Source: Paraurantiacibacter namhicola
GTDB taxonomy: Bacteria > Pseudomonadota > Alphaproteobacteria > Sphingomonadales > Sphingomonadaceae
Length of the DNA: 64,000 bases
Reading direction: 5' to 3'
Assembly (NCBI RefSeq): GCF_001687545.1
Contig: NZ_CP016545.1
Location: 62,001 to 126,000 of the forward strand
Part shown: positions 1-64,000 of the stretch, piece by piece
Layout: the number at the start of each line of letters is the position of its first letter
How positions within the stretch are numbered: position 1 is the first letter of the stretch
The notes under the pieces: generated by a model
Databases searched by the model: none
Seen by the model: the letters and a program-made list of their open reading frames with translations, nothing else
What the model was told of the DNA's origin: nothing
Made by a program: the position numbers and the translations under genes

Positions 1-2
1 CC

Positions 3-218
3 TCGCTTTACCTCTACGAACAGATCCAGATTTCCGACGAAGGCACGGACCGCTGCCGTACCTGGCACTGGATCCGCAACGGCAAGCTGGAAACGCGCAC
101 CGCGATCCAGGAAAAGCTGGTGACCAGGGACTGGCGAAGTGTCGACGAGGAAATGCAGGCCGCAGCCGCCGCGGGCGAGCAGGTGACCTTCGGCGGTGGC
201 ACCGGCTTCGGGGACTGA
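3..218 (+). CDS. C-terminal fragment of an unrecognised protein
   Basis: An open frame enters from the left edge and stops with TGA, leaving 71 residues of a C-terminus. It contains aromatic and charged strands (YLYEQIQISDEG, WHWIRNGKLETRTAIQEK) and ends in a glycine-rich tail, GGGTGFGD. I do not recognise the family. The next gene begins 10 bases after the stop, on the same strand, so the fragment is probably the upstream member of the operon with the LeuC-like gene. The N-terminus and any catalytic domain lie outside the window. Confidence 0.6.
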   Translation, partial: SLYLYEQIQISDEGTDRCRTWHWIRNGKLETRTAIQEKLVTRDWRSVDEEMQAAAAAGEQVTFGGGTGFGD

Positions 219-228
219 CAGGCCGCAT

Positions 229-1623
229 ATGCCCAGCACCCTGTTCGACAAGATCTGGGACGCGCACCGCGTGGCGCAAACGCCATCGGGCGCGCAGCTG
301 ATCGCCATCGACAGGGTGTTCCTGCATGAACGCACCGGAGCTGCTGCGCTTGGCCGGATGGCCGAAATGGGACGCGAGGTGTTCGACCCCGCGCGCGTCT
401 TTGCCGTCACCGATCACATCGTGGACACGCGGCCCGGCCGCACCGATGCGACGCCGATGCCGGGCGGCGAAGCTTTCATCACCCAGACGCGCGCCGCCTG
501 CCGGGCAGCGGGCATAACCTTGTTCGACGTAGATGACCCGGCGCAGGGGATCGTCCACGTCATCTCGCCGGAACTCGGCATCGTGCTGCCCGGCTGCACG
601 CTGGTCGCCCCGGACAGCCATACCTGCACGCAAGGGGCCTTCGGGGCGCTGGCATGGGGCATCGGGTCAAGCGAGGCAGAGCATGCCATGGTGACCGGCA
701 CGCTGCGCCTGCAGCGGCCCAGGACCATGCGCGTCAGCTTCGACGGCGCGCTGGCGCGGGGCGTCACGGCCAAGGACATGGCGCTGCACCTGATCGCCGC
801 GCACGGGGCCAGCGGAGGGGCAGGTCACGCGGTGGAATTTGCCGGGGATGCAGTGCGCGCGCTCGACATGGAAGGGCGCATGACGCTGTGCAACATGGCC
901 ACCGAATTCGGCGCGATGGCGGGCTTCATCGCGCCCGATGCCAAGGCCTTCGACTGGCTGGCCGGTCGGCGCTTCGCCCCGGCTTCCTTCGATGGCCCAT
1001 ATTGGCAGGACCTGCGCAGCGACGAGGGCGCGCGCTTCGACCAAGAGATCCAAGTGGATGCCGCCACCATCGCCCCGATGGTCAGCTGGGGCACCTCGCC
1101 GGAGGAATCGCTCCCCGTGGATGGACAAGTCCCGCAAGGCTCTCAGCGCGTGCACGATTACATCGGTCTCGCTCCCGGCGCCCAACTCGCGGGGACGCCG
1201 GTGGATGCCGCCTTCATCGGCAGTTGCACCAACAGCCGGATCGCGGATCTGCGGCGCGCGGCGGATATCCTGCGCGGCAGGCGGATCGCGCCCTCCATCC
1301 GCAAGGCACTGGTCGTCCCCGGCTCCATGGCCGTGCGCCGCCAGGCGGAGGCGGAAGGACTGGACAAAGTCTTCACCGATGCAGGCTTCGAATGGCGCAT
1401 GTCGGGCTGCTCCATGTGCTTTTATGCTGGCGGCGAGGGTTTTCCCGAAGGCAGCCGCGTGATCTCCAGCACCAACCGCAATTTTCCCGGCAGGCAGGGC
1501 CCCGGCATCCGCACGCATATCGCCTCGCCGGAAACCGTCGCCGCCAGCGCCATCGCAGGCGCGATCGCCGATCCGCGCGATTATGCGCCGGATGGCAGCA
1601 CGCAGGCGGAGGAGGCGGCATGA
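229..1623 (+). CDS. leuC: LeuC-like aconitase-family dehydratase, large subunit
   Basis: Large [4Fe-4S] subunit of a 3-isopropylmalate dehydratase-type enzyme, 464 residues, the usual LeuC length. It acts in the cytoplasm with the small subunit encoded next. Cluster motifs are present: the first cysteine in FIGSCTNSRIADL and the pair in SGCSMC. The active-site segment STNRNFPGRQG is also intact. I chose ATG 229 over an earlier in-frame start at 196, because the latter overlaps the preceding gene and adds unconserved residues. After the CSMC pair the protein reads FYAGGEGFPEG instead of the LAMN-type loop of biosynthetic LeuC. No leuA or leuB is near, and HMG-CoA-lyase and CoA-transferase genes follow with overlaps. 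The family is secure; the substrate (isopropylmalate, or a C5 acid such as citramalate/citraconate) is open. Confidence 0.88.
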   Translation: MPSTLFDKIWDAHRVAQTPSGAQLIAIDRVFLHERTGAAALGRMAEMGREVFDPARVFAVTDHIVDTRPGRTDATPMPGGEAFITQTRAACRAAGITLFDVDDPAQGIVHVISPELGIVLPGCTLVAPDSHTCTQGAFGALAWGIGSSEAEHAMVTGTLRLQRPRTMRVSFDGALARGVTAKDMALHLIAAHGASGGAGHAVEFAGDAVRALDMEGRMTLCNMATEFGAMAGFIAPDAKAFDWLAGRRFAPASFDGPYWQDLRSDEGARFDQEIQVDAATIAPMVSWGTSPEESLPVDGQVPQGSQRVHDYIGLAPGAQLAGTPVDAAFIGSCTNSRIADLRRAADILRGRRIAPSIRKALVVPGSMAVRRQAEAEGLDKVFTDAGFEWRMSGCSMCFYAGGEGFPEGSRVISSTNRNFPGRQGPGIRTHIASPETVAASAIAGAIADPRDYAPDGSTQAEEAA

Positions 1624-2228
1624 GCGGTTTTCCGCAGCCGCTGGCGGGCCGCGCCGCGCCGCTGATGATCGACAATGTCGATACCGACACGATCATCCCC
1701 AGCCGCGAGATGAAGACAACCGGCAGGACCGGCCTGGCAGACGGCCTGTTTGCCCCGCTACGCTATACCGACGCGGACACGCGCACGGAAAACCCCGATT
1801 TCGTGCTCAACCAGCCCGAATATCGCCACGCCCAGATCATCGCCGCTGGCGCGAACTTCGGCAGCGGGTCGAGCCGCGAACACGCGGTCTGGGCGCTGGC
1901 CGAATGGGGCATCAGGGCCGTCATCGCCGTCGGCTTCGCGCCTATCTTCCACGCCAATTGCCTGCGCAACGGCATCCTTCCCATCACGCTGGAGCGCAGC
2001 GATGTGGCGGCGCTGGCCGGGCAGCAGGTGACCGTGGACCTTGCCGCGCAGGAGATACGGTCTGCCAGCAAAACGCACGCATTCGCCATCGATCCCGAAG
2101 CCAGGCTGATGCTGGCCAAAGGGCTCGATGCCATCGATCTCACCCTGGCACAGATGCCCGATATCCGCGCATGGGCGGCGGCAGACAGGCAGGCCCGCCC
2201 GTGGATCTATCCGGAGCATACCGCATGA
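1620..2228 (+). CDS. leuD: LeuD-like dehydratase, small subunit
   Basis: Small swivel-domain subunit of the same dehydratase, 202 residues, normal for LeuD. Family hallmarks are the N-terminal NVDTDTIIPSRE stretch and the loop ANFGSGSSREHAVWAL, which carries the substrate-carboxylate-binding serine and arginine. The downstream segment FAPIFHANCLRNGILPI is also typical. The ATG overlaps the stop of the large-subunit gene in an ATGA arrangement, which implies translational coupling and fixed stoichiometry. Its own stop overlaps the start of the lyase gene. Substrate uncertainty is the same as for the large subunit. Confidence 0.88.
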   Translation: MSGFPQPLAGRAAPLMIDNVDTDTIIPSREMKTTGRTGLADGLFAPLRYTDADTRTENPDFVLNQPEYRHAQIIAAGANFGSGSSREHAVWALAEWGIRAVIAVGFAPIFHANCLRNGILPITLERSDVAALAGQQVTVDLAAQEIRSASKTHAFAIDPEARLMLAKGLDAIDLTLAQMPDIRAWAAADRQARPWIYPEHTA

Positions 2229-3145
2229 CACGCATACTGGTTTCCGAAGTCGGCCCGCGCGACGGCCTGCAGTCCATCAAGGCGATGATGTCGCTGGAGG
2301 ACAAGAAGCGCTGGATCGCGGCGGAGGCGGCGGCCGGTGTGCCGGAAATCGAGGTCGGCAGCTTCGTGCCCCCCTCGCTGCTGCCGCAGATGGCGGACAC
2401 GGCGGAGCTGGTCCGCTTCGCGCGCGGGATCGAGGGACTGAATGTCGTCGCGCTGGTGCCCAATGCCAAGGGCGCAAGCCGCGCGGTGGAGGCGGGCGTC
2501 CACGGCATGAGCCTGCCCTTCTCCATGAGCGAGACGCATTCGAAGAAAAACCTGCGCAAGGACCATCCGGAGATGATTGCCGAGATCGGCGAAGCGTCCC
2601 GCATCGCGCGCGGCGGCGGCGTGCATTTCGCGGTCGGCCTTGCAACCGCCTTCGGTTGCACGCTGGAAGGCGCGGTGAGCGAGGACCAGGTGGTCCGGCT
2701 GGCAGAGGCTGCTGCCAGCGCAGGCGCGCAGGAACTGGGCCTGTCCGACACCACCGGCTATGCCGACCCGGCACAGGTTCGGCGACTGGTGCGCCGCGTG
2801 AAGGCCGCCGTGGGCGATGACATGCTGACCACGCTGCATTTGCACAACACGCGCGGGCTGGGCCTCGCCAATGTCGTGGCGGGGCTGGAGGAAGGCATCA
2901 CCACCTTCGATGCCTCGCTGGGCGGGCTGGGCGGATGCCCCTTCGCGCCCGGGGCCAGCGGCAATATCGTGACGGAGGATCTCGTCCTGATGCTCAATTC
3001 CATGGGCTTCGACACGGGGATAGACCTGCGCGCGCTGCTGAAGGTGCGCCAGATCCTGCGCGAGGCGCTGCCGGGCGAACCGCTTTACGGCTTCACGCCC
3101 GATGCCGGCCCCATGCTCGATTACGATGAAAGGACCGCCGCATGA
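2225..3145 (+). CDS. HMG-CoA lyase family enzyme (acyl-CoA lyase)
   Basis: A TIM-barrel lyase of 306 residues that cleaves a branched 3-hydroxyacyl-CoA to acetyl-CoA and an oxoacid. Seen in sequence: the N-terminal EVGPRDGLQ motif (catalytic Arg and Asp), the metal-binding LHLHNTRG motif near residue 204, and the signature GGLGGCPFAPGASGN with the catalytic cysteine near residue 237. Members of this family act on HMG-CoA but also on citramalyl-CoA or longer branched substrates. The gene overlaps the LeuD-like gene upstream and the CoA-transferase gene downstream, so the three steps dehydrate/hydrate, activate and cleave are plausibly one route. Citramalyl-CoA lyase is an inference; HMG-CoA lyase for leucine breakdown is the main alternative. 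Confidence 0.85.
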   Translation: MTRILVSEVGPRDGLQSIKAMMSLEDKKRWIAAEAAAGVPEIEVGSFVPPSLLPQMADTAELVRFARGIEGLNVVALVPNAKGASRAVEAGVHGMSLPFSMSETHSKKNLRKDHPEMIAEIGEASRIARGGGVHFAVGLATAFGCTLEGAVSEDQVVRLAEAAASAGAQELGLSDTTGYADPAQVRRLVRRVKAAVGDDMLTTLHLHNTRGLGLANVVAGLEEGITTFDASLGGLGGCPFAPGASGNIVTEDLVLMLNSMGFDTGIDLRALLKVRQILREALPGEPLYGFTPDAGPMLDYDERTAA

Positions 3146-4323
3146 GCGCGCCCACACCGCTGGCAGGTATCAGCGTGGTCGAATTCACACACATGGTGAT
3201 GGGCCCCACGGTCGGGCACATCCTTGCCGGGCTGGGCGCGGATGTCGTGCGCGTGGAGCCTGTTGGGGGTGACCGGACACGCCGCCTCGTCGGCAGCGGA
3301 GCGGGATATTTCCCGATGTACAACCGCGGCAAGAAGTCGATCTGCCTCGACCTGAAGAGCGATGCGGGGCTCGCCGTGGCGAGGGACCTTGTCGCCAAGG
3401 CGGATATCCTGGTGGAGAATTTCCGGCCCGGCGCGCTCGACCGGCTGGGCCTCGATTACGAGAGCTGCGCGGCGGTCAATCCGGGGCTGGTCTATTGCTC
3501 CGAAAAAGGCTTCCTGCCCGGCCCCTACGAAAGCCGCACTGCGCTGGACGAAGTGGCGCAGATGATGGGCGGCCTTGCATACATGACCGGCCCGCCCGGC
3601 CGCCCCCTGCGCGCAGGGGCCAGCGTGGTCGATGTCACCGGCGGTCTGTTCGGCGTGATCGGCGTGCTGGCCGCGCTGGAGGAACGCCACCGCACCGGGC
3701 GCGGCCAGAAGGTGGTCGCCAGCCTGTTCGAGACGACCGCTTACCTGGTCGGGCAGCACATGGCGCAGTTCGCCGTCACCGGTTCGCCCGCCGCGCCCAT
3801 GCCTGCGCGCGTTTCCGCCTGGGCGATCTACGATATGTTCGAGACGCAGGACGAGCCCGTCTTCATCGGCGTGGTGACAGACGCGCTGTGGGAGAAATTC
3901 TGCAAGCTGTTCGGCCTGCACGAATTATGGGCGGACGAAACGCTGCGCGAGAACAACGCCCGCGTCGCTGCGCGCGACCGGATCATGCCGCAAGTGCGCG
4001 ATCTGATCGCCGGGATGACCCGCGCCGAAGTGATCGAGAACCTGGAAGGCACCGGCCTGCCCTTCGCACCGATCAACCGTCCGGAAGACCTGTTCGACGA
4101 TCCGCAGCTGGCCGAAGGCGGGCTGGAGGATGTGACCCTGGCCGACGGGGCTGAGGTGCGCCTGCCCACCGTGCCGCTGGAAATGGGGGGCAAGCGCATC
4201 GGCGCTCCGCAGGCGCTGCCGAGACCGGGCGCAGACAGCCGCAGCGTGCTGGAAGGACTGGGCTATGACGCCGAAGAGATCGCGCGCCTGATGGCCAGCG
4301 GAGCCGTCGCCCAGGAAGACTGA
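3142..4323 (+). CDS. class III CoA-transferase (CaiB/BaiF family)
   Basis: A 393-residue family III CoA-transferase that moves CoA between carboxylic acids in the cytoplasm. The N-terminus (ISVVEFTHMVMGPTVGHILA) has the family's CoA-binding start. NRGKKSICLDLK and ENFRPGALDRLGLDYE are family signatures, and the aspartate in VVDVTGGLFG (about residue 164) is the expected acyl-anhydride-forming residue. It is the last gene of the operon, overlapping the lyase gene by four bases and ending 15 bases from a convergent gene. A role such as succinyl-CoA:citramalate or mesaconate transferase fits the neighbours but is inferred; formyl-CoA or carnitine-type substrates cannot be excluded. Confidence 0.85.
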   Translation: MSAPTPLAGISVVEFTHMVMGPTVGHILAGLGADVVRVEPVGGDRTRRLVGSGAGYFPMYNRGKKSICLDLKSDAGLAVARDLVAKADILVENFRPGALDRLGLDYESCAAVNPGLVYCSEKGFLPGPYESRTALDEVAQMMGGLAYMTGPPGRPLRAGASVVDVTGGLFGVIGVLAALEERHRTGRGQKVVASLFETTAYLVGQHMAQFAVTGSPAAPMPARVSAWAIYDMFETQDEPVFIGVVTDALWEKFCKLFGLHELWADETLRENNARVAARDRIMPQVRDLIAGMTRAEVIENLEGTGLPFAPINRPEDLFDDPQLAEGGLEDVTLADGAEVRLPTVPLEMGGKRIGAPQALPRPGADSRSVLEGLGYDAEEIARLMASGAVAQED

Positions 4324-4338
4324 GCGCCGCGGCGGCAG

Positions 4339-4569
4339 CTAGATGATGTAGCTCCACCCGTCATGGGTCTTCACCCGGCCGGTCACCATCCGGTCATGCA
4401 GGGTGACGATCTGCGCGCTGCCCGTCTTCACGCACAGGAATGGGAAGATGCCGTGCAGCAGGCAGGCGATGCCGCCTGCGATCATCCTGATGCCGAAGCC
4501 CGAAGCATGGACCAGGTGCTGCCCGTAAGTTTCGCCGACGGAGGCGGGATGGTCGGTAAAGATTTTCAC
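4339..4569 (-). CDS. DUF6356 family small protein
   Basis: A 76-residue protein matching the sphingomonad DUF6356 pattern: an N-terminal FTDHPASVGETYGQH block, a hydrophobic middle (MIAGGIACLLHGIFPFL) that could be one membrane segment, and a C-terminal LHDRMVTGR block. I chose a GTG start at 4569 because GAGG lies eight bases ahead and family members begin at this point. The open frame runs further upstream, but that part crosses the AT-rich promoter region. Function is unknown. It is transcribed away from the Lrp/AsnC regulator gene, so the regulator may control it. Confidence 0.75.
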   Translation of the reverse strand: MKIFTDHPASVGETYGQHLVHASGFGIRMIAGGIACLLHGIFPFLCVKTGSAQIVTLHDRMVTGRVKTHDGWSYII

Positions 4570-4676
4570 GAAGTGGCCCTCATTCCCATATTTGCAGTGT
4601 GTATATGCGAAGCGCTGTGCGAATTGGTCCCAAATTTCTCGCGTATTTGCGAAATATGCGCTAATCCATCCCACCT
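4570..4676. promoter_or_regulatory. divergent promoter region between the DUF6356 gene and the Lrp-type regulator
   Basis: This 107-base spacer is strikingly AT-rich for the window. It carries repeated short elements such as TATATGCG, ATTTGCGAAATATGCG and GCGAA on both sides of its centre. Lrp/AsnC proteins usually bind several AT-rich imperfect repeats in front of their own gene. Autoregulation and control of the divergent gene is therefore a reasonable inference. I cannot define single sites. Confidence 0.4.
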
Positions 4677-5153
4677 ATGAGCGATAAACTGCAAATCGAT
4701 ACCATGGACTGGGCCATCATGGCCGAATTGCAGCGCGATGCCTCGCAGACCGCGCAGGCCATCGGAGACAAGGTCGGCCTGTCCGCCAACCCCTGCTGGC
4801 GGCGCATCAAGCGGCTGGAGGATGCCGGCATCATCGCCCGCCGCGTGGCGCTGGTGGACCCTGCCAGCGTAGGCCTCGCCACCAGTGTCTTCGTCGCGAT
4901 CCGCATCACGCGGCATGACAGCGAGTGGCTCGCCACGTTTGCCGCCGCCATCGACTCGCTGGACGAGGTGATGGAGTGCCACCGCATGGCGGGGGACATC
5001 GATTACATGCTGAAGTTGCGGGTGCGCGACATCGGTGATTACGACCGGATCTACCAGCGGCTGATCGCGCGCATACCCGGCCTGTCGGACGTGACCGCCA
5101 TGTTCAGCATGGAGGAGATGAAATCGACCACGGCGCTGCCGCGCCCGAACTGA
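4677..5153 (+). CDS. Lrp/AsnC family transcriptional regulator
   Basis: A 158-residue regulator. The N-terminal third is a winged helix-turn-helix (IDTMDWAIMAELQRDASQTAQ, then IGDKVGLSANPCWRRIKRLE, the usual Lrp recognition helix with an SxxxCWRRI-like core). The rest is an RAM ligand-binding domain (VFVAIRITRHDSEW, then MECHRMAGDIDYMLKLRVRD). The family senses amino acids or related small molecules as dimers or octamers. It sits beside an AT-rich divergent promoter and ends one base before the convergent exporter gene. The ligand is unknown; candidates are substrates of the adjacent clusters. Confidence 0.88.
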   Translation: MSDKLQIDTMDWAIMAELQRDASQTAQAIGDKVGLSANPCWRRIKRLEDAGIIARRVALVDPASVGLATSVFVAIRITRHDSEWLATFAAAIDSLDEVMECHRMAGDIDYMLKLRVRDIGDYDRIYQRLIARIPGLSDVTAMFSMEEMKSTTALPRPN

Positions 5154-5154
5154 C

Positions 5155-6234
5155 TTACGCGATGGCGAAAAGCGCCACGCCGCTGGCCAATGCAAAGGCT
5201 GTCAGGCTGGCTGCGGCAACGGGCACCAGCGGCCGCCACCCTGCCTCCCGCAGCAACTCCAGCCGCGAGCGCATGGCAGTGGCGATAACGGCCAGCAGGA
5301 GAGCGGCCTTCGAGAAATCGAGCGCCCCGGCGCGCCAGGCCTCCGGCACGGCAATCGCATTTCCGGCCACGGCCAGCGCAAGGAAGGCCAGCACGAACCA
5401 CGGCATGGAGAAGCGCACGCCGCGCTGCTGCGAAGGGGCGCCGCCGCTGCGCGACAGCCAGAAAGCCACCAGCGCCACGATTGGGCCCAGCATGGCCACG
5501 CGCGCCAGCTTCACCACGGTCGCACTCGCCCCAGCCTCGTTGGAGAAGGAAAAGCCGCCGCCGATCGCCTGCGCCGCATCATGGACAGAGGCACCGATCA
5601 GGAAGCCCGCCTGCGCATCGCTCATCCCCGCCAGCTTTGCGAAGGCCGGGTAGAAGGACATCGCAATCGCGCTCGCCAGCGCAACGCCGACCAGCGTGAT
5701 GGCAAAGCGCGCCTGGTCGAGCCGCTCGCGCCCGATCACGCCGTATAGCGCCATGGCAGCAGACGCGCCGCAGATGGCCGTAGCCCCGCCGGCCAGTATC
5801 CCAGCCTCGCGCCCTTCGCCCATCATCCGCGCCGCGCCTATCCCTGCGGCAAATGTGCCGGCCATCACCAGCAGCACGCCGAGCAGGCCCTGCCAGCCCA
5901 GCGCCAACACCTGCGCTAGCCCCACCTGCAGGCCCAGCAAAGCAATGCCCACTTGCAGCAGCCGCCGTGATGCGAAGTCCAGCCCGGTCGCGACCTTCTC
6001 ACCCTCGCCTGCAAAGCTCAGGCCAAGGCCGATCAGCAGGCCCAGCAACATGACCGGGAAGCCGTACTGGTTTGCGAGGAAAGCGGATGCCAGCGCCGCA
6101 ATGCCTGCCAGCAGCAGGCCGGGCACATATTCGCGCAAGGCGGCGCGGCGCACATCGCCCTGCCCGTCCGATTCCGCGAGGTAATATTCGCAGTAGAGGT
6201 CGCCGTAATACGGCTCGCTGGCGGCAGGCTTCAT
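5155..6234 (-). CDS. YeiH/UPF0324 family putative anion exporter
   Basis: A 359-residue inner-membrane protein of the YeiH (putative sulfate exporter, UPF0324) family. About ten hydrophobic segments are visible, from YVPGLLLAGIAALASAFLA to the C-terminal PVAAASLTAFALASGVALF. The family blocks GGATAICGASAAMAL and GASVHDAAQAIGGGFS are both present. I chose the ATG at 6234, which overlaps the MFS stop in an ATGA arrangement; an open frame continues further upstream but there it is a shadow of the MFS gene. It is the last gene of a nine-gene reverse-strand run. Related proteins have been linked to sulfate or sulfonate export. Here it could remove an anionic product of the pathway, which is inference. 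Confidence 0.82.
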   Translation of the reverse strand: MKPAASEPYYGDLYCEYYLAESDGQGDVRRAALREYVPGLLLAGIAALASAFLANQYGFPVMLLGLLIGLGLSFAGEGEKVATGLDFASRRLLQVGIALLGLQVGLAQVLALGWQGLLGVLLVMAGTFAAGIGAARMMGEGREAGILAGGATAICGASAAMALYGVIGRERLDQARFAITLVGVALASAIAMSFYPAFAKLAGMSDAQAGFLIGASVHDAAQAIGGGFSFSNEAGASATVVKLARVAMLGPIVALVAFWLSRSGGAPSQQRGVRFSMPWFVLAFLALAVAGNAIAVPEAWRAGALDFSKAALLLAVIATAMRSRLELLREAGWRPLVPVAAASLTAFALASGVALFAIA

Positions 6235-7592
6235 CCGGCGGTCTGGCCCAGCCGCTCCGCCTGAACGATGTAGCGGCGCTTGGTCAGCTGCATCATGGCG
6301 AGCGGAACGATGGCGAAAATGAATGGCACAGCGGCCACCGCATAGCGCAGATCCTGTTCGCCGAATACCGCGCTCGACAATTCGCCCACCACGATGGGGC
6401 CGAGCGAGCCGAACCAGCTGATCGCCAGGTAATACAGCGCCACCACCTGTCCGCGGATCTGCGCGGGCGTGATAACCAGCAGCGCCGTCACCCCGATGGC
6501 CGAGACGATACCGATACCGATGGTGTTGATGCACAGCACCGCAAAGGCCAGCTCTGCCGTGGGCATGAACATCGGGATCGCGGCGGTGGGCACCATGATG
6601 AAAAAGCCGATATACATCAGCTTCAGCGCCGCATCGGGCACGCCCTTGGCGGTCCATTTGTCCGAAATCGTGCCCATGATCATCATGTTGAGCGGCCCGA
6701 TCAGCAGCAGGGCGATGCCGTTGACCGTGGCGTAAAGCTGCGGCGACCAGCCCCAGGTCCGCTCGAATGTCGGAGCGAGGAAACCCTGGCTGTAAGCGAT
6801 GGCCGTCATGCAGCAGACCACCATGACGAAGCCGAAATACAGCGCGAAATTGTCGCGGATGTAACGCAGCGCATCGCCGAAGCCATTGCCTGAAATGACA
6901 TCGGGTGCGGCCACATTGGGCCGGCGCGCAGGCTCGCGCATGAAGAAGAACACCGCCGAGAAGACGAGGCCGGGCAGGCCCACGACCAGCAGGGTGAAAC
7001 GCCACGGCGAAAGCTCGCCCAGGAATGGCACGCTCTGGCTGCCGCTGGCCGCCGTCCACGCAATGACCGCGCCGGACAGCAGCGAGGCAAGCCCCGCGCC
7101 GATGGGCAGCGCGCTTGAATAAAAAGCGATGGGCTTGCCGCGCTTTTCGGGCGGGAAGCTGTCACCGATGATGGAGAATGTGGCGGGTGAAAGCGTCGCC
7201 TCGCCCACGCCCACGCCCATGCGCGCGGCGAACAGCTGGACGAAGTTCTTCGCCATGCCCGTGGCGATGGTCGCGGCGGACCACAGCGCCATGCCGATGG
7301 CCACGATCCATGTCCGGCGGCCCCGGTCGATCAGCCAGCCCATGAAGATGCCGACAAAGCCATAGACCCAGGTGAAGGCCGACAGCAGCCAGCCGATGGA
7401 CCGGTCGGAAAGCCCGAACTCCGCCTTGATCGGTTCTATCAGCAGGCCGAGGATGTAGCGGTCCACGAAGCTGAAGATGTAACCCACCGTCAGGAACACG
7501 ACGAGCAGCCACCCCGCTGCGGCACTGGGATATGGGCGCGCGGTTTCGGCGGCAGCTTCCACCTCTGTCGGGGCTGCGGCTTCGGCGGTCAC
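6231..7592 (-). CDS. MFS transporter (spinster/sugar-acid type)
   Basis: A 453-residue carrier with twelve predicted membrane helices. The usual MFS loop between helices 2 and 3 reads GWLIDRGRRTW and is followed by a second-helix-pair region with GVGEATLSPATFSIIGDSF. The N-terminal part (FSFVDRYILGLLIEPIKAEFGLSD) resembles the sphingomonad spinster-like MFS group often found in catabolic clusters. The start is GTG, preceded by GGAGG seven bases upstream. It overlaps the VOC gene upstream and the YeiH-type gene downstream, so it belongs to the same transcript. It probably imports or exports the compound handled by this operon; the substrate is not readable from sequence. Confidence 0.85.
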   Translation of the reverse strand: MTAEAAAPTEVEAAAETARPYPSAAAGWLLVVFLTVGYIFSFVDRYILGLLIEPIKAEFGLSDRSIGWLLSAFTWVYGFVGIFMGWLIDRGRRTWIVAIGMALWSAATIATGMAKNFVQLFAARMGVGVGEATLSPATFSIIGDSFPPEKRGKPIAFYSSALPIGAGLASLLSGAVIAWTAASGSQSVPFLGELSPWRFTLLVVGLPGLVFSAVFFFMREPARRPNVAAPDVISGNGFGDALRYIRDNFALYFGFVMVVCCMTAIAYSQGFLAPTFERTWGWSPQLYATVNGIALLLIGPLNMMIMGTISDKWTAKGVPDAALKLMYIGFFIMVPTAAIPMFMPTAELAFAVLCINTIGIGIVSAIGVTALLVITPAQIRGQVVALYYLAISWFGSLGPIVVGELSSAVFGEQDLRYAVAAVPFIFAIVPLAMMQLTKRRYIVQAERLGQTAG

Positions 7593-8056
7593 TGGCCATC
7601 CTCCGGTATCAGGTAAATCACCACGAGGTTGTCGTCGAAATCTGCAATCCCGATCTCGCGGCCGATGCGCCCGTCATAGGTCTTCAGCTCGCCTTCCTCA
7701 TAGACCTTCAGGCCCAGCTTGCGGCTGGCTTCCATCACGCCGTCCGGGTCCTGCGTTTCCAGCACGATGGCCCCGCGGCGCGGATGCGGCACATCAGTCA
7801 GTGCAATCCCGCCGATCTCGCTCAACGCCATGACGCGCGGCTGGCCGGGCAGCGAGAGGATGGCAAAACCCAGCTCGGCGCCCTCCGGTATCTCGAACAC
7901 GGGGATCGAATAGCTGTCCGGATTGTGGCCCAGCCGGTAAGTGACCTCAAAGCCCAGCACGCCTTCATAGAAGGTCAGCGCCCGGTCCAGGTCGCGCACC
8001 ACGAAATTGGCGCGCTGGAAGCGTACCGGCGGTTTTTCGGTTTCACTCACAGCCAT
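7589..8056 (-). CDS. VOC/glyoxalase-fold protein
   Basis: A 155-residue protein of the vicinal oxygen chelate superfamily. The N-terminal module starts FQRANFVVRDLDRALTFYEGVLGF, the standard first beta-alpha-beta-beta-beta unit. The second module has AIVLETQDPDGVMEASRKLG and ends IADFDDNLVVIYLIPE, where the final acidic strand normally supplies a metal ligand. Family members include glyoxalases, dioxygenases and resistance proteins, so the reaction cannot be stated. It overlaps the reductase gene upstream by ten bases and the MFS gene downstream by four. A second VOC gene lies two genes upstream; the two are clearly diverged from each other. Confidence 0.82.
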   Translation of the reverse strand: MAVSETEKPPVRFQRANFVVRDLDRALTFYEGVLGFEVTYRLGHNPDSYSIPVFEIPEGAELGFAILSLPGQPRVMALSEIGGIALTDVPHPRRGAIVLETQDPDGVMEASRKLGLKVYEEGELKTYDGRIGREIGIADFDDNLVVIYLIPEDGQ

Positions 8057-9135
8057 TCCTCCGGTTCGCCGCGCACGCTGCAGCATTGCACGCCGACGTT
8101 GCCGCCATGGTACAGCCGGGCCAGCGCGCGCGGCATCGCGGCAAAGCCCTGTTCGATATCCTGCACGGGCTTCAGCCGGCCATCGGTGATCCAGCCGGCC
8201 ATTTCCTCCATCACCGCGTCCCAGCGGTCCAGGTGGTTGTAGACGAAGAAGCCGCGCATCACGCTGTCGGTTGCCCGAAGGCGGGTGTAATTGGGCAGGG
8301 CGAACGGCTCGTCCCGGGTATATTCGCTGATGGAACCGCAAAGCACCACCCGGGCATGCATGCGCAGCCGCTCCAGCACCGCCTCCAGCGTTTCCCCGCC
8401 GACATTGTCGAAATACAGGTCGATGCCGTCGGGGCGCAAAGCGTCCAGCCGACCGGGTATGTCCTCGCTGCGATAATCGATGGCTTCGGAGCAGCCGAGC
8501 GAGCGGATGAAATCGCATTTCTCCGGCCCACCGGCCATGCCAACGACATCGCAGCCCACGACCTTGGCCGCCATCTGCGCGACCATGGAGCCGACGCCGC
8601 CCGCTGCGCCAGACAGGACCATGCGGTCTTCCGGCTTCGGGTCGCCGCAGGCAAAAAAACCGGCGTGGGCGGATAGCCCGGTCATGCCCAGCACGCCTGC
8701 CCCCAGTGCGGCGGGCAGGCCGTTCTTCGGCATGCGGAAGAACTTCTCCTGCGCCGTCATGGCGCTGACCTTCCAGGTCTGCCAGCCCATCTGGCCCTGC
8801 ACGATTTCGCCCTCTCGCCAGCCGGGATGGCGGCTTTTTACCACCTGCGCCACGCCGCGCCCGTGGATCACGTCGCCGATCTCGAGCCCCGCATCGCCGG
8901 TCCGCGCCGTGCCCTGCATGTAGAAGCGCATCACGGGCGCAAGGCCCAGGTAGAGCGTCTTCAGCAGCACCTCGCCCTCGCCCGGTTCGGGAATATCGGT
9001 GACGCGCCATTCGAAGTCTTCGGGCTCCACATTGCCGACCGGGCGGCGCGCGATACGCCATTGGCAATTGGCGTCCTCCTCCACCGCATGGGCGGCCAGC
9101 GCGTCGAAACTGGCAATGGCGCCTGCGCGGTCCAT
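8047..9135 (-). CDS. NADPH-dependent enone reductase (MDR superfamily, CurA/YncB type)
   Basis: A 362-residue zinc-free medium-chain reductase. It has an N-terminal GroES-like domain (DFEWRVTDIPEPGEGEVLLKT), the dinucleotide-binding turn GAAGGVGSMVAQMAAK and the family motif DLYFDNVGGETLEA. This pattern matches curcumin/dihydrocurcumin reductase and 2-alkenal reductases, which saturate alpha,beta-unsaturated ketones with NADPH. I chose the ATG at 9135, whose TGATG overlap with the upstream VOC gene indicates coupling; the longer in-frame extension lies within that gene. Placed between two VOC genes, it suggests that the pathway passes through an unsaturated carbonyl compound. Confidence 0.85.
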   Translation of the reverse strand: MDRAGAIASFDALAAHAVEEDANCQWRIARRPVGNVEPEDFEWRVTDIPEPGEGEVLLKTLYLGLAPVMRFYMQGTARTGDAGLEIGDVIHGRGVAQVVKSRHPGWREGEIVQGQMGWQTWKVSAMTAQEKFFRMPKNGLPAALGAGVLGMTGLSAHAGFFACGDPKPEDRMVLSGAAGGVGSMVAQMAAKVVGCDVVGMAGGPEKCDFIRSLGCSEAIDYRSEDIPGRLDALRPDGIDLYFDNVGGETLEAVLERLRMHARVVLCGSISEYTRDEPFALPNYTRLRATDSVMRGFFVYNHLDRWDAVMEEMAGWITDGRLKPVQDIEQGFAAMPRALARLYHGGNVGVQCCSVRGEPEEWL

Positions 9136-9611
9136 CAATCGTGGACCTTCACCACCTGGTTCGCTTCGTAGAAATAGCCGTCGAGGTCCCAGAAGCCCGC
9201 GCCCAGCATGTCCTTGCGCTTGCCGTCTGCACCGGTGACCGTCCATTCGCGCGGCTCGGAATGGATGCGAGAGCCACGCGCGCGGGCACGTTCCACGGTT
9301 GCCCGGCAATCCTGCGCCTCGACCACGAAGATGGGCGCACCGAAGCCGATCTCCGTCGGCAATTCATCTGGGATGTCGGGGCGGCGCGGGTCGGTGAATT
9401 CCAGCAGGCCGATCATGCCGATGGTATCGTGCTGCGCCTGCATGATGATCAGGCGCGTCTGGTCCCCCTTCTTGCCGGCGGCCAGCTGCGTGCCCGACAG
9501 GGTGAAGGGCACATCCATCCAGCGGCTCATGCACAGCACATCCTCGTACCAGTCCGCCGCCACATCGGCATCGCGGACCATCAGCGTGGTGCGCTTGAGG
9601 ATGTCGGTCAC
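9135..9611 (-). CDS. VOC/glyoxalase-fold protein
   Basis: A 158-residue VOC superfamily protein. The N-terminal module is recognisable in TTLMVRDADVAADWYEDVL. The second half reads FGAPIFVVEAQDCRATVERAR and ends AGFWDLDGYFYEANQVV, with an acidic residue near the usual metal-ligand position. The start is GTG, overlapping the stop of the DUF1330 gene. Its stop overlaps the start of the reductase gene. It is annotated only to superfamily level, because VOC enzymes range from ring-cleaving dioxygenases to isomerases and the catalytic residues are not diagnostic here. Confidence 0.8.
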   Translation of the reverse strand: MTDILKRTTLMVRDADVAADWYEDVLCMSRWMDVPFTLSGTQLAAGKKGDQTRLIIMQAQHDTIGMIGLLEFTDPRRPDIPDELPTEIGFGAPIFVVEAQDCRATVERARARGSRIHSEPREWTVTGADGKRKDMLGAGFWDLDGYFYEANQVVKVHD

Positions 9612-9922
9612 TTGAAGGCGTCCGCCAGGCTGGGCGCTTCGATCACCAGTACTTGGCAGTCGGAAATCGGCTCACGCAGCTTCTTTGCCTCGGCATATTC
9701 CGGGCTGTTCCAGAAACGGTGCACGGCATCCTTGTCCGGCCATTCGGAGATGACCATGCTGGCCCCGTCGCCGAAATCGCCCTCCAGCAATTCCGCCCCC
9801 GGCGCGCGCAGCAGGTAGCGTCCGCCGTGCTGCTCAACCAGGGCGGCGGCCCTGGCGCCGTAGCCTGCGATAAAGGCCTCGCGGTCATGGATCTGGCAGG
9901 TGACGATCATATAGGCGGGCAT
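9608..9922 (-). CDS. DUF1330 family protein
   Basis: A 104-residue protein with the ferredoxin-like alpha+beta pattern of DUF1330. It begins MPAYMIVTCQIHDREAFIAGYG, has the conserved GGRYLLRAPGAELLEGDF block, then ISEWPDKDAVHRFWNSPEYAEAKKLRE and a C-terminal QVLVIEAP strand. These dimeric alpha/beta-barrel proteins resemble EthD and antibiotic monooxygenase folds and recur in catabolic operons, but no reaction is established. It starts 13 bases after the nitrilase-like gene and overlaps the next VOC gene. Confidence 0.82.
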   Translation of the reverse strand: MPAYMIVTCQIHDREAFIAGYGARAAALVEQHGGRYLLRAPGAELLEGDFGDGASMVISEWPDKDAVHRFWNSPEYAEAKKLREPISDCQVLVIEAPSLADAFK

Positions 9923-9935
9923 GGCTGGTCCTTTC

Positions 9936-11075
9936 CTACCACCGCGTCTTGGAGCGCAGGTATCGGCCCGCGTCCTCCGTATCGGTGGGCTGGTAATCGG
10001 CGATAAGGTTCGGCCCGTAGGGGCTGCGATATTGCTCGAACACGTCCATCACCAGCTCGCTATGCACGATGGGCTGGCGGTGGCTGGCGCGGAAGCTGCC
10101 GATGGGAATGCGGCCATAGACCAGCGTCTCGTCATCGGTTTCGGAGATTTCGGCAAACTCGCCGTCCGGGCCCACGATGCCGGCATGGCCGGGATTGGAG
10201 TCCGCCAGGTAATACTGGTTCTCCGGCGAGGCGGAGTTGTTGGCGATGGTGGACCAGATGCGGTTGTACATGCTGACCGCGCGGATATCCAAAGTGTTGT
10301 AATTGCCCGTTGCGGTGCGCAGCATGATCTCCGCGCCCTTCATCGATGCTGCGCGGAACAGCTCCGGCTCCAGCTGGCTGGAACTGGTGTAGAGATTGCC
10401 GATCGGCGTCTTGATGATCGGGATCACATGGTCGCGGCCATAGCGTTCGACATATTCGTCCAGCACGTCGTAGATCGTGGTGGTGAACAGCTCGCGCCCG
10501 CCGGGGAAGAAGCCCTTCAGATTGCGCGCCTTCCAATCCTTGGCGATGATTTCGCCCTTGTCGTCGATGATCGTGGTGATCGACAGCAGGCGGCCGGGCC
10601 AGTCCGGATCGCGGACATAGGACCCGAAACTCAGGTAGCTGCCGTATTCGCGCGCCTTGGCGGCCAGCATCTCCGTCTCCGGCCCCGGAATCTCGATCGC
10701 GACGCGCCGCGCATCGTCGAGGTTCCAGACATGGCGGTATCCGGTGATGGGAAATTCATGGAAGGCGATCAGATCCTTCGCCCCGGAAAAGCCGTTGGCG
10801 ATATCGATCACGTCGCACATGTGCTGCACATTGGCGCGGCGAGTCTGTTCGATATTGCCCAGCTCCACCGGCACGACGCGCGTCTGGGCGACCGCGATGC
10901 TCAGGCTCTGCTTGGCCAGCGGGACGGTGGCGTAGCTGCCATCGCTGCGCATCTGCAGGGCGCCGCCGTGATGGGTTTGCGTGGCGGCAGCGACAGGCGC
11001 GGCAAAGGCGCCCCAGTCGAAGGCGACTGCACTCGCGAGCCCTGCGCCCGCGCCAAGCAATGTGCGTCTGTCCAT
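9936..11075 (-). CDS. Tat-exported nitrilase/amidase homologue lacking the catalytic cysteine
   Basis: A 379-residue carbon-nitrogen hydrolase fold. Residues 1-30 form a twin-arginine signal (DRRTLLGAG then a hydrophobic stretch and an AxA-like site), so the protein should be exported folded to the periplasm. The glutamate (E107 in FHEFPITGY) and lysine (K182 in KDWKARNL) of the nitrilase triad are identifiable. Where aliphatic amidases have ICxD before PE(I/L)WR, this protein reads YTSSSQLEPELFR, putting a serine at the nucleophile position (S231). It is therefore probably not a classical thiol hydrolase. It might use serine, bind ligand only, or have a changed reaction. I chose ATG 11075 because the signal peptide begins there; a longer frame runs into the neighbouring gene. 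Confidence 0.8.
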   Translation of the reverse strand: MDRRTLLGAGAGLASAVAFDWGAFAAPVAAATQTHHGGALQMRSDGSYATVPLAKQSLSIAVAQTRVVPVELGNIEQTRRANVQHMCDVIDIANGFSGAKDLIAFHEFPITGYRHVWNLDDARRVAIEIPGPETEMLAAKAREYGSYLSFGSYVRDPDWPGRLLSITTIIDDKGEIIAKDWKARNLKGFFPGGRELFTTTIYDVLDEYVERYGRDHVIPIIKTPIGNLYTSSSQLEPELFRAASMKGAEIMLRTATGNYNTLDIRAVSMYNRIWSTIANNSASPENQYYLADSNPGHAGIVGPDGEFAEISETDDETLVYGRIPIGSFRASHRQPIVHSELVMDVFEQYRSPYGPNLIADYQPTDTEDAGRYLRSKTRW

Positions 11076-11097
11076 GATTCCCTCCGCGCCGGTCCTG

Positions 11098-11457
11098 CTA
11101 TTCTTTCGACAGCTTCTCGACCCAGTCCATGATCGGCGGATCGTCCGCCTCCATCGCTTCCACCGTCTGCTGGAAACCGCGCATGATGCGGTTGACGAAG
11201 GCGCGGGTGGCCAGCGCGCGCTCACGCCCTGCTTTGCGGTCCGGCTCGTAGCTTTCGATATCGGCGCGGCTTACCGTGCCTTTCTCATCGAGCAGGCGCT
11301 CCAGTGTGTCCTGCCGTTCACGCAGGGCGGAGACATCCGCTGCCAGCGCGAAGACGACGGAATAGAGCCGGTCCAGCGCGGGATCCTCGAAATAGTCCGG
11401 TCGCCTGCCCTTGGCGCGGCGACCGGAAGCGGCGACCCAGTCGAAATCGTCGCTCAT
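11098..11457 (-). CDS. small hypothetical protein coupled to the methyltransferase
   Basis: A 119-residue soluble, charged protein that I do not recognise. The N-terminal part reads SDDFDWVAASGRRAKGRRPDYFEDP. A central helix with coiled-coil character follows (VVFALAADVSALRERQDTLERLL), then a C-terminal helical part (ALATRAFVNRIMRGFQQTVEAM). Its ATG overlaps the stop of the methyltransferase gene (ATGA). It lies 22 bases ahead of the Tat-exported nitrilase homologue. The tight coupling suggests a partner subunit for the methyltransferase, which is only an inference from position. Confidence 0.65.
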   Translation of the reverse strand: MSDDFDWVAASGRRAKGRRPDYFEDPALDRLYSVVFALAADVSALRERQDTLERLLDEKGTVSRADIESYEPDRKAGRERALATRAFVNRIMRGFQQTVEAMEADDPPIMDWVEKLSKE

Positions 11458-12671
11458 GCGGCGGCCGCCTTTTCGGCTTCAGGCTTCCACGCGCCATAGG
11501 CATTCCAGATGGCCGCACGGCCGTAATCTTCCTCGCCATCGTCGGGGGAAGGCGGGAAGATTTCCGGATCGACCACGGCCCGCACGCCGGCCACGAACTG
11601 GCGTTCGCGCGGGAAACCGGCGTCTTCCATCACCTGCTCCAGATCCTGCCCGTGCATGGCGGACCAGAAAGGCTCGTTATTGTTGAAGGCATCCCAGTCG
11701 CGCATGAACTGTTCGAAAAGCGGCATCTCGTCCGAATATTGCGGCTGTTCGATGTGGAAGATCAGCCCGCCCGGCGTCAGGACGCGGTGCGCCTCCGCCA
11801 GCAGCCGGGGCATGGCCTTGGAAGACAGCTCATGCAGGAACATGGTGGTCTGCACCCAATCGAAATGCCCATCCGCCCAGCGTGACAAATCCTCGCCGGA
11901 GGCCTGGATGAAGCGGATGTTCTTCACGCCCATCGCCGCCGCGCGCGCCGCGCCATAGCGCAGGCTGGCGGCCGCCGTATCAATCGCGATCACTTCTGCA
12001 TCGGGATAGGCCAGCGCGATGGGCACGGCATTGTGCCCAACCGTCGCGCCGATATCGAGGATGCGGCGGGGCTGCCAGTCGGGCCGTTCCTTCTTCGCCC
12101 ATTCGACAACCGCCTGGCCGCCGCCATCGTTCAGCCCGCCCAGCGCGCCACCGGTCGTGGCAAACAGGCCGACATCGTAATTGGCGCCAACGGTGACATC
12201 GCCCTCGTGCTCCCCGCCGTGATAGCCGCCGGGCTGGCAGTGGATGTCCACCGCCGTCTGGTAATGCGGCTGCTCTATGGCGGGGTCGAGCTCCAGCATG
12301 CCGGAATGCTCGTTATACTGGCGGGCCATGGCGCTCAGTTCATCGATCTGGCGCAGCACCACCTGCCGCCCGAAATGCTGGCGCATCTCCATGGAATTGC
12401 GCTTCAGCGCAGACCACATGCGGTGCCAGGAATCGCGGTTCATGGCATCGCGGATTTCGTAGCGATGCTGCGGATCGCGGCCCAGCTCCTCGCGGATCGC
12501 AGGCAGCACGCGCTTCTCGTAAGCGAGCTTGTTGCCGCGGCCGATATCGCCCGAAAGGTAGCGGTTGAAGGCGGTCAGGAAATTGAAGCGCGCGGCCTCG
12601 TCATGCGTGGTGCGCGGCATCATTTCGTGCCGGGTCAGGGCAGTATAGGGCGGCGGGAGATCGGCGGCCAT
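11454..12671 (-). CDS. class I SAM-dependent methyltransferase
   Basis: A 405-residue protein. The Rossmann methyltransferase domain lies in the second half, with motif I at ILDIGATVGHNAVPIA, an acidic motif II (AEVIAIDTAA), the acidic-aromatic GHFDWVQTTMFLHEL and the post-motif LTPGGLIFHIEQ. The first 180 residues form an unfamiliar helical domain (MMPRTTHDEAARFNFLTAFNRYL onwards) and may dictate the substrate. It is the first gene of the nine-gene run, with a good ribosome site (GAGAGGA) before ATG 12671. A perfect palindrome lies 16-31 bases upstream of the start. The substrate is unknown; O- or C-methylation of an organic acid or phenolic compound would fit the neighbours. Confidence 0.8.
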   Translation of the reverse strand: MAADLPPPYTALTRHEMMPRTTHDEAARFNFLTAFNRYLSGDIGRGNKLAYEKRVLPAIREELGRDPQHRYEIRDAMNRDSWHRMWSALKRNSMEMRQHFGRQVVLRQIDELSAMARQYNEHSGMLELDPAIEQPHYQTAVDIHCQPGGYHGGEHEGDVTVGANYDVGLFATTGGALGGLNDGGGQAVVEWAKKERPDWQPRRILDIGATVGHNAVPIALAYPDAEVIAIDTAAASLRYGAARAAAMGVKNIRFIQASGEDLSRWADGHFDWVQTTMFLHELSSKAMPRLLAEAHRVLTPGGLIFHIEQPQYSDEMPLFEQFMRDWDAFNNNEPFWSAMHGQDLEQVMEDAGFPRERQFVAGVRAVVDPEIFPPSPDDGEEDYGRAAIWNAYGAWKPEAEKAAAA

Positions 12672-12686
12672 CGGCGTCCTCTCAAA

Positions 12687-12728
12687 ATTTGTCCGGACAA
12701 ATCTGACGCAAGCTCATGCGCAAGTCAA
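12687..12728 (-). promoter_or_regulatory. promoter with palindromic operator for the nine-gene run
   Basis: Positions 12687-12702 are a perfect 16-bp palindrome, ATTTGTCCGGACAAAT. On the reverse strand a candidate -35 (TTGACT, 12723-12728) and a weak -10 (CAGATT, 12700-12705) are 17 bases apart. This places the start of transcription inside the palindrome, as expected for a repressor site. The shape is typical of TetR-family operators. No TetR gene is in this part of the window; the nearest regulator is the HxlR gene upstream. Palindrome seen; promoter and regulator inferred. Confidence 0.6.
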
Positions 12729-12764
12729 CAACATGCGAGCATGGCCGCAGCCCGGCAAGCGTGT

Positions 12765-13103
12765 TCAGGACGGGTGAGCCGCAGCGTAGGGCGTATTGGC
12801 GACCTTTTTCCGATTGTAATCGGGTGCGCCGTCATCCCACCACACCGGCCCGCGCTCGCCCAGCGCGACCTTGGCCGCATGCACTTCGGCACGCGCGGCC
12901 TTTTCCGCCTCCGGATCGCTCGCCCGCTTGGCGGCCCCCACGGCGCGGCGCGCATCCATCAGCTGGTTGACCAGTTCCTGCCGCCGCGCCTCGGGCAGGG
13001 CGGGGTTGGTCGCCCGCCACAGCACGCCATCGACAATGATGTAGCGGCCATCCGCAGTGCGCTCGGGACCGGGAGCGCCGGTGCCCTTACCGCCGCCTGC
13101 CAT
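12765..13103 (-). CDS. conserved hypothetical protein (112 aa)
   Basis: A 112-residue soluble protein. The first part, TADGRYIIVDGVLWRATNPALPE, is a recurring proteobacterial pattern. A long amphipathic helix follows (RQELVNQLMDARRAVGAAKRA), then the motif RGPVWWDDGAPDYNRK near the C-terminus. I know the pattern as a small uncharacterised protein without an assigned role. Its start is two bases after the HxlR stop, so regulator and small protein are co-transcribed. Its stop is 93 bases before the methyltransferase start, where the palindromic promoter lies. Confidence 0.7.
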   Translation of the reverse strand: MAGGGKGTGAPGPERTADGRYIIVDGVLWRATNPALPEARRQELVNQLMDARRAVGAAKRASDPEAEKAARAEVHAAKVALGERGPVWWDDGAPDYNRKKVANTPYAAAHPS

Positions 13104-13105
13104 GG

Positions 13106-13594
13106 TCAGCAGCAGCCCTCGCGGTCCGATGGCGGCAGGCCAAGGTCGCTGCGCTCTGCCCAGTCCAGGTCTTCGTAATCCAGCTCGCGCCCATCTGCGC
13201 TGCGCATCACCACGGGGGCGAGCGGCTGCCCGGATTGCTTATCCACCAGCACGGGATTGGGCAGCACCGGGCCGCCGTATTTCTCACCCCACTGGCGCAG
13301 CGCGACCATGGCGGGGAGCAGGTCCAGCCCCTTGCGGGTCAGGCGGTATTCGATCCTTCGCTTGTCGCTTTCGCATGGCTGGCGCTCGAGGATGCCCGCG
13401 TCGACCAGCTTGGTCAGCCGGCTGGACAGGATATTGCGAGCGATACCCAGCTGGGCCTGGAAATCCTCGAAATGCAGGAAGCCATTGTAGCAGGCGCGCA
13501 GGACAAGGAAGCTCCATTTGTCGCCAATCACATCGAGCGCGGTCGGCAGGCCGCAATCGACGATTTCGCGCAGGTTCTCGTGCAGTTCGCCCAT
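13106..13594 (-). CDS. HxlR-family transcriptional regulator
   Basis: A 162-residue winged-helix regulator. The HxlR core is clear: CGLPTALDVIGDKWSFLVLR, then FEDFQAQLGIARNILSSRLTKL as the recognition helix, the wing ILERQPCESDKRRIEYRLT and the dimerising GLDLLPAMVALRQWGEKY. The C-terminal 50 residues are an extension containing ELDYEDLDWAERSD. Cysteines at both ends (C14 and the terminal CC) could be redox-sensitive, as in some relatives, but that is speculation. It is a candidate regulator of the nine-gene run downstream. An inverted repeat (13682-13702) lies between it and the divergent CC_3452-type gene. Confidence 0.85.
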   Translation of the reverse strand: MGELHENLREIVDCGLPTALDVIGDKWSFLVLRACYNGFLHFEDFQAQLGIARNILSSRLTKLVDAGILERQPCESDKRRIEYRLTRKGLDLLPAMVALRQWGEKYGGPVLPNPVLVDKQSGQPLAPVVMRSADGRELDYEDLDWAERSDLGLPPSDREGCC

Positions 13595-13681
13595 GTGGTC
13601 CTCTCGCGGCGTCAGGCAGGGTTATTCCTGTCTGGCGCTTTGGGCAATGGCCGTGATGCGCGCCGATAATGGTTGCACAAA

Positions 13682-13702
13682 GCTACTGACATGATAGGTA
13701 GC
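13682..13702. promoter_or_regulatory. short inverted repeat upstream of the HxlR gene
   Basis: GCTAC and GTAGC flank an 11-base spacer in the 151-base gap between the HxlR gene and the divergent CC_3452-type gene. HxlR proteins often bind such inverted repeats in front of their own genes. With arms of only five bases this could be chance. Confidence 0.25.
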
Positions 13703-13745
13703 GAGTCGCAACCCGTATCGAACTGCAACCTTCCGGAGATTTCCC

Positions 13746-14054
13746 ATGCGCCGTTCCCCCCTGATCCTCGCCGCCCTGTCCGTCGCTGGCCTTGCCATGG
13801 CCGCTGCCCCCGCGACCGCGCGCGATGGCGGTATCTACTACCGCGCAGAGCTGGCCCAGCCGGCCGGGGATGACAAGGTGATCGCCAAGAACATGCTGTG
13901 GCGCTGCAATGAAACGCGCTGCGCCGCCGCCAAGAGCCGCAGCCGCGACGTGGTTGCGTGCAAGCGCCTGGCCAAGAAGGCCGGCGAAGTCGTGCGCTTC
14001 AGCGTCGGCGGCGTCGAAATGGATGCTGCCACCCTGGCGCAGTGCAACGCCTGA
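13746..14054 (+). CDS. CC_3452-family exported small protein
   Basis: A 102-residue protein with a clear signal peptide (MRRSPLILAALSVAGLAMAAAPATA). The mature part has the pattern of the CC_3452 family from Caulobacter and sphingomonads: a KNMLWRCNETRCAA block, a central VVACKRLAKKAGEVVRFSVGG and a final AQCNA. Four cysteines in the mature part suggest disulfide bonds in the periplasm. Function is unknown. A ribosome site (CCGGAG) precedes the ATG, and a strong terminator follows 59 bases after the stop, so the gene is monocistronic. Confidence 0.78.
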   Translation: MRRSPLILAALSVAGLAMAAAPATARDGGIYYRAELAQPAGDDKVIAKNMLWRCNETRCAAAKSRSRDVVACKRLAKKAGEVVRFSVGGVEMDAATLAQCNA

Positions 14055-14112
14055 CACGAAGACCACCCCGCGCTGCCCCCCCCCTCTCCAATAAGGCAGC
14101 GCGACACTAGAG

Positions 14113-14151
14113 CCCCCGCCGCATCGTTCATTCGATCCGCGGGGGTTTTTT
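14113..14151 (+). terminator. intrinsic terminator after the CC_3452-type gene
   Basis: CCCCCGC at 14114-14120 region pairs with GCGGGGG immediately before a run of seven T. The T-run is on the forward strand only, so it terminates the CC_3452-type gene rather than the convergent HAD gene. Confidence 0.88.
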
Positions 14152-14161
14152 GTGCCTGGTG

Positions 14162-14776
14162 TCAGAGTAGGCCGCGAGCCTGCAATTCGCGCTCCAATTG
14201 CGCGGCATCTTCGAACAGCACCGCGTCCCATCCGCGCGCCTTTGCAGCGGCGATATTGTCGGGGTTGTCATCGGTGAAGAACAGCGCGTCGCCCACGCGG
14301 CCGAACCGCTCCTCTGCCAGCGCGTAAATCCGCGGATCGGGCTTCGCGAGCCTTTCGTCGCCGCTCACCACCACATCGCGCATGTGCCGCAGCGGCGGGC
14401 AGGTGGGGCGGAACTGCGGCCAGAACTCCGACCCGAAATTGGTGAGCGCGAACAGCGGCACGCCGATTGCCGCCAGCCGGTCCACCAGCGCCGCCGTTCC
14501 CGGGACGGGGCCGGGCACGGTTTCCAGGAACCGGTCGCGGTACGCCTGGATCAGCGCGGCATGCTGCGGGAACTCGGCCTTGCGCTCTGCGACGATCTCG
14601 GCCACCGGGCGCCCCGCATCGGTCTGGAAGTGCCATTGTTCGGTCACGACGTGGGTCAGGAACCAGTCCAGCTCCGCCTCGTCGGCGATCAACTTTGCAA
14701 ACAGGCAGCGCAGATCCCACTGGATCAGCACCCGCCCGACATCGAAGACGACGGCCTTGGTCATGGACTCGCTCAT
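14162..14776 (-). CDS. HAD-superfamily hydrolase (class IA)
   Basis: A 204-residue haloacid dehalogenase-like hydrolase. Motif I is VVFDVGRVLIQWD: the nucleophile aspartate is present, but the second aspartate of DxD is replaced by glycine, as in the YihX/FMN-phosphatase-like group (DxGxV). Motif II is ALTNFG, motif III the lysine in RLAKPDPRIY and motif IV FFTDDNPDN. The reaction is probably dephosphorylation of a small phosphorylated metabolite. An alternative ATG at 14764 would start just before the motif I strand. The gene lies directly downstream of the L36 terminator and is convergent with the CC_3452-type gene. Confidence 0.83.
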   Translation of the reverse strand: MSESMTKAVVFDVGRVLIQWDLRCLFAKLIADEAELDWFLTHVVTEQWHFQTDAGRPVAEIVAERKAEFPQHAALIQAYRDRFLETVPGPVPGTAALVDRLAAIGVPLFALTNFGSEFWPQFRPTCPPLRHMRDVVVSGDERLAKPDPRIYALAEERFGRVGDALFFTDDNPDNIAAAKARGWDAVLFEDAAQLERELQARGLL

Positions 14777-14789
14777 TTCAGCAGGCGCG

Positions 14790-14818
14790 AAAAAGCCGCC
14801 CCGAATCGACGGAGCGGC
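14790..14818 (-). terminator. intrinsic terminator of rpmJ
   Basis: Read on the reverse strand, GCCGCTCC pairs with GGGGCGGC across an eight-base loop and is followed by TTTTT. It lies 50 bases after the rpmJ stop and immediately before the HAD gene start, so the HAD gene would depend on readthrough or on a promoter overlapping the hairpin. Confidence 0.8.
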
Positions 14819-14867
14819 CCGATTCGCTTGACCCCGTCATCGCCCTGCGGCGATGCGGCGCGGCGCC

Positions 14868-14993
14868 TTAGCCCTGGCGGGCCTTGAAGCGGCGGTTGGT
14901 CTTGTTGATCACATAAGTCCGGCCACGACGGCGGATAACGCGGCAATCGCGGTGGCGGTTCTTCAGCGACTTGAGGCTGTTGCGGATCTTCAT
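14868..14993 (-). CDS. rpmJ: 50S ribosomal protein L36
   Basis: A 41-residue, highly basic ribosomal protein of the large subunit. It begins [20 protein letters not shown] and ends with the typical NRRFKARQG. It is the longer form lacking the zinc-binding cysteine set (only one cysteine), which is the usual form in alphaproteobacteria. The ATG at 14993 matches family length; a longer upstream frame is only leader sequence. A strong reverse-strand terminator follows. Confidence 0.95.
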
Positions 14994-15109
14994 GGTATCT
15001 GTCCCGGAATATAAAGCGGCACCGGAGATGGTCCTCCGATGCCGGAAATTCAAGCCGGGCGGTTAGTGCGGGTCCCCGGCCAAGTCAAGCGCTGCGGGGC
15101 CCTGGCGGC

Positions 15110-16117
15110 TCAGTTTCGCGCGCGGATATCGTCCAGCTTTCGCTCCCACGCCAGCGCGTGGCCGACAATGGTATCGAGGTCCGCATGGCGCGGCTGCCAG
15201 GGCAGCGTATCAAGGATGCGCCTATTGTCCGACACCAGCGATCCCGGATCGCCCGCGCGGCGCGGGGCCAGCTCGCGCCTGATCGGATTGTTGGTCGCCC
15301 TGTCGACCGCGTCCAGCACCTCCAGCACGCTGAAGCCGCGGCCATAGCCGCAATTCATGCGCAAATTGCGCTCCGGATCGGCCAGCAGGGCCTCCAGCGC
15401 CAGCACATGCGCGGCGGCAAGGTCGCTGACGTGGATGTAATCGCGCACGCCCGTGCCGTCCGGCGTATCGTAATCCGTGCCGAACACGCCCACCTTCTCG
15501 CGCTTGCCCAGCGCCGCCTCCACGGCGACCTTGATGAGGTGAGTCGCGCCCGCGGTGGACTGCCCGCTGCGGCCTTGCGGGTCCGCGCCAGCCACGTTGA
15601 AATAACGCAGGGCGCAATAGTTGATGTCATGGGCAGCGGCGGTGTCTTCCAGCATCCGCTCGCTCATCAGCTTCGACCAGCCATAGGGGTTGATCGGGAC
15701 CTGCGGCGTATCCTCCGTGACCGGCGAGACGTCCGGCGTGCCATATGTCGCGGCGGTGGAGCTGAAGATGAAATGCGGCACCCCGCCCGCCACCGCGCTG
15801 GCGATCAGGTCGCGCGTCTTGGCGGTGTTATTGTGATAATATTTCAGCGGATCCGCGACCGATTCCGGCACCACGACGGAGCCCGCAAAGTGCATGATTG
15901 CTCGCGTGCCCTGCTCGGCAAAGATGCGCGCCAACAGACTGCCATCGGCGATATCGCCTTCGTAGAAGGGCACGCCGTCCGGCACGGCGAAACGGAACCC
16001 GGTGACGAGGTTGTCGATCACCGCCACGGGCCATCCGGCGTCCAGCAGGGCCAGCACGGCGTGGCTTCCGATATAACCGGCACCGCCGGTCACGAGAACG
16101 GGGACTTTATCGCTCAT
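15110..16117 (-). CDS. galE: UDP-glucose 4-epimerase
   Basis: A 335-residue extended short-chain dehydrogenase that interconverts UDP-glucose and UDP-galactose with tightly bound NAD. The N-terminal VTGGAGYIGSHAVLALLDAG holds the GxxGxxG turn. The catalytic serine region is FIFSSTAATYG, the YxxxK motif is NPYGWSKLMSE, and the substrate region ALRYFNVAGADPQGRSGQ is typical of GalE. The C-terminal half includes GTDYDTPDGTGVRDYIHVSDLA. It stands alone, with a 96-base divergent gap to the lipoprotein gene. It supplies galactose units for envelope polysaccharide. Confidence 0.93.
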   Translation of the reverse strand: MSDKVPVLVTGGAGYIGSHAVLALLDAGWPVAVIDNLVTGFRFAVPDGVPFYEGDIADGSLLARIFAEQGTRAIMHFAGSVVVPESVADPLKYYHNNTAKTRDLIASAVAGGVPHFIFSSTAATYGTPDVSPVTEDTPQVPINPYGWSKLMSERMLEDTAAAHDINYCALRYFNVAGADPQGRSGQSTAGATHLIKVAVEAALGKREKVGVFGTDYDTPDGTGVRDYIHVSDLAAAHVLALEALLADPERNLRMNCGYGRGFSVLEVLDAVDRATNNPIRRELAPRRAGDPGSLVSDNRRILDTLPWQPRHADLDTIVGHALAWERKLDDIRARN

Positions 16118-16213
16118 GGCCGGCCCCCTAACATGGCAAACGCTGCCGTTGGGTAAAATTCGGGCACAGACCGCCCTCCCCCCGCGTTGGTCTGGCAGAA
16201 GAGGATCGCAGAC

Positions 16214-16831
16214 ATGAACATTCGCTCGAAGATCGTCGCCGCTCTGCTGGCCAGCGGGCTTGGCCTTGCAGGCTGCGCCAGCCCCGCCTTCGTCTCACCC
16301 GTATCGGTCACGCGCTTCGTGGCGCCGCAAGCCGCACAGCTTGGCAGCGGCACGATTGCCGTGGTGCCCGCGCCGGGCCTTGGCGTGGAAATGGAAGGCG
16401 CGTTTGCAGCCGATTTCCGCACCTATGCCGATGCGCTGGGTGCGGCGCTGGCGGACCAGGGCTATACCGTCGTCCCAGCGGCCGATGCGGCGCAGGTGGC
16501 GGAGCTGCGCTTCGACACCGCCGTGTTGGACGCTGCGCAGCGCAGCCCCGTCAATGTAGGCGTGGGCGGATCGACCGGCTCTTATGGCTCCGGCGTGGGC
16601 GTGGGCGTGGGCATCAACCTTGGCGGCCGCAAGCCCGATTCGCTCGACCGCTCCATCGGCGTGGTCATTCGCGACAAGGCCAGCACGGCCGTGCTTTGGG
16701 AAGGGCGCGCCAGCTTCTCGGCCACGGACAACAGCGACTATGCCGATAATGATGCAGCCGCCATGCGCCTTGCCTATGCGCTGATGGAAGGCTTTCCCGG
16801 AAACGACGGCGAGACTATCGAGGTAGAATGA
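16214..16831 (+). CDS. DUF4136-type lipoprotein
   Basis: A 205-residue predicted lipoprotein. The signal peptide ends in a lipobox (LGLAG-C), giving a lipidated cysteine anchored in the outer or inner membrane. The mature part resembles DUF4136, with an alternating strand/helix pattern ([19 protein letters not shown], then [25 protein letters not shown]) and a glycine-rich repeat ([17 protein letters not shown]). I chose ATG 16214, which has GAAGAGGA ahead of it, rather than an earlier in-frame GTG. The stop overlaps the start of the carboxypeptidase gene (ATGA). Function unknown. Confidence 0.78.
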
Positions 16832-17958
16832 ACGACATCCAGATCCACGCCGCTTTCGACAGCGGCAATATCGAAGTCCACTCCATATCGGGCACCGCGG
16901 CCAAGCTGGCCCTGCGCAAGGACAAGGACAGCGAATTCAACCAGTGGTTCCACTTCCGTGTCAGCGGCGCGCAGGGGCAGGAACTGGAGCTGAAGATCAC
17001 CGGTCTGGAAGACAGCGCCTATCCCGCCGGATGGCCGGATTACGACGCCTGCGTATCGGAAGACCGCGAATATTGGGGCCGCGCACCCAGCAGCTATGAC
17101 AAGGACGCGGACGGCGGCACGCTGACGATCCGCTACATGCCGGAAAGCGACATCGCCTGGTTCGCCTATTTCGCGCCCTATTCCATGGAACGGCATCACG
17201 ACCTGGTGGCGCAGGCTGCAGAGCGCGGGGGCGTGGATTATCGCTGCCTTGGCAATACGCTGGACGGCCAGCCGCTGGACTGCCTGTCCATGGGCGAAGG
17301 CGACAAGCAGGTCTGGCTCTACGCCCGGCAGCATCCCGGCGAAAGCATGGCCGAATGGTGGATGGAAGGCGCGCTGGACGTGCTGTGCGATCCGGCCGAT
17401 GCCGTGGGCCGTATCCTGCGCCGCAAGTGCCGCCTGCATATCGTGCCCAACTGCAATCCCGATGGCTCGCGCCGCGGGCATTTGCGCACCAATGCGGCGG
17501 GCGTAAACCTGAACCGCGAATGGGCAGAGCCGACGGCGGAGCGTTCGCCCGAAGTGCTCGCCATCCGCAATGCCATGGACGAGACCGGCGTGGACTTCGC
17601 GATGGACGTGCATGGGGACGAGGCCATTCCGGCGAACTTCCTTGCCGGATTCGAAGGCATCCCTTCCTGGACGGACGAGCAGGGCGATGCCTACTACCGC
17701 TATCGCTCCATCCTCGACCGGCGCACGGCGGAGTTCCAGACGGAGCTGGGGTACGCCGTGTCCAAGCCCGGACAGGCCAATCTCTCCATGAGCACGAACC
17801 AGCTGGCCGAGCGTTTCGGCGCCGTGTCCATGACGCTGGAAATGCCGTTCAAGGACCACGCGCCCTGCGCGGACGTGGAACAGGGATGGAGCCCGGAACG
17901 CTGCCGCATGCTGGCCCGCGAATGCCTGGCCGCGCTGGTCGAATGGCTGGACGACTGA
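16828..17958 (+). CDS. M14 family cytosolic metallocarboxypeptidase
   Basis: A 376-residue zinc carboxypeptidase of the cytosolic (AGBL/CCP-like) M14 subfamily. The first 120 residues form the beta-rich N-domain that precedes the catalytic domain in this group ([21 protein letters not shown]). The catalytic residues are visible: H169 and E172 in [14 protein letters not shown]261 in AMDVHGDE, the substrate-binding [10 protein letters not shown] and NLNREW segments, and E337 in MTLEMPFKD. There is no signal peptide. Bacterial members trim C-terminal residues from peptides or proteins; the target is unknown. It is translationally coupled to the lipoprotein gene. Confidence 0.88.
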
Positions 17959-18047
17959 TGCCGTAGGCGATGCTCAGGACCATTCTCGACCCCATGCGGG
18001 CACGATAGCCTGCCTCGCCCGTTGCCACCCCTCCAAGGGGAAAAATC

Positions 18048-19043
18048 ATGACAGCGGCAGGCAGGCAGCCACACGGCAAGCGAGAGATCGCGTTTGAAAT
18101 ATTCGCGGGGCTGGCGCTGCTCGCCATCCTGGCCAGCTTGGTCCCGACGGACTTCTGGCTGGTGCGCTCGATCGACCTCGTGCGCGAGCCGCTGGTCTTC
18201 CTGTGCACCGCGCTCGGCATCGCTGCCTTCTTCATCGTGCGATGCCGCCGCTGGCTGATCGTGGGCGCATTCGGCCTGGCCGCGCTCATCAACCTCTGGC
18301 GCATGTGGCCTTATCTTGCGATCGCGCCTGCGCAGATCGCCAGCATCGGCGCGCCCGGAGCGGCGGACGATGCGTGCTTTTCCGCTATGTCCATCAATGT
18401 GAAGCAGGAGAACCGCGACTTCGCGCCGGTGCTGGAGCAGATCCGGCTGGCCGACCCCGATATCCTGCTGCTGATGGAGACGGACCAGCGCTGGCTGGAC
18501 GCGCTGGCCCCTGTGCTCACCGCCTATCCCACTCTTGAGGAATACCCGCTGGACAACGCCTATGGCATGGCCTTCGCGACCCGGCTGCCGTTCCTGGAAG
18601 GCACCTATGTCGAGAACACCAGCCGCGATACGCCGACCTTCTACGGCGCAATGGCGCTGCCGGGCGGGGGCGCATTCGAGTTCATCGGCCTGCACCCCAA
18701 GCCGCCACTGCCCGGCCAGAGCACGGCCAAGCGCGACGCCAACATCGCCCGCGCCGGCAGCACTACGCCGCGCAAGGCGGCCGAGGCGATCGTGATGGGC
18801 GACTTCAACGACGTGCCATGGTCGCGCACCACCGCCGGCTTTCGCGAGGCGGGCGGCTGGCGCGATCCGCGCATCGGACGCGGCGCCTACCCCACTTTCC
18901 CCGCGGGTATGACCTGGCTCGGCTGGCCGCTCGACCAGCTGATGGTGAAGGGCGACCTCACGATCAAATCATTCGAGGTGATGGAGCAGACCAGCGCCGA
19001 TCACCGCGCGATGCTCGCAACAATCTGCGCGGTGGAGCCCTAG
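18048..19043 (+). CDS. membrane-anchored endonuclease/exonuclease/phosphatase family protein
   Basis: A 331-residue protein with three N-terminal hydrophobic segments (FEIFAGLALLAILASLV, LVFLCTALGIAAFFIV, LIVGAFGLAALINLW). They are followed by an EEP-fold catalytic domain. Motifs include the glutamate in LLLMETDQRWLDAL, GDFNDVPWSRTT with the catalytic Asp-Asn pair, and SADHRAMLATI with the terminal Asp-His pair. This matches the YafD/VsdC-like group of membrane-attached EEP proteins. It may hydrolyse nucleic acids or phosphoesters outside or at the membrane; the substrate is unknown. The ribosome site AAGGGGA precedes the ATG. It is convergent with cdd, with a four-base gap. Confidence 0.85.
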   Translation: MTAAGRQPHGKREIAFEIFAGLALLAILASLVPTDFWLVRSIDLVREPLVFLCTALGIAAFFIVRCRRWLIVGAFGLAALINLWRMWPYLAIAPAQIASIGAPGAADDACFSAMSINVKQENRDFAPVLEQIRLADPDILLLMETDQRWLDALAPVLTAYPTLEEYPLDNAYGMAFATRLPFLEGTYVENTSRDTPTFYGAMALPGGGAFEFIGLHPKPPLPGQSTAKRDANIARAGSTTPRKAAEAIVMGDFNDVPWSRTTAGFREAGGWRDPRIGRGAYPTFPAGMTWLGWPLDQLMVKGDLTIKSFEVMEQTSADHRAMLATICAVEP

Positions 19044-19047
19044 GCTC

Positions 19048-19461
19048 TCAGTCCAGGCTGGCCGGACCGAAGGCGGCGGGCAGCAGCTGCGACAACCGCA
19101 TTTCCTCTACCGCATCCGGCCCCACGCAGAGCACCAGCGGATCCGTGCCGCCCAGCGCGGCCAGCTCATTCAGCACCTGGCGGCAGCGACCGCACGGCGT
19201 GATCGGTTCCGCGCCCGGCCCGGTGACTGCGACCGCGACTAGCCCGCCGCGCCGGCCCGCGCCCATGGCCTTGGCCACGGCCACCGTCTCGGCGCACAGG
19301 GCGAGGCCATAGCTGGCGTTCTCGACATTGCAGCCGCCCACGATCTCGCCATCGGCAAACAGCAGCGCCGCGCCGACGTGAAAGTCGGAATAGGGCGCAT
19401 AGGCCTGTTTCGCCGCTTCGCGTGCCGCCTCGACCAGCTCGTTCTTCGTCGCTTCGTCCAT
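19048..19461 (-). CDS. cdd: cytidine deaminase
   Basis: A 137-residue homotetrameric-type cytidine deaminase for pyrimidine salvage. Zinc and catalytic residues are visible: C56 and E58 in GLALCAETVAV, and C90 and C93 in TPCGRCRQVL. The substrate-binding NVENASYG precedes them. It is the last gene of a reverse-strand group with the UPF0262 and GH25-like genes, separated from the latter by 12 bases. Confidence 0.93.
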   Translation of the reverse strand: MDEATKNELVEAAREAAKQAYAPYSDFHVGAALLFADGEIVGGCNVENASYGLALCAETVAVAKAMGAGRRGGLVAVAVTGPGAEPITPCGRCRQVLNELAALGGTDPLVLCVGPDAVEEMRLSQLLPAAFGPASLD

Positions 19462-19473
19462 TGCCTGTGTCCC

Positions 19474-20172
19474 TTACGGTTGCAGCACGACCCAGCGGAT
19501 CGGCTCCTCGCTCGCCTTGCCGTGCAGCTGCGAATTGGCTGTCCATAGCGTCCACGGGCGCCCGGCATAGTCCGGCTCCAGCCAGTCGCGTTCCAGCCAG
19601 AGGTTTCGCTCCAGCGATTTGGCCACGCCGTAACGCGCCTCGAAAGCGGGCGATATCTTCAGCACCACCGGCTGGCCTACGTGGCCTTCCACCTGGTTCA
19701 CGAAGGTCATCAGCTCGCTTTCCAGCCGAGCCTCGCTCATCGGGTCTTCGCAATCGCTCGCCAGCCGGTCCAGCGCGATGACGGGCGGCAGCAGGCGCGT
19801 GTCGCGCGGCACGATGGTGACGAGGTTTGCCGACTGTGCCTCGGCCGAGGAGCACGGGTCGTAATCGTGCACGATCCCCACCGGCAGGGGGGAGGCGCTG
19901 GCCACGCGGAAATTCGCGCCGAACTGCGCATCGCGCTCATCCGCCCCGCGGCTTGCCTCCAGATAGGCAAAACCCGCGCCCTGTGCTGCCAGTCCTGCGA
20001 AATCGACCGCGCCTTCCCGCGCGCCGACAATCACGCCCTGCACCGGATATTGCGCGGCGTCGGGTGTCCAGTGGATTGCCCGCCACCAACCGTAGGCACT
20101 GCCGGCCAGCGCCAGCAGCAGCACGGCTGCCAGCAGCCTGCCCTTCCAGCGCCCCTTCCTGCGTCGCGCCAT
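19474..20172 (-). CDS. GH25 lysozyme homologue with degenerate active site
   Basis: A 232-residue protein with an N-terminal membrane anchor (LLAAVLLLALAGSAYGWW). The remainder follows the GH25 barrel: GAVDFAGLAAQGAGFAYLEAS corresponds to the usual IDW...FAYIKATEG, and HDYDPCSSAEAQSANLV to the YHFF segment. The catalytic residues are not conserved. The first-strand GIDVS motif reads GVIVG, and the DxE motif reads ALDRLAS, so neither the expected aspartate nor glutamate is in place. It is more likely a peptidoglycan-binding or scaffold protein than an active muramidase. It lies between the UPF0262 gene (nine-base gap) and cdd. Confidence 0.75.
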   Translation of the reverse strand: MARRRKGRWKGRLLAAVLLLALAGSAYGWWRAIHWTPDAAQYPVQGVIVGAREGAVDFAGLAAQGAGFAYLEASRGADERDAQFGANFRVASASPLPVGIVHDYDPCSSAEAQSANLVTIVPRDTRLLPPVIALDRLASDCEDPMSEARLESELMTFVNQVEGHVGQPVVLKISPAFEARYGVAKSLERNLWLERDWLEPDYAGRPWTLWTANSQLHGKASEEPIRWVVLQP

Positions 20173-20181
20173 GCCTGCCGC

Positions 20182-20664
20182 TCAGCCCTTGATGTGGAGG
20201 ACGCAGAGCAGCGTGAAGAGCCGCCGCGCGGTGGCGAAGTCCGTGTCCACCTTGCCGTCCAGCGCGTCCATCAGGTGGCGCGTGCCGCGATCGTGGATAC
20301 CGCGCCGGGCCATGTCGATTGTCTCGAGTTCGGGCGCGGAGGCCTGCCGCAGCGCCTTGTAGTAACTGTCGCAAATGGCGAAATATTCGCGGATGACGCG
20401 GCGGAAACGCGTGGTGCCGAGCGCGATCAAGCCCGCTTCCTCACCCTTGGCATCGTGGATCGCCAGTTCCAGCCGCGCCTCTCGCACCGCCAGCTTCAAG
20501 TCCCACGGGCCAACATGACCATTTTCCGCCGCGCGCACGGGGGTGAAGCTGTTGTCCTCCACCAGGTCGCGCAGCGCCACCTCGCGTTCGCGGGCCACGG
20601 TTTCGCTCCGGCGCAATATGCTCGTCTCGTCGAGCGTGATGGTGGCGATGCGATTGGTATCCAT
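20182..20664 (-). CDS. UPF0262 family protein
   Basis: A 160-residue protein matching UPF0262, an alphaproteobacterial family of unknown role. Conserved blocks are NRIATITLDE near the N-terminus, EREVALRDLVEDNSFTPV, the central KLAVREARLELAIHDAKGE, and FRRVIREYFAICDSYYKA followed by DMARRGIHDRG. ATG 20664 matches the family start; an upstream extension in frame lies in the divergent promoter region. It is divergent from dnaB (132-base gap) and heads the UPF0262, GH25-like, cdd group. Confidence 0.85.
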   Translation of the reverse strand: MDTNRIATITLDETSILRRSETVAREREVALRDLVEDNSFTPVRAAENGHVGPWDLKLAVREARLELAIHDAKGEEAGLIALGTTRFRRVIREYFAICDSYYKALRQASAPELETIDMARRGIHDRGTRHLMDALDGKVDTDFATARRLFTLLCVLHIKG

Positions 20665-20796
20665 GGTCTGTCGGCCCCAGCTTTTGCAGAGCCACGCGGG
20701 GGCGGCAAGCGTCATCCCCGCTATCCACAGGCTGGCATGCGCAATCGGCGGCCTTGTGGACTTGCGGCAACATGCGCTTGGCCCCATCAGGGGCGG

Positions 20797-22326
20797 ATGG
20801 CCGATGAAGACCTCCTGATCCGTGCAGCAACCCAGACCCCGACCTCCGAATCAGGTGGCGAATCGGGCGGCCGGTCCCTGCCCGCCAACCCGGAAGCGGA
20901 AGCCACCTTCCTGGGCGCGGTGCTGATCGACAACCGGCTGCTGGAAGAGCTGCCCATAGCGCTGCATCCGGACCATTTCTTCGAGCCGCTGCATGGCCGC
21001 ATTTACGAGCGGATCCTTGTCCTGATCGACAAGCAGATGGTGGTCACTCCGGTCACGCTGAAGCCCTATTTCGAAGCGGACGAGGCGCTGAAGGAGCTGG
21101 GCGGCACCGGCTATCTGGCGCGGCTGACGGCCGATGGGCAGGGCCTGCTGGCCCCGCGCGAATTGGCCCAGCAGATCTACGACCTCGCCCTGCTGCGAGA
21201 GCTTGTGAGCGTGGGCCGCGAGCTGGTTGAAGGCGCGCTCGACACCTCGGACGAAGTGGAGCCGATGCGCCAGATCGAACAGGCCGAAGCCAGCCTGTTC
21301 CGCGTGGCCGAAGGCGCAGCCGGCACGAAAGATGCCGACAGCTTCCGCGGCGCGACGAGCAAGGCGCTGGAGATGATCGAGACCGCGATCAATTCCGGCG
21401 GCCATATCAGCGGCAAGACGACCGGCCTTTCCAGCGTGAACGAGAAGATCGGCGGCCTGCACGATTCCGACCTCATCATACTCGCCGGACGCCCGGGCAT
21501 GGGCAAGACCTCGCTCGCCACAAATATCGCCTTCAATTGCGCGGACCGATATTTGCGCGACAAGCGCGACGGGATCGAGAAGACCGTGGGTGCGGGCGTC
21601 GCCTTCTTCAGCCTGGAAATGTCGAGCGACCAGCTCGCCACGCGTATCCTGGCAGAGCAGGCCGGTATCAGCTCCGAAGCTCTGCGCATGGGCAAGATCA
21701 GCCGCGACGACTTCCAGCAGCTGTCCTATGCCAGCCAGCGCCTCGCCGAATTGCCGCTCTATATCGACGATACGCCTGCCCTCACCATCGGCGCGCTGCG
21801 CACCCGCGCGCGGCGACTGAAACGGCGGCACGAGATCGGGCTGATCGTGGTCGATTACCTGCAGCTGCTGCAGGGATCGGGCCGCGCCAACGACAACCGC
21901 GTGAACGAGATTTCGGAAATCTCGCGCGGCCTGAAGACGCTGGCCAAGGAATTGGAAGTGCCGGTCATCGCGCTCTCCCAGCTCAGCCGCGCGGTGGAAC
22001 AGCGCGACGACAAGAAGCCCATGCTGTCCGACCTGCGCGAATCCGGCTCTATCGAGCAGGACGCCGACATGGTCTGGTTCGTCTTCCGCGAAGACTATTA
22101 CGTCGCCCTGCGCGAGCCGAAGATGCCCACCGCGACGGACGATCCCAGGACCATCGAAACGCACCAGGCGTGGTCGCAGGAAATGGAACGCGTGCACGGC
22201 CTTGCCGAGCTGATCGTGGCCAAACAGCGCCACGGCTCAACCGGCCGCGTACGGCTGCGCTTCGAACCCAAGATCACCCGCTTCAGCGACCTTGCCGAAG
22301 ACGATTACCAAGGCGATTACGAATAA
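20797..22326 (+). CDS. dnaB: replicative DNA helicase DnaB
   Basis: The hexameric replication-fork helicase, 509 residues. The N-terminal domain includes NPEAEATFLGAVLIDNRLLEEL, and a linker region with QIEQAEASLFRVAE follows. The RecA-like domain has Walker A GRPGMGKTS (about residue 230), the FFSLEMSSDQLATR motif, Walker B LIVVDYLQLLQG, and the H4 region VIALSQLSRAVEQRDDKKPM with SGSIEQDADMV. No intein is present. I chose ATG 20797 with a GGGGCGG ribosome site; an in-frame extension upstream runs opposite other genes and is not real. A repeat element follows the stop. Confidence 0.96.
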   Translation: MADEDLLIRAATQTPTSESGGESGGRSLPANPEAEATFLGAVLIDNRLLEELPIALHPDHFFEPLHGRIYERILVLIDKQMVVTPVTLKPYFEADEALKELGGTGYLARLTADGQGLLAPRELAQQIYDLALLRELVSVGRELVEGALDTSDEVEPMRQIEQAEASLFRVAEGAAGTKDADSFRGATSKALEMIETAINSGGHISGKTTGLSSVNEKIGGLHDSDLIILAGRPGMGKTSLATNIAFNCADRYLRDKRDGIEKTVGAGVAFFSLEMSSDQLATRILAEQAGISSEALRMGKISRDDFQQLSYASQRLAELPLYIDDTPALTIGALRTRARRLKRRHEIGLIVVDYLQLLQGSGRANDNRVNEISEISRGLKTLAKELEVPVIALSQLSRAVEQRDDKKPMLSDLRESGSIEQDADMVWFVFREDYYVALREPKMPTATDDPRTIETHQAWSQEMERVHGLAELIVAKQRHGSTGRVRLRFEPKITRFSDLAEDDYQGDYE

Positions 22327-22345
22327 GCGTAATTCGGGCCGGACC

Positions 22346-22433
22346 CCGCTCGTCCTGAGCCCGTCGAAGGGCGTCACGCAGCACCCTTCGGAAGCGTAGC
22401 TGGCCCGGAGCGTCACAAGCTCAGGGTGAGCGG
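22346..22433. repeat. REP-like intergenic palindrome (sphingomonad type)
   Basis: A nested inverted repeat in the convergent gap between dnaB and the phospholipase D-like gene. The outer arms are 22346-22360 and 22419-22433 (CCGCTCGTCCTGAGC against GCTCAGGGTGAGCGG, two mismatches). The inner arms are CGAAGGG (22365-22371) and CCCTTCG (22384-22390), perfect. The CGTCCTGAGCCCGTCGAAGGG core is familiar from dispersed intergenic repeats in sphingomonads. It may also end transcription from both sides. Confidence 0.75.
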
Positions 22434-22445
22434 AAATGGTTCCGG

Positions 22446-23618
22446 CTACAGCCCCAGGTTCAGCCGCCGGCTGACGGTGTAATCCATCACGTTGCACAGC
22501 AGCCAGCCGAGGTTCCAGCGGAAGCGGTTCCACAAGGTCGCTCGCTTGGCGTGTTCTTCGGGCGTGATGCGCTTGGACGCGGCGATCTGGTGGTCCAGGA
22601 ATTCGCGCATCTTTGCGGCGAGATCAGCGTCCTCGATCCGCAGCATCACTTCCAGGTTCAGGTACAGGCTGCGCATGTCGAAATTGGCGCTGCCGACATA
22701 GACGATATCGTCAAGCACCACGAGCTTGGTGTGCAGCTTGCACGGGCGGAATTCCCAGATCTTGGACCCGCGCTTCAGCAGGTAATCGTACAGCGAGCGG
22801 GTGGCGCCCAGCGTCGCGTTGTTATCGCTCTTGCCCGCCATCAGAAGGCGCGCCTCGCCCCGGTCCGCGATGTCGCCGATGCGTTTCAACAGGCGTTTCG
22901 GCGGGCTGAAATAGGCCATGAACATGTCTAGCCGCTTGCCGCGCATCAGGTCTTCGCTGACGCAGCGCGCCCAGGTGGAAAGGCCGCGCGTGGGTCCGCC
23001 GACCAGCCATCTCAGAACGCCCTCGCCCCACTCCCATTCCTTCACCGTCTTGCGGATGGCCCGGAAATGCGCCTCGTCATCGTCGGTCCAGTCCTTTAGG
23101 CGTCCGAACCAGTCCACCAGACCTTCGACCGCGCTGCCTTCCAGCCTGATGCCGATGTCGTTCCAGCCGTTTTCCTCCGGCGGGGCGAAGTAATCATCCT
23201 CGATATTAAAGCCGCCGAACATGGCGCGCTCATCATCCACGATCACCATCTTCTGGTGGTTGCGGATGAGGTAGCGCTGCGTGCGGCGCGGGCTGAAGCG
23301 GCAGACTGAGCCGCCAGCACGCTTCAGCCGGTCGAAGAACTGCTCGCTGGCCTCTGCCCCGAAGCCATCGACCAGCAGCACGGTATCGACGCCCCGCTCC
23401 GCTGCTTCTGCCAGCGCATCGCGCAGTTCCTCGCCAATGCCATCCTCGGCATAGATGTAGAACACGACCTTCAGGCTGGTCCTTGCGGACTTCACCAGCT
23501 CCAGCAGCGCCGCACGCCGGTCCTTGCCGGCGGGATAGAAGGTAAGCGACTGGCCCTGCGCCTCGGCGCTGAAGGGGTCCATATCGCTGTAATCGAAGGT
23601 CGTCTCGCTATCGGCCAT
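22446..23618 (-). CDS. phospholipase D-like / cardiolipin synthase family protein
   Basis: A 390-residue two-domain PLD-superfamily enzyme. The first HKD motif has H121, K123 and D128 in RNHQKMVIVDDERAMFGGFN. The second, near residue 295, is LHTKLVVLDDIVYVGSANFD. No N-terminal membrane segment is present, so it resembles the ClsB-type or general PLD-like proteins. It probably transfers phosphatidyl groups, as in cardiolipin synthesis, or hydrolyses phospholipid. The start (ATG 23618) is divergent from rpoZ with a 107-base gap. Confidence 0.87.
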   Translation of the reverse strand: MADSETTFDYSDMDPFSAEAQGQSLTFYPAGKDRRAALLELVKSARTSLKVVFYIYAEDGIGEELRDALAEAAERGVDTVLLVDGFGAEASEQFFDRLKRAGGSVCRFSPRRTQRYLIRNHQKMVIVDDERAMFGGFNIEDDYFAPPEENGWNDIGIRLEGSAVEGLVDWFGRLKDWTDDDEAHFRAIRKTVKEWEWGEGVLRWLVGGPTRGLSTWARCVSEDLMRGKRLDMFMAYFSPPKRLLKRIGDIADRGEARLLMAGKSDNNATLGATRSLYDYLLKRGSKIWEFRPCKLHTKLVVLDDIVYVGSANFDMRSLYLNLEVMLRIEDADLAAKMREFLDHQIAASKRITPEEHAKRATLWNRFRWNLGWLLCNVMDYTVSRRLNLGL

Positions 23619-23725
23619 CGGGCTGCTGTGGCATGCCGCCGCCCCGCTGAAAACCTTGACTTGTCGTGCACTGCAGCATAGCTGGGACGCTTTCCTGCAC
23701 TGTCAGAAGATTCAAGGAGTGCCCG

Positions 23726-24070
23726 ATGGCGCGCGTTACCGTCGAAGATTGCGTCGACAAGGTCCCCAACCGTTTCGATCTCGTCCTGCTGGCTGCCCAG
23801 CGCGCACGGGAGATTTCCGGCGGTGCGGAGCTGACCATCGACCGTGACCGGGACAAGAACCCCGTCGTGGCCCTGCGCGAAATCGCTGAGCAGACGGTAA
23901 AGCCGAAGGCGCTGAGCGAATCGCTGACTCAGAGCATGCAGCGCGTCCTGCCGGATGACGAAGACGAGGCCGATGACGTGGCATCGCTGACCCAGTCGGC
24001 CGAAGCCATGCGCCTGTCCGCCGCCGCACCGACACGCTCCACCAGCATCGGTGCCGATTACGAAGGCTGA
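23726..24070 (+). CDS. rpoZ: RNA polymerase omega subunit
   Basis: A 114-residue omega subunit that helps assemble RNA polymerase by binding beta-prime. The start [30 protein letters not shown] is the standard omega sequence, followed by [15 protein letters not shown]. The C-terminal 40 residues ([13 protein letters not shown] onwards) are an acidic extension common in alphaproteobacteria. A ribosome site AAGGAG lies six bases before the ATG, and a strong terminator follows. Confidence 0.95.
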
Positions 24071-24092
24071 CGCTTTCGCGCACTGCGCATGA

Positions 24093-24130
24093 AAAAGGGC
24101 CGCTTCCTGTCACGGGAAGCGGCCCTTTTC
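24093..24130 (+). terminator. intrinsic terminator of rpoZ
   Basis: AAAAGGGCCGCTTCC pairs with GGGAAGCGGCCCTTTT across a short loop (TGTCAC). The stem is flanked by A and T runs, so it can act in both directions: for rpoZ on the forward strand and for the DUF3072 gene on the reverse strand. Confidence 0.92.
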
Positions 24131-24161
24131 ATTTGCGGCGTGGGAGGCGTTGGCGGCAGAG

Positions 24162-24398
24162 TCAGTCCGTCCCGCGGCCCGTTTCTGCCTGCAGTTCGTC
24201 AATCAGCTGCGAGGCTTCGGCCTTGGTCAGTCCGGTATCGTAACGATCGGGCGTGCCTGCCTCCTCGCACAAGGTCTTCAGATAACTCGCTTGCGCGCCG
24301 GTCATGCGCTCGTCACCCGTGGTCCAGTTCTCCGGATCCTTCTGCGCGTTGGAGGCGGGATCGGACTTCGGGTGCTCTGATACTTGCGGTGCAGTCAT
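24162..24398 (-). CDS. DUF3072 family small protein
   Basis: A 78-residue acidic protein. Its second half is the DUF3072 module: RMTGAQASYLKTLCEEAGTPD followed by LTKAEASQLIDELQAETGRG, a SAP-like helical hairpin. The first half is probably disordered (SEHPKSDPASNAQKDPENW). A clear ribosome site (AAAGGAGA) precedes ATG 24398. It is divergent from the DUF3667 gene. Function unknown; relatives are often stress- or stationary-phase small proteins, but nothing here proves that. Confidence 0.8.
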   Translation of the reverse strand: MTAPQVSEHPKSDPASNAQKDPENWTTGDERMTGAQASYLKTLCEEAGTPDRYDTGLTKAEASQLIDELQAETGRGTD

Positions 24399-24510
24399 GG
24401 GGAATCTCCTTTCCCAACCAACGGCGCTGTTCCGCATCTGTTCCGTTAAATTGCACCTCGACCGGGCCAGTATTGCGGGTTACGCTGGCGCGATCGCAGG
24501 GGGTTCTAGG

Positions 24511-25611
24511 ATGAGCGACATTACGGACGGGATCGGCACGGCCATCGAGGGCGGCGTCCTCGCGCGCGTCGTGGAGCCCGATGCTTCCGGCCATCCGGTC
24601 CAGACGCCGCTGGACGAAGGCGGGCACTGGCAGGAGAAAAACTGCCTGAATTGCGAAACGCCACTCAAGGGCGCGCATTGCCACAATTGCGGCCAGCGGG
24701 CCCATCTGCATCGCACTCTGGGCGCTTTCTTCCATGACCTGATGCACGGTGTGCTGCATTTCGAAGGGAAGCTATGGCGCACCCTGCCCAAGCTCGCCTG
24801 GCAGCCGGGGAAGCTGACACGCGAATATATCGACGGGAAGCGCGCGCGCTACATCTCGCCCATCGCGCTGTTCCTGTTCGTCATCTTCATCACCTTCGCC
24901 CTGATCAGCCTGGCCGGCGGGATCGGCAAGATCGAACAGGGCCCGGACATCGCGACCGAGGACGAGGTGATCGAGACGGTCGCTGAGATCGACCGCCGGG
25001 TCGAGGACTTCAGCACGACCATCGACGACCCCGAAACCGAGCCTGCAAGGGCTGCCGAACTGCGCGAGGAAATCGCCACGCTGCAGGCGGAGCGGGTCTT
25101 CTTTGCCAAGCTGGCGGAGATGTACCAGGACGGCGAAATTCCGGTTGAGCCGGAACTGCAGTTCGATCCGGCGACCGACCCCTCGGCGGCCGAATGGATC
25201 AACACGCGGTGGAAGGAAGCCAAGGCCAATCCGAACCTGCTGATCTACAAATTGCAGACAAATTCCTACAAGCTCAGCTGGCTGCTGATCCCGCTCAGCC
25301 TGCCCTTCATGTGGCTGCTGTTCCCGTTCAGCCGCAAGTTCCGGCTGTATGATCACACGGTCTTCGTGACCTATTCCATCGCCTTCATGACGTTCCTGCT
25401 GGTGCTGGTTTCCGTGCTGGGAGCCTTCGAGCTGCAACCACTGATCCTGATCCCGATGCTTTACGCGCCCTTCCATCTGTATCGGCATCTGAAGGGCACC
25501 TATGGGCTCAGCCGGTTTGGTGCGATCTGGCGCGTGCTGGTCCTGTCCAGCTTCATCTGGATCGTGATGGCGTCATTCGTGATGCTGATGACGGCACTCG
25601 TCCTCACCTGA
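24511..25611 (+). CDS. DUF3667 family membrane protein
   Basis: A 366-residue protein. The N-terminus holds a zinc-ribbon (NCLNCETPLKGAHCHNCGQRA, two CxxC pairs), followed by the DUF3667 core FFHDLMHGVLHFEGKLWRTL and GKLTREYIDGKRARYISPIA. Four to five membrane segments follow: one at ALFLFVIFITFALISLAGG, then a long acidic, probably coiled extramembrane part (residues ~150-240), then a C-terminal cluster of hydrophobic helices. I chose ATG 24511 because the family begins shortly before the zinc ribbon and the upstream frame overlaps the divergent gene's promoter. Function unknown. Confidence 0.82.
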   Translation: MSDITDGIGTAIEGGVLARVVEPDASGHPVQTPLDEGGHWQEKNCLNCETPLKGAHCHNCGQRAHLHRTLGAFFHDLMHGVLHFEGKLWRTLPKLAWQPGKLTREYIDGKRARYISPIALFLFVIFITFALISLAGGIGKIEQGPDIATEDEVIETVAEIDRRVEDFSTTIDDPETEPARAAELREEIATLQAERVFFAKLAEMYQDGEIPVEPELQFDPATDPSAAEWINTRWKEAKANPNLLIYKLQTNSYKLSWLLIPLSLPFMWLLFPFSRKFRLYDHTVFVTYSIAFMTFLLVLVSVLGAFELQPLILIPMLYAPFHLYRHLKGTYGLSRFGAIWRVLVLSSFIWIVMASFVMLMTALVLT

Positions 25612-25628
25612 CGCGCAAGCGGCAAGAA

Positions 25629-25666
25629 AAAGCCCCGGAGCGCAGCGATGCGGTCCGGGGCCTTTC
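25629..25666 (+). terminator. intrinsic terminator after the DUF3667 gene
   Basis: AGCCCCGGA pairs with TCCGGGGCC across a 14-base loop. It is preceded by AAAAA and followed by TTTCT. It lies between the convergent DUF3667 and ftsH genes and probably serves both. Confidence 0.8.
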
Positions 25667-25686
25667 TGTCTGGGCGGTCTGCGGCG

Positions 25687-27645
25687 TCAGCCGGCCTGCG
25701 GGGCCGGTCCACCATCACCGGAGAAACGCTTGCCGGCCTTGGGGATGCTGGATCCCTGTGCGGGCCGCACCGGCGCGGGGCCGCGCGGCTCGTCGGGCCG
25801 GTCGATCTTGCCGGTCTTCATCAGCTCATTGATTTCCTCGCCGGTCAGAGTCTCATACTCCAGCATGGCCTGGGCCAGCAGGTGCAGCTTGTCTTCCTGC
25901 TTGGTCAGGATCTCGGTCGCGCGCTTCAGGCCGCCTTCCACCAGCGACTTGATCTCCGCATCGATCAGCTTGTTGGTTTCCGCACCGGCCATCGTCCGGG
26001 CCGACTGGCCCATGCCGAGATAGCCTTCCTGCTGCTGTTCGTACTGCAGCGGGCCGAGCTTGTCCGACATGCCCCACTTCGTGACCATGTTCTTGGCCAG
26101 GTCGGTGGCATACTGGATGTCGCCCGATGCGCCGCTGGAAACCTTGTCGTGCCCGAAGATGATCTCCTCGGCCACGCGGCCACCCATGGCGACGGCAAGG
26201 TTCGCATGCATCTTGTCGCGGTGGTAAGAGTAATTGTCCCGTTCCGGAAGGCGCATCACCATGCCCAGCGCGCGGCCGCGCGGGATGATGGTGGCCTTGT
26301 GGATGGGATCGGAAGCCGGCTCGTTCAGCGAGACAAGCGCGTGGCCCGCCTCGTGATAAGCGGTCATCTTCTTCTCGTCCTCGGTCATGACCATGCTGCG
26401 GCGTTCCGCGCCCATCATGACCTTGTCCTTCGCGTCCTCGAATTCCTGCATGGCGACAAGGCGCTTGTTGCGCCGTGCGGCCAGCAGTGCGGCCTCGTTC
26501 ACGAGGTTGGCGAGATCCGCGCCGGAGAAGCCGGGCGTACCGCGCGCAATGGTGCGGCTGTTCACGTCAGGCGCCAGCGGCACCTTCTTCATGTGCACTT
26601 CCAGGATCTTCTCGCGCCCGTCGATGTCGGGCACGGGCACGACCACCTGGCGGTCGAAGCGGCCCGGGCGCAGCAGCGCCGGGTCCAGCACGTCCGGACG
26701 GTTCGTGGCGGCAACGATGATGATGCCTTCATTGGCTTCGAAGCCGTCCATCTCGACCAGCAGCTGGTTCAGCGTCTGCTCGCGCTCGTCGTTGGAATTG
26801 CCAAGGCCATGGCCGCGGCTACGGCCAACGGCGTCGATTTCATCGATGAAGACGATGCAGGGCGCATTCTTCTTGGCCTGTTCGAACATGTCGCGCACGC
26901 GGCTTGCGCCCACGCCCACGAACATCTCCACGAAGTCCGAACCCGAAATGGTGAAGAAAGGCACGCCGGCCTCACCCGCAATTGCGCGGGCCAGCAGGGT
27001 CTTACCCGTGCCGGGGCTGCCGACGAGCAGCGCGCCCTTGGGGATCTGACCACCCAGCTTGGAAAAGCGCTGCGGATCCTTGAGGAATTCGACGACCTCT
27101 TCCAGCTCCTCGCGCGCCTCGTCGATGCCGGCGACATCGGCAAAGGTTACCTTGCCCTGCTTTTCCGTCAGCATCTTGGCCTTGGACTTGCCGAAGCCCA
27201 TCGCGCCGCCCGCGCCGCCGCCCTTCTGCACCTGGCGCAGCACGAAAAAGGCGATGCCCAGGATCAGCAGGAATGGCAGGGACTGGATCAGGATGACCGT
27301 CAGCACGCTCATCTTCTCTTCCGCCGCGCCGGAGAAGGTCACGCCGTTTTCTTCCAGCAGGACCGGAAGGTTGGTGTCGTTTTCGACCGGGACGGTGGAG
27401 AAGGTGTTGCCGTTCTTCAGCTTGCCCGCGATCTTGTCCGGCGCGATCTTCACGCTTTCCACGGAGCCTTCGGCCACCTGCTTGCGGAAATCGGAATAGG
27501 CGATCTGCGTGCCCGGCTCCTCGCGCGGGCCGCCAACCATCTGCACCACCAGCAGCAGGGCCAGGAAAATGCCGCCCCATACCAGCAGGCTCTTCATCCA
27601 GGGGTTGGGTTTCGGATCGCCTTCCGGCTCCTGATTGTCACTCAT
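25687..27645 (-). CDS. ftsH: ATP-dependent zinc metalloprotease FtsH
   Basis: A 652-residue membrane AAA+ protease that degrades misfolded membrane and short-lived cytosolic proteins. Two N-terminal membrane helices ([19 protein letters not shown] and [19 protein letters not shown]) bracket a periplasmic domain. The AAA module has Walker A GSPGTGKT (about residue 208; serine replaces the usual second proline position), Walker [13 protein letters not shown] and the SRH region [19 protein letters not shown]. The protease zinc motif HEAGH is near residue 430. The start ATG 27645 gives the normal length. It is divergent from the isomerase gene. Confidence 0.96.
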
Positions 27646-27769
27646 GATGTGCGGGACCTTTCTGTCACCGCATTATGTAGGCAGGCCGGGGTGAATGACA
27701 AGTTGACGCCTGCCCGCCCGCGCGCGAGGCTTCAACACTGTGTTAACCATGCTGGCCTAGGCCCGAGCC

Positions 27770-28579
27770 ATGACGATCCTGCCGACGCGCATTGTGGAGA
27801 AGCCCTGGGGCCGCGACAGGCTGCCCGCACCCTTCGCCGCGCCTGCGGGCAAGCGCATAGGGGAAATCTGGTTCGAGCCGCCCGAAACGCTGCCCGAACT
27901 GCTCGCCAAATACCTCTTCACCAGTGAGAAACTGTCCGTCCAGGTGCATCCGGACGACGACCAGGCCGAGGCTGCCGGATACGGGCGCAGCGGCAAGGAA
28001 GAATGCTGGTTCGTACTCGCCGCCGATCCGGGCGCGCAGCTGGGCATCGGCTTTCGGCATGCGCTGTCCGCGCAGGACATGCGCGATGCGGCGCTGGACG
28101 GCTCGATCGAGGACTTGCTGGCGTGGCACGAAGTGGCCGCGGGCGATGTCTTTTCCATCCCTGCAGGCACGGTCCATGCCATCGGTGCTGGCGTGACGGT
28201 GATCGAAGTGCAGCAGAACTCCGACATCACATACCGCCTGTTCGATTACGGCCGCCCCCGCGAATTGCATCTCGATGCAGCCATTCCCGTGGCAGATGGC
28301 GGCGCCTTCGACCCGTCACTGCGCAGCCGGCTGGATCCGCAGGAAAGCGGGCGCGTGCTGGAAAACCGGTATTTCACGCTGGACCAGGTGGCCGATGGCA
28401 ATTGGCCGGGCAAATTGCACAGCGGCGCCGGACCCGCACTGGTCCTGCCTTACCGCGGCGATGCGCAAGTGGATGGAATCGCTGTCCAATCCGGCCAGTG
28501 CGCGGTGGCGCGGCAGCTGGCCGATGTGGAAGTCCCCAAAGGCTCCAGCGTCCTGATCGCGCGGCCGAAGCGCAAATAG
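27770..28579 (+). CDS. manA: class I mannose-6-phosphate isomerase
   Basis: A 269-residue cupin-type isomerase interconverting mannose-6-phosphate and fructose-6-phosphate. The zinc-site segments are VQVHPDD (first His), KEECWFVL (Glu) and PAGTVHAIGAG (second His). VIEVQQNSDITYRLFDYGR is the characteristic downstream block. It is shorter than E. coli ManA, matching the compact alphaproteobacterial form. It feeds GDP-mannose for envelope sugars. The Crp/Fnr gene follows 46 bases later on the same strand. Confidence 0.88.
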   Translation: MTILPTRIVEKPWGRDRLPAPFAAPAGKRIGEIWFEPPETLPELLAKYLFTSEKLSVQVHPDDDQAEAAGYGRSGKEECWFVLAADPGAQLGIGFRHALSAQDMRDAALDGSIEDLLAWHEVAAGDVFSIPAGTVHAIGAGVTVIEVQQNSDITYRLFDYGRPRELHLDAAIPVADGGAFDPSLRSRLDPQESGRVLENRYFTLDQVADGNWPGKLHSGAGPALVLPYRGDAQVDGIAVQSGQCAVARQLADVEVPKGSSVLIARPKRK

Positions 28580-28625
28580 CGCATATTCGCCGGAACCGAG
28601 TGCCCGTACTTGCTGTTTATTATCC

Positions 28626-29399
28626 ATGGCCGATGGTGAATCCGAACTCGAACGCTACCCGGTATCCGGGCGATTTCTCATGGGGCGCCTGCGCCACGCG
28701 ATGAGCGTGGAGGAGAAGGAGATCCTCGAAGGGCTCGCCAGCGAGACCCGCGTGCTGGAACCTTCGGAAGTCGTCGTGAAGCGCGGCGATGTCGTCAATT
28801 GCTCCAACATCCTGATCGAGGGGTACATGACCCGGTCGATCACGGAAGAAGGCAAGCGCTTCATCGTTGGCGTGCAGGTGCCGGGCGATTTCGTCGACCT
28901 GCACGGTTTCGCACTGAAGCGGCTGGACCATGACCTGGCGGCGCTCGGTCCCGCAAAAATTGCCTATGTCCCGCACGAACGGCTGGAAGAAGTGATGGTC
29001 AAATGGCCGCACCTCGCCCGCCTGCTGTGGTTCTCCACCCTGCTCGACGCGGCCATCCACCGCGAATGGATCATGAAGATGGAACAGCTCACCGCATCGC
29101 GGCGCGCGGCGCACATCTTCTGTGAAATCTGGCACCGGCTGGAAATGGTCGGCCTTGGCGGCCCGCGCGGCGTGCGCACCCCGCTGACGCAAGCAGACCT
29201 TGCCGAAATGTGCGGTACGACCTCCATCCACATGAGCCGCGCGCTTGGCGAAATGCGTAAAGCCGGCATCGCCGAATTCCGCCGCGGCAATCTGCATGTG
29301 GATGACCGCGTGAAACTGGAGGAATACGCCCGCTTCAATTCCACATACCTCTACGGCGAAGGCCTGCTGGGTATGGGCGAGGAACTCAGCGTAGATTAA
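28626..29399 (+). CDS. Crp/Fnr family transcriptional regulator
   Basis: A 257-residue regulator with an N-terminal cyclic-nucleotide-binding-like barrel (VKRGDVVNCSNILIEGYMTRS, then VQVPGDFVDLHGF) and a long dimer helix. The C-terminal winged helix has the recognition helix in TQADLAEMCGTTSIHMSRALGEMRK. No N-terminal four-cysteine Fnr cluster is visible, and the cAMP-contact residues are not evident. The signal is therefore unknown. This subgroup is abundant in sphingomonads. It is convergent with the formate dehydrogenase operon, 18 bases from fdhD, so a direct link to that operon is not shown. Confidence 0.87.
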   Translation: MADGESELERYPVSGRFLMGRLRHAMSVEEKEILEGLASETRVLEPSEVVVKRGDVVNCSNILIEGYMTRSITEEGKRFIVGVQVPGDFVDLHGFALKRLDHDLAALGPAKIAYVPHERLEEVMVKWPHLARLLWFSTLLDAAIHREWIMKMEQLTASRRAAHIFCEIWHRLEMVGLGGPRGVRTPLTQADLAEMCGTTSIHMSRALGEMRKAGIAEFRRGNLHVDDRVKLEEYARFNSTYLYGEGLLGMGEELSVD

Positions 29400-29417
29400 A
29401 TTCTATCGCCCCCTGCG

Positions 29418-30179
29418 CTAGATCCGCAGGAAGCTGTCGTTCCGGGCAAGGCAGGCGAGGCTGAGGCCCGCTTCCCGTGCCCGGTCCACCGCCATGCTGG
29501 TGGGCAAAGAGACGGTGACGAGCCGCGTGCCGCCTGCTTTCACCACCTTCTCCACGATCTCGTAGGAACAGCGCGCGGTCGAGATGACCATGCCTGCGGC
29601 GATGTCGCGCCCGCTCGCCGCCAGCGCGCCGATCAGCTTGTCGATCGCATTGTGCCGGCCGACATCCTCGCGCACTTCCACGATCTTGCCGGACAGGTCC
29701 GCGAAGCCTGCGCCATGCGCCGCGCCGGTTGCGCGGCCCAGGGCCTGCTTATCCCGCATCGCGCCCACGGCGGCAAAGATCGCATCGCTGCTCGCTTCTT
29801 GATGCGCAGGCACCTTGGGCAGGGGCTTTCCCACCGCCTCCAAGTTCTCGATCCCGCAAAGCCCGCAGCTGCTCTCGGCCACGCGGGTGCGCACCCGCTC
29901 GGTCAGCTGTTCCACGCCCAGCCCGGACAATTGCGCGCGTGCGACTATGCCCTTGTCAGTCTCCGCAATCGCGATGGTGCCGATTTCCGCGACGCCCTGC
30001 GCCAGCCCTTCGGTCAGGGCAAAACCGCGCACGAAGTCTTCCAGGTCCGTGGGCGTTGCCATCATTACGGCATAGGCCAGCCCGTTGAATTCCAGCGCGA
30101 CGGGCACTTCAGGCACCCAGCTGCGCGCAATGTCCTGCGATGTGCCGTCGGCAAAGACTTCGCGCGCTTTATCCGGCAT
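29418..30179 (-). CDS. fdhD: formate dehydrogenase accessory sulfurtransferase FdhD
   Basis: A 253-residue accessory protein that transfers sulfur from a cysteine desulfurase to the molybdenum cofactor of formate dehydrogenase. The essential cysteine pair is in SSCGLCGIENL. The C-terminal REDVGRHNAIDKLIG and STARCSYEIVEKV blocks are typical. The start is uncertain: ATG 30179 gives a normal length and overlaps fdsD by 11 bases, while ATG 30200 would add seven residues. It is the last gene of the fds operon, in the position called fdsC in other species. Confidence 0.92.
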   Translation of the reverse strand: MPDKAREVFADGTSQDIARSWVPEVPVALEFNGLAYAVMMATPTDLEDFVRGFALTEGLAQGVAEIGTIAIAETDKGIVARAQLSGLGVEQLTERVRTRVAESSCGLCGIENLEAVGKPLPKVPAHQEASSDAIFAAVGAMRDKQALGRATGAAHGAGFADLSGKIVEVREDVGRHNAIDKLIGALAASGRDIAAGMVISTARCSYEIVEKVVKAGGTRLVTVSLPTSMAVDRAREAGLSLACLARNDSFLRI

Positions 30180-30468
30180 CCGAATTGTGCAGGCCCCCAT
30201 GCGTCGAAAATTCCGTCGCCCGCGTCTGCGATCCGGGGTCACCCTTGTGTTCCAGATGGGCGATGGCCTCGGCAGCAATGGGGTCCAGCCCGCTGCGGTC
30301 GCTGGCGAAGATTGCCGCCTTCATGCGCGGGTCCCAGAAGCTTTCGATGTGATCGGCCGTGGCCAGAACGGCGCGGTCATGCCCGATGGCCACGAAGTTC
30401 TTCGCGATCTGGTTGACGTATCGCCACAGCGTTTCCACCTGCTGCCCGTGGGTCCCTCCCTCCGTCAT
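30169..30468 (-). CDS. fdsD: formate dehydrogenase delta subunit
   Basis: A 99-residue small subunit of the soluble NAD-dependent formate dehydrogenase. The pattern VETLWRYVNQIAKNFVAIG, HIESFWDPRMKAAIFA and LDPIAAEAIAHL is typical of FdsD. The C-terminal 25 residues are extra and probably unstructured. FdsD is needed for assembly or stability of the complex in other bacteria. The ATG overlaps the fdsA stop (ATGA), and its own end overlaps fdhD. Confidence 0.92.
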   Translation of the reverse strand: MTEGGTHGQQVETLWRYVNQIAKNFVAIGHDRAVLATADHIESFWDPRMKAAIFASDRSGLDPIAAEAIAHLEHKGDPGSQTRATEFSTHGGLHNSDAG

Positions 30469-33317
30469 TCGGCGGGCTCTTTTTCTTCGGTCTCGATCCG
30501 GCGGCTGCGCTCGGACAGCTCGCGGTAATCCTCCTGCCAGTCGGTCGGGCCGTTGGACGGAGTGATCTGCACCGCTGTCACCTTGTATTCGGGGCAGTTC
30601 GTTGCCCAGTCGGAATAGTCGGTGGTGACGACATTGGCCTGCGTCGCGGGGTGGTGGAAGGTGGTGTAGACCACGCCCGGCGCCACGCGGTCCGTCACTG
30701 TCACACGCAGCGTTGTCTCGCCGGTCCGGCTGGCCAGCCGCGCCCAGTCGCCATCCTTCAGGCCGCGGTTTTCCGCATCGACCGGGTGGACTTCCAGCAC
30801 ATCTTCCTGGTGCCAGACGGTATTGGCCGTGCGCCGCGTCTGCGCGCCGACATTGTACTGGCTGAGGATGCGGCCCGTGGTCAGCAGCAAGGGGAAGCGC
30901 GGCCCGGTCTTCTCGTCCGTCGGGACGTAGTCCGTCACCACGAACAGCCCCTTGCCGCGCACGAAGCCTTCCAGGTGCATGACGGGCGAGCCATCGGGAT
31001 GCTTCTCGTTCACCGGCCACTGCACGCTGCCGCGTTCCTGCAGCATCTGCCAGTTCACGCCTGCAAAGCTGGCGGTAAGGCGCGCGATCTCGTCCAGGAT
31101 TTCGCTGGGATGATCGTATTCCCATCCCGCGCCCATCGCATTGGCGAGCAATTGCGTGACCTGCCAGTCTTCATAGCCATTGGCGGGCTCCATCACCTTG
31201 CGCACCGGCTGGATGCGGCGTTCGGCATTGGTGAAGGTGCCGTTCTTTTCCAGGAAGGTGCTGCCCGGCAGGAAGACATGCGCGTAATTCGCCGTCTCGT
31301 TCAGGAACAGGTCGTGCACGATCACGCAGTCCATGGCCGAAAGCCCGGCCGCCACATGCTGCGTGTTGGGATCGGACTGCAGGATGTCCTCGCCCTGGAT
31401 ATAGATGGCGCGGAAGCTGCCATCGACGGCGGCATCCAGCATGTTGGGGATGCGCAGGCCCGGCTCCGGATCCAGCGCAACGCCCCAATCCGCCTCGAAC
31501 ATCTCGCGCGTCGCGCTGTCGGACAGGTGACGATAGCCGGGCAGTTCGTGCGGGAAGCTGCCCATGTCGCAGGCGCCCTGCACGTTGTTCTGGCCGCGCA
31601 GCGGGTTCACGCCCACGCCCTTGCGGCCGATGTTGCCGGTGGCCATGGCGAGGTTGGCGATGGCCATCACCGTGGAGGATCCCTGGCTGTGCTCGGTCAC
31701 GCCGAGGCCATAATAGATCGCGCCATTGCCGCCGGTCGCGAACAGGCGCGCTGCGCCACGAAGCTCCGCTGCGGGCACGCGGGTGACAGGCTCCAGCGTC
31801 TCGGGCGAGTGACGCGCGTCGGAAACGAAGCGCGCCCAGTCCTCATAGGCTTCCACGTCACAGCGCTCGCGGATGAAGGCCTCGTCCGCCAGACCCTCGG
31901 TCACGATGACATGCGCGATGGCGGTGAGCACGGCGACATTCGTGCCGGGCTGCAGCGGCAGGTGGAAGGATGCCTCCACATGCGGCGAGCGGACCAGGTC
32001 GATGCGGCGCGGATCGATCACGATCAGCTTCGCACCCTGGCGCAGGCGCTTCTTCAGACGGCTGGCGAAGACCGGGTGACCATCGGTGGGATTGGCCCCG
32101 ATCACCAGAGCGACATCGGTATGCTCCACGCTGTCGAAATCCTGCGTTCCGGCGCTGGTGCCGAAGGTGGTCTTGAGGCCGTATCCGGTGGGCGAGTGGC
32201 ACACGCGGGCGCAGGTATCGACGTTGTTGGCGCCGAACACGCTGCGGATCATCTTCTGGACCAGGAAGGTCTCTTCATTGGTGCAGCGGCTGGAGGTGAT
32301 ACCCCCCAGCGCGCGGGGCCCGTACTCGGCCTTGATCTTCGACAGGCGACCGGACGCAAAGGCAATCGCTTCGTCCCAGCTCACTTCGCGCCAGGGCTCC
32401 GCGATGCTGTCGCGGATCATCGGCGATGTGATGCGATCGTTGTGATTGGCATAGCCCCAGGCGAAGCGGCCCTTCACGCAAGAGTGCCCGCGATTGGCCT
32501 TGCCGTCCTTGTAAGGGACCATGCGGACGAGCTGTTCGCCCTTCATCTCCGCGCGGAAGGTGCAGCCAACGCCGCAATAGGCGCAGGTGGTGACGACGGC
32601 GCGTTCGGGCTTGCCCAGCTCCTTCACGCTCTTTTCCTGCAAGGTCGCGGTCGGGCAGGCTTGCACGCAGGCCCCGCAGCTGACGCATTCGCTGGAGAGG
32701 AAATCGTCCCCTGCTGCGCCTGCACTGATCTTGGATGCAAAGCCGCGGCCATCCATCGTCAGGGCGAATGTTCCCTGCACCTCGTCACAGGCGCGCACGC
32801 AGCGCGAGCAGGCAATGCACTTGGACGGGTCGAAATCGAAATAGGGGTTGGAGGTGTCGGTCGCCTCGCCCAGGTGGTTGGCACCTTCATAGCCGTAACG
32901 CACATCGCGCAGGCCCACTTCGGCGGCGGTATCCTGCAGCTCGCAATCGCCGTTGGCGCTGCAGGTCAGGCAGTCCAGCGGATGGTCGGAGATGTAGAGT
33001 TCCATCACGCCGCGCCGCAGCTTCGCCAGCCGCGCGTTTTCCGTGTGGACGACCATGCCGTCTTCGGCAGGCGTGGTGCAGCTGGCGGGCGTGCCGCGCC
33101 GCCCGTCGATCTCCACCAGGCACATGCGGCAGGAACCGAAGCTCTTCACATTGTCCGTGGCGCACAGGCTGGGGATGTCGCCGCCGCATTCGCGCGCCGC
33201 GCGCATCACGCTGGTCCCGGCGGGCACGGTCACCTGCCGCCCGTCGATGGTCAGCGTTACGCTTTCCTGCGATCGGCTTTCGGGCGTCCCGAAATCCGTC
33301 TGGCGCTCATAGGTCAT
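30465..33317 (-). CDS. fdsA: NAD-dependent formate dehydrogenase, catalytic alpha subunit
   Basis: The 950-residue molybdenum subunit that oxidises formate to CO2 in the cytoplasm. Domains in order: a [2Fe-2S] ferredoxin domain with cysteines around 52-80, a His/Cys cluster region (residues ~111-125), a two-[4Fe-4S] module (CIACSRCVRAC and CVSCGACVQAC), a molybdopterin [4Fe-4S] site with C245, C248, C252 and C280, and the bis-MGD domain. The active-site ligand is C373 in TCARVCHSPTGYG, a cysteine rather than selenocysteine. ATG 33317 overlaps the mobA stop by 11 bases. It works with FdsB/FdsG to pass electrons to NAD. Confidence 0.94.
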   Translation of the reverse strand: MTYERQTDFGTPESRSQESVTLTIDGRQVTVPAGTSVMRAARECGGDIPSLCATDNVKSFGSCRMCLVEIDGRRGTPASCTTPAEDGMVVHTENARLAKLRRGVMELYISDHPLDCLTCSANGDCELQDTAAEVGLRDVRYGYEGANHLGEATDTSNPYFDFDPSKCIACSRCVRACDEVQGTFALTMDGRGFASKISAGAAGDDFLSSECVSCGACVQACPTATLQEKSVKELGKPERAVVTTCAYCGVGCTFRAEMKGEQLVRMVPYKDGKANRGHSCVKGRFAWGYANHNDRITSPMIRDSIAEPWREVSWDEAIAFASGRLSKIKAEYGPRALGGITSSRCTNEETFLVQKMIRSVFGANNVDTCARVCHSPTGYGLKTTFGTSAGTQDFDSVEHTDVALVIGANPTDGHPVFASRLKKRLRQGAKLIVIDPRRIDLVRSPHVEASFHLPLQPGTNVAVLTAIAHVIVTEGLADEAFIRERCDVEAYEDWARFVSDARHSPETLEPVTRVPAAELRGAARLFATGGNGAIYYGLGVTEHSQGSSTVMAIANLAMATGNIGRKGVGVNPLRGQNNVQGACDMGSFPHELPGYRHLSDSATREMFEADWGVALDPEPGLRIPNMLDAAVDGSFRAIYIQGEDILQSDPNTQHVAAGLSAMDCVIVHDLFLNETANYAHVFLPGSTFLEKNGTFTNAERRIQPVRKVMEPANGYEDWQVTQLLANAMGAGWEYDHPSEILDEIARLTASFAGVNWQMLQERGSVQWPVNEKHPDGSPVMHLEGFVRGKGLFVVTDYVPTDEKTGPRFPLLLTTGRILSQYNVGAQTRRTANTVWHQEDVLEVHPVDAENRGLKDGDWARLASRTGETTLRVTVTDRVAPGVVYTTFHHPATQANVVTTDYSDWATNCPEYKVTAVQITPSNGPTDWQEDYRELSERSRRIETEEKEPAE

Positions 33318-33837
33318 CGCGTGCCTCCGCTGCCGCAAGATCGGCCTGCGTGTTGATGTTATCAGGTTTGGTGTTCAGGTGCACATTGCGCGCGCCGAGG
33401 CTCTGCGCGAATTGCAGCATGGAATGGCGGCCATCGCCGCGCAGGATCTCCGCGACCTGCGCGAAGCCGGATGCGGGCCAGTGGCCGATGACGGGCTGGC
33501 TTGCGGCATAGGCGGGCGGGCTGCCGAGCTGGTCCAGCAGGTCTGCCGGCAGCGCCACGCTGTCGACCCCGCAGGTCAGCACGCTTTCGCAATCGTTCTC
33601 GCCCGCATGGCGCAGAACGGCGGCGATCCCGCCAAGCGGCCCCATGCCGGGCCGCGGCCAATCGGCCAGCGCGGTCACCGGGGCCTCCTCGCGCCCGACC
33701 ACCACCACCGCATCGCACTGCGCGGAAAGCTGGTTCACGGCCCGCTCCAGCAGCGTTTCGCCGTGCAGCTGAGCCTGTGCCTTGTCGCTCCCGAAACGGG
33801 AGGACTGGCCGCCCGCAAGGACCGCGCCCAGGATCAT
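33307..33837 (-). CDS. mobA: molybdenum cofactor guanylyltransferase
   Basis: A 176-residue enzyme that attaches GMP to molybdopterin, making the MGD cofactor FdsA needs. The nucleotide-binding start LAGGQSSRFGSDKAQAQLHG is the MobA signature, and the GPLGGIAAVL and CGVDSVALPADLL segments follow. It lies inside the formate dehydrogenase operon, overlapping both fdsB (four bases) and fdsA (11 bases). It is therefore co-produced with its client enzyme. ATG 33837 is chosen because the signature starts there. Confidence 0.9.
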   Translation of the reverse strand: MILGAVLAGGQSSRFGSDKAQAQLHGETLLERAVNQLSAQCDAVVVVGREEAPVTALADWPRPGMGPLGGIAAVLRHAGENDCESVLTCGVDSVALPADLLDQLGSPPAYAASQPVIGHWPASGFAQVAEILRGDGRHSMLQFAQSLGARNVHLNTKPDNINTQADLAAAEARDDL

Positions 33838-35360
33838 ACCTTGCGCTCCAGCCCGAAATCCTCGGGCCAGTGGCGCATCGCGCTCATGACCGGGAAGGGC
33901 GTGAAGCCGCCCAGCGCGCACAGCGATCCGTCGCGCATCACTTCGCACAGATCCTCGACCAGCTGGACCTCGTCCTCCTGGCTGCGCGCGGCGGTCTTTG
34001 TGTTGTGCATCTGCGGTGCCAGCTCGATCCTGTCGCGCACGCGGCCGCCATCGCGGATACGGTCGATCAGCTCGGCCCCGCGCACCGCACCGATGCGGCA
34101 CGGCGTGCACTTGCCGCAGCTTTCCGCTGCGCAGAATTCAAAGGCGAAGCGGGCCATGGCGCCCATGTCCGCCGTCTCGTCGAACACGGTGATGCCGCCG
34201 TGCCCGATCAGGCTTTCGGCAGCGGTAAAGGCCTCGTAGTCGAACGGCAGGTCGAAGCGGTCGGGATGCATGTAGGCGCCCAGCGGCCCGCCGACCTGCA
34301 CGGCCTTTACCGGGCGGCCGGACTCGGTCCCGCCGCCGATGTCATTGACCAGGGTGCCCAGGCTGATGCCGAATGCGGTCTCGTACAGCCCGCCATGCCG
34401 GATATTGCCTGCAAGCTGCACCGGCATGGTCCCCTTGGACCGGTCGATGCCGAGGCTCTCGTAAAGCGAGGCTCCGCCCTCGGCCAGGATGTGCGGCACG
34501 GCGGCAAGCGTCAGGACATTGTTGACCACGGTCGGCTTGCCGAAGGCGCCTTCCAGCGCCGGCAGCGGCGGCTTGGCCCGAACTTCTCCGCGCTTGCCTT
34601 CCAGCGAGTTGAGCAGCGAGGTCTCCTCGCCGCAGACATATGCGCCTGCGCCCACACGCACTTCCAGTTTGAAGGGTGCGACGATCTCGGCGGAAAGCGC
34701 GATCGCGCCTTCCATCTTGGCGATGGCGTCCGGATATTCGCTGCGCAAGTAGATGAACCCATGCCCCGCGCCGACCGCCAGCCCGGCAATCGCCATCCCC
34801 TCGACCAGCGCGAAGGGATCGCCTTCCATCAGCATCCGGTCGGCAAAGGTCCCGCTGTCGCCTTCGTCGGCATTGCAGACGATGTACTTTTCCTCGCCCG
34901 CAGCCCGGGCCACGGTCTGCCACTTGATCCCGGCCGGGAAGCCCGCCCCGCCCCGGCCGCGCAGGCCGGACTGGGTGACCTCTTCCAGGATCTTTTCCGA
35001 GCCGAGCCCCTTGGCGCGCTCGAACCCGGCCCAGCCGCCGGTCGCGGCGTAATCTTCCAGGCTGAGCGGGCGCGTCAGGCCGGCACGCGCAAAGGTCAGG
35101 CGCTGCTGGCCGGCGATAAAGGGATGCTCCGCAATCGTGCCGATATCCAGCGCACTGCTGCCATCCAGGATCGCGTCCACATCGCCCGGCGTGGCGGGGC
35201 CGAAACCGCGCCCGCCGATTTCCACCAGCGGCTCCAGCCAGTGCATGCCCCAGCTGGAGACGCGCTCAACCGTCGCGCCGGCCTTCTCGAATGCAGCTGC
35301 CAGCGCGTCCGCCCCGCATGCCTTGGCCAGGCTGTCGTCAGAGATGCGGACCACGCTCAT
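33834..35360 (-). CDS. fdsB: NAD-dependent formate dehydrogenase beta subunit (NuoF-like)
   Basis: A 508-residue flavin/NAD subunit. After a degenerate thioredoxin-like N-terminal domain comes the NuoF module: GLRGRGGAGFPAGIKW (residues 132-147, NAD-binding glycine loop), CNADEGDSGTFADR (FMN site), and GAGAYVCGEETSLLNSLEG. The C-terminal [4Fe-4S] ligands are in SCGKCTPCRIGA. It takes electrons from FdsA and reduces NAD. Its start overlaps the fdsG stop (ATGA). Confidence 0.94.
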   Translation of the reverse strand: MSVVRISDDSLAKACGADALAAAFEKAGATVERVSSWGMHWLEPLVEIGGRGFGPATPGDVDAILDGSSALDIGTIAEHPFIAGQQRLTFARAGLTRPLSLEDYAATGGWAGFERAKGLGSEKILEEVTQSGLRGRGGAGFPAGIKWQTVARAAGEEKYIVCNADEGDSGTFADRMLMEGDPFALVEGMAIAGLAVGAGHGFIYLRSEYPDAIAKMEGAIALSAEIVAPFKLEVRVGAGAYVCGEETSLLNSLEGKRGEVRAKPPLPALEGAFGKPTVVNNVLTLAAVPHILAEGGASLYESLGIDRSKGTMPVQLAGNIRHGGLYETAFGISLGTLVNDIGGGTESGRPVKAVQVGGPLGAYMHPDRFDLPFDYEAFTAAESLIGHGGITVFDETADMGAMARFAFEFCAAESCGKCTPCRIGAVRGAELIDRIRDGGRVRDRIELAPQMHNTKTAARSQEDEVQLVEDLCEVMRDGSLCALGGFTPFPVMSAMRHWPEDFGLERKV

Positions 35361-35782
35361 GCGCCTTCCACCAGCTGCTGGATGCGCTCGGCATCGAGGC
35401 GCGAATACACCGCGTCGCCGATCCGCGCATTGGGGCCGACGCTGCACAGGCCGAGGCAGTAGACAGTGGAGAGGCGTACCCGCTTGCCCGCCGCCCGCTC
35501 CGCATCGGGCACGATGGCCTCGACGCCGCGCGCCTTGCAGGCTTCGGCGCGGCAGATCTGCACTTCGGGCCGGGCGTCCGGCGCAGGCCGGAAATCATGG
35601 TAGAAGCTGACCACGCCGTGCACTTCGGCGCGGCTCAGGTTCAGCGCCTTGGCCACCAGGCCCTCCGCCTCCTCGTCGATGCAGCCGAACTCGGCCTGCA
35701 AATCATGCAGGATTGGCAATAGCGGACCCTTGCGCGCGGAGTGCGCGGCGCAGATTTCCTGAATGCGAGCGGCAGAGCTCAA
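35357..35782 (-). CDS. fdsG: NAD-dependent formate dehydrogenase gamma subunit (NuoE-like)
   Basis: A 141-residue thioredoxin-fold [2Fe-2S] subunit. It has the NuoE pattern LLPILHDLQAEFGCIDEEA, HGVVSFYHDFR, the first cysteine pair in ICRAEACKARG and the second in STVYCLGLCSVGPNA. It is the first gene of the fds operon. The start appears to be TTG at 35782: an in-frame stop lies 21 bases upstream and no ATG or GTG is available between. An inverted repeat lies 19-45 bases upstream. Confidence 0.9.
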   Translation of the reverse strand: MSSAARIQEICAAHSARKGPLLPILHDLQAEFGCIDEEAEGLVAKALNLSRAEVHGVVSFYHDFRPAPDARPEVQICRAEACKARGVEAIVPDAERAAGKRVRLSTVYCLGLCSVGPNARIGDAVYSRLDAERIQQLVEGA

Positions 35783-35800
35783 TGCAAGTCCAATCGATTA

Positions 35801-35827
35801 TCGCGAAGGGCGGCCAAACGTTCGCGA
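35801..35827 (-). promoter_or_regulatory. inverted repeat in front of the formate dehydrogenase operon
   Basis: TCGCGAA and TTCGCGA are perfect 7-bp arms around a 13-base spacer, just upstream of fdsG. On the reverse strand a GATAAT sequence (35797-35802) could be the -10 element, which would put the arms over the promoter. A regulator site is plausible; the gap between fdsG and the LysR gene (209 bases) holds nothing else I recognise apart from a lone ATTAG half-site near 35965. Confidence 0.5.
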
Positions 35828-35991
35828 CAAGAAGTGACGCAAACCCTTCCCGTTGACAACAAGCCCGCCCTCCCCGCGCATCGCGAGGCCGCTGCCGAAA
35901 TTGCGACAATCTTGTTTTATTTCAGTTACTTGACCGGCAGTTCAAGTGGTGCCGGCAGGGCATGATTAGCCAAAAACAAGAGACTGATTAC

Positions 35992-36966
35992 TCAGCCTGC
36001 TTTTGCGGTCTCCGGCCACCTGACCTTCTGCTCCAGCCAGGGATGCGCCGCGAAAAGCGGTGCGAGCCCGATTTCCTGGATCGAACCGCGGATGGACGTT
36101 GCCAGCTTGCCCGGCAGGTCGCCGAATTCGCCCCGCCTTGCAATGAGGGTGAAATAGCGCCGGAACTGGGCCTGCCGCATCGGCTCCACCCTCAGTCGCT
36201 CGAACAGGGCCGGATGGCTGGCGAGGCACAGCGGCGTGGTGATGCCCCAGCCCAGCCCCTCGCTGATCGCGGTCAGTTGCTGCGCGGTGGAGTCCACTTC
36301 GACCGAATTTTTCAGCTTGCTGCGCATGCGTGACAGCTGGCTTTCGATGCGCAGCCCGATCGCGGATTTCAGCGAATACCGGATGAAGGGCAGGTCCTGA
36401 ATGTCGCCGATCTGGTCCACCGCACCGGCGTGGCCGGCGGGGAAGGCGAGCACGAATTCCTCGTCGAAAATCGGCATCTGGTCGAAGCCGTCCGCACCTT
36501 CCAGATCCGTGCTTGCGGTGACAAGTATGTCGATCTTGCGGTTGAGGAAATCCTCGTGCTGGGCCGGGGAGGTCCCGGAACGGATCAGCCACTGCCCGGC
36601 ATTCCCGCCCAGCTCACGCAGCAGCGGGACGGTGACGAGGTTCGCCATGCTTTCGGCCATGGCGATGGTGACGCTGTTCATCGGCAGATTGCCGAGGCCG
36701 CGCATTTCGGACGCGAGGCGCTTTGCGTCAGCCACCAGCCGCGCGCCGTCATTCAGCAGGAAGCGGCCGCTGGCCGTGAGCGTCAGGGGCCGCGTGGTCC
36801 GGTCGAACAGGCGGGTTTCAAGCGCGCTCTCCAGCTTGGAGACGATTTGCGACACCGCCGACTGGGTCATGCCCAGATGCTCCGCGCTCTGCGTCATCCC
36901 GCCCAGTTCGGCCGTCAGCATGAACACTTCGAGCGAATGAATGTCGAAGCCAATCGGAAGTTTCAA
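35992..36966 (-). CDS. LysR-family regulator of the sarcosine oxidase operon (LysR-1)
   Basis: A 324-residue LysR protein. The N-terminal helix-turn-helix reads LEVFMLTAELGGMTQSAEHLGMTQSAVSQIVSKLE. The substrate-binding domain contains VDSTAQQLTAISEGLGWGITTPLCLASHP. The start is TTG with GGAGG seven bases ahead. It lies 41 bases after soxG on the same strand and is probably in the same transcript. It is clearly a paralogue of the LysR protein at 57923-58894: both share the GGMT...GMTQSxVSQ helix-turn-helix and the rare GWGITTPLCLA block. The two may read the same operator, ATTAG-N5-CTAAT. The ligand is unknown. Confidence 0.87.
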   Translation of the reverse strand: MKLPIGFDIHSLEVFMLTAELGGMTQSAEHLGMTQSAVSQIVSKLESALETRLFDRTTRPLTLTASGRFLLNDGARLVADAKRLASEMRGLGNLPMNSVTIAMAESMANLVTVPLLRELGGNAGQWLIRSGTSPAQHEDFLNRKIDILVTASTDLEGADGFDQMPIFDEEFVLAFPAGHAGAVDQIGDIQDLPFIRYSLKSAIGLRIESQLSRMRSKLKNSVEVDSTAQQLTAISEGLGWGITTPLCLASHPALFERLRVEPMRQAQFRRYFTLIARRGEFGDLPGKLATSIRGSIQEIGLAPLFAAHPWLEQKVRWPETAKAG

Positions 36967-37007
36967 ACCCGGTCCTCCCTCGCGATTGGCCGACTTTACC
37001 GCTGCGC

Positions 37008-37517
37008 TCAGGAAAACTCCATCGCTGCGTCACGCAGCCAATGCTCGAAGGAGTCAGCGAAGCTGGTGTAAACGAGAAGGTCGAAGCTGGATGCCCCACG
37101 CCGCAGCCCGACCACGCCGATATCGTGGATGGAGGACTGGAACAGCGAACCGGCAGGAAACGCCGCTTCGTCGAGGTCGATCGCCACGCCTTTCATCAGC
37201 AGCCGCGCGGCCTGCGGTCCGCTGACCCGGAAGGCCTTGCGGCTGTGGTCCAGCTGGACCAGCGACACCAGTGCCGGGTCGCAGTTCCCTGCGGCTGCCG
37301 GGTAAAGCTGGCCGGTTTCAGCGAGCAGCAGGTAACGGCCCGGGATCAGGCATGCGGCGACGATCCCGTCCTTCTCCGTGAAGCGATTGGGCTTGTCCGG
37401 CAGCGCGCAATTCAGCGCGGACTCCAGCTGCGCCGCCCCGGCAGGCGCCGTGCCGCGCCAGAGGCTGGCCATGAACAGGCTTTTGAAAGCGATCGGTTCG
37501 ATTGCGATATCAGCCAT
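37008..37517 (-). CDS. soxG: sarcosine oxidase gamma subunit
   Basis: A 169-residue gamma subunit of heterotetrameric sarcosine oxidase. It is recognisable from YLLLAETGQLYPAAAG, VQLDHSRKAFRVSGPQAARLLMKGVAIDLDEAAFPAGS and the C-terminal FDLLVYTSFADSFEHWLRDAA, which follow the YgfZ/GcvT-like fold of this subunit. ATG 37517 overlaps the soxA stop by eight bases. The subunit is structural and assists assembly; it has no cofactor of its own. Confidence 0.88.
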   Translation of the reverse strand: MADIAIEPIAFKSLFMASLWRGTAPAGAAQLESALNCALPDKPNRFTEKDGIVAACLIPGRYLLLAETGQLYPAAAGNCDPALVSLVQLDHSRKAFRVSGPQAARLLMKGVAIDLDEAAFPAGSLFQSSIHDIGVVGLRRGASSFDLLVYTSFADSFEHWLRDAAMEFS

Positions 37518-40467
37518 GCATCCGCTCCCCCTGGGGGTCGAAGAACACGGGATCGACCAACCGAACCGGGTCGGACTGATCGGCGAGCGGGAAGCGGGCC
37601 AGCATCTCCTCGCCGATGCGCGCCCGCCCACCGGACACGAGGGCGAGCGCGATGAATTCATCAAGCGCCGGGCTGAAAGTGGTCGAACTGACGTGGCCGA
37701 GGGCATTCCCGGGCGCCGCCGGATCGACGATCTGCGCCCCGGCCCGCAGCGCTTTCCTGCCCGTCGAAACCAGCCCGACAAGCTGCAAGCGGTCTTCGGC
37801 TGTCAGCCCTTCCCGATCGAGCAGGACGGAGCCGACATAGGCCTTGGTGCGCGATGCCATTTTGCCCAGGCCAATGTCGTCCAGCGTCGTGCGCCCGTCG
37901 AGCTCGGGGCCACTGATGTGACCCTTCTCTATGCGCAGCGTGCCGAGAGCCTCCGTGCCATAGGGGGTGATGGAGAATTCCTCACCCGCGGCCATGATCG
38001 CTTCCCAGACACGCGTGCCGTCACCGCTGCCGCAATAGACCTCGTATGCCAGCTCGCCGGAGAAGGAGAGCCGCGCGACCATCACATCGCAATCACCGAT
38101 CCTGCCCTTGCCCACCGCCATGGATGGGAAAGCCTCGTTGTCGATGTCGAGCCCTTCGAGGATCTTCTGCAAGGTGCGCCGGGCATTGGGCCCGGCCACG
38201 GCCATCGCCGCCCACTGGTCGCTGACCGAGGTAACCTGCACCTGCAATTCCGGCCATTCGACCGCCAGCAGGCGCTCCATTTCGGCAAGGACACCGGCCG
38301 CACGTGCAGTGGTGGTGGTGGTGAGGAACCGGTCCTCTGCCAGCCGCCAGGTGGTGCCGTCATCGTACAGGATCCCATCCTCGCGCAGCATCGCGCCATA
38401 ACGGGCCTTGCCGACCGGCACTTTCAGGAAGGGATTTGCATAGAGCCGGTTGAGGAATTCAGCCGCATCCGGCCCCTGCACATCGATCTTGCCCAGTGTG
38501 GTCACGTCCACGATGCCGACGCTGGCACGCACCGCGCGTGCCTCGCGCACATAGGCATCGAACAGGCTCTCGCCTGCATGCGTGCGATAGACGCGCGGGC
38601 GCACCCATGTGCCCGCATCGATCATCTCCGCACCATGGGCGACGTGCCAGTCATGCATGGGCGTGCGGCGGACGGGCTTGAAATCCTGCCCCACTTCCCG
38701 GCCTGCCAGCGCGCCCAGCGCCACCGGCGTATAGGGCGGGCGAAAGCGCGTAGTCCCGACCTGGTCGGGCGAAAGACCCTGCAGCCCCGCCATCAGCGCA
38801 ATCGCGTTCACATTCGATGTCTTGCCTTGGTCGGCAGCCATGCCCAGCGTGGTGTAGCGCTTGACGTGCTCGATGGAGCGGAAGCCCTCGCGGTGGGCCA
38901 GCTCGATATCCTTGACCGTCACATCGTGCTGCAAATCGACGAAGCTCTTGCCGGGCGCCGCGATGCAGGCAGGCGCACCGGGATTGGCCTGCGCCGCGCT
39001 GCCTGTGACGTTCGGGGCGGGAAATGCGCCAGCCCCGCCAACAGCGCATCCCGCCGCGTGGCCCGAGGCGACGGCCGCCGCCAGGTCCATGGCGCCGCTC
39101 GCCGCGCCCGCCGCAGTCCAGTCCTGCAGCGGCTGGCCGGGGAGGAAACCGTCGATCGCGGGATCGTAGACCGGCGGCGTGCCGGCCTGGCTGCACAGAT
39201 TGACCATGGGGGTGAACCCGCCCGAGACCAGCAGCGCATCGCAATCGAGCCGGATGGACCGGTCGGTCTCGACCTCGCCCGCTACGAATGGCGCAATCTC
39301 CACCGACTTGAGCGACTGGAAGCCCTTGGCCCTGAAGACCGCGCGCCCGGCGAGGCAGCGCAGGCCCAGCGCCTCTACGCGGGCGACGAGCTCGGCCGGA
39401 GGATCGCTTCGCATGTCGACCAGCGCAGTGACACTCACGCCAAGCGACGCGAGGGACGCGGCAGCGGCGTAGATGCTGTCGTTATTGCCGGTGATGACCA
39501 CCTTGCGGCCCACCGCGACACCGTGACGATAGGCGTAGCGCAGCCCTGCCTGGGCCAGCATCACCCCGGGCTTGTCATTGCCGGCGAAGACCAGCGGGCG
39601 CTCAATGCTGCCTGCCGCGATCACCACCTTGCCGGCGTAGATCTTCAGGTGACGGAGGCGCGGCTGCCCTGCGCCGGGCGATGCGACATGATCGGCAACG
39701 CGCTCGACCGCGCCCAGTACATTGTCGTCGAAATAGCCGTAGACCGTGGTGCGCGGCATCACCGTGACGTTGTTCAGCCCGTCCAGCGCCTGCGCCGCCC
39801 ATTCCGCTGGTTCGTGGCCGTCGATCGTCCCGGCATCTTCCGGCATCGCGCCGCCGATCGCCGTATTCTCGTCCACCAGCAGAACCTTGCGGCCGAAGGA
39901 TGCCGCAGCACGGGCCGCCGCGACACCGGCCGCGCCGCCGCCGATGACGAGCACGTCAGCAAACAAATTCGCCCGCTCGTAGCGATCCGGATCGGCCTCC
40001 GACCCGGCCGCGCCCATGCCCGCCGCGCGCCGGATGAAGCGTTCGCAGAAATGCCAGAAGCGCTGGCCGGTGCCCATGAAAGTCTTGTAGTAAAATCCCG
40101 CGACAAACAGCGGCGCCGCCAGCTGGTTGACCGCCATCAGGTCGAAGCGCGGAGACGGCCAGGCGTTCTGGCTGCGCGCTTCCAGCCCGTCATAAAGCTC
40201 GGTTGCGGGCGCTTTGGCGTTTGGCTCAGTCCGTCCGCCGCTGCGCAGGGTCACCAGCGCATTGGGCTCCTCGTGCCCGGCGCTGAACACGCCGCGCGGA
40301 CGGTGGTATTTGAAGGATCTGGCCACGACCATGCGGCCATTCGCCAGCAGGGCCGAGGCGAGCGTATCCCCGGCAAAGCCTTCCAGCACCTTGCCGTCGT
40401 AAGTGAACTGCAGGGGCGCGCCGCGATCGATCGACGTGCCGCCGGAAGGCAGACGATATGCAGCCAT
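37510..40467 (-). CDS. soxA: sarcosine oxidase alpha subunit
   Basis: The 985-residue alpha subunit. The N-terminal ferredoxin-like part contains FTYDGKVLEGFAGDTLASALLANG. A dinucleotide-binding domain has VLVIGGGAAGVAAARAAASFG, and a second Rossmann unit reads KVVITGNNDSIYAAAA. The C-terminal 380 residues form a GcvT-like tetrahydrofolate-binding domain (HDWHVAHGAEMIDAG onwards, then GEEFSITPYGTEALGTLRIEKG). In the known enzyme, sarcosine is oxidised at the beta subunit and the methylene group is trapped on tetrahydrofolate here. It overlaps soxD by one base. The true substrate may be another N-methyl amino acid. Confidence 0.93.
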   Translation of the reverse strand: MAAYRLPSGGTSIDRGAPLQFTYDGKVLEGFAGDTLASALLANGRMVVARSFKYHRPRGVFSAGHEEPNALVTLRSGGRTEPNAKAPATELYDGLEARSQNAWPSPRFDLMAVNQLAAPLFVAGFYYKTFMGTGQRFWHFCERFIRRAAGMGAAGSEADPDRYERANLFADVLVIGGGAAGVAAARAAASFGRKVLLVDENTAIGGAMPEDAGTIDGHEPAEWAAQALDGLNNVTVMPRTTVYGYFDDNVLGAVERVADHVASPGAGQPRLRHLKIYAGKVVIAAGSIERPLVFAGNDKPGVMLAQAGLRYAYRHGVAVGRKVVITGNNDSIYAAAASLASLGVSVTALVDMRSDPPAELVARVEALGLRCLAGRAVFRAKGFQSLKSVEIAPFVAGEVETDRSIRLDCDALLVSGGFTPMVNLCSQAGTPPVYDPAIDGFLPGQPLQDWTAAGAASGAMDLAAAVASGHAAGCAVGGAGAFPAPNVTGSAAQANPGAPACIAAPGKSFVDLQHDVTVKDIELAHREGFRSIEHVKRYTTLGMAADQGKTSNVNAIALMAGLQGLSPDQVGTTRFRPPYTPVALGALAGREVGQDFKPVRRTPMHDWHVAHGAEMIDAGTWVRPRVYRTHAGESLFDAYVREARAVRASVGIVDVTTLGKIDVQGPDAAEFLNRLYANPFLKVPVGKARYGAMLREDGILYDDGTTWRLAEDRFLTTTTTARAAGVLAEMERLLAVEWPELQVQVTSVSDQWAAMAVAGPNARRTLQKILEGLDIDNEAFPSMAVGKGRIGDCDVMVARLSFSGELAYEVYCGSGDGTRVWEAIMAAGEEFSITPYGTEALGTLRIEKGHISGPELDGRTTLDDIGLGKMASRTKAYVGSVLLDREGLTAEDRLQLVGLVSTGRKALRAGAQIVDPAAPGNALGHVSSTTFSPALDEFIALALVSGGRARIGEEMLARFPLADQSDPVRLVDPVFFDPQGERMHG

Positions 40468-40727
40468 CAGCCCAGCCCCCCTTCAAGCGCGACCGAGAGA
40501 ACCTTGTGCGAAAGCGTGTCCCGCTCCACCCGCAGAATGGCACGGCAGCCCGCGCTGTGCTGCCAGTGTTCCAAATGCGTGCCGCGCGGGTTGGTCCGCT
40601 GGAAGACATACTCGTTCCATGCCGCCACATCGGTATCGCCATGCTCCGGCCGCCTGACGCCGGCATCGCCCAGATAGCCGAATTCGCCGTGGTCGCGCAG
40701 GCCGCAGTGGGGGCAGTGGATGCGCAT
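40467..40727 (-). CDS. soxD: sarcosine oxidase delta subunit
   Basis: An 86-residue small subunit that carries the structural zinc of the heterotetramer. It starts MRIHCPHCGLRDHGEFGYLG with the CxxC ligands, followed by WNEYVFQRTNPRGTHLEHWQHSAGCR and RDTLSHKVLSV, all typical of SoxD. It is coupled by single-base overlaps (TGATG) to soxB upstream and soxA downstream. Confidence 0.92.
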   Translation of the reverse strand: MRIHCPHCGLRDHGEFGYLGDAGVRRPEHGDTDVAAWNEYVFQRTNPRGTHLEHWQHSAGCRAILRVERDTLSHKVLSVALEGGLG

Positions 40728-41986
40728 CAGTGCAGCCTCGGATGCGGGCCCATGCCCTTTTCATCGAGCGACCGCCCCGCTTCGAAGCGATCCAGCGCGA
40801 AGGCCTCGTTCAGCTCGTGCGGACGGTCCTGCGCGATGGTGTGGGCAAAGCACCAGCCGGCCGCGGGCGTCGCCTTGAACCCGCCGTAACACCAGCCGGC
40901 GTTGAGATACATTCCGGGCAACGGGCCGACATCGATGATCGGGCTGCCGTCCATCGACATGTCCATGATGCCGCCCCAATTGCGCAGCAGCCGCAGGCGC
41001 GAAAGGTTGGGCAGCAGAGTCACGGCAGCAGCTGCCACATGTTCGAACACGGGCAGGTTCCCGCGACTAGCGTAGCTGTTGTAACCATCGATATCGCCGC
41101 CGAAGACCAGGCCGCCCTTGTCCGACTGGGATATATAGAAATGGCCTGCGCCGAAGGTGACGACGGTGTCGATCACCGGCTTCAACGGCTCGGACACGAA
41201 GGCCTGCAGGACATGCGATTCGATCGGCAGGCGCTCGATCCCTGCCCGCCGCATGACTTCCGACGTGCTGCCCGCGACCGAGACCCCGACCTTGGGCGCG
41301 CGGATCTCGCCCCGGTTCGTCTCGACGCCGACCACCCGGTCTCCGTCGCGGATGAAGCCGGTCACTTCGCAGTTCTGGATAATGTCGACGCCCAGCGCGT
41401 CGGCAGCGCGGGCATAACCCCAGGCAACCGCATCGTGCCGGGCGGTCCCGCCGCGCGGCTGGCACAGCGCGCCCAGGATCGGGAACCGCGTATCTGCGCC
41501 AATATCGATGGACGGAATGCGGCGCTTGATCTCCTGCGGGGTCAGCAGCTCCGCATCGATCCCTTCCATCCGCATGGCATTGCCGCGCCGCGCAAAGGCA
41601 TCGATCTGCGCCGGGCTGTGCGCCAGATTGATGACCCCGCGCTGCGAGAACATCACATTGTAATTGAGGTCCAGCGACAGCCCTTCCCACAGCTTCATCG
41701 CATGCTCGTAGAACCGGCTGTTTTCCGGCAGCAGGTAATTGGAACGGATGATGGTGGTGTTGCGGCCGATATTGCCGCCGCCCAGCCAGCCCTTCTCCAG
41801 CACCGCGACATTGTGGATGCCGTGAAGCTTCGCGAGGTAATAGGCAGCCGCGAGGCCGTGTCCCCCGCCGCCCACGATGATCACGTCATAGACAGGCTTG
41901 GGTTCGGGCGCGCGCCATGCCCGCTCCCACTGGCGGTGGCCGGTGGCTGCGTTCTTGAGCAGGGAGAGGATGGAATAGCGCTGCAT
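40727..41986 (-). CDS. soxB: sarcosine oxidase beta subunit
   Basis: The 419-residue flavoprotein subunit that oxidises the N-methyl group. The FAD-binding GxGxxG is in DVIIVGGGGHGLAAAYYLA, with LEKGWLGGGNIGRNTTIIRSN downstream. H184 in GTARHDAVAWGYARA is at the position of the histidine that covalently binds FMN in known SoxB proteins. GGVINLAHS-type and GFKATPAAGWCFAH segments complete the family pattern. It is the first gene of the soxBDAG operon, with an ATTAG-N5-CTAAT operator 65-79 bases before the ATG. Substrate could be sarcosine or a related N-methyl amino acid. Confidence 0.93.
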   Translation of the reverse strand: MQRYSILSLLKNAATGHRQWERAWRAPEPKPVYDVIIVGGGGHGLAAAYYLAKLHGIHNVAVLEKGWLGGGNIGRNTTIIRSNYLLPENSRFYEHAMKLWEGLSLDLNYNVMFSQRGVINLAHSPAQIDAFARRGNAMRMEGIDAELLTPQEIKRRIPSIDIGADTRFPILGALCQPRGGTARHDAVAWGYARAADALGVDIIQNCEVTGFIRDGDRVVGVETNRGEIRAPKVGVSVAGSTSEVMRRAGIERLPIESHVLQAFVSEPLKPVIDTVVTFGAGHFYISQSDKGGLVFGGDIDGYNSYASRGNLPVFEHVAAAAVTLLPNLSRLRLLRNWGGIMDMSMDGSPIIDVGPLPGMYLNAGWCYGGFKATPAAGWCFAHTIAQDRPHELNEAFALDRFEAGRSLDEKGMGPHPRLH

Positions 41987-42050
41987 CGCCCTGCGAAATT
42001 ACGCGCTGCGCCGGCGATAAGATAGCCGATGAGGCCATCTAACCCGTCCC

Positions 42051-42065
42051 ATTAGCGCCCCTAAT
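42051..42065 (-). promoter_or_regulatory. LysR-type operator before soxBDAG
   Basis: ATTAG-CGCCC-CTAAT is a perfect 5-bp-arm inverted repeat of the LysR T-N11-A form. It lies in the 98-base gap before soxB. The same repeat with a different spacer is found before fhs (57822-57838). A second element, GATAAGATAGCC (42016-42027), lies closer to the start and may be a further contact site. Regulator assignment to the LysR paralogues is inferred. Confidence 0.6.
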
Positions 42066-42084
42066 CCAGACGCCGGAAAGCGCG

Positions 42085-42870
42085 CTATTCGCCCGCCCCG
42101 CGCCGCGATTCCTCGGTGGCTTCCACCAGCACGCGGTCGGCGATGGCATGGAGGGCCGCAAGGTCGCGAACCTTGACCCCGTTATTCAGGCTGCCGCGAT
42201 ATGTGCCCGCCAATTGGTCGGCGGTGACTGCCGGCTCCGGCCAGTCCGGATGCAGGTCCCTCATCGCGCTGCGCAGGCCCTCTTCGCTGCCCGCGCAGAC
42301 AAGGTGGAGCGACGCCTGCTCCGCGCAGTCCACCGCCCCTTCCCAGCCCGACAGGTCCGGAAGCGGCGAGGATGCACTCACACGGGCGAAGCGGTCCGCC
42401 CCATTGCCCCGCCCTGAAATGCGCACCGCCGCGAAGCGTCCTGCCAGCGCCATGCGGTGCAGCTGGGGCAGTATGGCCCGCGCGTCCCGCAAATCGGCGA
42501 TTTCGGCCTGGCGGATCTCACCGCCGGCGCAGCGCGCAATCAGCACATCGGCAAGCAAGTCGCCAAAGCCGATCAGGCTCGCCCCACCTGCATCGAACCT
42601 GATGGTTGGCCCCTTGGTCAGGAATGCGCCCAGCAGGTGGCGGTCGGCATGCCTCTCCTCGCCGTCCAGCCGCGCCAGGCAATCGTGCAGCAGGTCCAGC
42701 CCGCCAAGGCCATGGCATTCCAGCCACAGGATCTGCTCGGCCATGGCCTCGTAATCGCAAGTCTTGCCGTAAAGCGCCTCGAATACGCGGCGCAGAAGGG
42801 CGAGAAGCTCGTTGCGCGACAGGATCAGGGGCCCGCTGCCATCGGCGCTGCTCCCACCGGCGCTGGCCAT
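42085..42870 (-). CDS. DUF3726-like protein
   Basis: A 261-residue soluble protein. The N-terminal LSRNELLALLRRVFEALYG, then AMAEQILWLECHGLGGLDLL, resembles the DUF3726 pattern (SLNEI...AKKAARG...W...GLPGL), though only moderately well. The C-terminal part has WEGAVDCAEQASLHLVCAGSE and YRGSLNNGVKVRDLAALHAIADRVLVEATEESR. The family has no established function. The start overlaps the stop of the 575-residue gene by one base, so the two proteins are translationally coupled and may form a complex. It ends the operon begun at 47058. Confidence 0.55.
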   Translation of the reverse strand: MASAGGSSADGSGPLILSRNELLALLRRVFEALYGKTCDYEAMAEQILWLECHGLGGLDLLHDCLARLDGEERHADRHLLGAFLTKGPTIRFDAGGASLIGFGDLLADVLIARCAGGEIRQAEIADLRDARAILPQLHRMALAGRFAAVRISGRGNGADRFARVSASSPLPDLSGWEGAVDCAEQASLHLVCAGSEEGLRSAMRDLHPDWPEPAVTADQLAGTYRGSLNNGVKVRDLAALHAIADRVLVEATEESRRGAGE

Positions 42871-44597
42871 CAGGCGGCCTGCGGTTTGACCGGGAAATAC
42901 CACTCGTCGCAACCCGGCTCACCAAGCTCCTCGGGCAATGGGGCGCCCTGGAACATGGTGTTGCGCACCCACAGGCGCGAGCGCGGGTCGAACTTCCCCA
43001 CACCGAAGAACGACAGCTTGCAGCGAAGCAGGTGGATCGGGAGGACGGCGGCATCGAGCAGATTGGCGCGAATTTCCCCGTAATGGGTGCGCGCCATGGT
43101 CTGGATGCGCCGCAGCACGCGCCGGTGCTCCGGATGTGCCATTGCGAAGTCCGCCACGGTGGCATCCCCCTCGGACACCGCGAATTCGGTTAGCGCCTCA
43201 TAGCATTGCTGCACCGCATATCCGATGCCGAGCATCATCTCGCGGTCCTCGCCCGGCTCCTGTCCGCGCACGCCGAGACGGGGCTCCATCTTCTCCTCGG
43301 ACCGGTACCAGAAGGTCGCGCGCGCCGCCTCATCATCGAAGTCATAGGCGAGCGCCCAGTCATACCGGTCCTCGATCACACTTCGCAGCTCGTCCAGCGA
43401 CATATCGGGGTCGAGGCGGTATTCCTCATCCTCGCAGAGCCCATCTTCAAGGTCGTCGATCAGCTCGGGATGCAGCTCCATCATGATGGAGCAGGTCAGT
43501 TCGCGCGCTTCCGTGCCTACGGTATCTTCGGCGAGGTCCATGATGTCCTGCCATGACGAAGGCGTATCGCCGCTTTCCAGCCGTGCCAGCAGGGCCGACA
43601 ATTCCTGCCGCGTGCGATCGTTAATCGCGTTCTGGTCCTGATTGTCGGTGGCGATTTCCTCCAGATGCCGGATCGCCTGCCGGGCGATCGCGCAGAACCG
43701 CTCGAACCGCGCCGTATCGAAAGCCCCCTCGCGCAGCACGCGGGCAAGCGCGGTTTCGCGCGCCTCGATCCAGCGGTTGATCAGCAGGGGGTGGTTGATG
43801 AGATAGGGCGCCATGCCGAGGCCGGTGGCATTGCCGATGCCGATATACCGCTTCAGCGCCGCGTCCAGCGGCACGTGGCTGCCGCCGGAGCGGTGGTGGG
43901 CGATGTGCTCCACCTGGTCGAGGCTGAATTGCCGGATGAGGTAGCAGACCAGCATTTCGGCCATGAAGGGTCGCGAGAAATCGGGATATTCGCTGCTGAC
44001 CTTGCGCCAGTCGGCAAGGCCGAACTTGCCGCTGCCGTAGACCGCCGTGGTGCGATAGAGATAGCCGACCTTTGCCAACACATCGACGGAAGGCTGGTGG
44101 CCCTCGCACAGGCAATCGACCACGTAGTCGAAGTTCCGCACGCTCTTGTTGGCGCGCGACAGGACCAGGCAGCTCGCATCGACGCGCCCCTTTTCCTGCA
44201 GCGGCACATTGGACCGCAGTCGCTCCAGCCGCTCGGTATCCACCGTTCCTTCGCACAGCGTCGCGGTCATGTCCCAGTCTTCGGCAATCACCCGGTCGCT
44301 GCGGCTTTCCGGCTCCAGATGCTTGGCGAAGGCGACGAAGCTGAACAGCTGGTTCGCAGTGCGGATCTCATAGACGACATGGCCGTGGCCCCGATCGTCC
44401 AGCGCGTGATTGGCGCGCTTTATCTGCCAGTTCTCGCGCCCGATCTTGCGGATCAGAGAGCGCATGAAGCTGAGGCGGTAGGGATGGAGCGTACCGAGCC
44501 GCTCCAAGTCCATCACGACGGCCGCGGGGCGCAGTTTCAGGCCATCGTCGGTGCGGGTTGCTGGCTGGCTGCCTGACATCACATCATGCCCGGCCAT
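42870..44597 (-). CDS. unrecognised 575-residue protein coupled to the DUF3726-like gene
   Basis: A large soluble protein I cannot assign. It is rich in acidic helices (DLEDGLCEDEEYRLDPDM, DELRSVIEDRYDWALAYDF) and histidines (VEHIAHHRSGGSHVP). Other distinct segments are FMRSLIRKIGRENWQIKRAN near the N-terminus, NATGLGMAPYLINHPLLINRW in the middle and LSFFGVGKFDPRSRLWVRNT near the C-terminus. No nucleotide-binding turn, metal motif of a known class, signal peptide or membrane helix is evident. It lies three bases after the dipeptidase-like gene and overlaps the DUF3726-like gene. It is therefore embedded in the aldehyde dehydrogenase/dipeptidase operon. An enzyme or assembly factor for N-methyl or cyclic amino acid breakdown is the contextual guess. 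Confidence 0.6.
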   Translation of the reverse strand: MAGHDVMSGSQPATRTDDGLKLRPAAVVMDLERLGTLHPYRLSFMRSLIRKIGRENWQIKRANHALDDRGHGHVVYEIRTANQLFSFVAFAKHLEPESRSDRVIAEDWDMTATLCEGTVDTERLERLRSNVPLQEKGRVDASCLVLSRANKSVRNFDYVVDCLCEGHQPSVDVLAKVGYLYRTTAVYGSGKFGLADWRKVSSEYPDFSRPFMAEMLVCYLIRQFSLDQVEHIAHHRSGGSHVPLDAALKRYIGIGNATGLGMAPYLINHPLLINRWIEARETALARVLREGAFDTARFERFCAIARQAIRHLEEIATDNQDQNAINDRTRQELSALLARLESGDTPSSWQDIMDLAEDTVGTEARELTCSIMMELHPELIDDLEDGLCEDEEYRLDPDMSLDELRSVIEDRYDWALAYDFDDEAARATFWYRSEEKMEPRLGVRGQEPGEDREMMLGIGYAVQQCYEALTEFAVSEGDATVADFAMAHPEHRRVLRRIQTMARTHYGEIRANLLDAAVLPIHLLRCKLSFFGVGKFDPRSRLWVRNTMFQGAPLPEELGEPGCDEWYFPVKPQAA

Positions 44598-44600
44598 GGT

Positions 44601-45605
44601 TCAGGCGCCGACACTGGAGGCTGGCGCGAAGGCATCGCGGAAGAATTCCAGCCAGTTGAGGCCCATCACCTTGCGCACCTCCTCATCCGAGAAGCCCGTT
44701 TCGCGCAGGCCTTCTGCTATGTTCATGAAATCGCGGCTGTCGCGGAACCAGTCTGGCTGGCGCGGCCAGTCGGCATTCGCAGCGCTGCCTTCGCCGTAAT
44801 CCGGCCTGAAGGTCCACTTGCCGCTGCGCATCCATTCCAAGGTTTCATACCCCCAGTTCTGGCACAGGTCGGAGCCGATACCGACTCGCTCCACGCCCAT
44901 CAGGTTGGCGGCATCGTACACCATCTGGCAGAAATCCTCGCGCTTGCAGTCGGACCCGCCGCGAAGGTGGAAGGGATACAGGCTGACGCCCAGCATGCCG
45001 CCCGATTCCGCCAGCGCGCGCAGCACGGTGTCGGACTTGTTGCGCAGCGCCTCGTGGAAACTGGAGGGGTTGGCATGCGTGATCGCGATCGGGCGCTGCG
45101 AATATTCGATGGCCTGCAGGGTCGATTTCTCGGCGCTGTGCGACATGTCGATCAGCATGCCGACGCGGTTCATTTCCTTGATCGCCTCGCGGCCGAAGCG
45201 GGTGATGCCGGCATCGTCATCCTCGTAACAGCCGGTCGCCAGCAGGCTCTGGTTGTTATAGCTCAGCTGCATGATCCGCACGCCCATCGCGTGCAGCCGC
45301 TCGACATTGTGCAAGTCGTCCTCGACCGGCGAACAGTTCTGGAAGCCGAGGATGATCCCGGTCTTGCCCGCAGCGCGCGCGGCGTCGATATCTTCCGCCT
45401 GCCGCACCGGCATCACCAGGTCGCCGCATTCCTCGAAATGCCGGTCCCACTGCGCGATATTGGCCTCCACCTCGGCGAAGTTTTCCCAATAGGCGATGGT
45501 CACATGGATCGCATCCACGCCGCCCTCGCGCGCCTGTTCGAACAGCTCCCTGTTCCAGTTCACATACTGGAGGGCATCGATGATCAGCAGGTCGTCCTTG
45601 GTCAT
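44601..45605 (-). CDS. M19 (membrane/renal dipeptidase-like) protein with altered metal site
   Basis: A 334-residue amidohydrolase-fold protein of the M19 dipeptidase family. Conserved parts are H156 (IDMSHSAEK), H177 (IAITHANPSSF) and D246 (VGIGSDLCQN). The other usual zinc ligands are missing: the N-terminal DxHxD motif reads DALQY (L12 and Y14), and the bridging glutamate is Q89 in LGFQNCSP. A similar dipeptidase-like gene accompanies glycine-betaine catabolic genes in Pseudomonas (PA5396). This argues for a special substrate rather than general dipeptide hydrolysis. No signal peptide. It lies 13 bases after the aldehyde dehydrogenase gene. Confidence 0.82.
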   Translation of the reverse strand: MTKDDLLIIDALQYVNWNRELFEQAREGGVDAIHVTIAYWENFAEVEANIAQWDRHFEECGDLVMPVRQAEDIDAARAAGKTGIILGFQNCSPVEDDLHNVERLHAMGVRIMQLSYNNQSLLATGCYEDDDAGITRFGREAIKEMNRVGMLIDMSHSAEKSTLQAIEYSQRPIAITHANPSSFHEALRNKSDTVLRALAESGGMLGVSLYPFHLRGGSDCKREDFCQMVYDAANLMGVERVGIGSDLCQNWGYETLEWMRSGKWTFRPDYGEGSAANADWPRQPDWFRDSRDFMNIAEGLRETGFSDEEVRKVMGLNWLEFFRDAFAPASSVGA

Positions 45606-45618
45606 ATGTGCCCCGCCC

Positions 45619-47058
45619 CTATCCGCCGACGTAACTGGTCTTGACGATGGTGTAGAAGTCCTTGGCGTATGTGCCCTGCTCGCGCGGGCCGTAGCTGGAG
45701 GCTTTCCGCCCGCCGAAGGGCACGTGGTAATCGGTGCCCGCCGTCGGCAGGTTCACCATCACGCAGCCGGATTGCGAGTGGCGCTTGAAATGCCGCGCGC
45801 GGCTGAGCGAATTGGTCATGATGCCGGATGTCAGCCCGAAGTCCGTGTCGTTGGAAACGGCCAGCGCCTCGTCGTAATCGGCGACCTTGATCACGCTGGT
45901 GACCGGGCCGAAGATTTCCTCGCGGTTGATCCGCATCTTGTTGTTCGAGCCGGTGAAGATGGCGGGCCGCATGAAATTGCCCTTGGTGGCAAGTTCCAGG
46001 ATGTCGCCGCCCGTGGCGATCTCTGCCCCCTCGTCCTTGCCGAGCTGGAGGTAGCCTTCGATCTGCTGCAGCTGGCGCTCGGTCACGACCGGGCCGATCT
46101 GCGTCTTCTCGTCCAGCGCATGCCCAACCACCAGCGCATCGGCGGCGGCAATCATCCGCTCCAGGAATTCGTCATGGATCCCTTCCTCCACCACCAGGCG
46201 CGAGGAGGCCGTGCATTTCTGGCCCGTGCCGAAGAAGGCCCCGCCAATCGCGCACTGGACGGCCAGGTCCATATCGGCATCGTTCAGCACGACGAGGGCG
46301 TTCTTGCTGCCCATTTCCAGCTGGATGCGCGCCATGTTCGTAATGGCTGACTGCGCAATCTTGCGCCCCACGGCGACCGAGCCGGTAAAGGTCACCGCGT
46401 CGATCCCGGGCGATCCGGCAAGTGCGCTGCCGACGTCATGCCCCTCGCCGATGACCATGTTGAACACACCGGCCGGGATGCCGCTGCGATGGATGATGTC
46501 GGCCAGGATGGCGGCGCTGGCAGGTGTCGTCTCGGAAGGCTTGAGTACCACGCTGTTGCCGAAGGCGAGCGCCGGGGCGATCTTCCATGCGGCCACGGCG
46601 ACCGGGAAGTTCCACGGCGTAATCACACCGACCACGCCGGCCGGCTCGCGCGTCACCTCGACATCGACGCCGGGACGGACAGAGGCCGCCTGCTCACCGA
46701 TCTGGCGCAGGCACTCGGCGGCGTAATACTGGAAGAACTGGCCGGAGCGGAAAGCTTCGCCCTTCCCTTCCGGAATTGTCTTTCCCTCTTCGCGCGCAAT
46801 CACGCGGCCGATTTCCTCGCACCGGGCAATCAGCTCGTCGCCAATGAAATCGAGGGCTGCCTTGCGCTGCTCCAGACCGGTTGCACCCCATTCGGCCCCT
46901 GCTCGGTTTGCTGCGGCAATCGCCTGCTCGACATCGGCAACGCTGGCCGCAGAATAATGGCCGATGACATCGGCGTGATCGGACGGATTGATGTTGGCGA
47001 CAAGTTCCCCCCCGCCAGTCCAATTGCCGTCGATGAGATTCTTGTAGGTTTCCGTCAC
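45619..47058 (-). CDS. aldehyde dehydrogenase (oxoglutarate-semialdehyde dehydrogenase-like)
   Basis: A 479-residue NAD(P)-dependent aldehyde dehydrogenase. TPWNFPVAVAAWKIAPALA is the cofactor/oxyanion segment, E248 in LEMGSKNALVV is the general base and C282 in GTGQKCTASSRLVV the nucleophile. The C-terminal NLPTAGTDYHVPFGGRKASS is typical of the alpha-ketoglutarate-semialdehyde dehydrogenase branch. The start is GTG with a strong GGAGG nine bases ahead. It is the first gene of an operon with the dipeptidase-like, 575-residue and DUF3726-like genes. In hydroxyproline and related pathways such enzymes make 2-oxoglutarate, so an imino-acid substrate for this operon is plausible but unproven. 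Confidence 0.87.
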   Translation of the reverse strand: MTETYKNLIDGNWTGGGELVANINPSDHADVIGHYSAASVADVEQAIAAANRAGAEWGATGLEQRKAALDFIGDELIARCEEIGRVIAREEGKTIPEGKGEAFRSGQFFQYYAAECLRQIGEQAASVRPGVDVEVTREPAGVVGVITPWNFPVAVAAWKIAPALAFGNSVVLKPSETTPASAAILADIIHRSGIPAGVFNMVIGEGHDVGSALAGSPGIDAVTFTGSVAVGRKIAQSAITNMARIQLEMGSKNALVVLNDADMDLAVQCAIGGAFFGTGQKCTASSRLVVEEGIHDEFLERMIAAADALVVGHALDEKTQIGPVVTERQLQQIEGYLQLGKDEGAEIATGGDILELATKGNFMRPAIFTGSNNKMRINREEIFGPVTSVIKVADYDEALAVSNDTDFGLTSGIMTNSLSRARHFKRHSQSGCVMVNLPTAGTDYHVPFGGRKASSYGPREQGTYAKDFYTIVKTSYVGG

Positions 47059-47124
47059 GCCGCGCCTCCTGGGCCCTTCAAAGCGAATGCCCTCTCACCC
47101 TTGTCACCAGTAGTTTGGCGGCGC

Positions 47125-47144
47125 GCAAGTCAGATAAGGCTATC
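47125..47144 (-). promoter_or_regulatory. shared promoter motif before the aldehyde dehydrogenase operon
   Basis: GCAAGTCAGATAA (47125-47137) occurs again, identical over 13 bases and in the same orientation to its gene, before the TonB receptor (54122-54134). Here it runs into GATAAGGCTATC (47133-47144), a GATA/TATC inverted repeat; a second TGATAAGG follows at about 47148. The 191-base gap ending at 47249 is AT-rich and holds no gene. Confidence 0.45.
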
Positions 47145-47249
47145 CAGTGATAAGGATTCGGTAATTATCAAAATTGCACGCTTTATCGGTGCTTTATAAA
47201 CGCGCTGCCTGACTGCCGGATGGCAGTGACACGATTTCATAAGCAAATT

Positions 47250-48194
47250 TTATCCGCCGGGAGCTGCGCCGGTTGGAAAAGTGATCAGGTCTTTGAAATC
47301 GGCGTCGCTGAACCGCACTTCGACATTCTCCAGCTCAAGCCGCCTGATCATCGCCGGAATGATCTGCAGGATCGTCTCGATCATTGCCTCGCCAGCGGGT
47401 GAAAGCGACCACCCCTTCTTGGTGATGAGGTAGATGGCGCGCGTATCTTCCGGCTCGATAAGCGGGCGCGAGACGAGCACGGGATCGGCATTCTGCGCCG
47501 CCAGCGAAGGCAGGACGGTGACCCCGAAATTCGCCTTCAGCATGGCGAAGAGCAGCGTGGTGGTCGAAAATTCGTACTGCGTCTTGCCGATCAGGTCCTG
47601 CGCCTTGGTCAGATTGTGAAGCCCGGAATCGAGGAACCGCTGGCCGTATAGCTGGGCCCATTCGATCGGTCCCTGCTCCTGCGCCAGCGGATGGTCGCGG
47701 TGGCAGATCAGTTCGATCCGGTCTTCCAGCAGCAGGCGATAATCCAGATCGCTGCGCCCCGGCGAGCGTCCGCCGATTCCGAAATCGACCTCGTTCCGCG
47801 CCAGTCGCTGTTCGATACCCCGGGAATTGTCATCGATCATGTGGACCGAAATGCCGGGAAATTCCTCGGAAAACTGGCGGCACACTTCCGGCAGGAGGCG
47901 CGTGGCCACAGACGGCAGAACGGCAAGGCTGACATGCCCGCTGCGCCGTTCGGATGTTGCATTCAGATCGGAAAGCGCGGCATCGAAATCGCGGATCAGC
48001 CGCGCGGCGACCGGCATGAAATGCTCGCCCTCGGTCGTCAGCAGCACCTTGCGCGTGGTGCGCTCGAGCAGTTTGACCCCGACCGAATCTTCCAGCTGGC
48101 TGATCGCCAGCGAAACGGCAGGCTGGGTCCTGAGCAGTTCGCGCGCGGCAAGCTTGAAACTCTCCAGCTGGCCGACTGCAACAAATGCGCGCAA
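47250..48194 (-). CDS. LysR-family regulator (LysR-2)
   Basis: A LysR protein of at least 314 residues, distinct from the other two LysR proteins here. The helix-turn-helix is SFKLAARELLRTQPAVSLAISQLEDSVG. The effector domain has the usual VSLAVLPSVATRLLPEVCRQF start. The only conventional start in the frame is TTG 48194, which begins inside the first helix. The sequence before it (ITLRHL) also looks like LysR protein, so a rarer codon such as CTG 48203 or ATC 48224 may be used. It lies 41 bases after the imine reductase gene on the same strand and probably controls it and the neighbouring aldehyde dehydrogenase operon. Confidence 0.85.
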   Translation of the reverse strand: MRAFVAVGQLESFKLAARELLRTQPAVSLAISQLEDSVGVKLLERTTRKVLLTTEGEHFMPVAARLIRDFDAALSDLNATSERRSGHVSLAVLPSVATRLLPEVCRQFSEEFPGISVHMIDDNSRGIEQRLARNEVDFGIGGRSPGRSDLDYRLLLEDRIELICHRDHPLAQEQGPIEWAQLYGQRFLDSGLHNLTKAQDLIGKTQYEFSTTTLLFAMLKANFGVTVLPSLAAQNADPVLVSRPLIEPEDTRAIYLITKKGWSLSPAGEAMIETILQIIPAMIRRLELENVEVRFSDADFKDLITFPTGAAPGG

Positions 48195-48235
48195 GTGCCG
48201 CAGGGTGATGCCGAACTGCTTGATGGCGTGTCTCT

Positions 48236-49237
48236 CTAAAGCTCCAGGATCTTGTCATATACCGCCTGGGACAGCGAAATCCCATCGCGCGTGTTGCGCT
48301 CGCGGTTGGCATGCCTGCGGTCACCGGGGAGCCGCGTACCTTCCTGCGCGGCGATCTGCTCGAACAGCAGCTCGCTGTGATCCAGCCAGCCCTCCGCATC
48401 GCCAAACATTCCGGGGTCCATCGCCAGGATGAATTCGCCGCCCTGCGGCGGCCCGCCGTCATTGTTGTCGCGCCTGGCGGCTTCGAAGCTGAAGCTCTCG
48501 CCGATCAGCCCGCCGGCCAGCAACTCCACCATCATGGCAAGCGAGGATCCCTTGTGGCCGCCGAATGCCAGCAGCGAGCCTTCGAGTATCGCATTGGGAT
48601 CGGTGGTGGGATTGCCGTCAGCATCCACGCCGACGCCTTCCGCCATCTGATGGCCTTCGCGCGCCGCCAGCATGACCTCGCCGCGCGCGACGACGGACGT
48701 CGCCTGGTCGAAGACGACCGGGTTACCGGACTTGCGCGGCCAGCCAAACGCAATCGGATTGGTCCCATAGAGCGCCTTCTTGCCGCCGGCCGGGATGACT
48801 GCCGGCTTGTAGGAAGTGCAGGCAAGGGCGCAGAGGCCGGCCTCGGCCAGCGGCTCAATCTCGGTCCACAGGGCGGCGAAGTGATAGATGTCGACCAGCG
48901 CCAGGGCCGCGATCCCGTTCTTTCGAGCACAATCCACCAGCGGCTGGCGCCCCGTCTCCAGCGCGAGCGGGGCAAAGCCGCCGTCGCCATCCACGCGCAC
49001 GACAGCAGGGGCAATCTGCTCGACGCGCGGGCGGGCCTTGCCATTGACCTTCCCCGATTTGAGCGTCGCGGCATAGCCGGCAAGCCGCATCAGCCCGTGG
49101 GAATGACATCCGTCACGCTCGGCTGCGGTGATCACGCGGGCGACGGCGGCGGCGTTCTCCTCGTCGCAGCCGCACCGCATCAGCGTGTCCACCACCAGTG
49201 CGTGCACTTCGTCCAGCGCCAGTTTCACGTCAGTCAT
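48236..49237 (-). CDS. dpkA: delta-1-piperideine/pyrroline-2-carboxylate reductase (Ldh2/DpkA family)
   Basis: A 333-residue NAD(P)H-dependent reductase of the malate/L-lactate dehydrogenase-2 fold. The DpkA-type signature is strong: YHFAALWTEIEPLAEAGLCA with the catalytic histidine region, GGKKALYGTNPIAFGWPR, and FGGHKGSSLAMMVELLAGGL. Enzymes of this branch reduce cyclic imines from D-proline, D-lysine or 3-hydroxyproline to L-proline or pipecolate; in Pseudomonas the same protein makes N-methyl-L-amino acids. ATG 49237 matches the family start. Next to sarcosine oxidase and aldehyde dehydrogenase genes it points to cyclic or N-methylated amino acids. Confidence 0.82.
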   Translation of the reverse strand: MTDVKLALDEVHALVVDTLMRCGCDEENAAAVARVITAAERDGCHSHGLMRLAGYAATLKSGKVNGKARPRVEQIAPAVVRVDGDGGFAPLALETGRQPLVDCARKNGIAALALVDIYHFAALWTEIEPLAEAGLCALACTSYKPAVIPAGGKKALYGTNPIAFGWPRKSGNPVVFDQATSVVARGEVMLAAREGHQMAEGVGVDADGNPTTDPNAILEGSLLAFGGHKGSSLAMMVELLAGGLIGESFSFEAARRDNNDGGPPQGGEFILAMDPGMFGDAEGWLDHSELLFEQIAAQEGTRLPGDRRHANRERNTRDGISLSQAVYDKILEL

Positions 49238-49260
49238 GCGCCATATCTCCCCGGTATCAT

Positions 49261-51270
49261 TCAGTCGCTGGCAGCGATCGGATAGCGTTCGAGCACCGGC
49301 CCGAGCGCATTCTTCAAAGGTCCGAGCCAGGGCTCGAAATTGCGCCACTGGTCGACGGCCGCCTTGCTGATCGGCTGGCGCACCTGCTCCGAACTTGCCG
49401 TCCGGACCGCGCGCTTGGTCTTATGGAATTCCACGCAGCTCTGCTCGAAGGGCACGCCGACATAGTCGAGGATGCGGGCGACCTGGCCTTCCAGATCGTC
49501 CAGCACATCTTCGTGCTGCACGCGCAGGATGCGGCCGGGCAGGACCTCGTCCCAATGGTCCATCAGCCGCACGTAATCACGGTAATAGCTGCCGATCTCA
49601 TGCAGGCCGTAAGTGAACTCCTGCCCCTCGGCGAACAGCTGCTTGAAGCCGGAGAAACAGCACGCCATCGGCTCGCGCCGGGCATCGATGATCTTGGCAT
49701 TGGGCAGGATCAGCTGGATGAGGCCGATGTGCCGGAAATTGTTGGGCATCTTGTCGACGAAATAGGCCGCGCCCTGCCGGTGGATCGCAGTGCTGTCGAT
49801 GTAGTCCTTGCCCATCGCGGCCAGCTGCTCGCCCGTCAAATCGTGCAGGACCTTGGGATAATCCGACGTGCCGCCCGCCAGCTTGCGGCCCCTCAGCTGG
49901 TGCGACAGCGTCAGGATATTGGGCAGCTCCAGCGTCCCGTCGATCTGCGAATGCGATGCCAGGATCTGTTCGATCAGCGTCGAGCCCGCACGCGGGAGGC
50001 CGACCACGAAGATGGGGTCGCCGGCAGCGAAACCTGACCCTTCGTGCTTCGCAAAAAGGTCGCGGCCGCAATGTTCGATCTGGGCGTCGAACTCCGCCGT
50101 CATCACGTCATCCTTGTAACGTGACTGCTTTCGCTTGAGTTCGTTGCCTTGCTCGTAAAAGCGGAACGCCTTTTCGTATTCGCTGCGATCCTCATGCGCC
50201 TTGCCCAGGGCGAAGCAGACATGGACCTGGTTCTGGTAAGTCAGCGCCTTGCTTTCCAGCTGCTGGTGCATCTGCTGCAGCTCGGCTTCGCTGAAGCGAT
50301 AGGTCTTGAGGTTGGCCAGTCCGTAATAGGCATCGCCGAAGCCGGGATTGACCGCAAAGGCCTTGCGATAGGACGCGATCGCATCCTCATGCTTGCCCAC
50401 CGTCTTCAACGCATGCCCGCGGCTGGTCAGCGTGGAAGGATCGTCAGGGAAACGCTCCAGCACCTTGTCGAAAAGCTCGAAGGCCTGGTCATAATCGCCG
50501 GTCTGCATCGCCTCGATTGCGTATAGCGACTGGAAGATCGGGCTGCCCGGATCGGACTCGAACAGCTTCCTGGCCTGCTGCAGCGCAGCCTCGAACTTCT
50601 GCCGCTTGCGCAGGACCTGGATGTAATCGATCCGGACCTGGACGTTGGCGGGTTCGAATTCCAGCGCGCTTTCCAGCAGGAATTCCGCATCGTCCATCAC
50701 GCCAAGCCGCACACCGATATCCGCCAGCAGGCGCATGCCTTCGACATGGGTCTTGTTGGCGATCAGGAATTCGCGGCACAGGCTTTCGGCCTTCAGGATC
50801 TTGCCTTCGTGCATCAGGTGGGTGACCGCCACCAGCGGCTTGGGCAGCGCCGCCAGACGGTCGGCCTGCGCCTGCGCGGCGGCCGCGGCTTCGCCATTTC
50901 CTTGGGCAGAGAGGATGGCGGCCTGCGCGGACCAGCTGGCCTGCAGTGCGGGATTGCTCTGGCACGCGCGCCGATAGGCTTCGAGGGCGCGGTCCGCCTG
51001 CCCCATGGCGCGGCGGATGTGGCCTTCCTCCTGCAGCGCCCGGCCGAAATCGGGTGCGACCTGCTGCAGCTGCGTGATCTGGTCCAGCGATTCGTCCAGC
51101 TGGCCGAGATAGCGGCGGCAGACGGCCGTCAGGTAAAGCGCCTCGATGTCCGGATTGTCTGGTGCGGAAAGTCCGGAAAGGACGCCGATCGCATCCTCGA
51201 ACTTCCCTTCGTACATGAGCGCCTGGACGTCTGCGAGCTTGTCTTGGTCACTGGTCGCATTGTCAGCCAT
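49261..51270 (-). CDS. TPR-repeat sulfotransferase family protein
   Basis: A 669-residue fusion. The first ~390 residues are tetratricopeptide repeats (for example PDIEALYLTAVCRRYLGQLDE, FPDDPSTLTSRGHALKTVGK). The C-terminal ~270 residues are a sulfotransferase domain whose PAPS 5'-phosphosulfate loop is VVGLPRAGSTLIEQILASHS and whose later block is FVDKMPNNFRHIGLIQLILP. There is no signal peptide or membrane helix. Such genes are common beside TonB receptors in sphingomonads, with unknown targets. It is 23 bases ahead of the dpkA-like gene and may share its transcript. Confidence 0.85.
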   Translation of the reverse strand: MADNATSDQDKLADVQALMYEGKFEDAIGVLSGLSAPDNPDIEALYLTAVCRRYLGQLDESLDQITQLQQVAPDFGRALQEEGHIRRAMGQADRALEAYRRACQSNPALQASWSAQAAILSAQGNGEAAAAAQAQADRLAALPKPLVAVTHLMHEGKILKAESLCREFLIANKTHVEGMRLLADIGVRLGVMDDAEFLLESALEFEPANVQVRIDYIQVLRKRQKFEAALQQARKLFESDPGSPIFQSLYAIEAMQTGDYDQAFELFDKVLERFPDDPSTLTSRGHALKTVGKHEDAIASYRKAFAVNPGFGDAYYGLANLKTYRFSEAELQQMHQQLESKALTYQNQVHVCFALGKAHEDRSEYEKAFRFYEQGNELKRKQSRYKDDVMTAEFDAQIEHCGRDLFAKHEGSGFAAGDPIFVVGLPRAGSTLIEQILASHSQIDGTLELPNILTLSHQLRGRKLAGGTSDYPKVLHDLTGEQLAAMGKDYIDSTAIHRQGAAYFVDKMPNNFRHIGLIQLILPNAKIIDARREPMACCFSGFKQLFAEGQEFTYGLHEIGSYYRDYVRLMDHWDEVLPGRILRVQHEDVLDDLEGQVARILDYVGVPFEQSCVEFHKTKRAVRTASSEQVRQPISKAAVDQWRNFEPWLGPLKNALGPVLERYPIAASD

Positions 51271-51305
51271 GTCGTGAAAAGAAATCCGATCCCATTGAAA
51301 CGAAA

Positions 51306-51332
51306 GGGGCCGGCCGAAACCGGCCAGCCCCC
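51306..51332 (-). terminator. probable terminator after the TonB receptor gene
   Basis: GGCCGG and CCGGCC form a GC-rich hairpin with a six-base loop, extended by flanking G and C runs. On the reverse strand TTTCGTTTC follows. It separates the receptor gene from the TPR-sulfotransferase gene. Confidence 0.6.
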
Positions 51333-51361
51333 GTCAGTAGTCAGCTTTTACCGCATTACAA

Positions 51362-54010
51362 TCAGTAGCGGTAGCTGACGCGTGCCCCCACCGTCTGCGG
51401 ACGCGAGATCACCCAGCGCGTGCGGTCGTTGATGAAGTTACCGCTGATCGGCGCCGAAGCGTTGGTCAGGTTCTCACCGAAGATCTCCAGCGACCAGTCG
51501 CCATTGGTGACGCCTGCCGAAAGGGCAAAGGTCGTCCACGCAGGCAGCGTGATGCGGTTGATCTGGATGATGTCCGTTTCCTGCGATGCCGTATAGGTCA
51601 CCTGCGGCTGGATATGAGCCGTAAGGTCGGTCGATACGTCGAATTCGTAACGTACCAGCACATTGGCCTGCGCCTTCGGAGCGAAGGCAAGTTCGGAACC
51701 CAGGACCACATCGTTCGTCGGCGTCAGGACTTCGGTGATTTCCGTGTCCAGCAGCGACCATGCAGCCGTCGCGGTCAGCCCGGGAATGCTGTACGGCGCG
51801 AAGGTCAGATCGGCCTCGACGCCTTTGATCCGGGCATTCGCCGCATTGTCCGAGAAGAACAGATTGGTGATGTTCGGATCGAAGATCGTCGTCTGCAGGT
51901 TTTCGATATCGACGTAGAACGCGTTGCCGTTGAACCGGACCTGGTTGTCGAACAGGTTCGTCTTCCAGCCGATTTCGTAGTTCGTGACCTCATCGGTCTC
52001 GATCGCGAAGGGCACCGTGAAGCCGGCACCGTTCGATGCACCGCCAGGACGGTTCAGCAGGCCCGGACGGAAACCTTCCGAATAGGTCGCATAGAACAGC
52101 AGGTCATCGGTGGGCGTCCAGTTGAGCGTGCCCTTGAAGATGAAACCATCAGTCGAAGCGGTGTCCGGCGCGCGGAGCGCGTTGAACACCAGGTTCGCCT
52201 GCGTTGCATTCAGGCCAGCATTCTGGATGTCCTGCACGCTGTCGTTCAGCGTGAAGGTCTGGCGCAGGGCCGCATTACAGCTGCCGATGAAGGTGAACTG
52301 GCCGTCACCATCGAACAGGTCGCTGATGTTGGTGCCGAAGGCGTTCTGGTCGGTACCGCCTGCGTTACAGAAGGAACCGTTCGCGCTGCCTTCGAAATCG
52401 ACTTCCACGTCGTAGTAACGGGCACCAAGGGTGACCGAGAACTGGTCGCCCAGGTCAACCGTGACCTCACCGAAGATACCGAACTGCTTGTCGGTACGGC
52501 GAATGTCGTTGCGGAAGATCGTTTCCGCCGGGAACGGGCCCGGATCGGAGTTGTACACGCCCGGCTGCGGGAAGTTGGCCGGGAAGCCGCCGAACGGATT
52601 GGCGATCACGTTGTTCAGGTACTGGAAGTCCACGCGCTCCTCGAGGACGAGGTCGCTGTAGAAACCACCAACCGTCGCGCGGATGAAGTATTCTTCCGGC
52701 GTGTTGAAGCGCAGTTCCTGCGTGAAGACCGTGGTCTTGGACGTGGCATCGGTCTGCGATGTCGGCGCCTGGCAAGTGCCGGACGGCGCTGCCGAACCGG
52801 GATACGTCACCGACCCGTCGCAGATGTAATAGGGCAAGTACTGACCGACGAAGAGATATTCGGTGTAATCAGCCACCTGGTCGGAATCGCGGACCGTATA
52901 TGCGCCGGTATAAACCACATCGAGACCGGCAACGCGGCCTTCCACCGTCCAGCTGGTATTATGGAAGTTGTCTTCCAGGCGTTCCGGCACGAAACGCTGG
53001 ACGTCGTCCTTGCCCAGCGTCGGATCGACCTGGAAAACACCGTCTGTTTCCAGCCCTTGGCGGGCGTGTGCCGCGGTGATCGACCAGTCGAGGCCGATTT
53101 CGTAGCGAGCCGAGACGCGGAAGCCGAGATACTGGGAGTCGTTGATATTCTCTTCGACCAGCGCGCTGTTGTCGGCGTTGAGGAAAGTTACGCCCGAAAG
53201 GTTCGACGTGGACTGGAAGCCGCGGCGCGCTGCACTAACGGGCACACCGTTCTCACGCACCGTGCCTTGGGGACGGAAGCGGGCGCTGTCTGCCAGGCTC
53301 CGCGTGCCGGCGACATTGTCGATATAGCCGCCCTGGTTGTCGATATAACCGACCACGCGAAGGGCGAAGCTGTCACCGAAGGGGACGTTGACCATTGCTT
53401 CCAGGTTCTGGCTGGATTCGCCGTCCTTGGTGAAGGCGACACCGGCCTTGAACTTGGCCTGGAATTCGCCGGTCACCGGCTTGTTGGTGATCAGGCGAAC
53501 CGTACCGGCCTGCGAGCTGGCGCCGAACAGCGTGCCCTGCGGGCCGGCCAGGACTTCCACACGCTCGAGGTCGGCAGCGTAAACGTCGAGGTTACGACCC
53601 GGCTGCGACACCGGCTGCTCGTCGAGGTAAAGCGCGACGTTCGGAGCGAGGCCGGCCACACCTGCGATGGAGTTGGCGGGCGTCGTCGAGGCGAGGCCGC
53701 GGATGTAGATCGTGCTCTGGCCGGGGCCGCCGCCGCCAGCCGATACGCCGGGCAGCTGCACCAGGTAATCGTCGAAGGTCGCAACGCCGAGCTGGTCCAG
53801 CGCTTCGCTGCCGATGGCCTGCACTGCCACAGGGACATCCTGCAGGTCTTCGGTCCGCTTCGTGGCGGTGACCACGATTTCCGTGATACCGCCCTGCCGA
53901 GCCTCCTGCTCTTCTGCTGGAGCAGCATCCTGGGCATGCGCGGTCTGCGCGGTGCCCCCGATTGCGAGTGCACAGACTGCAGCTCCCTGCATCAATTTAA
54001 GCTTCGACAT
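51362..54010 (-). CDS. TonB-dependent outer-membrane receptor
   Basis: An 882-residue receptor. The signal peptide ends at AQTAHAQD. A TonB box lies in GGITEIVVTATKRTEDLQ, followed by the plug domain (DVPVAVQAIGSEALDQLGV, YIRGLASTTPANSIAGVAG, ERVEVLAGPQGTLFGASSQ). The remainder is the 22-strand barrel, ending in an aromatic residue (VGARVSYRY). It imports a large or scarce nutrient across the outer membrane using TonB energy. Neighbours (BCCT carrier, Rieske oxygenase, aldehyde dehydrogenases) suggest an organic carbon/nitrogen compound rather than iron, but the ligand is not known. Confidence 0.92.
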   Translation of the reverse strand: MSKLKLMQGAAVCALAIGGTAQTAHAQDAAPAEEQEARQGGITEIVVTATKRTEDLQDVPVAVQAIGSEALDQLGVATFDDYLVQLPGVSAGGGGPGQSTIYIRGLASTTPANSIAGVAGLAPNVALYLDEQPVSQPGRNLDVYAADLERVEVLAGPQGTLFGASSQAGTVRLITNKPVTGEFQAKFKAGVAFTKDGESSQNLEAMVNVPFGDSFALRVVGYIDNQGGYIDNVAGTRSLADSARFRPQGTVRENGVPVSAARRGFQSTSNLSGVTFLNADNSALVEENINDSQYLGFRVSARYEIGLDWSITAAHARQGLETDGVFQVDPTLGKDDVQRFVPERLEDNFHNTSWTVEGRVAGLDVVYTGAYTVRDSDQVADYTEYLFVGQYLPYYICDGSVTYPGSAAPSGTCQAPTSQTDATSKTTVFTQELRFNTPEEYFIRATVGGFYSDLVLEERVDFQYLNNVIANPFGGFPANFPQPGVYNSDPGPFPAETIFRNDIRRTDKQFGIFGEVTVDLGDQFSVTLGARYYDVEVDFEGSANGSFCNAGGTDQNAFGTNISDLFDGDGQFTFIGSCNAALRQTFTLNDSVQDIQNAGLNATQANLVFNALRAPDTASTDGFIFKGTLNWTPTDDLLFYATYSEGFRPGLLNRPGGASNGAGFTVPFAIETDEVTNYEIGWKTNLFDNQVRFNGNAFYVDIENLQTTIFDPNITNLFFSDNAANARIKGVEADLTFAPYSIPGLTATAAWSLLDTEITEVLTPTNDVVLGSELAFAPKAQANVLVRYEFDVSTDLTAHIQPQVTYTASQETDIIQINRITLPAWTTFALSAGVTNGDWSLEIFGENLTNASAPISGNFINDRTRWVISRPQTVGARVSYRY

Positions 54011-54366
54011 TGACGATCTCCCTTAATCACGACTTCGTGGCCCCGTCCGCTCGACAAATATGCGGATCTTATGAATGCCTCACACACTCCCGACCGTGAT
54101 CGGTGAGCGGCACATAGATTTGCAAGTCAGATAAACGTACGGATTGATAAAAAAACGATATTAAACCTCATGGCTGGGGAATTAGCACCCGGTTTCAGTC
54201 ACCTGTGGCTAAATCCCTCCAAATCCCAGCGTATCGCACGCGTAGGAAAATATCCATTAATCCCTAAAAATCAGAGAAACTGATGTATCTCATAACCCCT
54301 ATCCGGGACCGGTTGTGGCTGGCGCCTCGGGCAGGCCAGACGCCCCTTGCGAGCGAAGCCCTCTCC
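54011..54366 (-). promoter_or_regulatory. AT-rich promoter region of the TonB receptor (356 bases without a gene)
   Basis: No gene is supported in this gap between the BCCT gene's end and the receptor start. It is much more AT-rich than its surroundings, especially 54110-54300. It contains GCAAGTCAGATAA (54122-54134), shared with the promoter at 47125. It also holds ATTAGCACCC (54181-54190), which matches the left arm and spacer of the operator before soxB except for one base, and a GGCTAAAT downstream. The combination suggests several regulator sites. A small inverted repeat, TCAG-AGAAA-CTGA, is at about 54272. Confidence 0.5.
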
Positions 54367-55959
54367 TCATGGCGATGATGCGGTGCGATCGCGCAGCAAG
54401 GTTTTTGCCAGCGCGAACATCATCAATACCATCACGCCAGAGAACGGCAAGGCTCCCACTGTCATTACTGCATTGATGGCATCGAGCCCGCCCACACTGA
54501 GCAGGACCCCGATCACCGCGGTGATCAGCAGTCCCCAGCCGGCGATGTGAGAGCCCTTGCGCCGCCCGATCTCCCCTGCCGAGGAGATCGTGTGAATGAC
54601 GAGGATTCCCGATTGCGCGGAGGTGACGAGGAAGGTGATGAGCAGGACCACCACGAGCCCGCTCATGGCCACCAGTCCCCAATTGCCCAGCATCACGTCG
54701 AGCGTGGCGAACAGGCGCGCCGACAGGTCGGCTTCCAGGATGACGCCGCCCGCGCGCCCGCTCAGCTCCAGTTCCAACGCGGTCCCGCCGATGAAGGCGA
54801 ACCAGCAGAAGCAGACCAGCGTCGGCACCAGCATGGCGCCCAGTACATATTCGCGGATCGTGCGCCCGCGCGACACCCGCGCCAGGAACATGCCCACGAA
54901 TGGTGCGAACGCGATCCACCATGCCCAGTAGAAGATCGTCCAGGCCCCCTGCCATTCGGCCAGGGCATCACCCTGCGAACTGCCGTCGGCAGCGAAGTGC
55001 TGCGTGGCCATGGATGCAAAACCGGTGACGTAATCCCAGATCGCCACGCCCAGCGTCTTCAGCTCGAACAGGGTCGGCCCGGCAATCAGGAAGAAGGCGA
55101 GCAGCAAGATGGACAGCACGAGGTTAACATCGGCCAGCCACTTGATCCCCTTCTCCACCCCGGAAAATGCCGAAGCGGTGGAGATCGCCATCACCACGAT
55201 CAGCAAAGCCAGCATGGCGGCAAGTGCCGGCTTGCCGGCCTCGGTCATCACCCAGTCCCAGCCGGTGATGTAGAACAATCCGGATGAGAATTGCGCAACA
55301 CCGTAACCGATCGTGATCGTGACCCCGACGATCGTCGCCAGGACGGCGACCACATCGACTGCGTGACCAAGGGGGCCGGAAAGGGACTTGCCGAACAGCG
55401 GGTACAGCGCCGAGCGCAGGCTGAGCGGCAGGCCCTTGTTGAAGCTGCAATAGGCCAGCGACAGGCCGACCAGCGCGTAGCACCCCCAAGCGGAAAAACC
55501 CCAGTGGAGCACCGACCATTTCATTGCCGAGCGGACATTGTCTGCCGAATTGGTCTCCACCACCCCGTTGATCACATCGGGATTGGTGGAAAAATGGAAA
55601 ATCGGCTCGGCAGTCGAATAGGTCAGCACCCCCATGCCGATGCCCGCGCCGAACATCATCGCGATCCATGAGAAGTTGGAGAACTCCGGCCGCTCGCCAG
55701 GCTTGCCGAGCCGGAGCCTGCCTGTCGCAGGCCATGCCGCGATGGCCACGCAGAACACCACGAAGGCGAACATGGCGTAAAGGTACCACGCCCCGAACCG
55801 GTCGACCACGAACTGGTTGAGGCTGGCAAGCGCAGCCCCGGCAGATGCGGAATAAATGACCGCCCATCCGATCAGCAACACGGCGATGCTTGCCGATGCG
55901 ATGACCACGGCCGGATTATACCCCTTCAGCGGTCCATCACGGCTGATGCGGACGGTCAA
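54367..55959 (-). CDS. BCCT family transporter (betaine/carnitine/choline type), copy 1
   Basis: A 530-residue carrier with twelve hydrophobic segments. The family signature FYWAWWIAFAPFVGMFLARVSRGRTIREY is present. The substrate-region motif on helix 3 reads GAGIGMGVLTYSTAEP. BCCT carriers move quaternary ammonium compounds or DMSP with sodium or protons. The start appears to be TTG 55959, with AGGAG only three bases ahead; a GTG 16 codons later is an alternative. It lies 61 bases after fhs and is probably in the same transcript, linking methyl-group donors to folate C1 metabolism. Its paralogue is at 59134. Confidence 0.88.
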   Translation of the reverse strand: MTVRISRDGPLKGYNPAVVIASASIAVLLIGWAVIYSASAGAALASLNQFVVDRFGAWYLYAMFAFVVFCVAIAAWPATGRLRLGKPGERPEFSNFSWIAMMFGAGIGMGVLTYSTAEPIFHFSTNPDVINGVVETNSADNVRSAMKWSVLHWGFSAWGCYALVGLSLAYCSFNKGLPLSLRSALYPLFGKSLSGPLGHAVDVVAVLATIVGVTITIGYGVAQFSSGLFYITGWDWVMTEAGKPALAAMLALLIVVMAISTASAFSGVEKGIKWLADVNLVLSILLLAFFLIAGPTLFELKTLGVAIWDYVTGFASMATQHFAADGSSQGDALAEWQGAWTIFYWAWWIAFAPFVGMFLARVSRGRTIREYVLGAMLVPTLVCFCWFAFIGGTALELELSGRAGGVILEADLSARLFATLDVMLGNWGLVAMSGLVVVLLITFLVTSAQSGILVIHTISSAGEIGRRKGSHIAGWGLLITAVIGVLLSVGGLDAINAVMTVGALPFSGVMVLMMFALAKTLLRDRTASSP

Positions 55960-56020
55960 TTGCTCCTGTCGATCGGCGATCGGCTTTCCTCCCGGCTGGC
56001 AAACTGAAATTCGAGGCGCC

Positions 56021-57721
56021 TCAGGCCAGGCCGACGATCTGGCCGTCGCCGTCCAGCCCGATATCCAGCGCAGCCGGATGGCGCGGCAGGCCGGGCATCA
56101 CCATGATGTCCCCGCAGATTGCCACCACGAAGCCAGCGCCGGCCGACAGCCGGACCTCGCGCACCTCGACCGTATGGCCGGAAGGTGCACCGTTGAGTGC
56201 CGGGTCAGTGCTGAAGCTGTACTGCGTTTTGGCAACGCAGATCGGGACATGGCCGTGGCCAAGGTCCTCGAATTCCTTCAGCGTGCGCTCGACCGCGCCT
56301 GACAGCACGATGTTTTCGGCGCGGTAGATCTCCTTCGCCACCGTGCGGATCTTGTCGGCCAGCGGGAGGTCGTTGTCGTACAGCAGGCTGACCTTGGTCT
56401 CGCCGGCATCGAGCGAAGACTTCACCGCCTCTGCCAGTTCGCGCGCGCCTTCACCGCCCTCGGCCCAATGCTTCGACACCGCGCAGGCGACACCGTTATC
56501 GGCGCAGACCTGCTTGAGGGCCGCGACCTCGTCCTCTGAATCGTGGACGAAATGGTTGATTGCGACGACCGGCTTGATGCCGAATTTCTTCAGGTTCTCG
56601 ATATGCCGCGCGATGTTGACCGAGCCGCGCTTCAGCGCGTCGACATCGGGCGTGCCGAGATCGTCCTTCTTCACCCCGCCCTGCATCTTCAGCGCGCGCA
56701 CTGTGGCGACGAGCACCACGGCGTCGGGGCGCAGGCCGGACTGGCGGCACTTGATGTCGAGGAATTTCTCCGCGCCCAGATCGGCGCCGAAGCCTGCCTC
56801 GGTGACAACCACATCGGCCAGCTTAAGCGCGCTGCTGGTGGCCATGACCGAATTGCAGCCATGCGCGATATTGGCGAAGGGGCCGCCGTGGATGAAGGCG
56901 GGATTGTGCTCGATGGTCTGCACCAGATTGGGCGCCAGCGCATCCTTCAGCAGCACCGCCATCGCACCGTCCGCGCCGATATCACGCGCAGTGACGGGCT
57001 TCTTGGAGCGGGTGCGCGCCACGATGATATCGCCGAGCCGCTTCTGCAGGTCTTCCAGGTCCTTCGCCAGGCACAGGATCGCCATGATTTCGGACGCGAC
57101 GGTGATGTCGAAACCGCTTTCGCGAGGGATGCCATGGGCCGGGCCGCCAAGGCCGATGGTGATGTTGCGCAGCGCGCGGTCATTCATGTCGACGACCCTG
57201 CGCCAGGTGATGCGGCGCGGATCGATGTCGAGCGCGTTGCCCCACTGCAGGTGATTGTCGATCAGCGCGGCGAGCAGGCTGTGCGCCGAGGTGATGGCGT
57301 GGAAATCGCCGTTGAAGTGCAGGTTGATGTCTTCCATCGGCACGACCTGGGCACGGCCACCGCCAGCGGCGCCGCCCTTCATCCCGAAACACGGGCCGAG
57401 CGAAGGCTCGCGCAGGCAGACCATGGCGTTGACACCGATGACGTTCAGCCCATCCGTCAGGCCGACGCTCGTCGTGGTCTTTCCTTCACCGGCGGGCGTG
57501 GGCGTGATGGCAGTAACCAGCACCAGCTTGCCATCCGGCTTGTCCTGCAGCGAGGCGATATGCTCCAGGCTGAGCTTCGCCTTGTGGTGGCCGTAAGGCA
57601 CAAGCGTTTCCGGTTCGAGGCCGAGGCGACGCTCTGCGAGCGGCAGGATGGGCTCCATCCGGGCGGCACGGGCGATTTCGATATCGGGCGCGCCCGGCGG
57701 CGGCAGGTTCTCTTGTGGCAT
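56021..57721 (-). CDS. fhs: formate-tetrahydrofolate ligase
   Basis: A 566-residue enzyme interconverting formate, ATP and tetrahydrofolate with 10-formyl-tetrahydrofolate. The ATP loop [18 protein letters not shown] is intact. [20 protein letters not shown] and [20 protein letters not shown] follow, as in all Fhs proteins. In this setting it probably runs toward formate and ATP, handing formate to the Fds dehydrogenase encoded 20 kb away. It is followed by a BCCT carrier gene. A perfect 17-bp LysR-type repeat is 101-117 bases upstream of the ATG. Confidence 0.95.
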
Positions 57722-57821
57722 AAGGTATTAAGGCTGTGCCCCCTCCATCGGACCGGTTGTCCGGCCGCGCATTTGTGCTGCTAATTCTGACTTATGTGAG
57801 CCGCCGGACAAGATGGAATAT

Positions 57822-57838
57822 GATTAGTGGCGCTAATC
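57822..57838 (-). promoter_or_regulatory. LysR-type operator before fhs-BCCT
   Basis: GATTAG-TGGCG-CTAATC is a perfect inverted repeat with 6-bp arms and the LysR T-N11-A geometry. It lies in the 201-base gap between the LysR-3 gene and fhs. It shares its arms, but not its spacer, with the repeat before soxB (42051-42065), which argues for one regulator family controlling both operons. Confidence 0.65.
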
Positions 57839-57922
57839 TAATCGACAGCATGACGGATGGTTATGCTTGCCAATCGCGCGCCGTGGCATCGCGTGGGAAG
57901 CGAGGTTTTGCGCCTGTAAGCC

Positions 57923-58894
57923 CTATGGCTCGCCCACGCTCATGAACTCTTCGAGCCATGGCAGCCGCTCAACGAGCGAAGGGATCACATCCTCCGACAG
58001 GATGGCGCGGCATTCCTCGGTAACCGTCTCCGTCGCCTTGCCCAGGATGCCCTCGCGGGCGACGAGTGACATGCGGCGATAGAAACTGCCGCGGCTGATC
58101 GGCTTCACGACCAGGTCATCGAAAACGTCCGGCGTCTGTGCGAGGCACAAGGGGGTCGTGATGCCCCAGCCATCGCCCAGCGAAACCGCGCGCGCATGTC
58201 CCGTGACCGAGTCGAATTCGACCTGTTCGGGGAACTTGAGCTGCAGCCGGTTAAGCTGCGCCTCCGTCTTGCGCCCGACCGAGGACCGCAGGGAGAAGCG
58301 AATGAACTTGCTGGCCGAAAGGTGCGGACCCAGCTCTGTCTCAAGCGGGAAATCCTTCGGGAAGATGAGTACGTATGGCTCTGTAAAGACGGTGTAGCGT
58401 TCGACCCCGATCATGCCGGAAACATGGCTTTCCTCGGTGATCATGATGTCCGCTGCGTGCGCGTTGAAGCGGGAAAGCTGGTCGGGAAACAACGCATTCG
58501 AGATGCGCCAGGAACGCGCCATCGCCCCGGCCCGGTGATACAGCCGCGGCCCAAGCACATTGGCCAGGCTTTCGGGCATGGTGATCGAGATATTGGCAAG
58601 CTGGGCCTTCTCGATCTCGGCCGCTTCGAAATAGGCCTGCTGGACATCGGCAAGGATCTTCTTCCCCCTCTCCAGCAGCGCCCGGCCAGCCCCGGTAAGG
58701 ACGATGGGCCGCACGGTCCGGTCGAACAGCTGCCGGCCAACAGCCTCCTCCAGCGCAGCGATGGTCTGGGAGACCCCCGATTGCGTCATCCCCAGCACTT
58801 CCGCGCCGCGCGTCATCCCACCCTGTTCGGCGGTGGTGACGAACACCTGGAGCGTGCGGAACTCGAAGCTCCCGAGCGATTTACCGTGCTTCAT
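57923..58894 (-). CDS. LysR-family regulator of the fhs/BCCT region (LysR-3)
   Basis: A 323-residue LysR protein. The helix-turn-helix is LQVFVTTAEQGGMTRGAEVLGMTQSGVSQTIAALE. The effector domain contains VEFDSVTGHARAVSLGDGWGITTPLCLAQTP. It is a close paralogue of the LysR-1 protein at 35992-36966, with the same overall length and the shared GWGITTPLCLA block. The gene lies upstream of fhs on the same strand and is divergent from the second BCCT gene, a classical position for controlling both. The inducer is unknown. Confidence 0.87.
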   Translation of the reverse strand: MKHGKSLGSFEFRTLQVFVTTAEQGGMTRGAEVLGMTQSGVSQTIAALEEAVGRQLFDRTVRPIVLTGAGRALLERGKKILADVQQAYFEAAEIEKAQLANISITMPESLANVLGPRLYHRAGAMARSWRISNALFPDQLSRFNAHAADIMITEESHVSGMIGVERYTVFTEPYVLIFPKDFPLETELGPHLSASKFIRFSLRSSVGRKTEAQLNRLQLKFPEQVEFDSVTGHARAVSLGDGWGITTPLCLAQTPDVFDDLVVKPISRGSFYRRMSLVAREGILGKATETVTEECRAILSEDVIPSLVERLPWLEEFMSVGEP

Positions 58895-59133
58895 CTGCTA
58901 TCCGCCAACCGGCCCCCTATCGACCCTGTGACCCGCGCCCTCGCTAATCGGGATTCCTGCAACATTGCAGTGCATGCATCCGATAATCAGCATTACTCTC
59001 ACTTATCATGCCCCCTTCTGGTCATGCAATTGTTCCACCCGCCCATTTTGCCGACTACCCCTGCCAGCCTGTGAGAATCTGCTGCCGGTTACAGGCATGA
59101 ACGCGCAGCCGAGGGAAGCGGAGGGGAACCGGG
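58895..59133. promoter_or_regulatory. divergent promoter region, LysR-3 and BCCT-2
   Basis: A 239-base gap without a gene. A single CTAAT half-site is at 58944. GATAATCAGC and CACTTATC (about 58981-59008) form a loose GATAA...TTATC pair, similar to elements at 42016 and 47133. No complete ATTAG-N5-CTAAT repeat is present. A strong ribosome site (GGAGGGG) precedes the BCCT-2 start. Confidence 0.35.
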
Positions 59134-60807
59134 ATGGGTGAGAACGATCAGAAGACGATAGAGCCGCCGTTAACGGAACTGCCCATCGCCGTATCCGAAG
59201 ACGGTTTCTATTCCGGCTTCAGCAAGCATGTGGCGCTCCCTTCGAAGATCATCGTTTCGCTGCTGATCATCTGGGCCATCGCCTTCCCGCTGAATGCGGG
59301 CGAGGTGCTGGGCGTGGCCAATGCCACGCTGATCCAGATGTTCTCGGGCTGGTATATCTGGCTTGTCGGCGGCTTTCTCGCCCTCAGCGTGGTGCTGGCG
59401 CTGCTGCCCGTGTCGGGCCGGCTCAAGCTGGGCCAGGCGGACGACGTGCCCGAATTCTCCCGCTTTTCCTGGTTCGCCATGATGTTTGGCGCAGGCCTTG
59501 GCATCGGGATGCTGACCTATTCCACTGGCGAGCCGCTGGCACACCTGCAGAACAACCCCGTTATCATAGCCGGCGAAGCCACGGCGCTGACCGAAGGCGC
59601 GGTGCGCTCCGCCTATCTCTATTCCTTCCTGCACTGGGGCTTCTCGGCCTGGGCGATCTACGCGCTGGCCGGGCTGTCGATCGGCTATGTCGCCTATCGC
59701 CGCGGGCTGCCGCTGACGATCCGCTCCGGCCTGGCACCACTTTTCGGACGCCACCTGACGGGGCTTCCGGGCCACCTGGTGGACATCGTGGCCGTCGTCG
59801 CCACCATCCTGGGCATATCGGTCACGCTCGGCCTCGGCGTGGAACAATTCGTTCACGGACTGCACCGTATCGGCCTGGGCGAATGGCTGCTTGCCGAGGA
59901 CGCGTCAGCATCGACCGCAGCGATCATCGTGGCGCTGATCGTAATCGTGGGCGCATCCACACTTTCGGCGCTCTCCGGCGTTGGCCGGGGCATCAAATGG
60001 CTGTCGAACCTGAACCTGATCCTGTCCTTCGTACTGTTTGCCGCCTTCATCGTCGCGGGCTCGGCGCTGCTTAGCCTGGAAATCTTCGGCCGGGGGCTGT
60101 TCGACTATATCGTTTCGCTGCCCGCCCTTTCCTTTGGCGGTGCCTCGTCCGACGGGACGTCGATCGGCGATGCCGTCGCGCAGTGGCAGCTCGACTGGAC
60201 CGTATTCTACTGGGCCTGGTGGATCGCCTTTGCCCCCTTCGTCGGCATGTTCATCGCCCGCGTCTCGAAAGGGCGGACTGTGCGCGAATACATCCTCGGC
60301 GTGGTGCTTGCGCCAGCGCTGATGTGCTTCGTCTGGCTGGCGCTGATTGGCGGCACGGCCGTCGATCTGGTGCTGAGCGGCGCAGGCCAGGGCGAGATTA
60401 TCGGGACCGTCATTTCGGACCAGCTTTACGCCACCATCGCTGCCCTGATGAGCCCGGGGCTGGCCTATGGATTCTCCATCCTCGTGGTCGTGCTGCTGCT
60501 GACATATGTGATCACCTCCGCCGACAGCGCGATCCTGGTGGTCAATACGATCAACGCGGGGGGCAATAGTGAGGATCACGGGCGCCGCCACATCATCTTC
60601 TGGGGTGTAGCCATCGCGCTTGTGGTCGGCAGCCTGCTGGTCGTTGGCGGGCTTGGCGCAATCCGGACGGCCATGATCATCGGGGCCCTGCCCTTCAGCT
60701 TCGTCAGCGCGCTTCTGGCCATCGCCGTCGTCAAGGCCATCTGGCGCGACACGATCCGGATGCGCCACGGTGTCGACTGCACGAGCGGGGCGGATGGCGA
60801 CGGCTGA
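59134..60807 (+). CDS. BCCT family transporter, copy 2
   Basis: A 557-residue carrier with twelve membrane segments. It carries the same signature as copy 1 (FYWAWWIAFAPFVGMFIARVSKGRTVREYILG) and a helix-3 motif GAGLGIGMLTYSTGEP. The N-terminal tail is 25 residues longer. The YST(A/G)EP variant is shared by the two copies, so they probably arose by duplication and may import related compounds. The gene is first of a forward group with the Rieske oxygenase, aldehyde dehydrogenase and DddP-like genes. Candidate substrates are glycine betaine, choline, proline betaine or DMSP. Confidence 0.9.
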   Translation: MGENDQKTIEPPLTELPIAVSEDGFYSGFSKHVALPSKIIVSLLIIWAIAFPLNAGEVLGVANATLIQMFSGWYIWLVGGFLALSVVLALLPVSGRLKLGQADDVPEFSRFSWFAMMFGAGLGIGMLTYSTGEPLAHLQNNPVIIAGEATALTEGAVRSAYLYSFLHWGFSAWAIYALAGLSIGYVAYRRGLPLTIRSGLAPLFGRHLTGLPGHLVDIVAVVATILGISVTLGLGVEQFVHGLHRIGLGEWLLAEDASASTAAIIVALIVIVGASTLSALSGVGRGIKWLSNLNLILSFVLFAAFIVAGSALLSLEIFGRGLFDYIVSLPALSFGGASSDGTSIGDAVAQWQLDWTVFYWAWWIAFAPFVGMFIARVSKGRTVREYILGVVLAPALMCFVWLALIGGTAVDLVLSGAGQGEIIGTVISDQLYATIAALMSPGLAYGFSILVVVLLLTYVITSADSAILVVNTINAGGNSEDHGRRHIIFWGVAIALVVGSLLVVGGLGAIRTAMIIGALPFSFVSALLAIAVVKAIWRDTIRMRHGVDCTSGADGDG

Positions 60808-60929
60808 TCCGCCCCGCCCCTCGTGCATGGATGGCGCCTGGCGAAGCAAACCATCAGCGGAAATGTTGTTGTCTATGACCGGGCGGAGTGAGACCTCCCT
60901 TGGCGTCAACTGCTGAAGAGGCCGTGCGC

Positions 60930-62093
60930 ATGCCGTCTGTTCTCGATATCGAAGCGTTGGAAAAGGTCCGCCTGCCGATCGAACAGGCACGCGGGCTGCC
61001 CAATGAGCACTACACCGGCCCCGACCATTTCGCGGTAGAGCGCGACGAGGTCCTGTTCCGCAACTGGAGCGGGATCGGCTTTGGCAAGGATGTGCCTGCA
61101 AGCGGGCAGGTCCACCCCGTCACTTTCCTGGGCATGCCGCTGCTGATCGTCCGCGACCGCGAAGGGCAGGTGCGGGTGTACCAGAATGTCTGCCGTCACC
61201 GCGGAACCGTGCTGGTGGATGCGCCGTGCAAGGTGCCGGGCAACCTCATCCGCTGCCCCTATCACAGCTGGGCTTACAAGCTCGATGGCGCGCTGGCCGC
61301 AACGCCGCACCTTGGCGGCCCCGGCAAGAACAGCGATCCGGCCTTCGACAAGGGCGAGTTCGGGCTGGTCGAGATCGCCTCCCACGTCTGGCAGGATGTG
61401 GTCTTCGTCAATGTATCGGGCACAGCGCCTCCGTTCGAGGAATACGCCGCCGCCGCCATCGAGCGATGGGCCGAGTTCGATCAGCCCGTGCATTTCTGCG
61501 GGGAGGAAAGCGCCTTCACCATCGATGTCGGCACCAACTGGAAACTTGCAGTCGAGAATTACTGCGAGGCTTATCACCTCCCCTTCGTACACCCCGCACT
61601 CAACACCTATTCGCGGCTGGAGGATCATTACGACATCATCGAGCTTGGCCATTTTGCGGGACAGGGCACCCGGGTTTACCGCCAGCTCGCAGGTGAGGAA
61701 GGCCAGCGCTTTCCCGATTTTGCCAACCTGTCGGAAAGCTGGGAGACACAAGGGGAATATATCTCGCTGTTTCCCAACGTCCTTCTGGGTGTCCACCGCG
61801 ATCACAGCTTTGCCATCGTGCTGGAGCCTGATGGCCCGGCGCGCACGCGCGAACATGTTGCGCTTTACTATGCCGATGCCGGGGTTTCCGGCGACGAGTG
61901 GACTGCCTTGCGCGAACGCAATGCCCAGCTGTGGCGCACCGTGTTCGAGGAAGACGTCGCATCGGTCGAAGGCATGCAACGCGGCCGTAGCGGTTTGAAA
62001 TTCGATGGCGGAAAGTTCGCCCCGGCGATGGACAGGCCAACGCATGCCTTCCACCAGTGGATTGCAGGCAGGCTTCTGGAGGACGTTGGATGA
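60930..62093 (+). CDS. Rieske non-heme iron oxygenase, quaternary-amine type
   Basis: A 387-residue ring-hydroxylating-dioxygenase-type alpha subunit. The Rieske ligands are C88, H90, C109 and H112 (VCRHRG and RCPYHSW). The mononuclear iron ligands are H216, H221 and D342. The residue linking the two centres is E213 in ENYCEAYHLPFVHPAL, giving E-x2-H-x4-H. The carnitine monooxygenase CntA also has glutamate there, where aromatic-ring dioxygenases have aspartate. Choline, glycine betaine, carnitine or proline betaine are therefore likelier substrates than aromatics. I chose ATG 60930, with GAAGAGG eight bases ahead, over an upstream GTG. No dedicated reductase gene is in the window. Confidence 0.88.
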   Translation: MPSVLDIEALEKVRLPIEQARGLPNEHYTGPDHFAVERDEVLFRNWSGIGFGKDVPASGQVHPVTFLGMPLLIVRDREGQVRVYQNVCRHRGTVLVDAPCKVPGNLIRCPYHSWAYKLDGALAATPHLGGPGKNSDPAFDKGEFGLVEIASHVWQDVVFVNVSGTAPPFEEYAAAAIERWAEFDQPVHFCGEESAFTIDVGTNWKLAVENYCEAYHLPFVHPALNTYSRLEDHYDIIELGHFAGQGTRVYRQLAGEEGQRFPDFANLSESWETQGEYISLFPNVLLGVHRDHSFAIVLEPDGPARTREHVALYYADAGVSGDEWTALRERNAQLWRTVFEEDVASVEGMQRGRSGLKFDGGKFAPAMDRPTHAFHQWIAGRLLEDVG

Positions 62094-63541
62094 CGGATGA
62101 TTTCGCTGCAGACGGGCTTGCCCGCAACTTCGTCGCAGGCGAATGGCGCGGCGGTGATGGCGGTGAATCGATCGCAGTAGAGGATCCGGCGTCCGAAGAA
62201 CGCGTGCTGGATGCGGCCATCGCCGGCAGCGAGAGCCTGGACGTTGCCATCGGCGCGGCGAAAGATTGCGTGGCCCGCGGCGCAATCTCGGACATGCTGC
62301 CCGCCGAGCGCGCCGCCTTGCTGCGCCGTATCGCGGCCGAGATCCGCACCCTGGCGCAGAAAGGCAGCCCCTTGCTGGCGCGCGAGAGCGGCAAGCGGCT
62401 GGAGGATGCGCAAGGCGAATTCGCCGAGGCTGCCGCCTATTTCGAATATTATTCCGGCCTCGCGGACAAGATCGAAGGCCGCTCGATACCCCTTGGTCCC
62501 GGTCTTGCCGATTTCACGGTGCTGGAGCCGTATGGCATCTCGGCGCAGATCATTCCCTGGAATTACCCGGTCTCGCTCGCCGCGCGGTCTCTCGCCCCGG
62601 CCCTCGCGGCGGGCAATTGCGCGATCCTGAAGGCCCCCGAGCTCGACCCGGCGGCACTGCTGATGCTGGGCCATGCTATCGATCGGGCGGGGGTTCCCAA
62701 GGGCGCGGTCTCCATCCTCAACGGAATTGGCGCCGATCTTGGGGCCAGGCTGGTCAGATCGCCGGACGTCGACCAGATCGTCTTCACAGGCTCAGTCGCC
62801 ACCGGGCAGGCCATACTCCATGCCGCCGCGGATATAGTCACGCCGGCCCTGGTCGAACTCGGCGGAAAGTCGGCAGCCATCGCTTATGCGGATGCCGATG
62901 CGGACGCGCTGGTCGAGAGCGTCAAATGGGGCATCTTCAACAATGCCGGGCAGGTCTGCTCGGCCATGTCGCGTCTACTTGTCCATCGCTCGCGCCACGC
63001 AGAGATCATGGAGCGGCTGGTCGCCATGGCCGGATCGCTTAGCGTGGGTGACGGCCTGTCCAACCATGATCACACACCGCAGATCTCCGCCGCGCAGCTC
63101 GACCGGGTGGAGGCCATGGTCGCCCGTGCGCGCAGCGACGGACAGGAGGTCGCCACCGGCGGTGCGCGGATAGACCGGCCGGGGCATTTCATGGCGCCCA
63201 CCATCCTCGACAATGTCGACCCAGCCTCGCCGATCGCGCAGGAGGAGGTCTTCGGACCGGTCCTGTGTGTCACGCCGTTCGACAGCGAGGACGAGGCCAT
63301 CGCGCTTGCCAATGGCACCGAATTCGGGCTGGTCGCGGGCCTGTTCACGCGCGACATCGGCGTCGCGTTGCGAACGGCGAACCGGCTGCGTGCGGGCCAA
63401 GTCTTCGTCAACAAGTGGTTTGCCGGCGGCATCCAGACACCCTTCGGCGGCGTCGGAAAATCCGGTTTCGGGCGGGAGAAGGGCGCGGAGGCCCTGCTCA
63501 ATTACGTGCGCACGAAGAACATCGCCGTGGCGCTGGACTGA
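62090..63541 (+). CDS. aldehyde dehydrogenase (betaine-aldehyde dehydrogenase-like)
   Basis: A 483-residue NAD(P)-dependent aldehyde dehydrogenase. IIPWNYPVSLAARSLAPALAAG is the cofactor segment, the general base is in LVELGGKSAAIAY and the nucleophilic cysteine (about residue 290) in NAGQVCSAMSRLLV. The C-terminal NKWFAGGIQTPFGGVGKSGFG is usual. It overlaps the Rieske oxygenase gene by four bases (ATGA), so the two steps are coupled. A choline monooxygenase-like plus betaine-aldehyde-dehydrogenase-like pair is one reading; oxidation of an aldehyde left after oxygenase cleavage is the other. Confidence 0.87.
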   Translation: MTDDFAADGLARNFVAGEWRGGDGGESIAVEDPASEERVLDAAIAGSESLDVAIGAAKDCVARGAISDMLPAERAALLRRIAAEIRTLAQKGSPLLARESGKRLEDAQGEFAEAAAYFEYYSGLADKIEGRSIPLGPGLADFTVLEPYGISAQIIPWNYPVSLAARSLAPALAAGNCAILKAPELDPAALLMLGHAIDRAGVPKGAVSILNGIGADLGARLVRSPDVDQIVFTGSVATGQAILHAAADIVTPALVELGGKSAAIAYADADADALVESVKWGIFNNAGQVCSAMSRLLVHRSRHAEIMERLVAMAGSLSVGDGLSNHDHTPQISAAQLDRVEAMVARARSDGQEVATGGARIDRPGHFMAPTILDNVDPASPIAQEEVFGPVLCVTPFDSEDEAIALANGTEFGLVAGLFTRDIGVALRTANRLRAGQVFVNKWFAGGIQTPFGGVGKSGFGREKGAEALLNYVRTKNIAVALD

Positions 63542-63550
63542 GCAGCCTCC

Positions 63551-64000
63551 ATGCGATCGCGCATCGGCCCGGGTGCGAGGACAACCGCCTCGGCTGGCAG
63601 CAAGAGCAGCGCGCCCAGCCGCATCGCCTTAAGCGAATGGGAGGCGCTTGACCTCATCCTGCCGGACCTGGACGCGATGCGCGCCTACCGCTTGGGTCGT
63701 GTCATTGACGAGATAAACCGGCGCGGCATCTCCGCCATGCTGTGCTTCGACCCGGTCAATATCCGCTACATCACCGATTGCCCCAACATGCAGCTCTGGG
63801 TCGCACACAACCCGTGCCGCGCGGTGCTGGTATCTGCCGCCGGGCGCGTGATCCTGTGGGACTTCAAGGGCTGCGCGCATCTCTCCGCAGACCTGCCGCT
63901 GGTGGGCGAGACGCGCGCGAGCGGGGGCGCGCCGGTCTTCAGCTACGGCGAGCACGCCGGCGTTCCCGCCGCGAGATTTGCGACCGAGGTCATGTATGTG
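63551..64000 (+). CDS. DddP-like M24 metallopeptidase-fold protein, N-terminal 150 residues
   Basis: The gene runs off the right edge. The visible part closely follows the N-terminal domain of DddP, the DMSP lyase of the M24 fold: RIALSEWEALDLILPDLDAMRAYRLGR, then CFDPVNIRYITDCPNMQLWVAHNPCRAVLV and VILWDFKG. Creatinase and ectoine hydrolase, the other small-molecule M24 enzymes, lack this NMQLW...HNP block. The metal ligands and catalytic residues lie in the missing C-terminal part, so activity cannot be judged. It starts nine bases after the aldehyde dehydrogenase stop, with a poor ribosome site, and is probably in the same transcript. DMSP or a related onium acid is a candidate substrate. 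Confidence 0.75.
   Translation, partial: MRSRIGPGARTTASAGSKSSAPSRIALSEWEALDLILPDLDAMRAYRLGRVIDEINRRGISAMLCFDPVNIRYITDCPNMQLWVAHNPCRAVLVSAAGRVILWDFKGCAHLSADLPLVGETRASGGAPVFSYGEHAGVPAARFATEVMYV

Follow-up and report, generated by a model that had tools for sequence, protein, structure and literature searches.

A near-obligate gene pair, coding for a protein of no recognised domain and a degenerate Ldh_2 (DUF3726) protein, in an operon most likely for the catabolism of an N-methyl betaine

Homarine (N-methylpicolinate) is a pyridinium betaine and a nitrogen compound of marine algae, which carries an N-methyl group and an alpha-carboxylate and contains the carbons of N-methylglutamate plus one. 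Its catabolism in bacteria is said to have been described by Ferrer-Gonzalez et al. in Nat Microbiol in 2026, with an operon reportedly named homABCDER and found in SAR11, SAR116 and Rhodobacterales. N-methylglutamate is the compound on which N-methylglutamate dehydrogenase (Mgd) acts, while the pathways for proline betaine and pipecolate betaine run on Rieske, FAD and imine enzymes. A further family that bears on the present locus is Ldh_2 (PF02615), which comprises type-2 malate/L-lactate, ureidoglycolate, sulfolactate and piperideine-2-carboxylate dehydrogenases and in which the histidine of the SHG loop is catalytic. Participation of Mgd in homarine catabolism is attributed to Ferrer-Gonzalez et al. 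by another paper of 2026 (PMC13390433). The name homABCDE was not found in our literature search.

The locus described here lies in a stretch of 64,000 nucleotides of Paraurantiacibacter namhicola (contig NZ_CP016545.1, positions 62,001 to 126,000), which is referred to as the window and is numbered from its first letter. Its relevant features are the following:

29418..30278, minus strand: FdhD/NarQ family protein
30465..33338, minus strand: molybdopterin oxidoreductase with NuoG-type FeS domains, presumably of the formate dehydrogenase alpha type
33834..35447, minus strand: Nuo51-type subunit, presumably of the formate dehydrogenase beta type
35992..36966, minus strand: second LysR-type regulator
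37008..37517, minus strand: soxG-like ORF of 169 aa, named by its position
37510..40467, minus strand: soxA-type subunit alpha, grouping with sarcosine-oxidase-type genes in the SoxA tree, outside the Mgd clade
40467..40727, minus strand: soxD-like ORF of 86 aa, named by its position and by the first-pass annotation
40727..41986, minus strand: soxB-type subunit beta (TIGR01373)
42085..42870, minus strand: DUF3726 protein of Ldh_2 fold, SHG loop and NAD motifs absent, proposed non-catalytic subunit
42870..44597, minus strand: 575-residue protein of no recognised domain, with a confident model for which no whole-chain match was found among solved structures, proposed catalytic subunit
44601..45605, minus strand: M19-like amidohydrolase in which HxD and the bridging Glu are absent
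45619..47058, minus strand: aldehyde dehydrogenase (ALDH), best NCBIfam models 2-oxoglutarate-semialdehyde/2,5-dioxovalerate dehydrogenase, below their cut-offs
47250..48194, minus strand: LysR-type regulator
48236..49237, minus strand: Ldh_2-family dehydrogenase, start at 49237 from alignment (49348 in the ORF list)
49261..51270, minus strand: TPR-sulfotransferase-like protein, with relatives beside the operon in loci L037, L038 and L042
51362..54010, minus strand: TonB-dependent receptor, with relatives beside the operon in L037 and L042
54367..55959, minus strand: BCCT betaine transporter
56021..57721, minus strand: formate-tetrahydrofolate (THF) ligase
59134..60807, plus strand: second BCCT betaine transporter

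The two genes of the pair overlap by one base, as the first-pass annotation of this DNA had it: the TGA (42872-42870) of the ORF 42870-44597, which encodes the 575-residue protein from an ATG start, shares its last base with the ATG of the ORF 42085-42870, which encodes a DUF3726 protein of 261 aa. A mechanical ORF list places the start of the latter gene 42 bases upstream, at a TTG, giving 275 aa; the ATG is favoured because in most homologues the start coincides with, or lies close to, the stop codon of the 575-residue gene. The neighbours named in that annotation are likewise all present, i.e., the M19 gene at 44601-45605, the ALDH gene at 45619-47058 and the sox genes at 37008-41986. Scans for promoters and terminators gave no signal above chance level.

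The smaller protein is, almost beyond doubt, a degenerate type-2 malate/lactate dehydrogenase. It scores 29.6 bits against PF12525 (DUF3726, cut-off 22.1), a model matched at E <= 0.01 by 55 of 56 DUF3726 members, and its predicted structure (pLDDT 88.5) aligns by VIA with 2g8y_A over 218 residues (Z 19.1, rmsd 3.0). The top 15 entries of the VIA list are Ldh_2-type (Z 14.3-19.1), and the first unrelated row follows at Z 5.1. Foldseek returned 27 chains at E <= 0.001, reaching E 4.3e-10 to Ldh_2-type chains, and these are malate/lactate-, ureidoglycolate-, piperideine-carboxylate- and YiaK-type dehydrogenases or the untyped 'dehydrogenase' 3uoe. A novel fold for DUF3726 was ruled out on the basis of these Foldseek and VIA matches. 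At the profile level, hhalign pairs DUF3726 with Ldh_2 at 95.5% (E 1.6e-8), and the eight PDB sequences that match the DUF3726 profile at E <= 0.1 (E 0.0004 to 0.09) are all Ldh_2-type, the best of them matching in two collinear stretches. PF02615 is matched directly by 29 of the 56 members (E <= 0.01, best 8.6e-14), the window's own protein giving no match at that threshold.

DUF3726 has the Ldh_2 fold and keeps, in the original order, the N-terminal half and C-terminal helix of that family, but it is shorter (209-272 aa, one row being cut by a contig end, vs. 333-370 aa) and possesses a conserved tail of its own ending in SRxGAG. In a joint alignment of the two families, the SHG loop is deleted and the GGPP motif is absent in all 56 DUF3726 members, GGxKG is not conserved, and the middle part of Ldh_2 (the GGxKG/GGPP region) has no profile match in DUF3726. 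DUF3726 is thereby newly placed in Ldh_2, minus the catalytic SHG loop and the NAD motifs; judged from its sequence, it is not expected to be active as an Ldh_2 enzyme and may have a structural or ligand-holding role instead. The earlier idea that this protein forms part of a new enzyme gives way to that of a dehydrogenase relative whose catalytic loop and NAD motifs are gone, and the structural match to a known enzyme family that was to count against the annotation was obtained for DUF3726 alone, and there with a family of which it is an inactive relative. A mention of DUF3726 was not found in the literature search. With this placement, an uncharacterised domain acquires an origin, and structural tests of it become simple. 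The SHG-loop histidine is also missing in two of the 11 operon-linked Ldh_2 proteins of the joint alignment.

The larger protein had been described as lacking a recognisable domain, which the Pfam, NCBIfam and PDB searches bear out: no Pfam or NCBIfam family was matched at E <= 1, 64 members searched against the same collections gave scattered weak matches of one or two members each, and no relative was found among PDB sequences, where the best profile match had an unconvincing E of 0.83. Its structure is predicted with confidence (pLDDT 91.5, pTM 0.91). The whole-chain model had no Foldseek match at E <= 0.001 in the PDB (best 0.029) or among viral models (BFVD), the best VIA match had a Z of 5.5 (rmsd 1.8 over 52 residues), and no active site was located in the model; the lack of a family assignment by Foldseek and VIA is no evidence against membership of a known family. 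No similarity to DUF3726 or Ldh_2 was detected. Among 64 homologues, 75 columns are invariant, including 12 Gly, 11 Arg, 13 aromatic residues, nine Asp/Glu and a single His (H269); the earlier remark on many conserved-looking acidic and histidine segments is borne out in part. These 75 invariant columns (64 sequences), compared with one in DUF3726, suggest that the 575-residue protein is likely the catalytic partner of the pair.

The pair very probably constitutes a near-obligate unit in a betaine catabolic operon. In a sample of 86 loci (L031-L116), 85 of which extend at least 450 bases downstream, an adjacent DUF3726-profile match on the same strand was found by a strict test in 83 of the 85, and the two misses (L044 and L073) have a DUF3726 ORF nonetheless; the survey of gene neighbourhoods proposed at the outset thus excludes a lack of co-occurrence in other genomes. 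Within the class, 56 of the 57 genomes with the 575-residue protein also have a DUF3726-profile match, and in the sole exception (G159) the gene contains many stops. Another 45 genomes have such a match but no 575-residue protein; 41 of these matches lie in frames of at least 354 residues and so fit ordinary Ldh_2 proteins, and four (G153, G281, G309 and G440) lie in shorter frames. In two lineages the genes are fused, encoding 814 aa in L034 (Mesorhizobium) and 868 aa in L174 (33% identical), suggesting that the two proteins likely form a complex.

The conserved core of the operon consists of the ALDH, the M19-like protein, often a BCCT transporter, the 575-residue protein and DUF3726. Among 60 loci whose flanks reach at least 5 kb in both directions, M19 and ALDH orthologs (at >= 50%) are present in 57 and 53, respectively, a BCCT transporter in 46 and a LysR relative no more than 5 kb away in 44, while Ldh_2 is near the pair in eight, the TPR sulfotransferase in one and the TonB receptor in none. 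The block of the window that comprises the TonB receptor, TPR sulfotransferase, Ldh_2, ALDH, M19, 575-residue and DUF3726 genes is common to L037 and L042, and in L037 it also includes the LysR gene; a function of the receptor (51362..54010) in outer-membrane uptake is possible. For the four loci without M19 nearby, a search of the whole genomes found an M19 ortholog elsewhere in all four, and three of these genomes have two copies of the 575-residue gene. The 575-residue copies at L048, L055 and L057 are accompanied by LysR and DUF3726, but these loci, of which L057 breaks off soon after the pair, contain orthologs of neither M19 nor ALDH. That these pair-only loci represent a different system was rejected, since a second 575-residue copy is present in all three genomes; in G483, the other copy is directly behind M19. 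M24 peptidases are encoded upstream of the pair in two loci only, L090 and L105.

The M19-like protein had been called unusual, and the substitutions at its metal ligands, invariant or nearly so, bear this out. At places that we take to correspond to the ligands of renal dipeptidase (that of Glu being additionally checked against 3id7), the His of HxD is replaced among 72 sequences by Leu in 70, Ala in one and Thr in one, the Asp of HxD by Tyr in 72/72 and the bridging Glu by Gln in 72/72, while two His and one Asp ligands are kept in all 72. With three canonical metal ligands gone, the protein is, on this reading of the alignment, not a canonical zinc dipeptidase. Its closest solved relative, 2i5g ('amidohydrolase', M19-like; E 3.5e-71), likewise carries Leu for the His of HxD and Gln for the bridging Glu, whereas it shows Ile-Ile against the invariant Gln-Tyr of the operon M19 family. 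The combination of 'membrane dipeptidase' with BCCT, aldehyde dehydrogenase and betaine was not found in the literature search.

A link between the pair and soxBDAG, which the first-pass annotation had drawn, holds in the window, where the genes are adjacent, but not as a general rule. Both SoxA (TIGR01372, 1288 bits vs. cut-off 1164) and SoxB (TIGR01373, 718 vs. 529) of the window exceed the NCBIfam cut-offs for heterotetrameric sarcosine oxidase, SoxBDAG. A soxA-like gene is found in only six of the 60 loci with 5-kb flanks, in four of these six within 5 kb, which rules out soxBDAG as a defining neighbour of the pair. To anchor a SoxA tree of 42 rows, regions around 14 gmaS-type genes (glutamate-methylamine ligase, above the TIGR03105 cut-off) were examined, of which only four have a SoxA-like gene. 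In the tree, these four are joined with 100/100 support by the SoxA-like genes that lie next to the pair in five gammaproteobacterial loci (L053, L062, L080, L092 and L095), making the latter five Mgd-type. The window SoxA and those of L036 and L058 are separated from this clade by a 100/100 branch and fall among sarcosine-oxidase-type genes, and Mgd was therefore ruled out as the identity of the window SoxBDAG; a search of the window's own genome for gmaS over the family cut-off found none (best 218 vs. 469.6 bits). In the same genome, SoxA and SoxB occur a second time, next to a gene of the DAO-FAO_M-GCV_T (dimethylglycine dehydrogenase) type, so the copy in the window may serve another N-methyl amino acid.

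The betaine transporters and the five gammaproteobacterial Mgd-clade loci point to an N-methyl betaine that yields N-methylglutamate, an argument whose Mgd part rests on other genomes, since the window SoxA is outside that clade. The earlier guess of N-methyl or cyclic amino acids was a good one in that the operon most likely serves an N-methyl betaine or cyclic amino acid. Within this class, homarine is the probable substrate: it fits uptake by BCCT and betaine ABC transporters, and the operon would agree with the published homarine operon in its many marine hosts, in its betaine transporters and, in five other loci though not in the window, in a link to Mgd-clade genes. The pathway itself is probably the published homarine route, to which the TonB receptor, Ldh_2, the sarcosine-oxidase-type SoxBDAG and the formate genes of the window would be additions. 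The presence of the operon in Sinorhizobium and other soil or plant bacteria, where this compound is less expected, speaks against homarine. Taking these parts together, we lean towards reading the pair as two nearly inseparable subunits of one protein, encoded in an operon for the breakdown of an N-methyl betaine, most likely homarine; that it performs the ring-activation or ring-opening step is a more tentative proposal.

In such a pathway, the 575-residue protein would act early by activating or opening the ring, with DUF3726, the dead Ldh_2, as its structural or substrate-positioning subunit. The ALDH would oxidise the resulting semialdehyde, and intermediate steps would fall to the M19-like protein and, in loci that have one, to the real Ldh_2. 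Mgd would remove the methyl group from the N-methylglutamate produced, a step for which this genome may use the neighbouring SoxBDAG of the sarcosine-oxidase type. One carbon of the ring would be released as a one-carbon unit, which the formate-THF ligase and formate dehydrogenase of the window could take up. This formate argument is a local one, since in the other 86 loci (L031-L116, many with short flanks) a formate-THF ligase is near the pair in one and a formate dehydrogenase alpha relative (>= 35%) in three, and the formate genes could equally serve demethylation. Should the operon prove to be the homarine route, the pair would be a prime candidate for breaking the aromatic ring of this nitrogen solute, which is widespread in the sea, and the ring-breaking enzyme family would be one so far unrecognised. 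In its boldest form, which we regard as improbable, the proposal would make the 575-residue protein the founder of a new enzyme fold, acting on the pyridinium ring of homarine by activation or opening without a recognisable cofactor motif, its pseudoenzyme partner being a dehydrogenase of the piperideine-2-carboxylate-reductase family that has lost its own chemistry and cofactor site and retains only a scaffold or substrate-holding role.

A somewhat unlikely alternative, which is compatible with the favoured reading, is that the 575-residue protein has a known fold in more than one domain that the whole-chain search missed. Single-domain matches can escape above about 400 residues, and a few small chains, which we take to be of helix-grip or CYTH types, appear at low, non-significant Foldseek ranks; against this stand the empty Foldseek results in PDB and BFVD at E <= 0.001, a best VIA Z of only 5.5, a PDB profile match no better than E 0.83 and the weak, scattered Pfam and NCBIfam matches of members. 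A different N-methyl cyclic betaine as the substrate, namely proline betaine/N-methylproline or pipecolate betaine, is unlikely as well. It would be oxidised to an N-methyl imino acid and hydrolysed to an N-methyl semialdehyde, from which the ALDH would give N-methylglutamate or a homologue, so that the same chemistry could finish at Mgd. The betaine transporters, the plant-associated hosts, an ALDH whose nearest models are five-carbon semialdehyde dehydrogenases and a real Ldh_2, whose family includes piperideine-2-carboxylate reductase, are consistent with this substrate. However, the Rieske, FAD and imine enzymes of those pathways would leave no need for the pair, and a homologue (>= 40%) of the Rieske protein of L036 occurs in three of 60 loci, in none of them within 5 kb.

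It is quite improbable that the pair is instead a maturation or activation factor, i.e., a chaperone or an inserter of a metal or cofactor, for the M19-like protein or the ALDH. The invariant metal-site substitutions of the M19-like protein would suit such a factor, as would the nearly constant co-occurrence with M19, orthologs of which lie elsewhere in all four genomes whose loci have none nearby. Yet three of those four genomes have two 575-residue copies, the copies at L048, L055 and L057 have no M19 or ALDH ortholog in the locus (with L057 ending soon after the pair), and the conservation of the 575-residue protein, with its 75 invariant columns in 64 sequences, is enzyme-like.

The 575-residue protein occurs in one of 98 genomes of the same family or order as P. 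namhicola, which is its own, and class-wide in 57 of 387 sampled genomes (its own included in both counts). It is also encoded in 168 plasmid records, mainly from Sinorhizobium (64) and Phaeobacter (58). In species-representative genomes, at least 581 stretches encode relatives, the best 80 of which are, by their titles, mostly gammaproteobacterial and include many marine genera; among the matches listed, the closest come from two gammaproteobacterial MAGs, one of Woeseiaceae (59%) and one other (58%). The near-absence from its own order and the gammaproteobacterial origin of the closest relatives suggest that the gene likely arrived in this genome horizontally. Relatives reach genomes as small as 1.2-1.4 Mb, and in one small genome (G122, 1.41 Mb) a betaine ABC transporter, ALDH, M19, the 575-residue protein and DUF3726 are encoded in a single run.

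In a few of the loci carrying relatives of the pair in other genomes, RidA-family genes lie close to the operon (L031, L033, L043 and L115). The relatives of RidA include the 2-aminomuconate deaminases, and through this kinship the RidA-family neighbours would suit an enamine intermediate. Creatinase/prolidase-type M24 proteins are encoded immediately 5′ of the M19-like gene in L090 (7687-8940) and L105 (6186-7421), in neither of which an ALDH ortholog was found, and in L055 (12552-16421) a pair-only copy, i.e., one with no M19 or ALDH ortholog in its locus, adjoins 2-oxoacid:ferredoxin oxidoreductase genes.

In the window, the operon is adjoined by genes for a TPR-sulfotransferase and a TonB-dependent receptor (49261-54010), a block kept beside the operon in L037 and L042; in L038, the TPR-sulfotransferase is likewise present beside it. 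Immediately beyond the sox genes, and on the same strand, lies a formate dehydrogenase-type cluster:

29418-35447, minus strand: NuoG-like molybdopterin subunit, Nuo51-type subunit, FdhD and MobA-like protein

A 759-residue ORF (25648-27927), which is adjoined by a DUF3667 gene, has no Pfam match at E ≤ 1e-10. The same genome also carries a second SoxA/SoxB set (L136, 6822-13728), about 40 kb from that of the window and adjoining a dimethylglycine-dehydrogenase-type gene.
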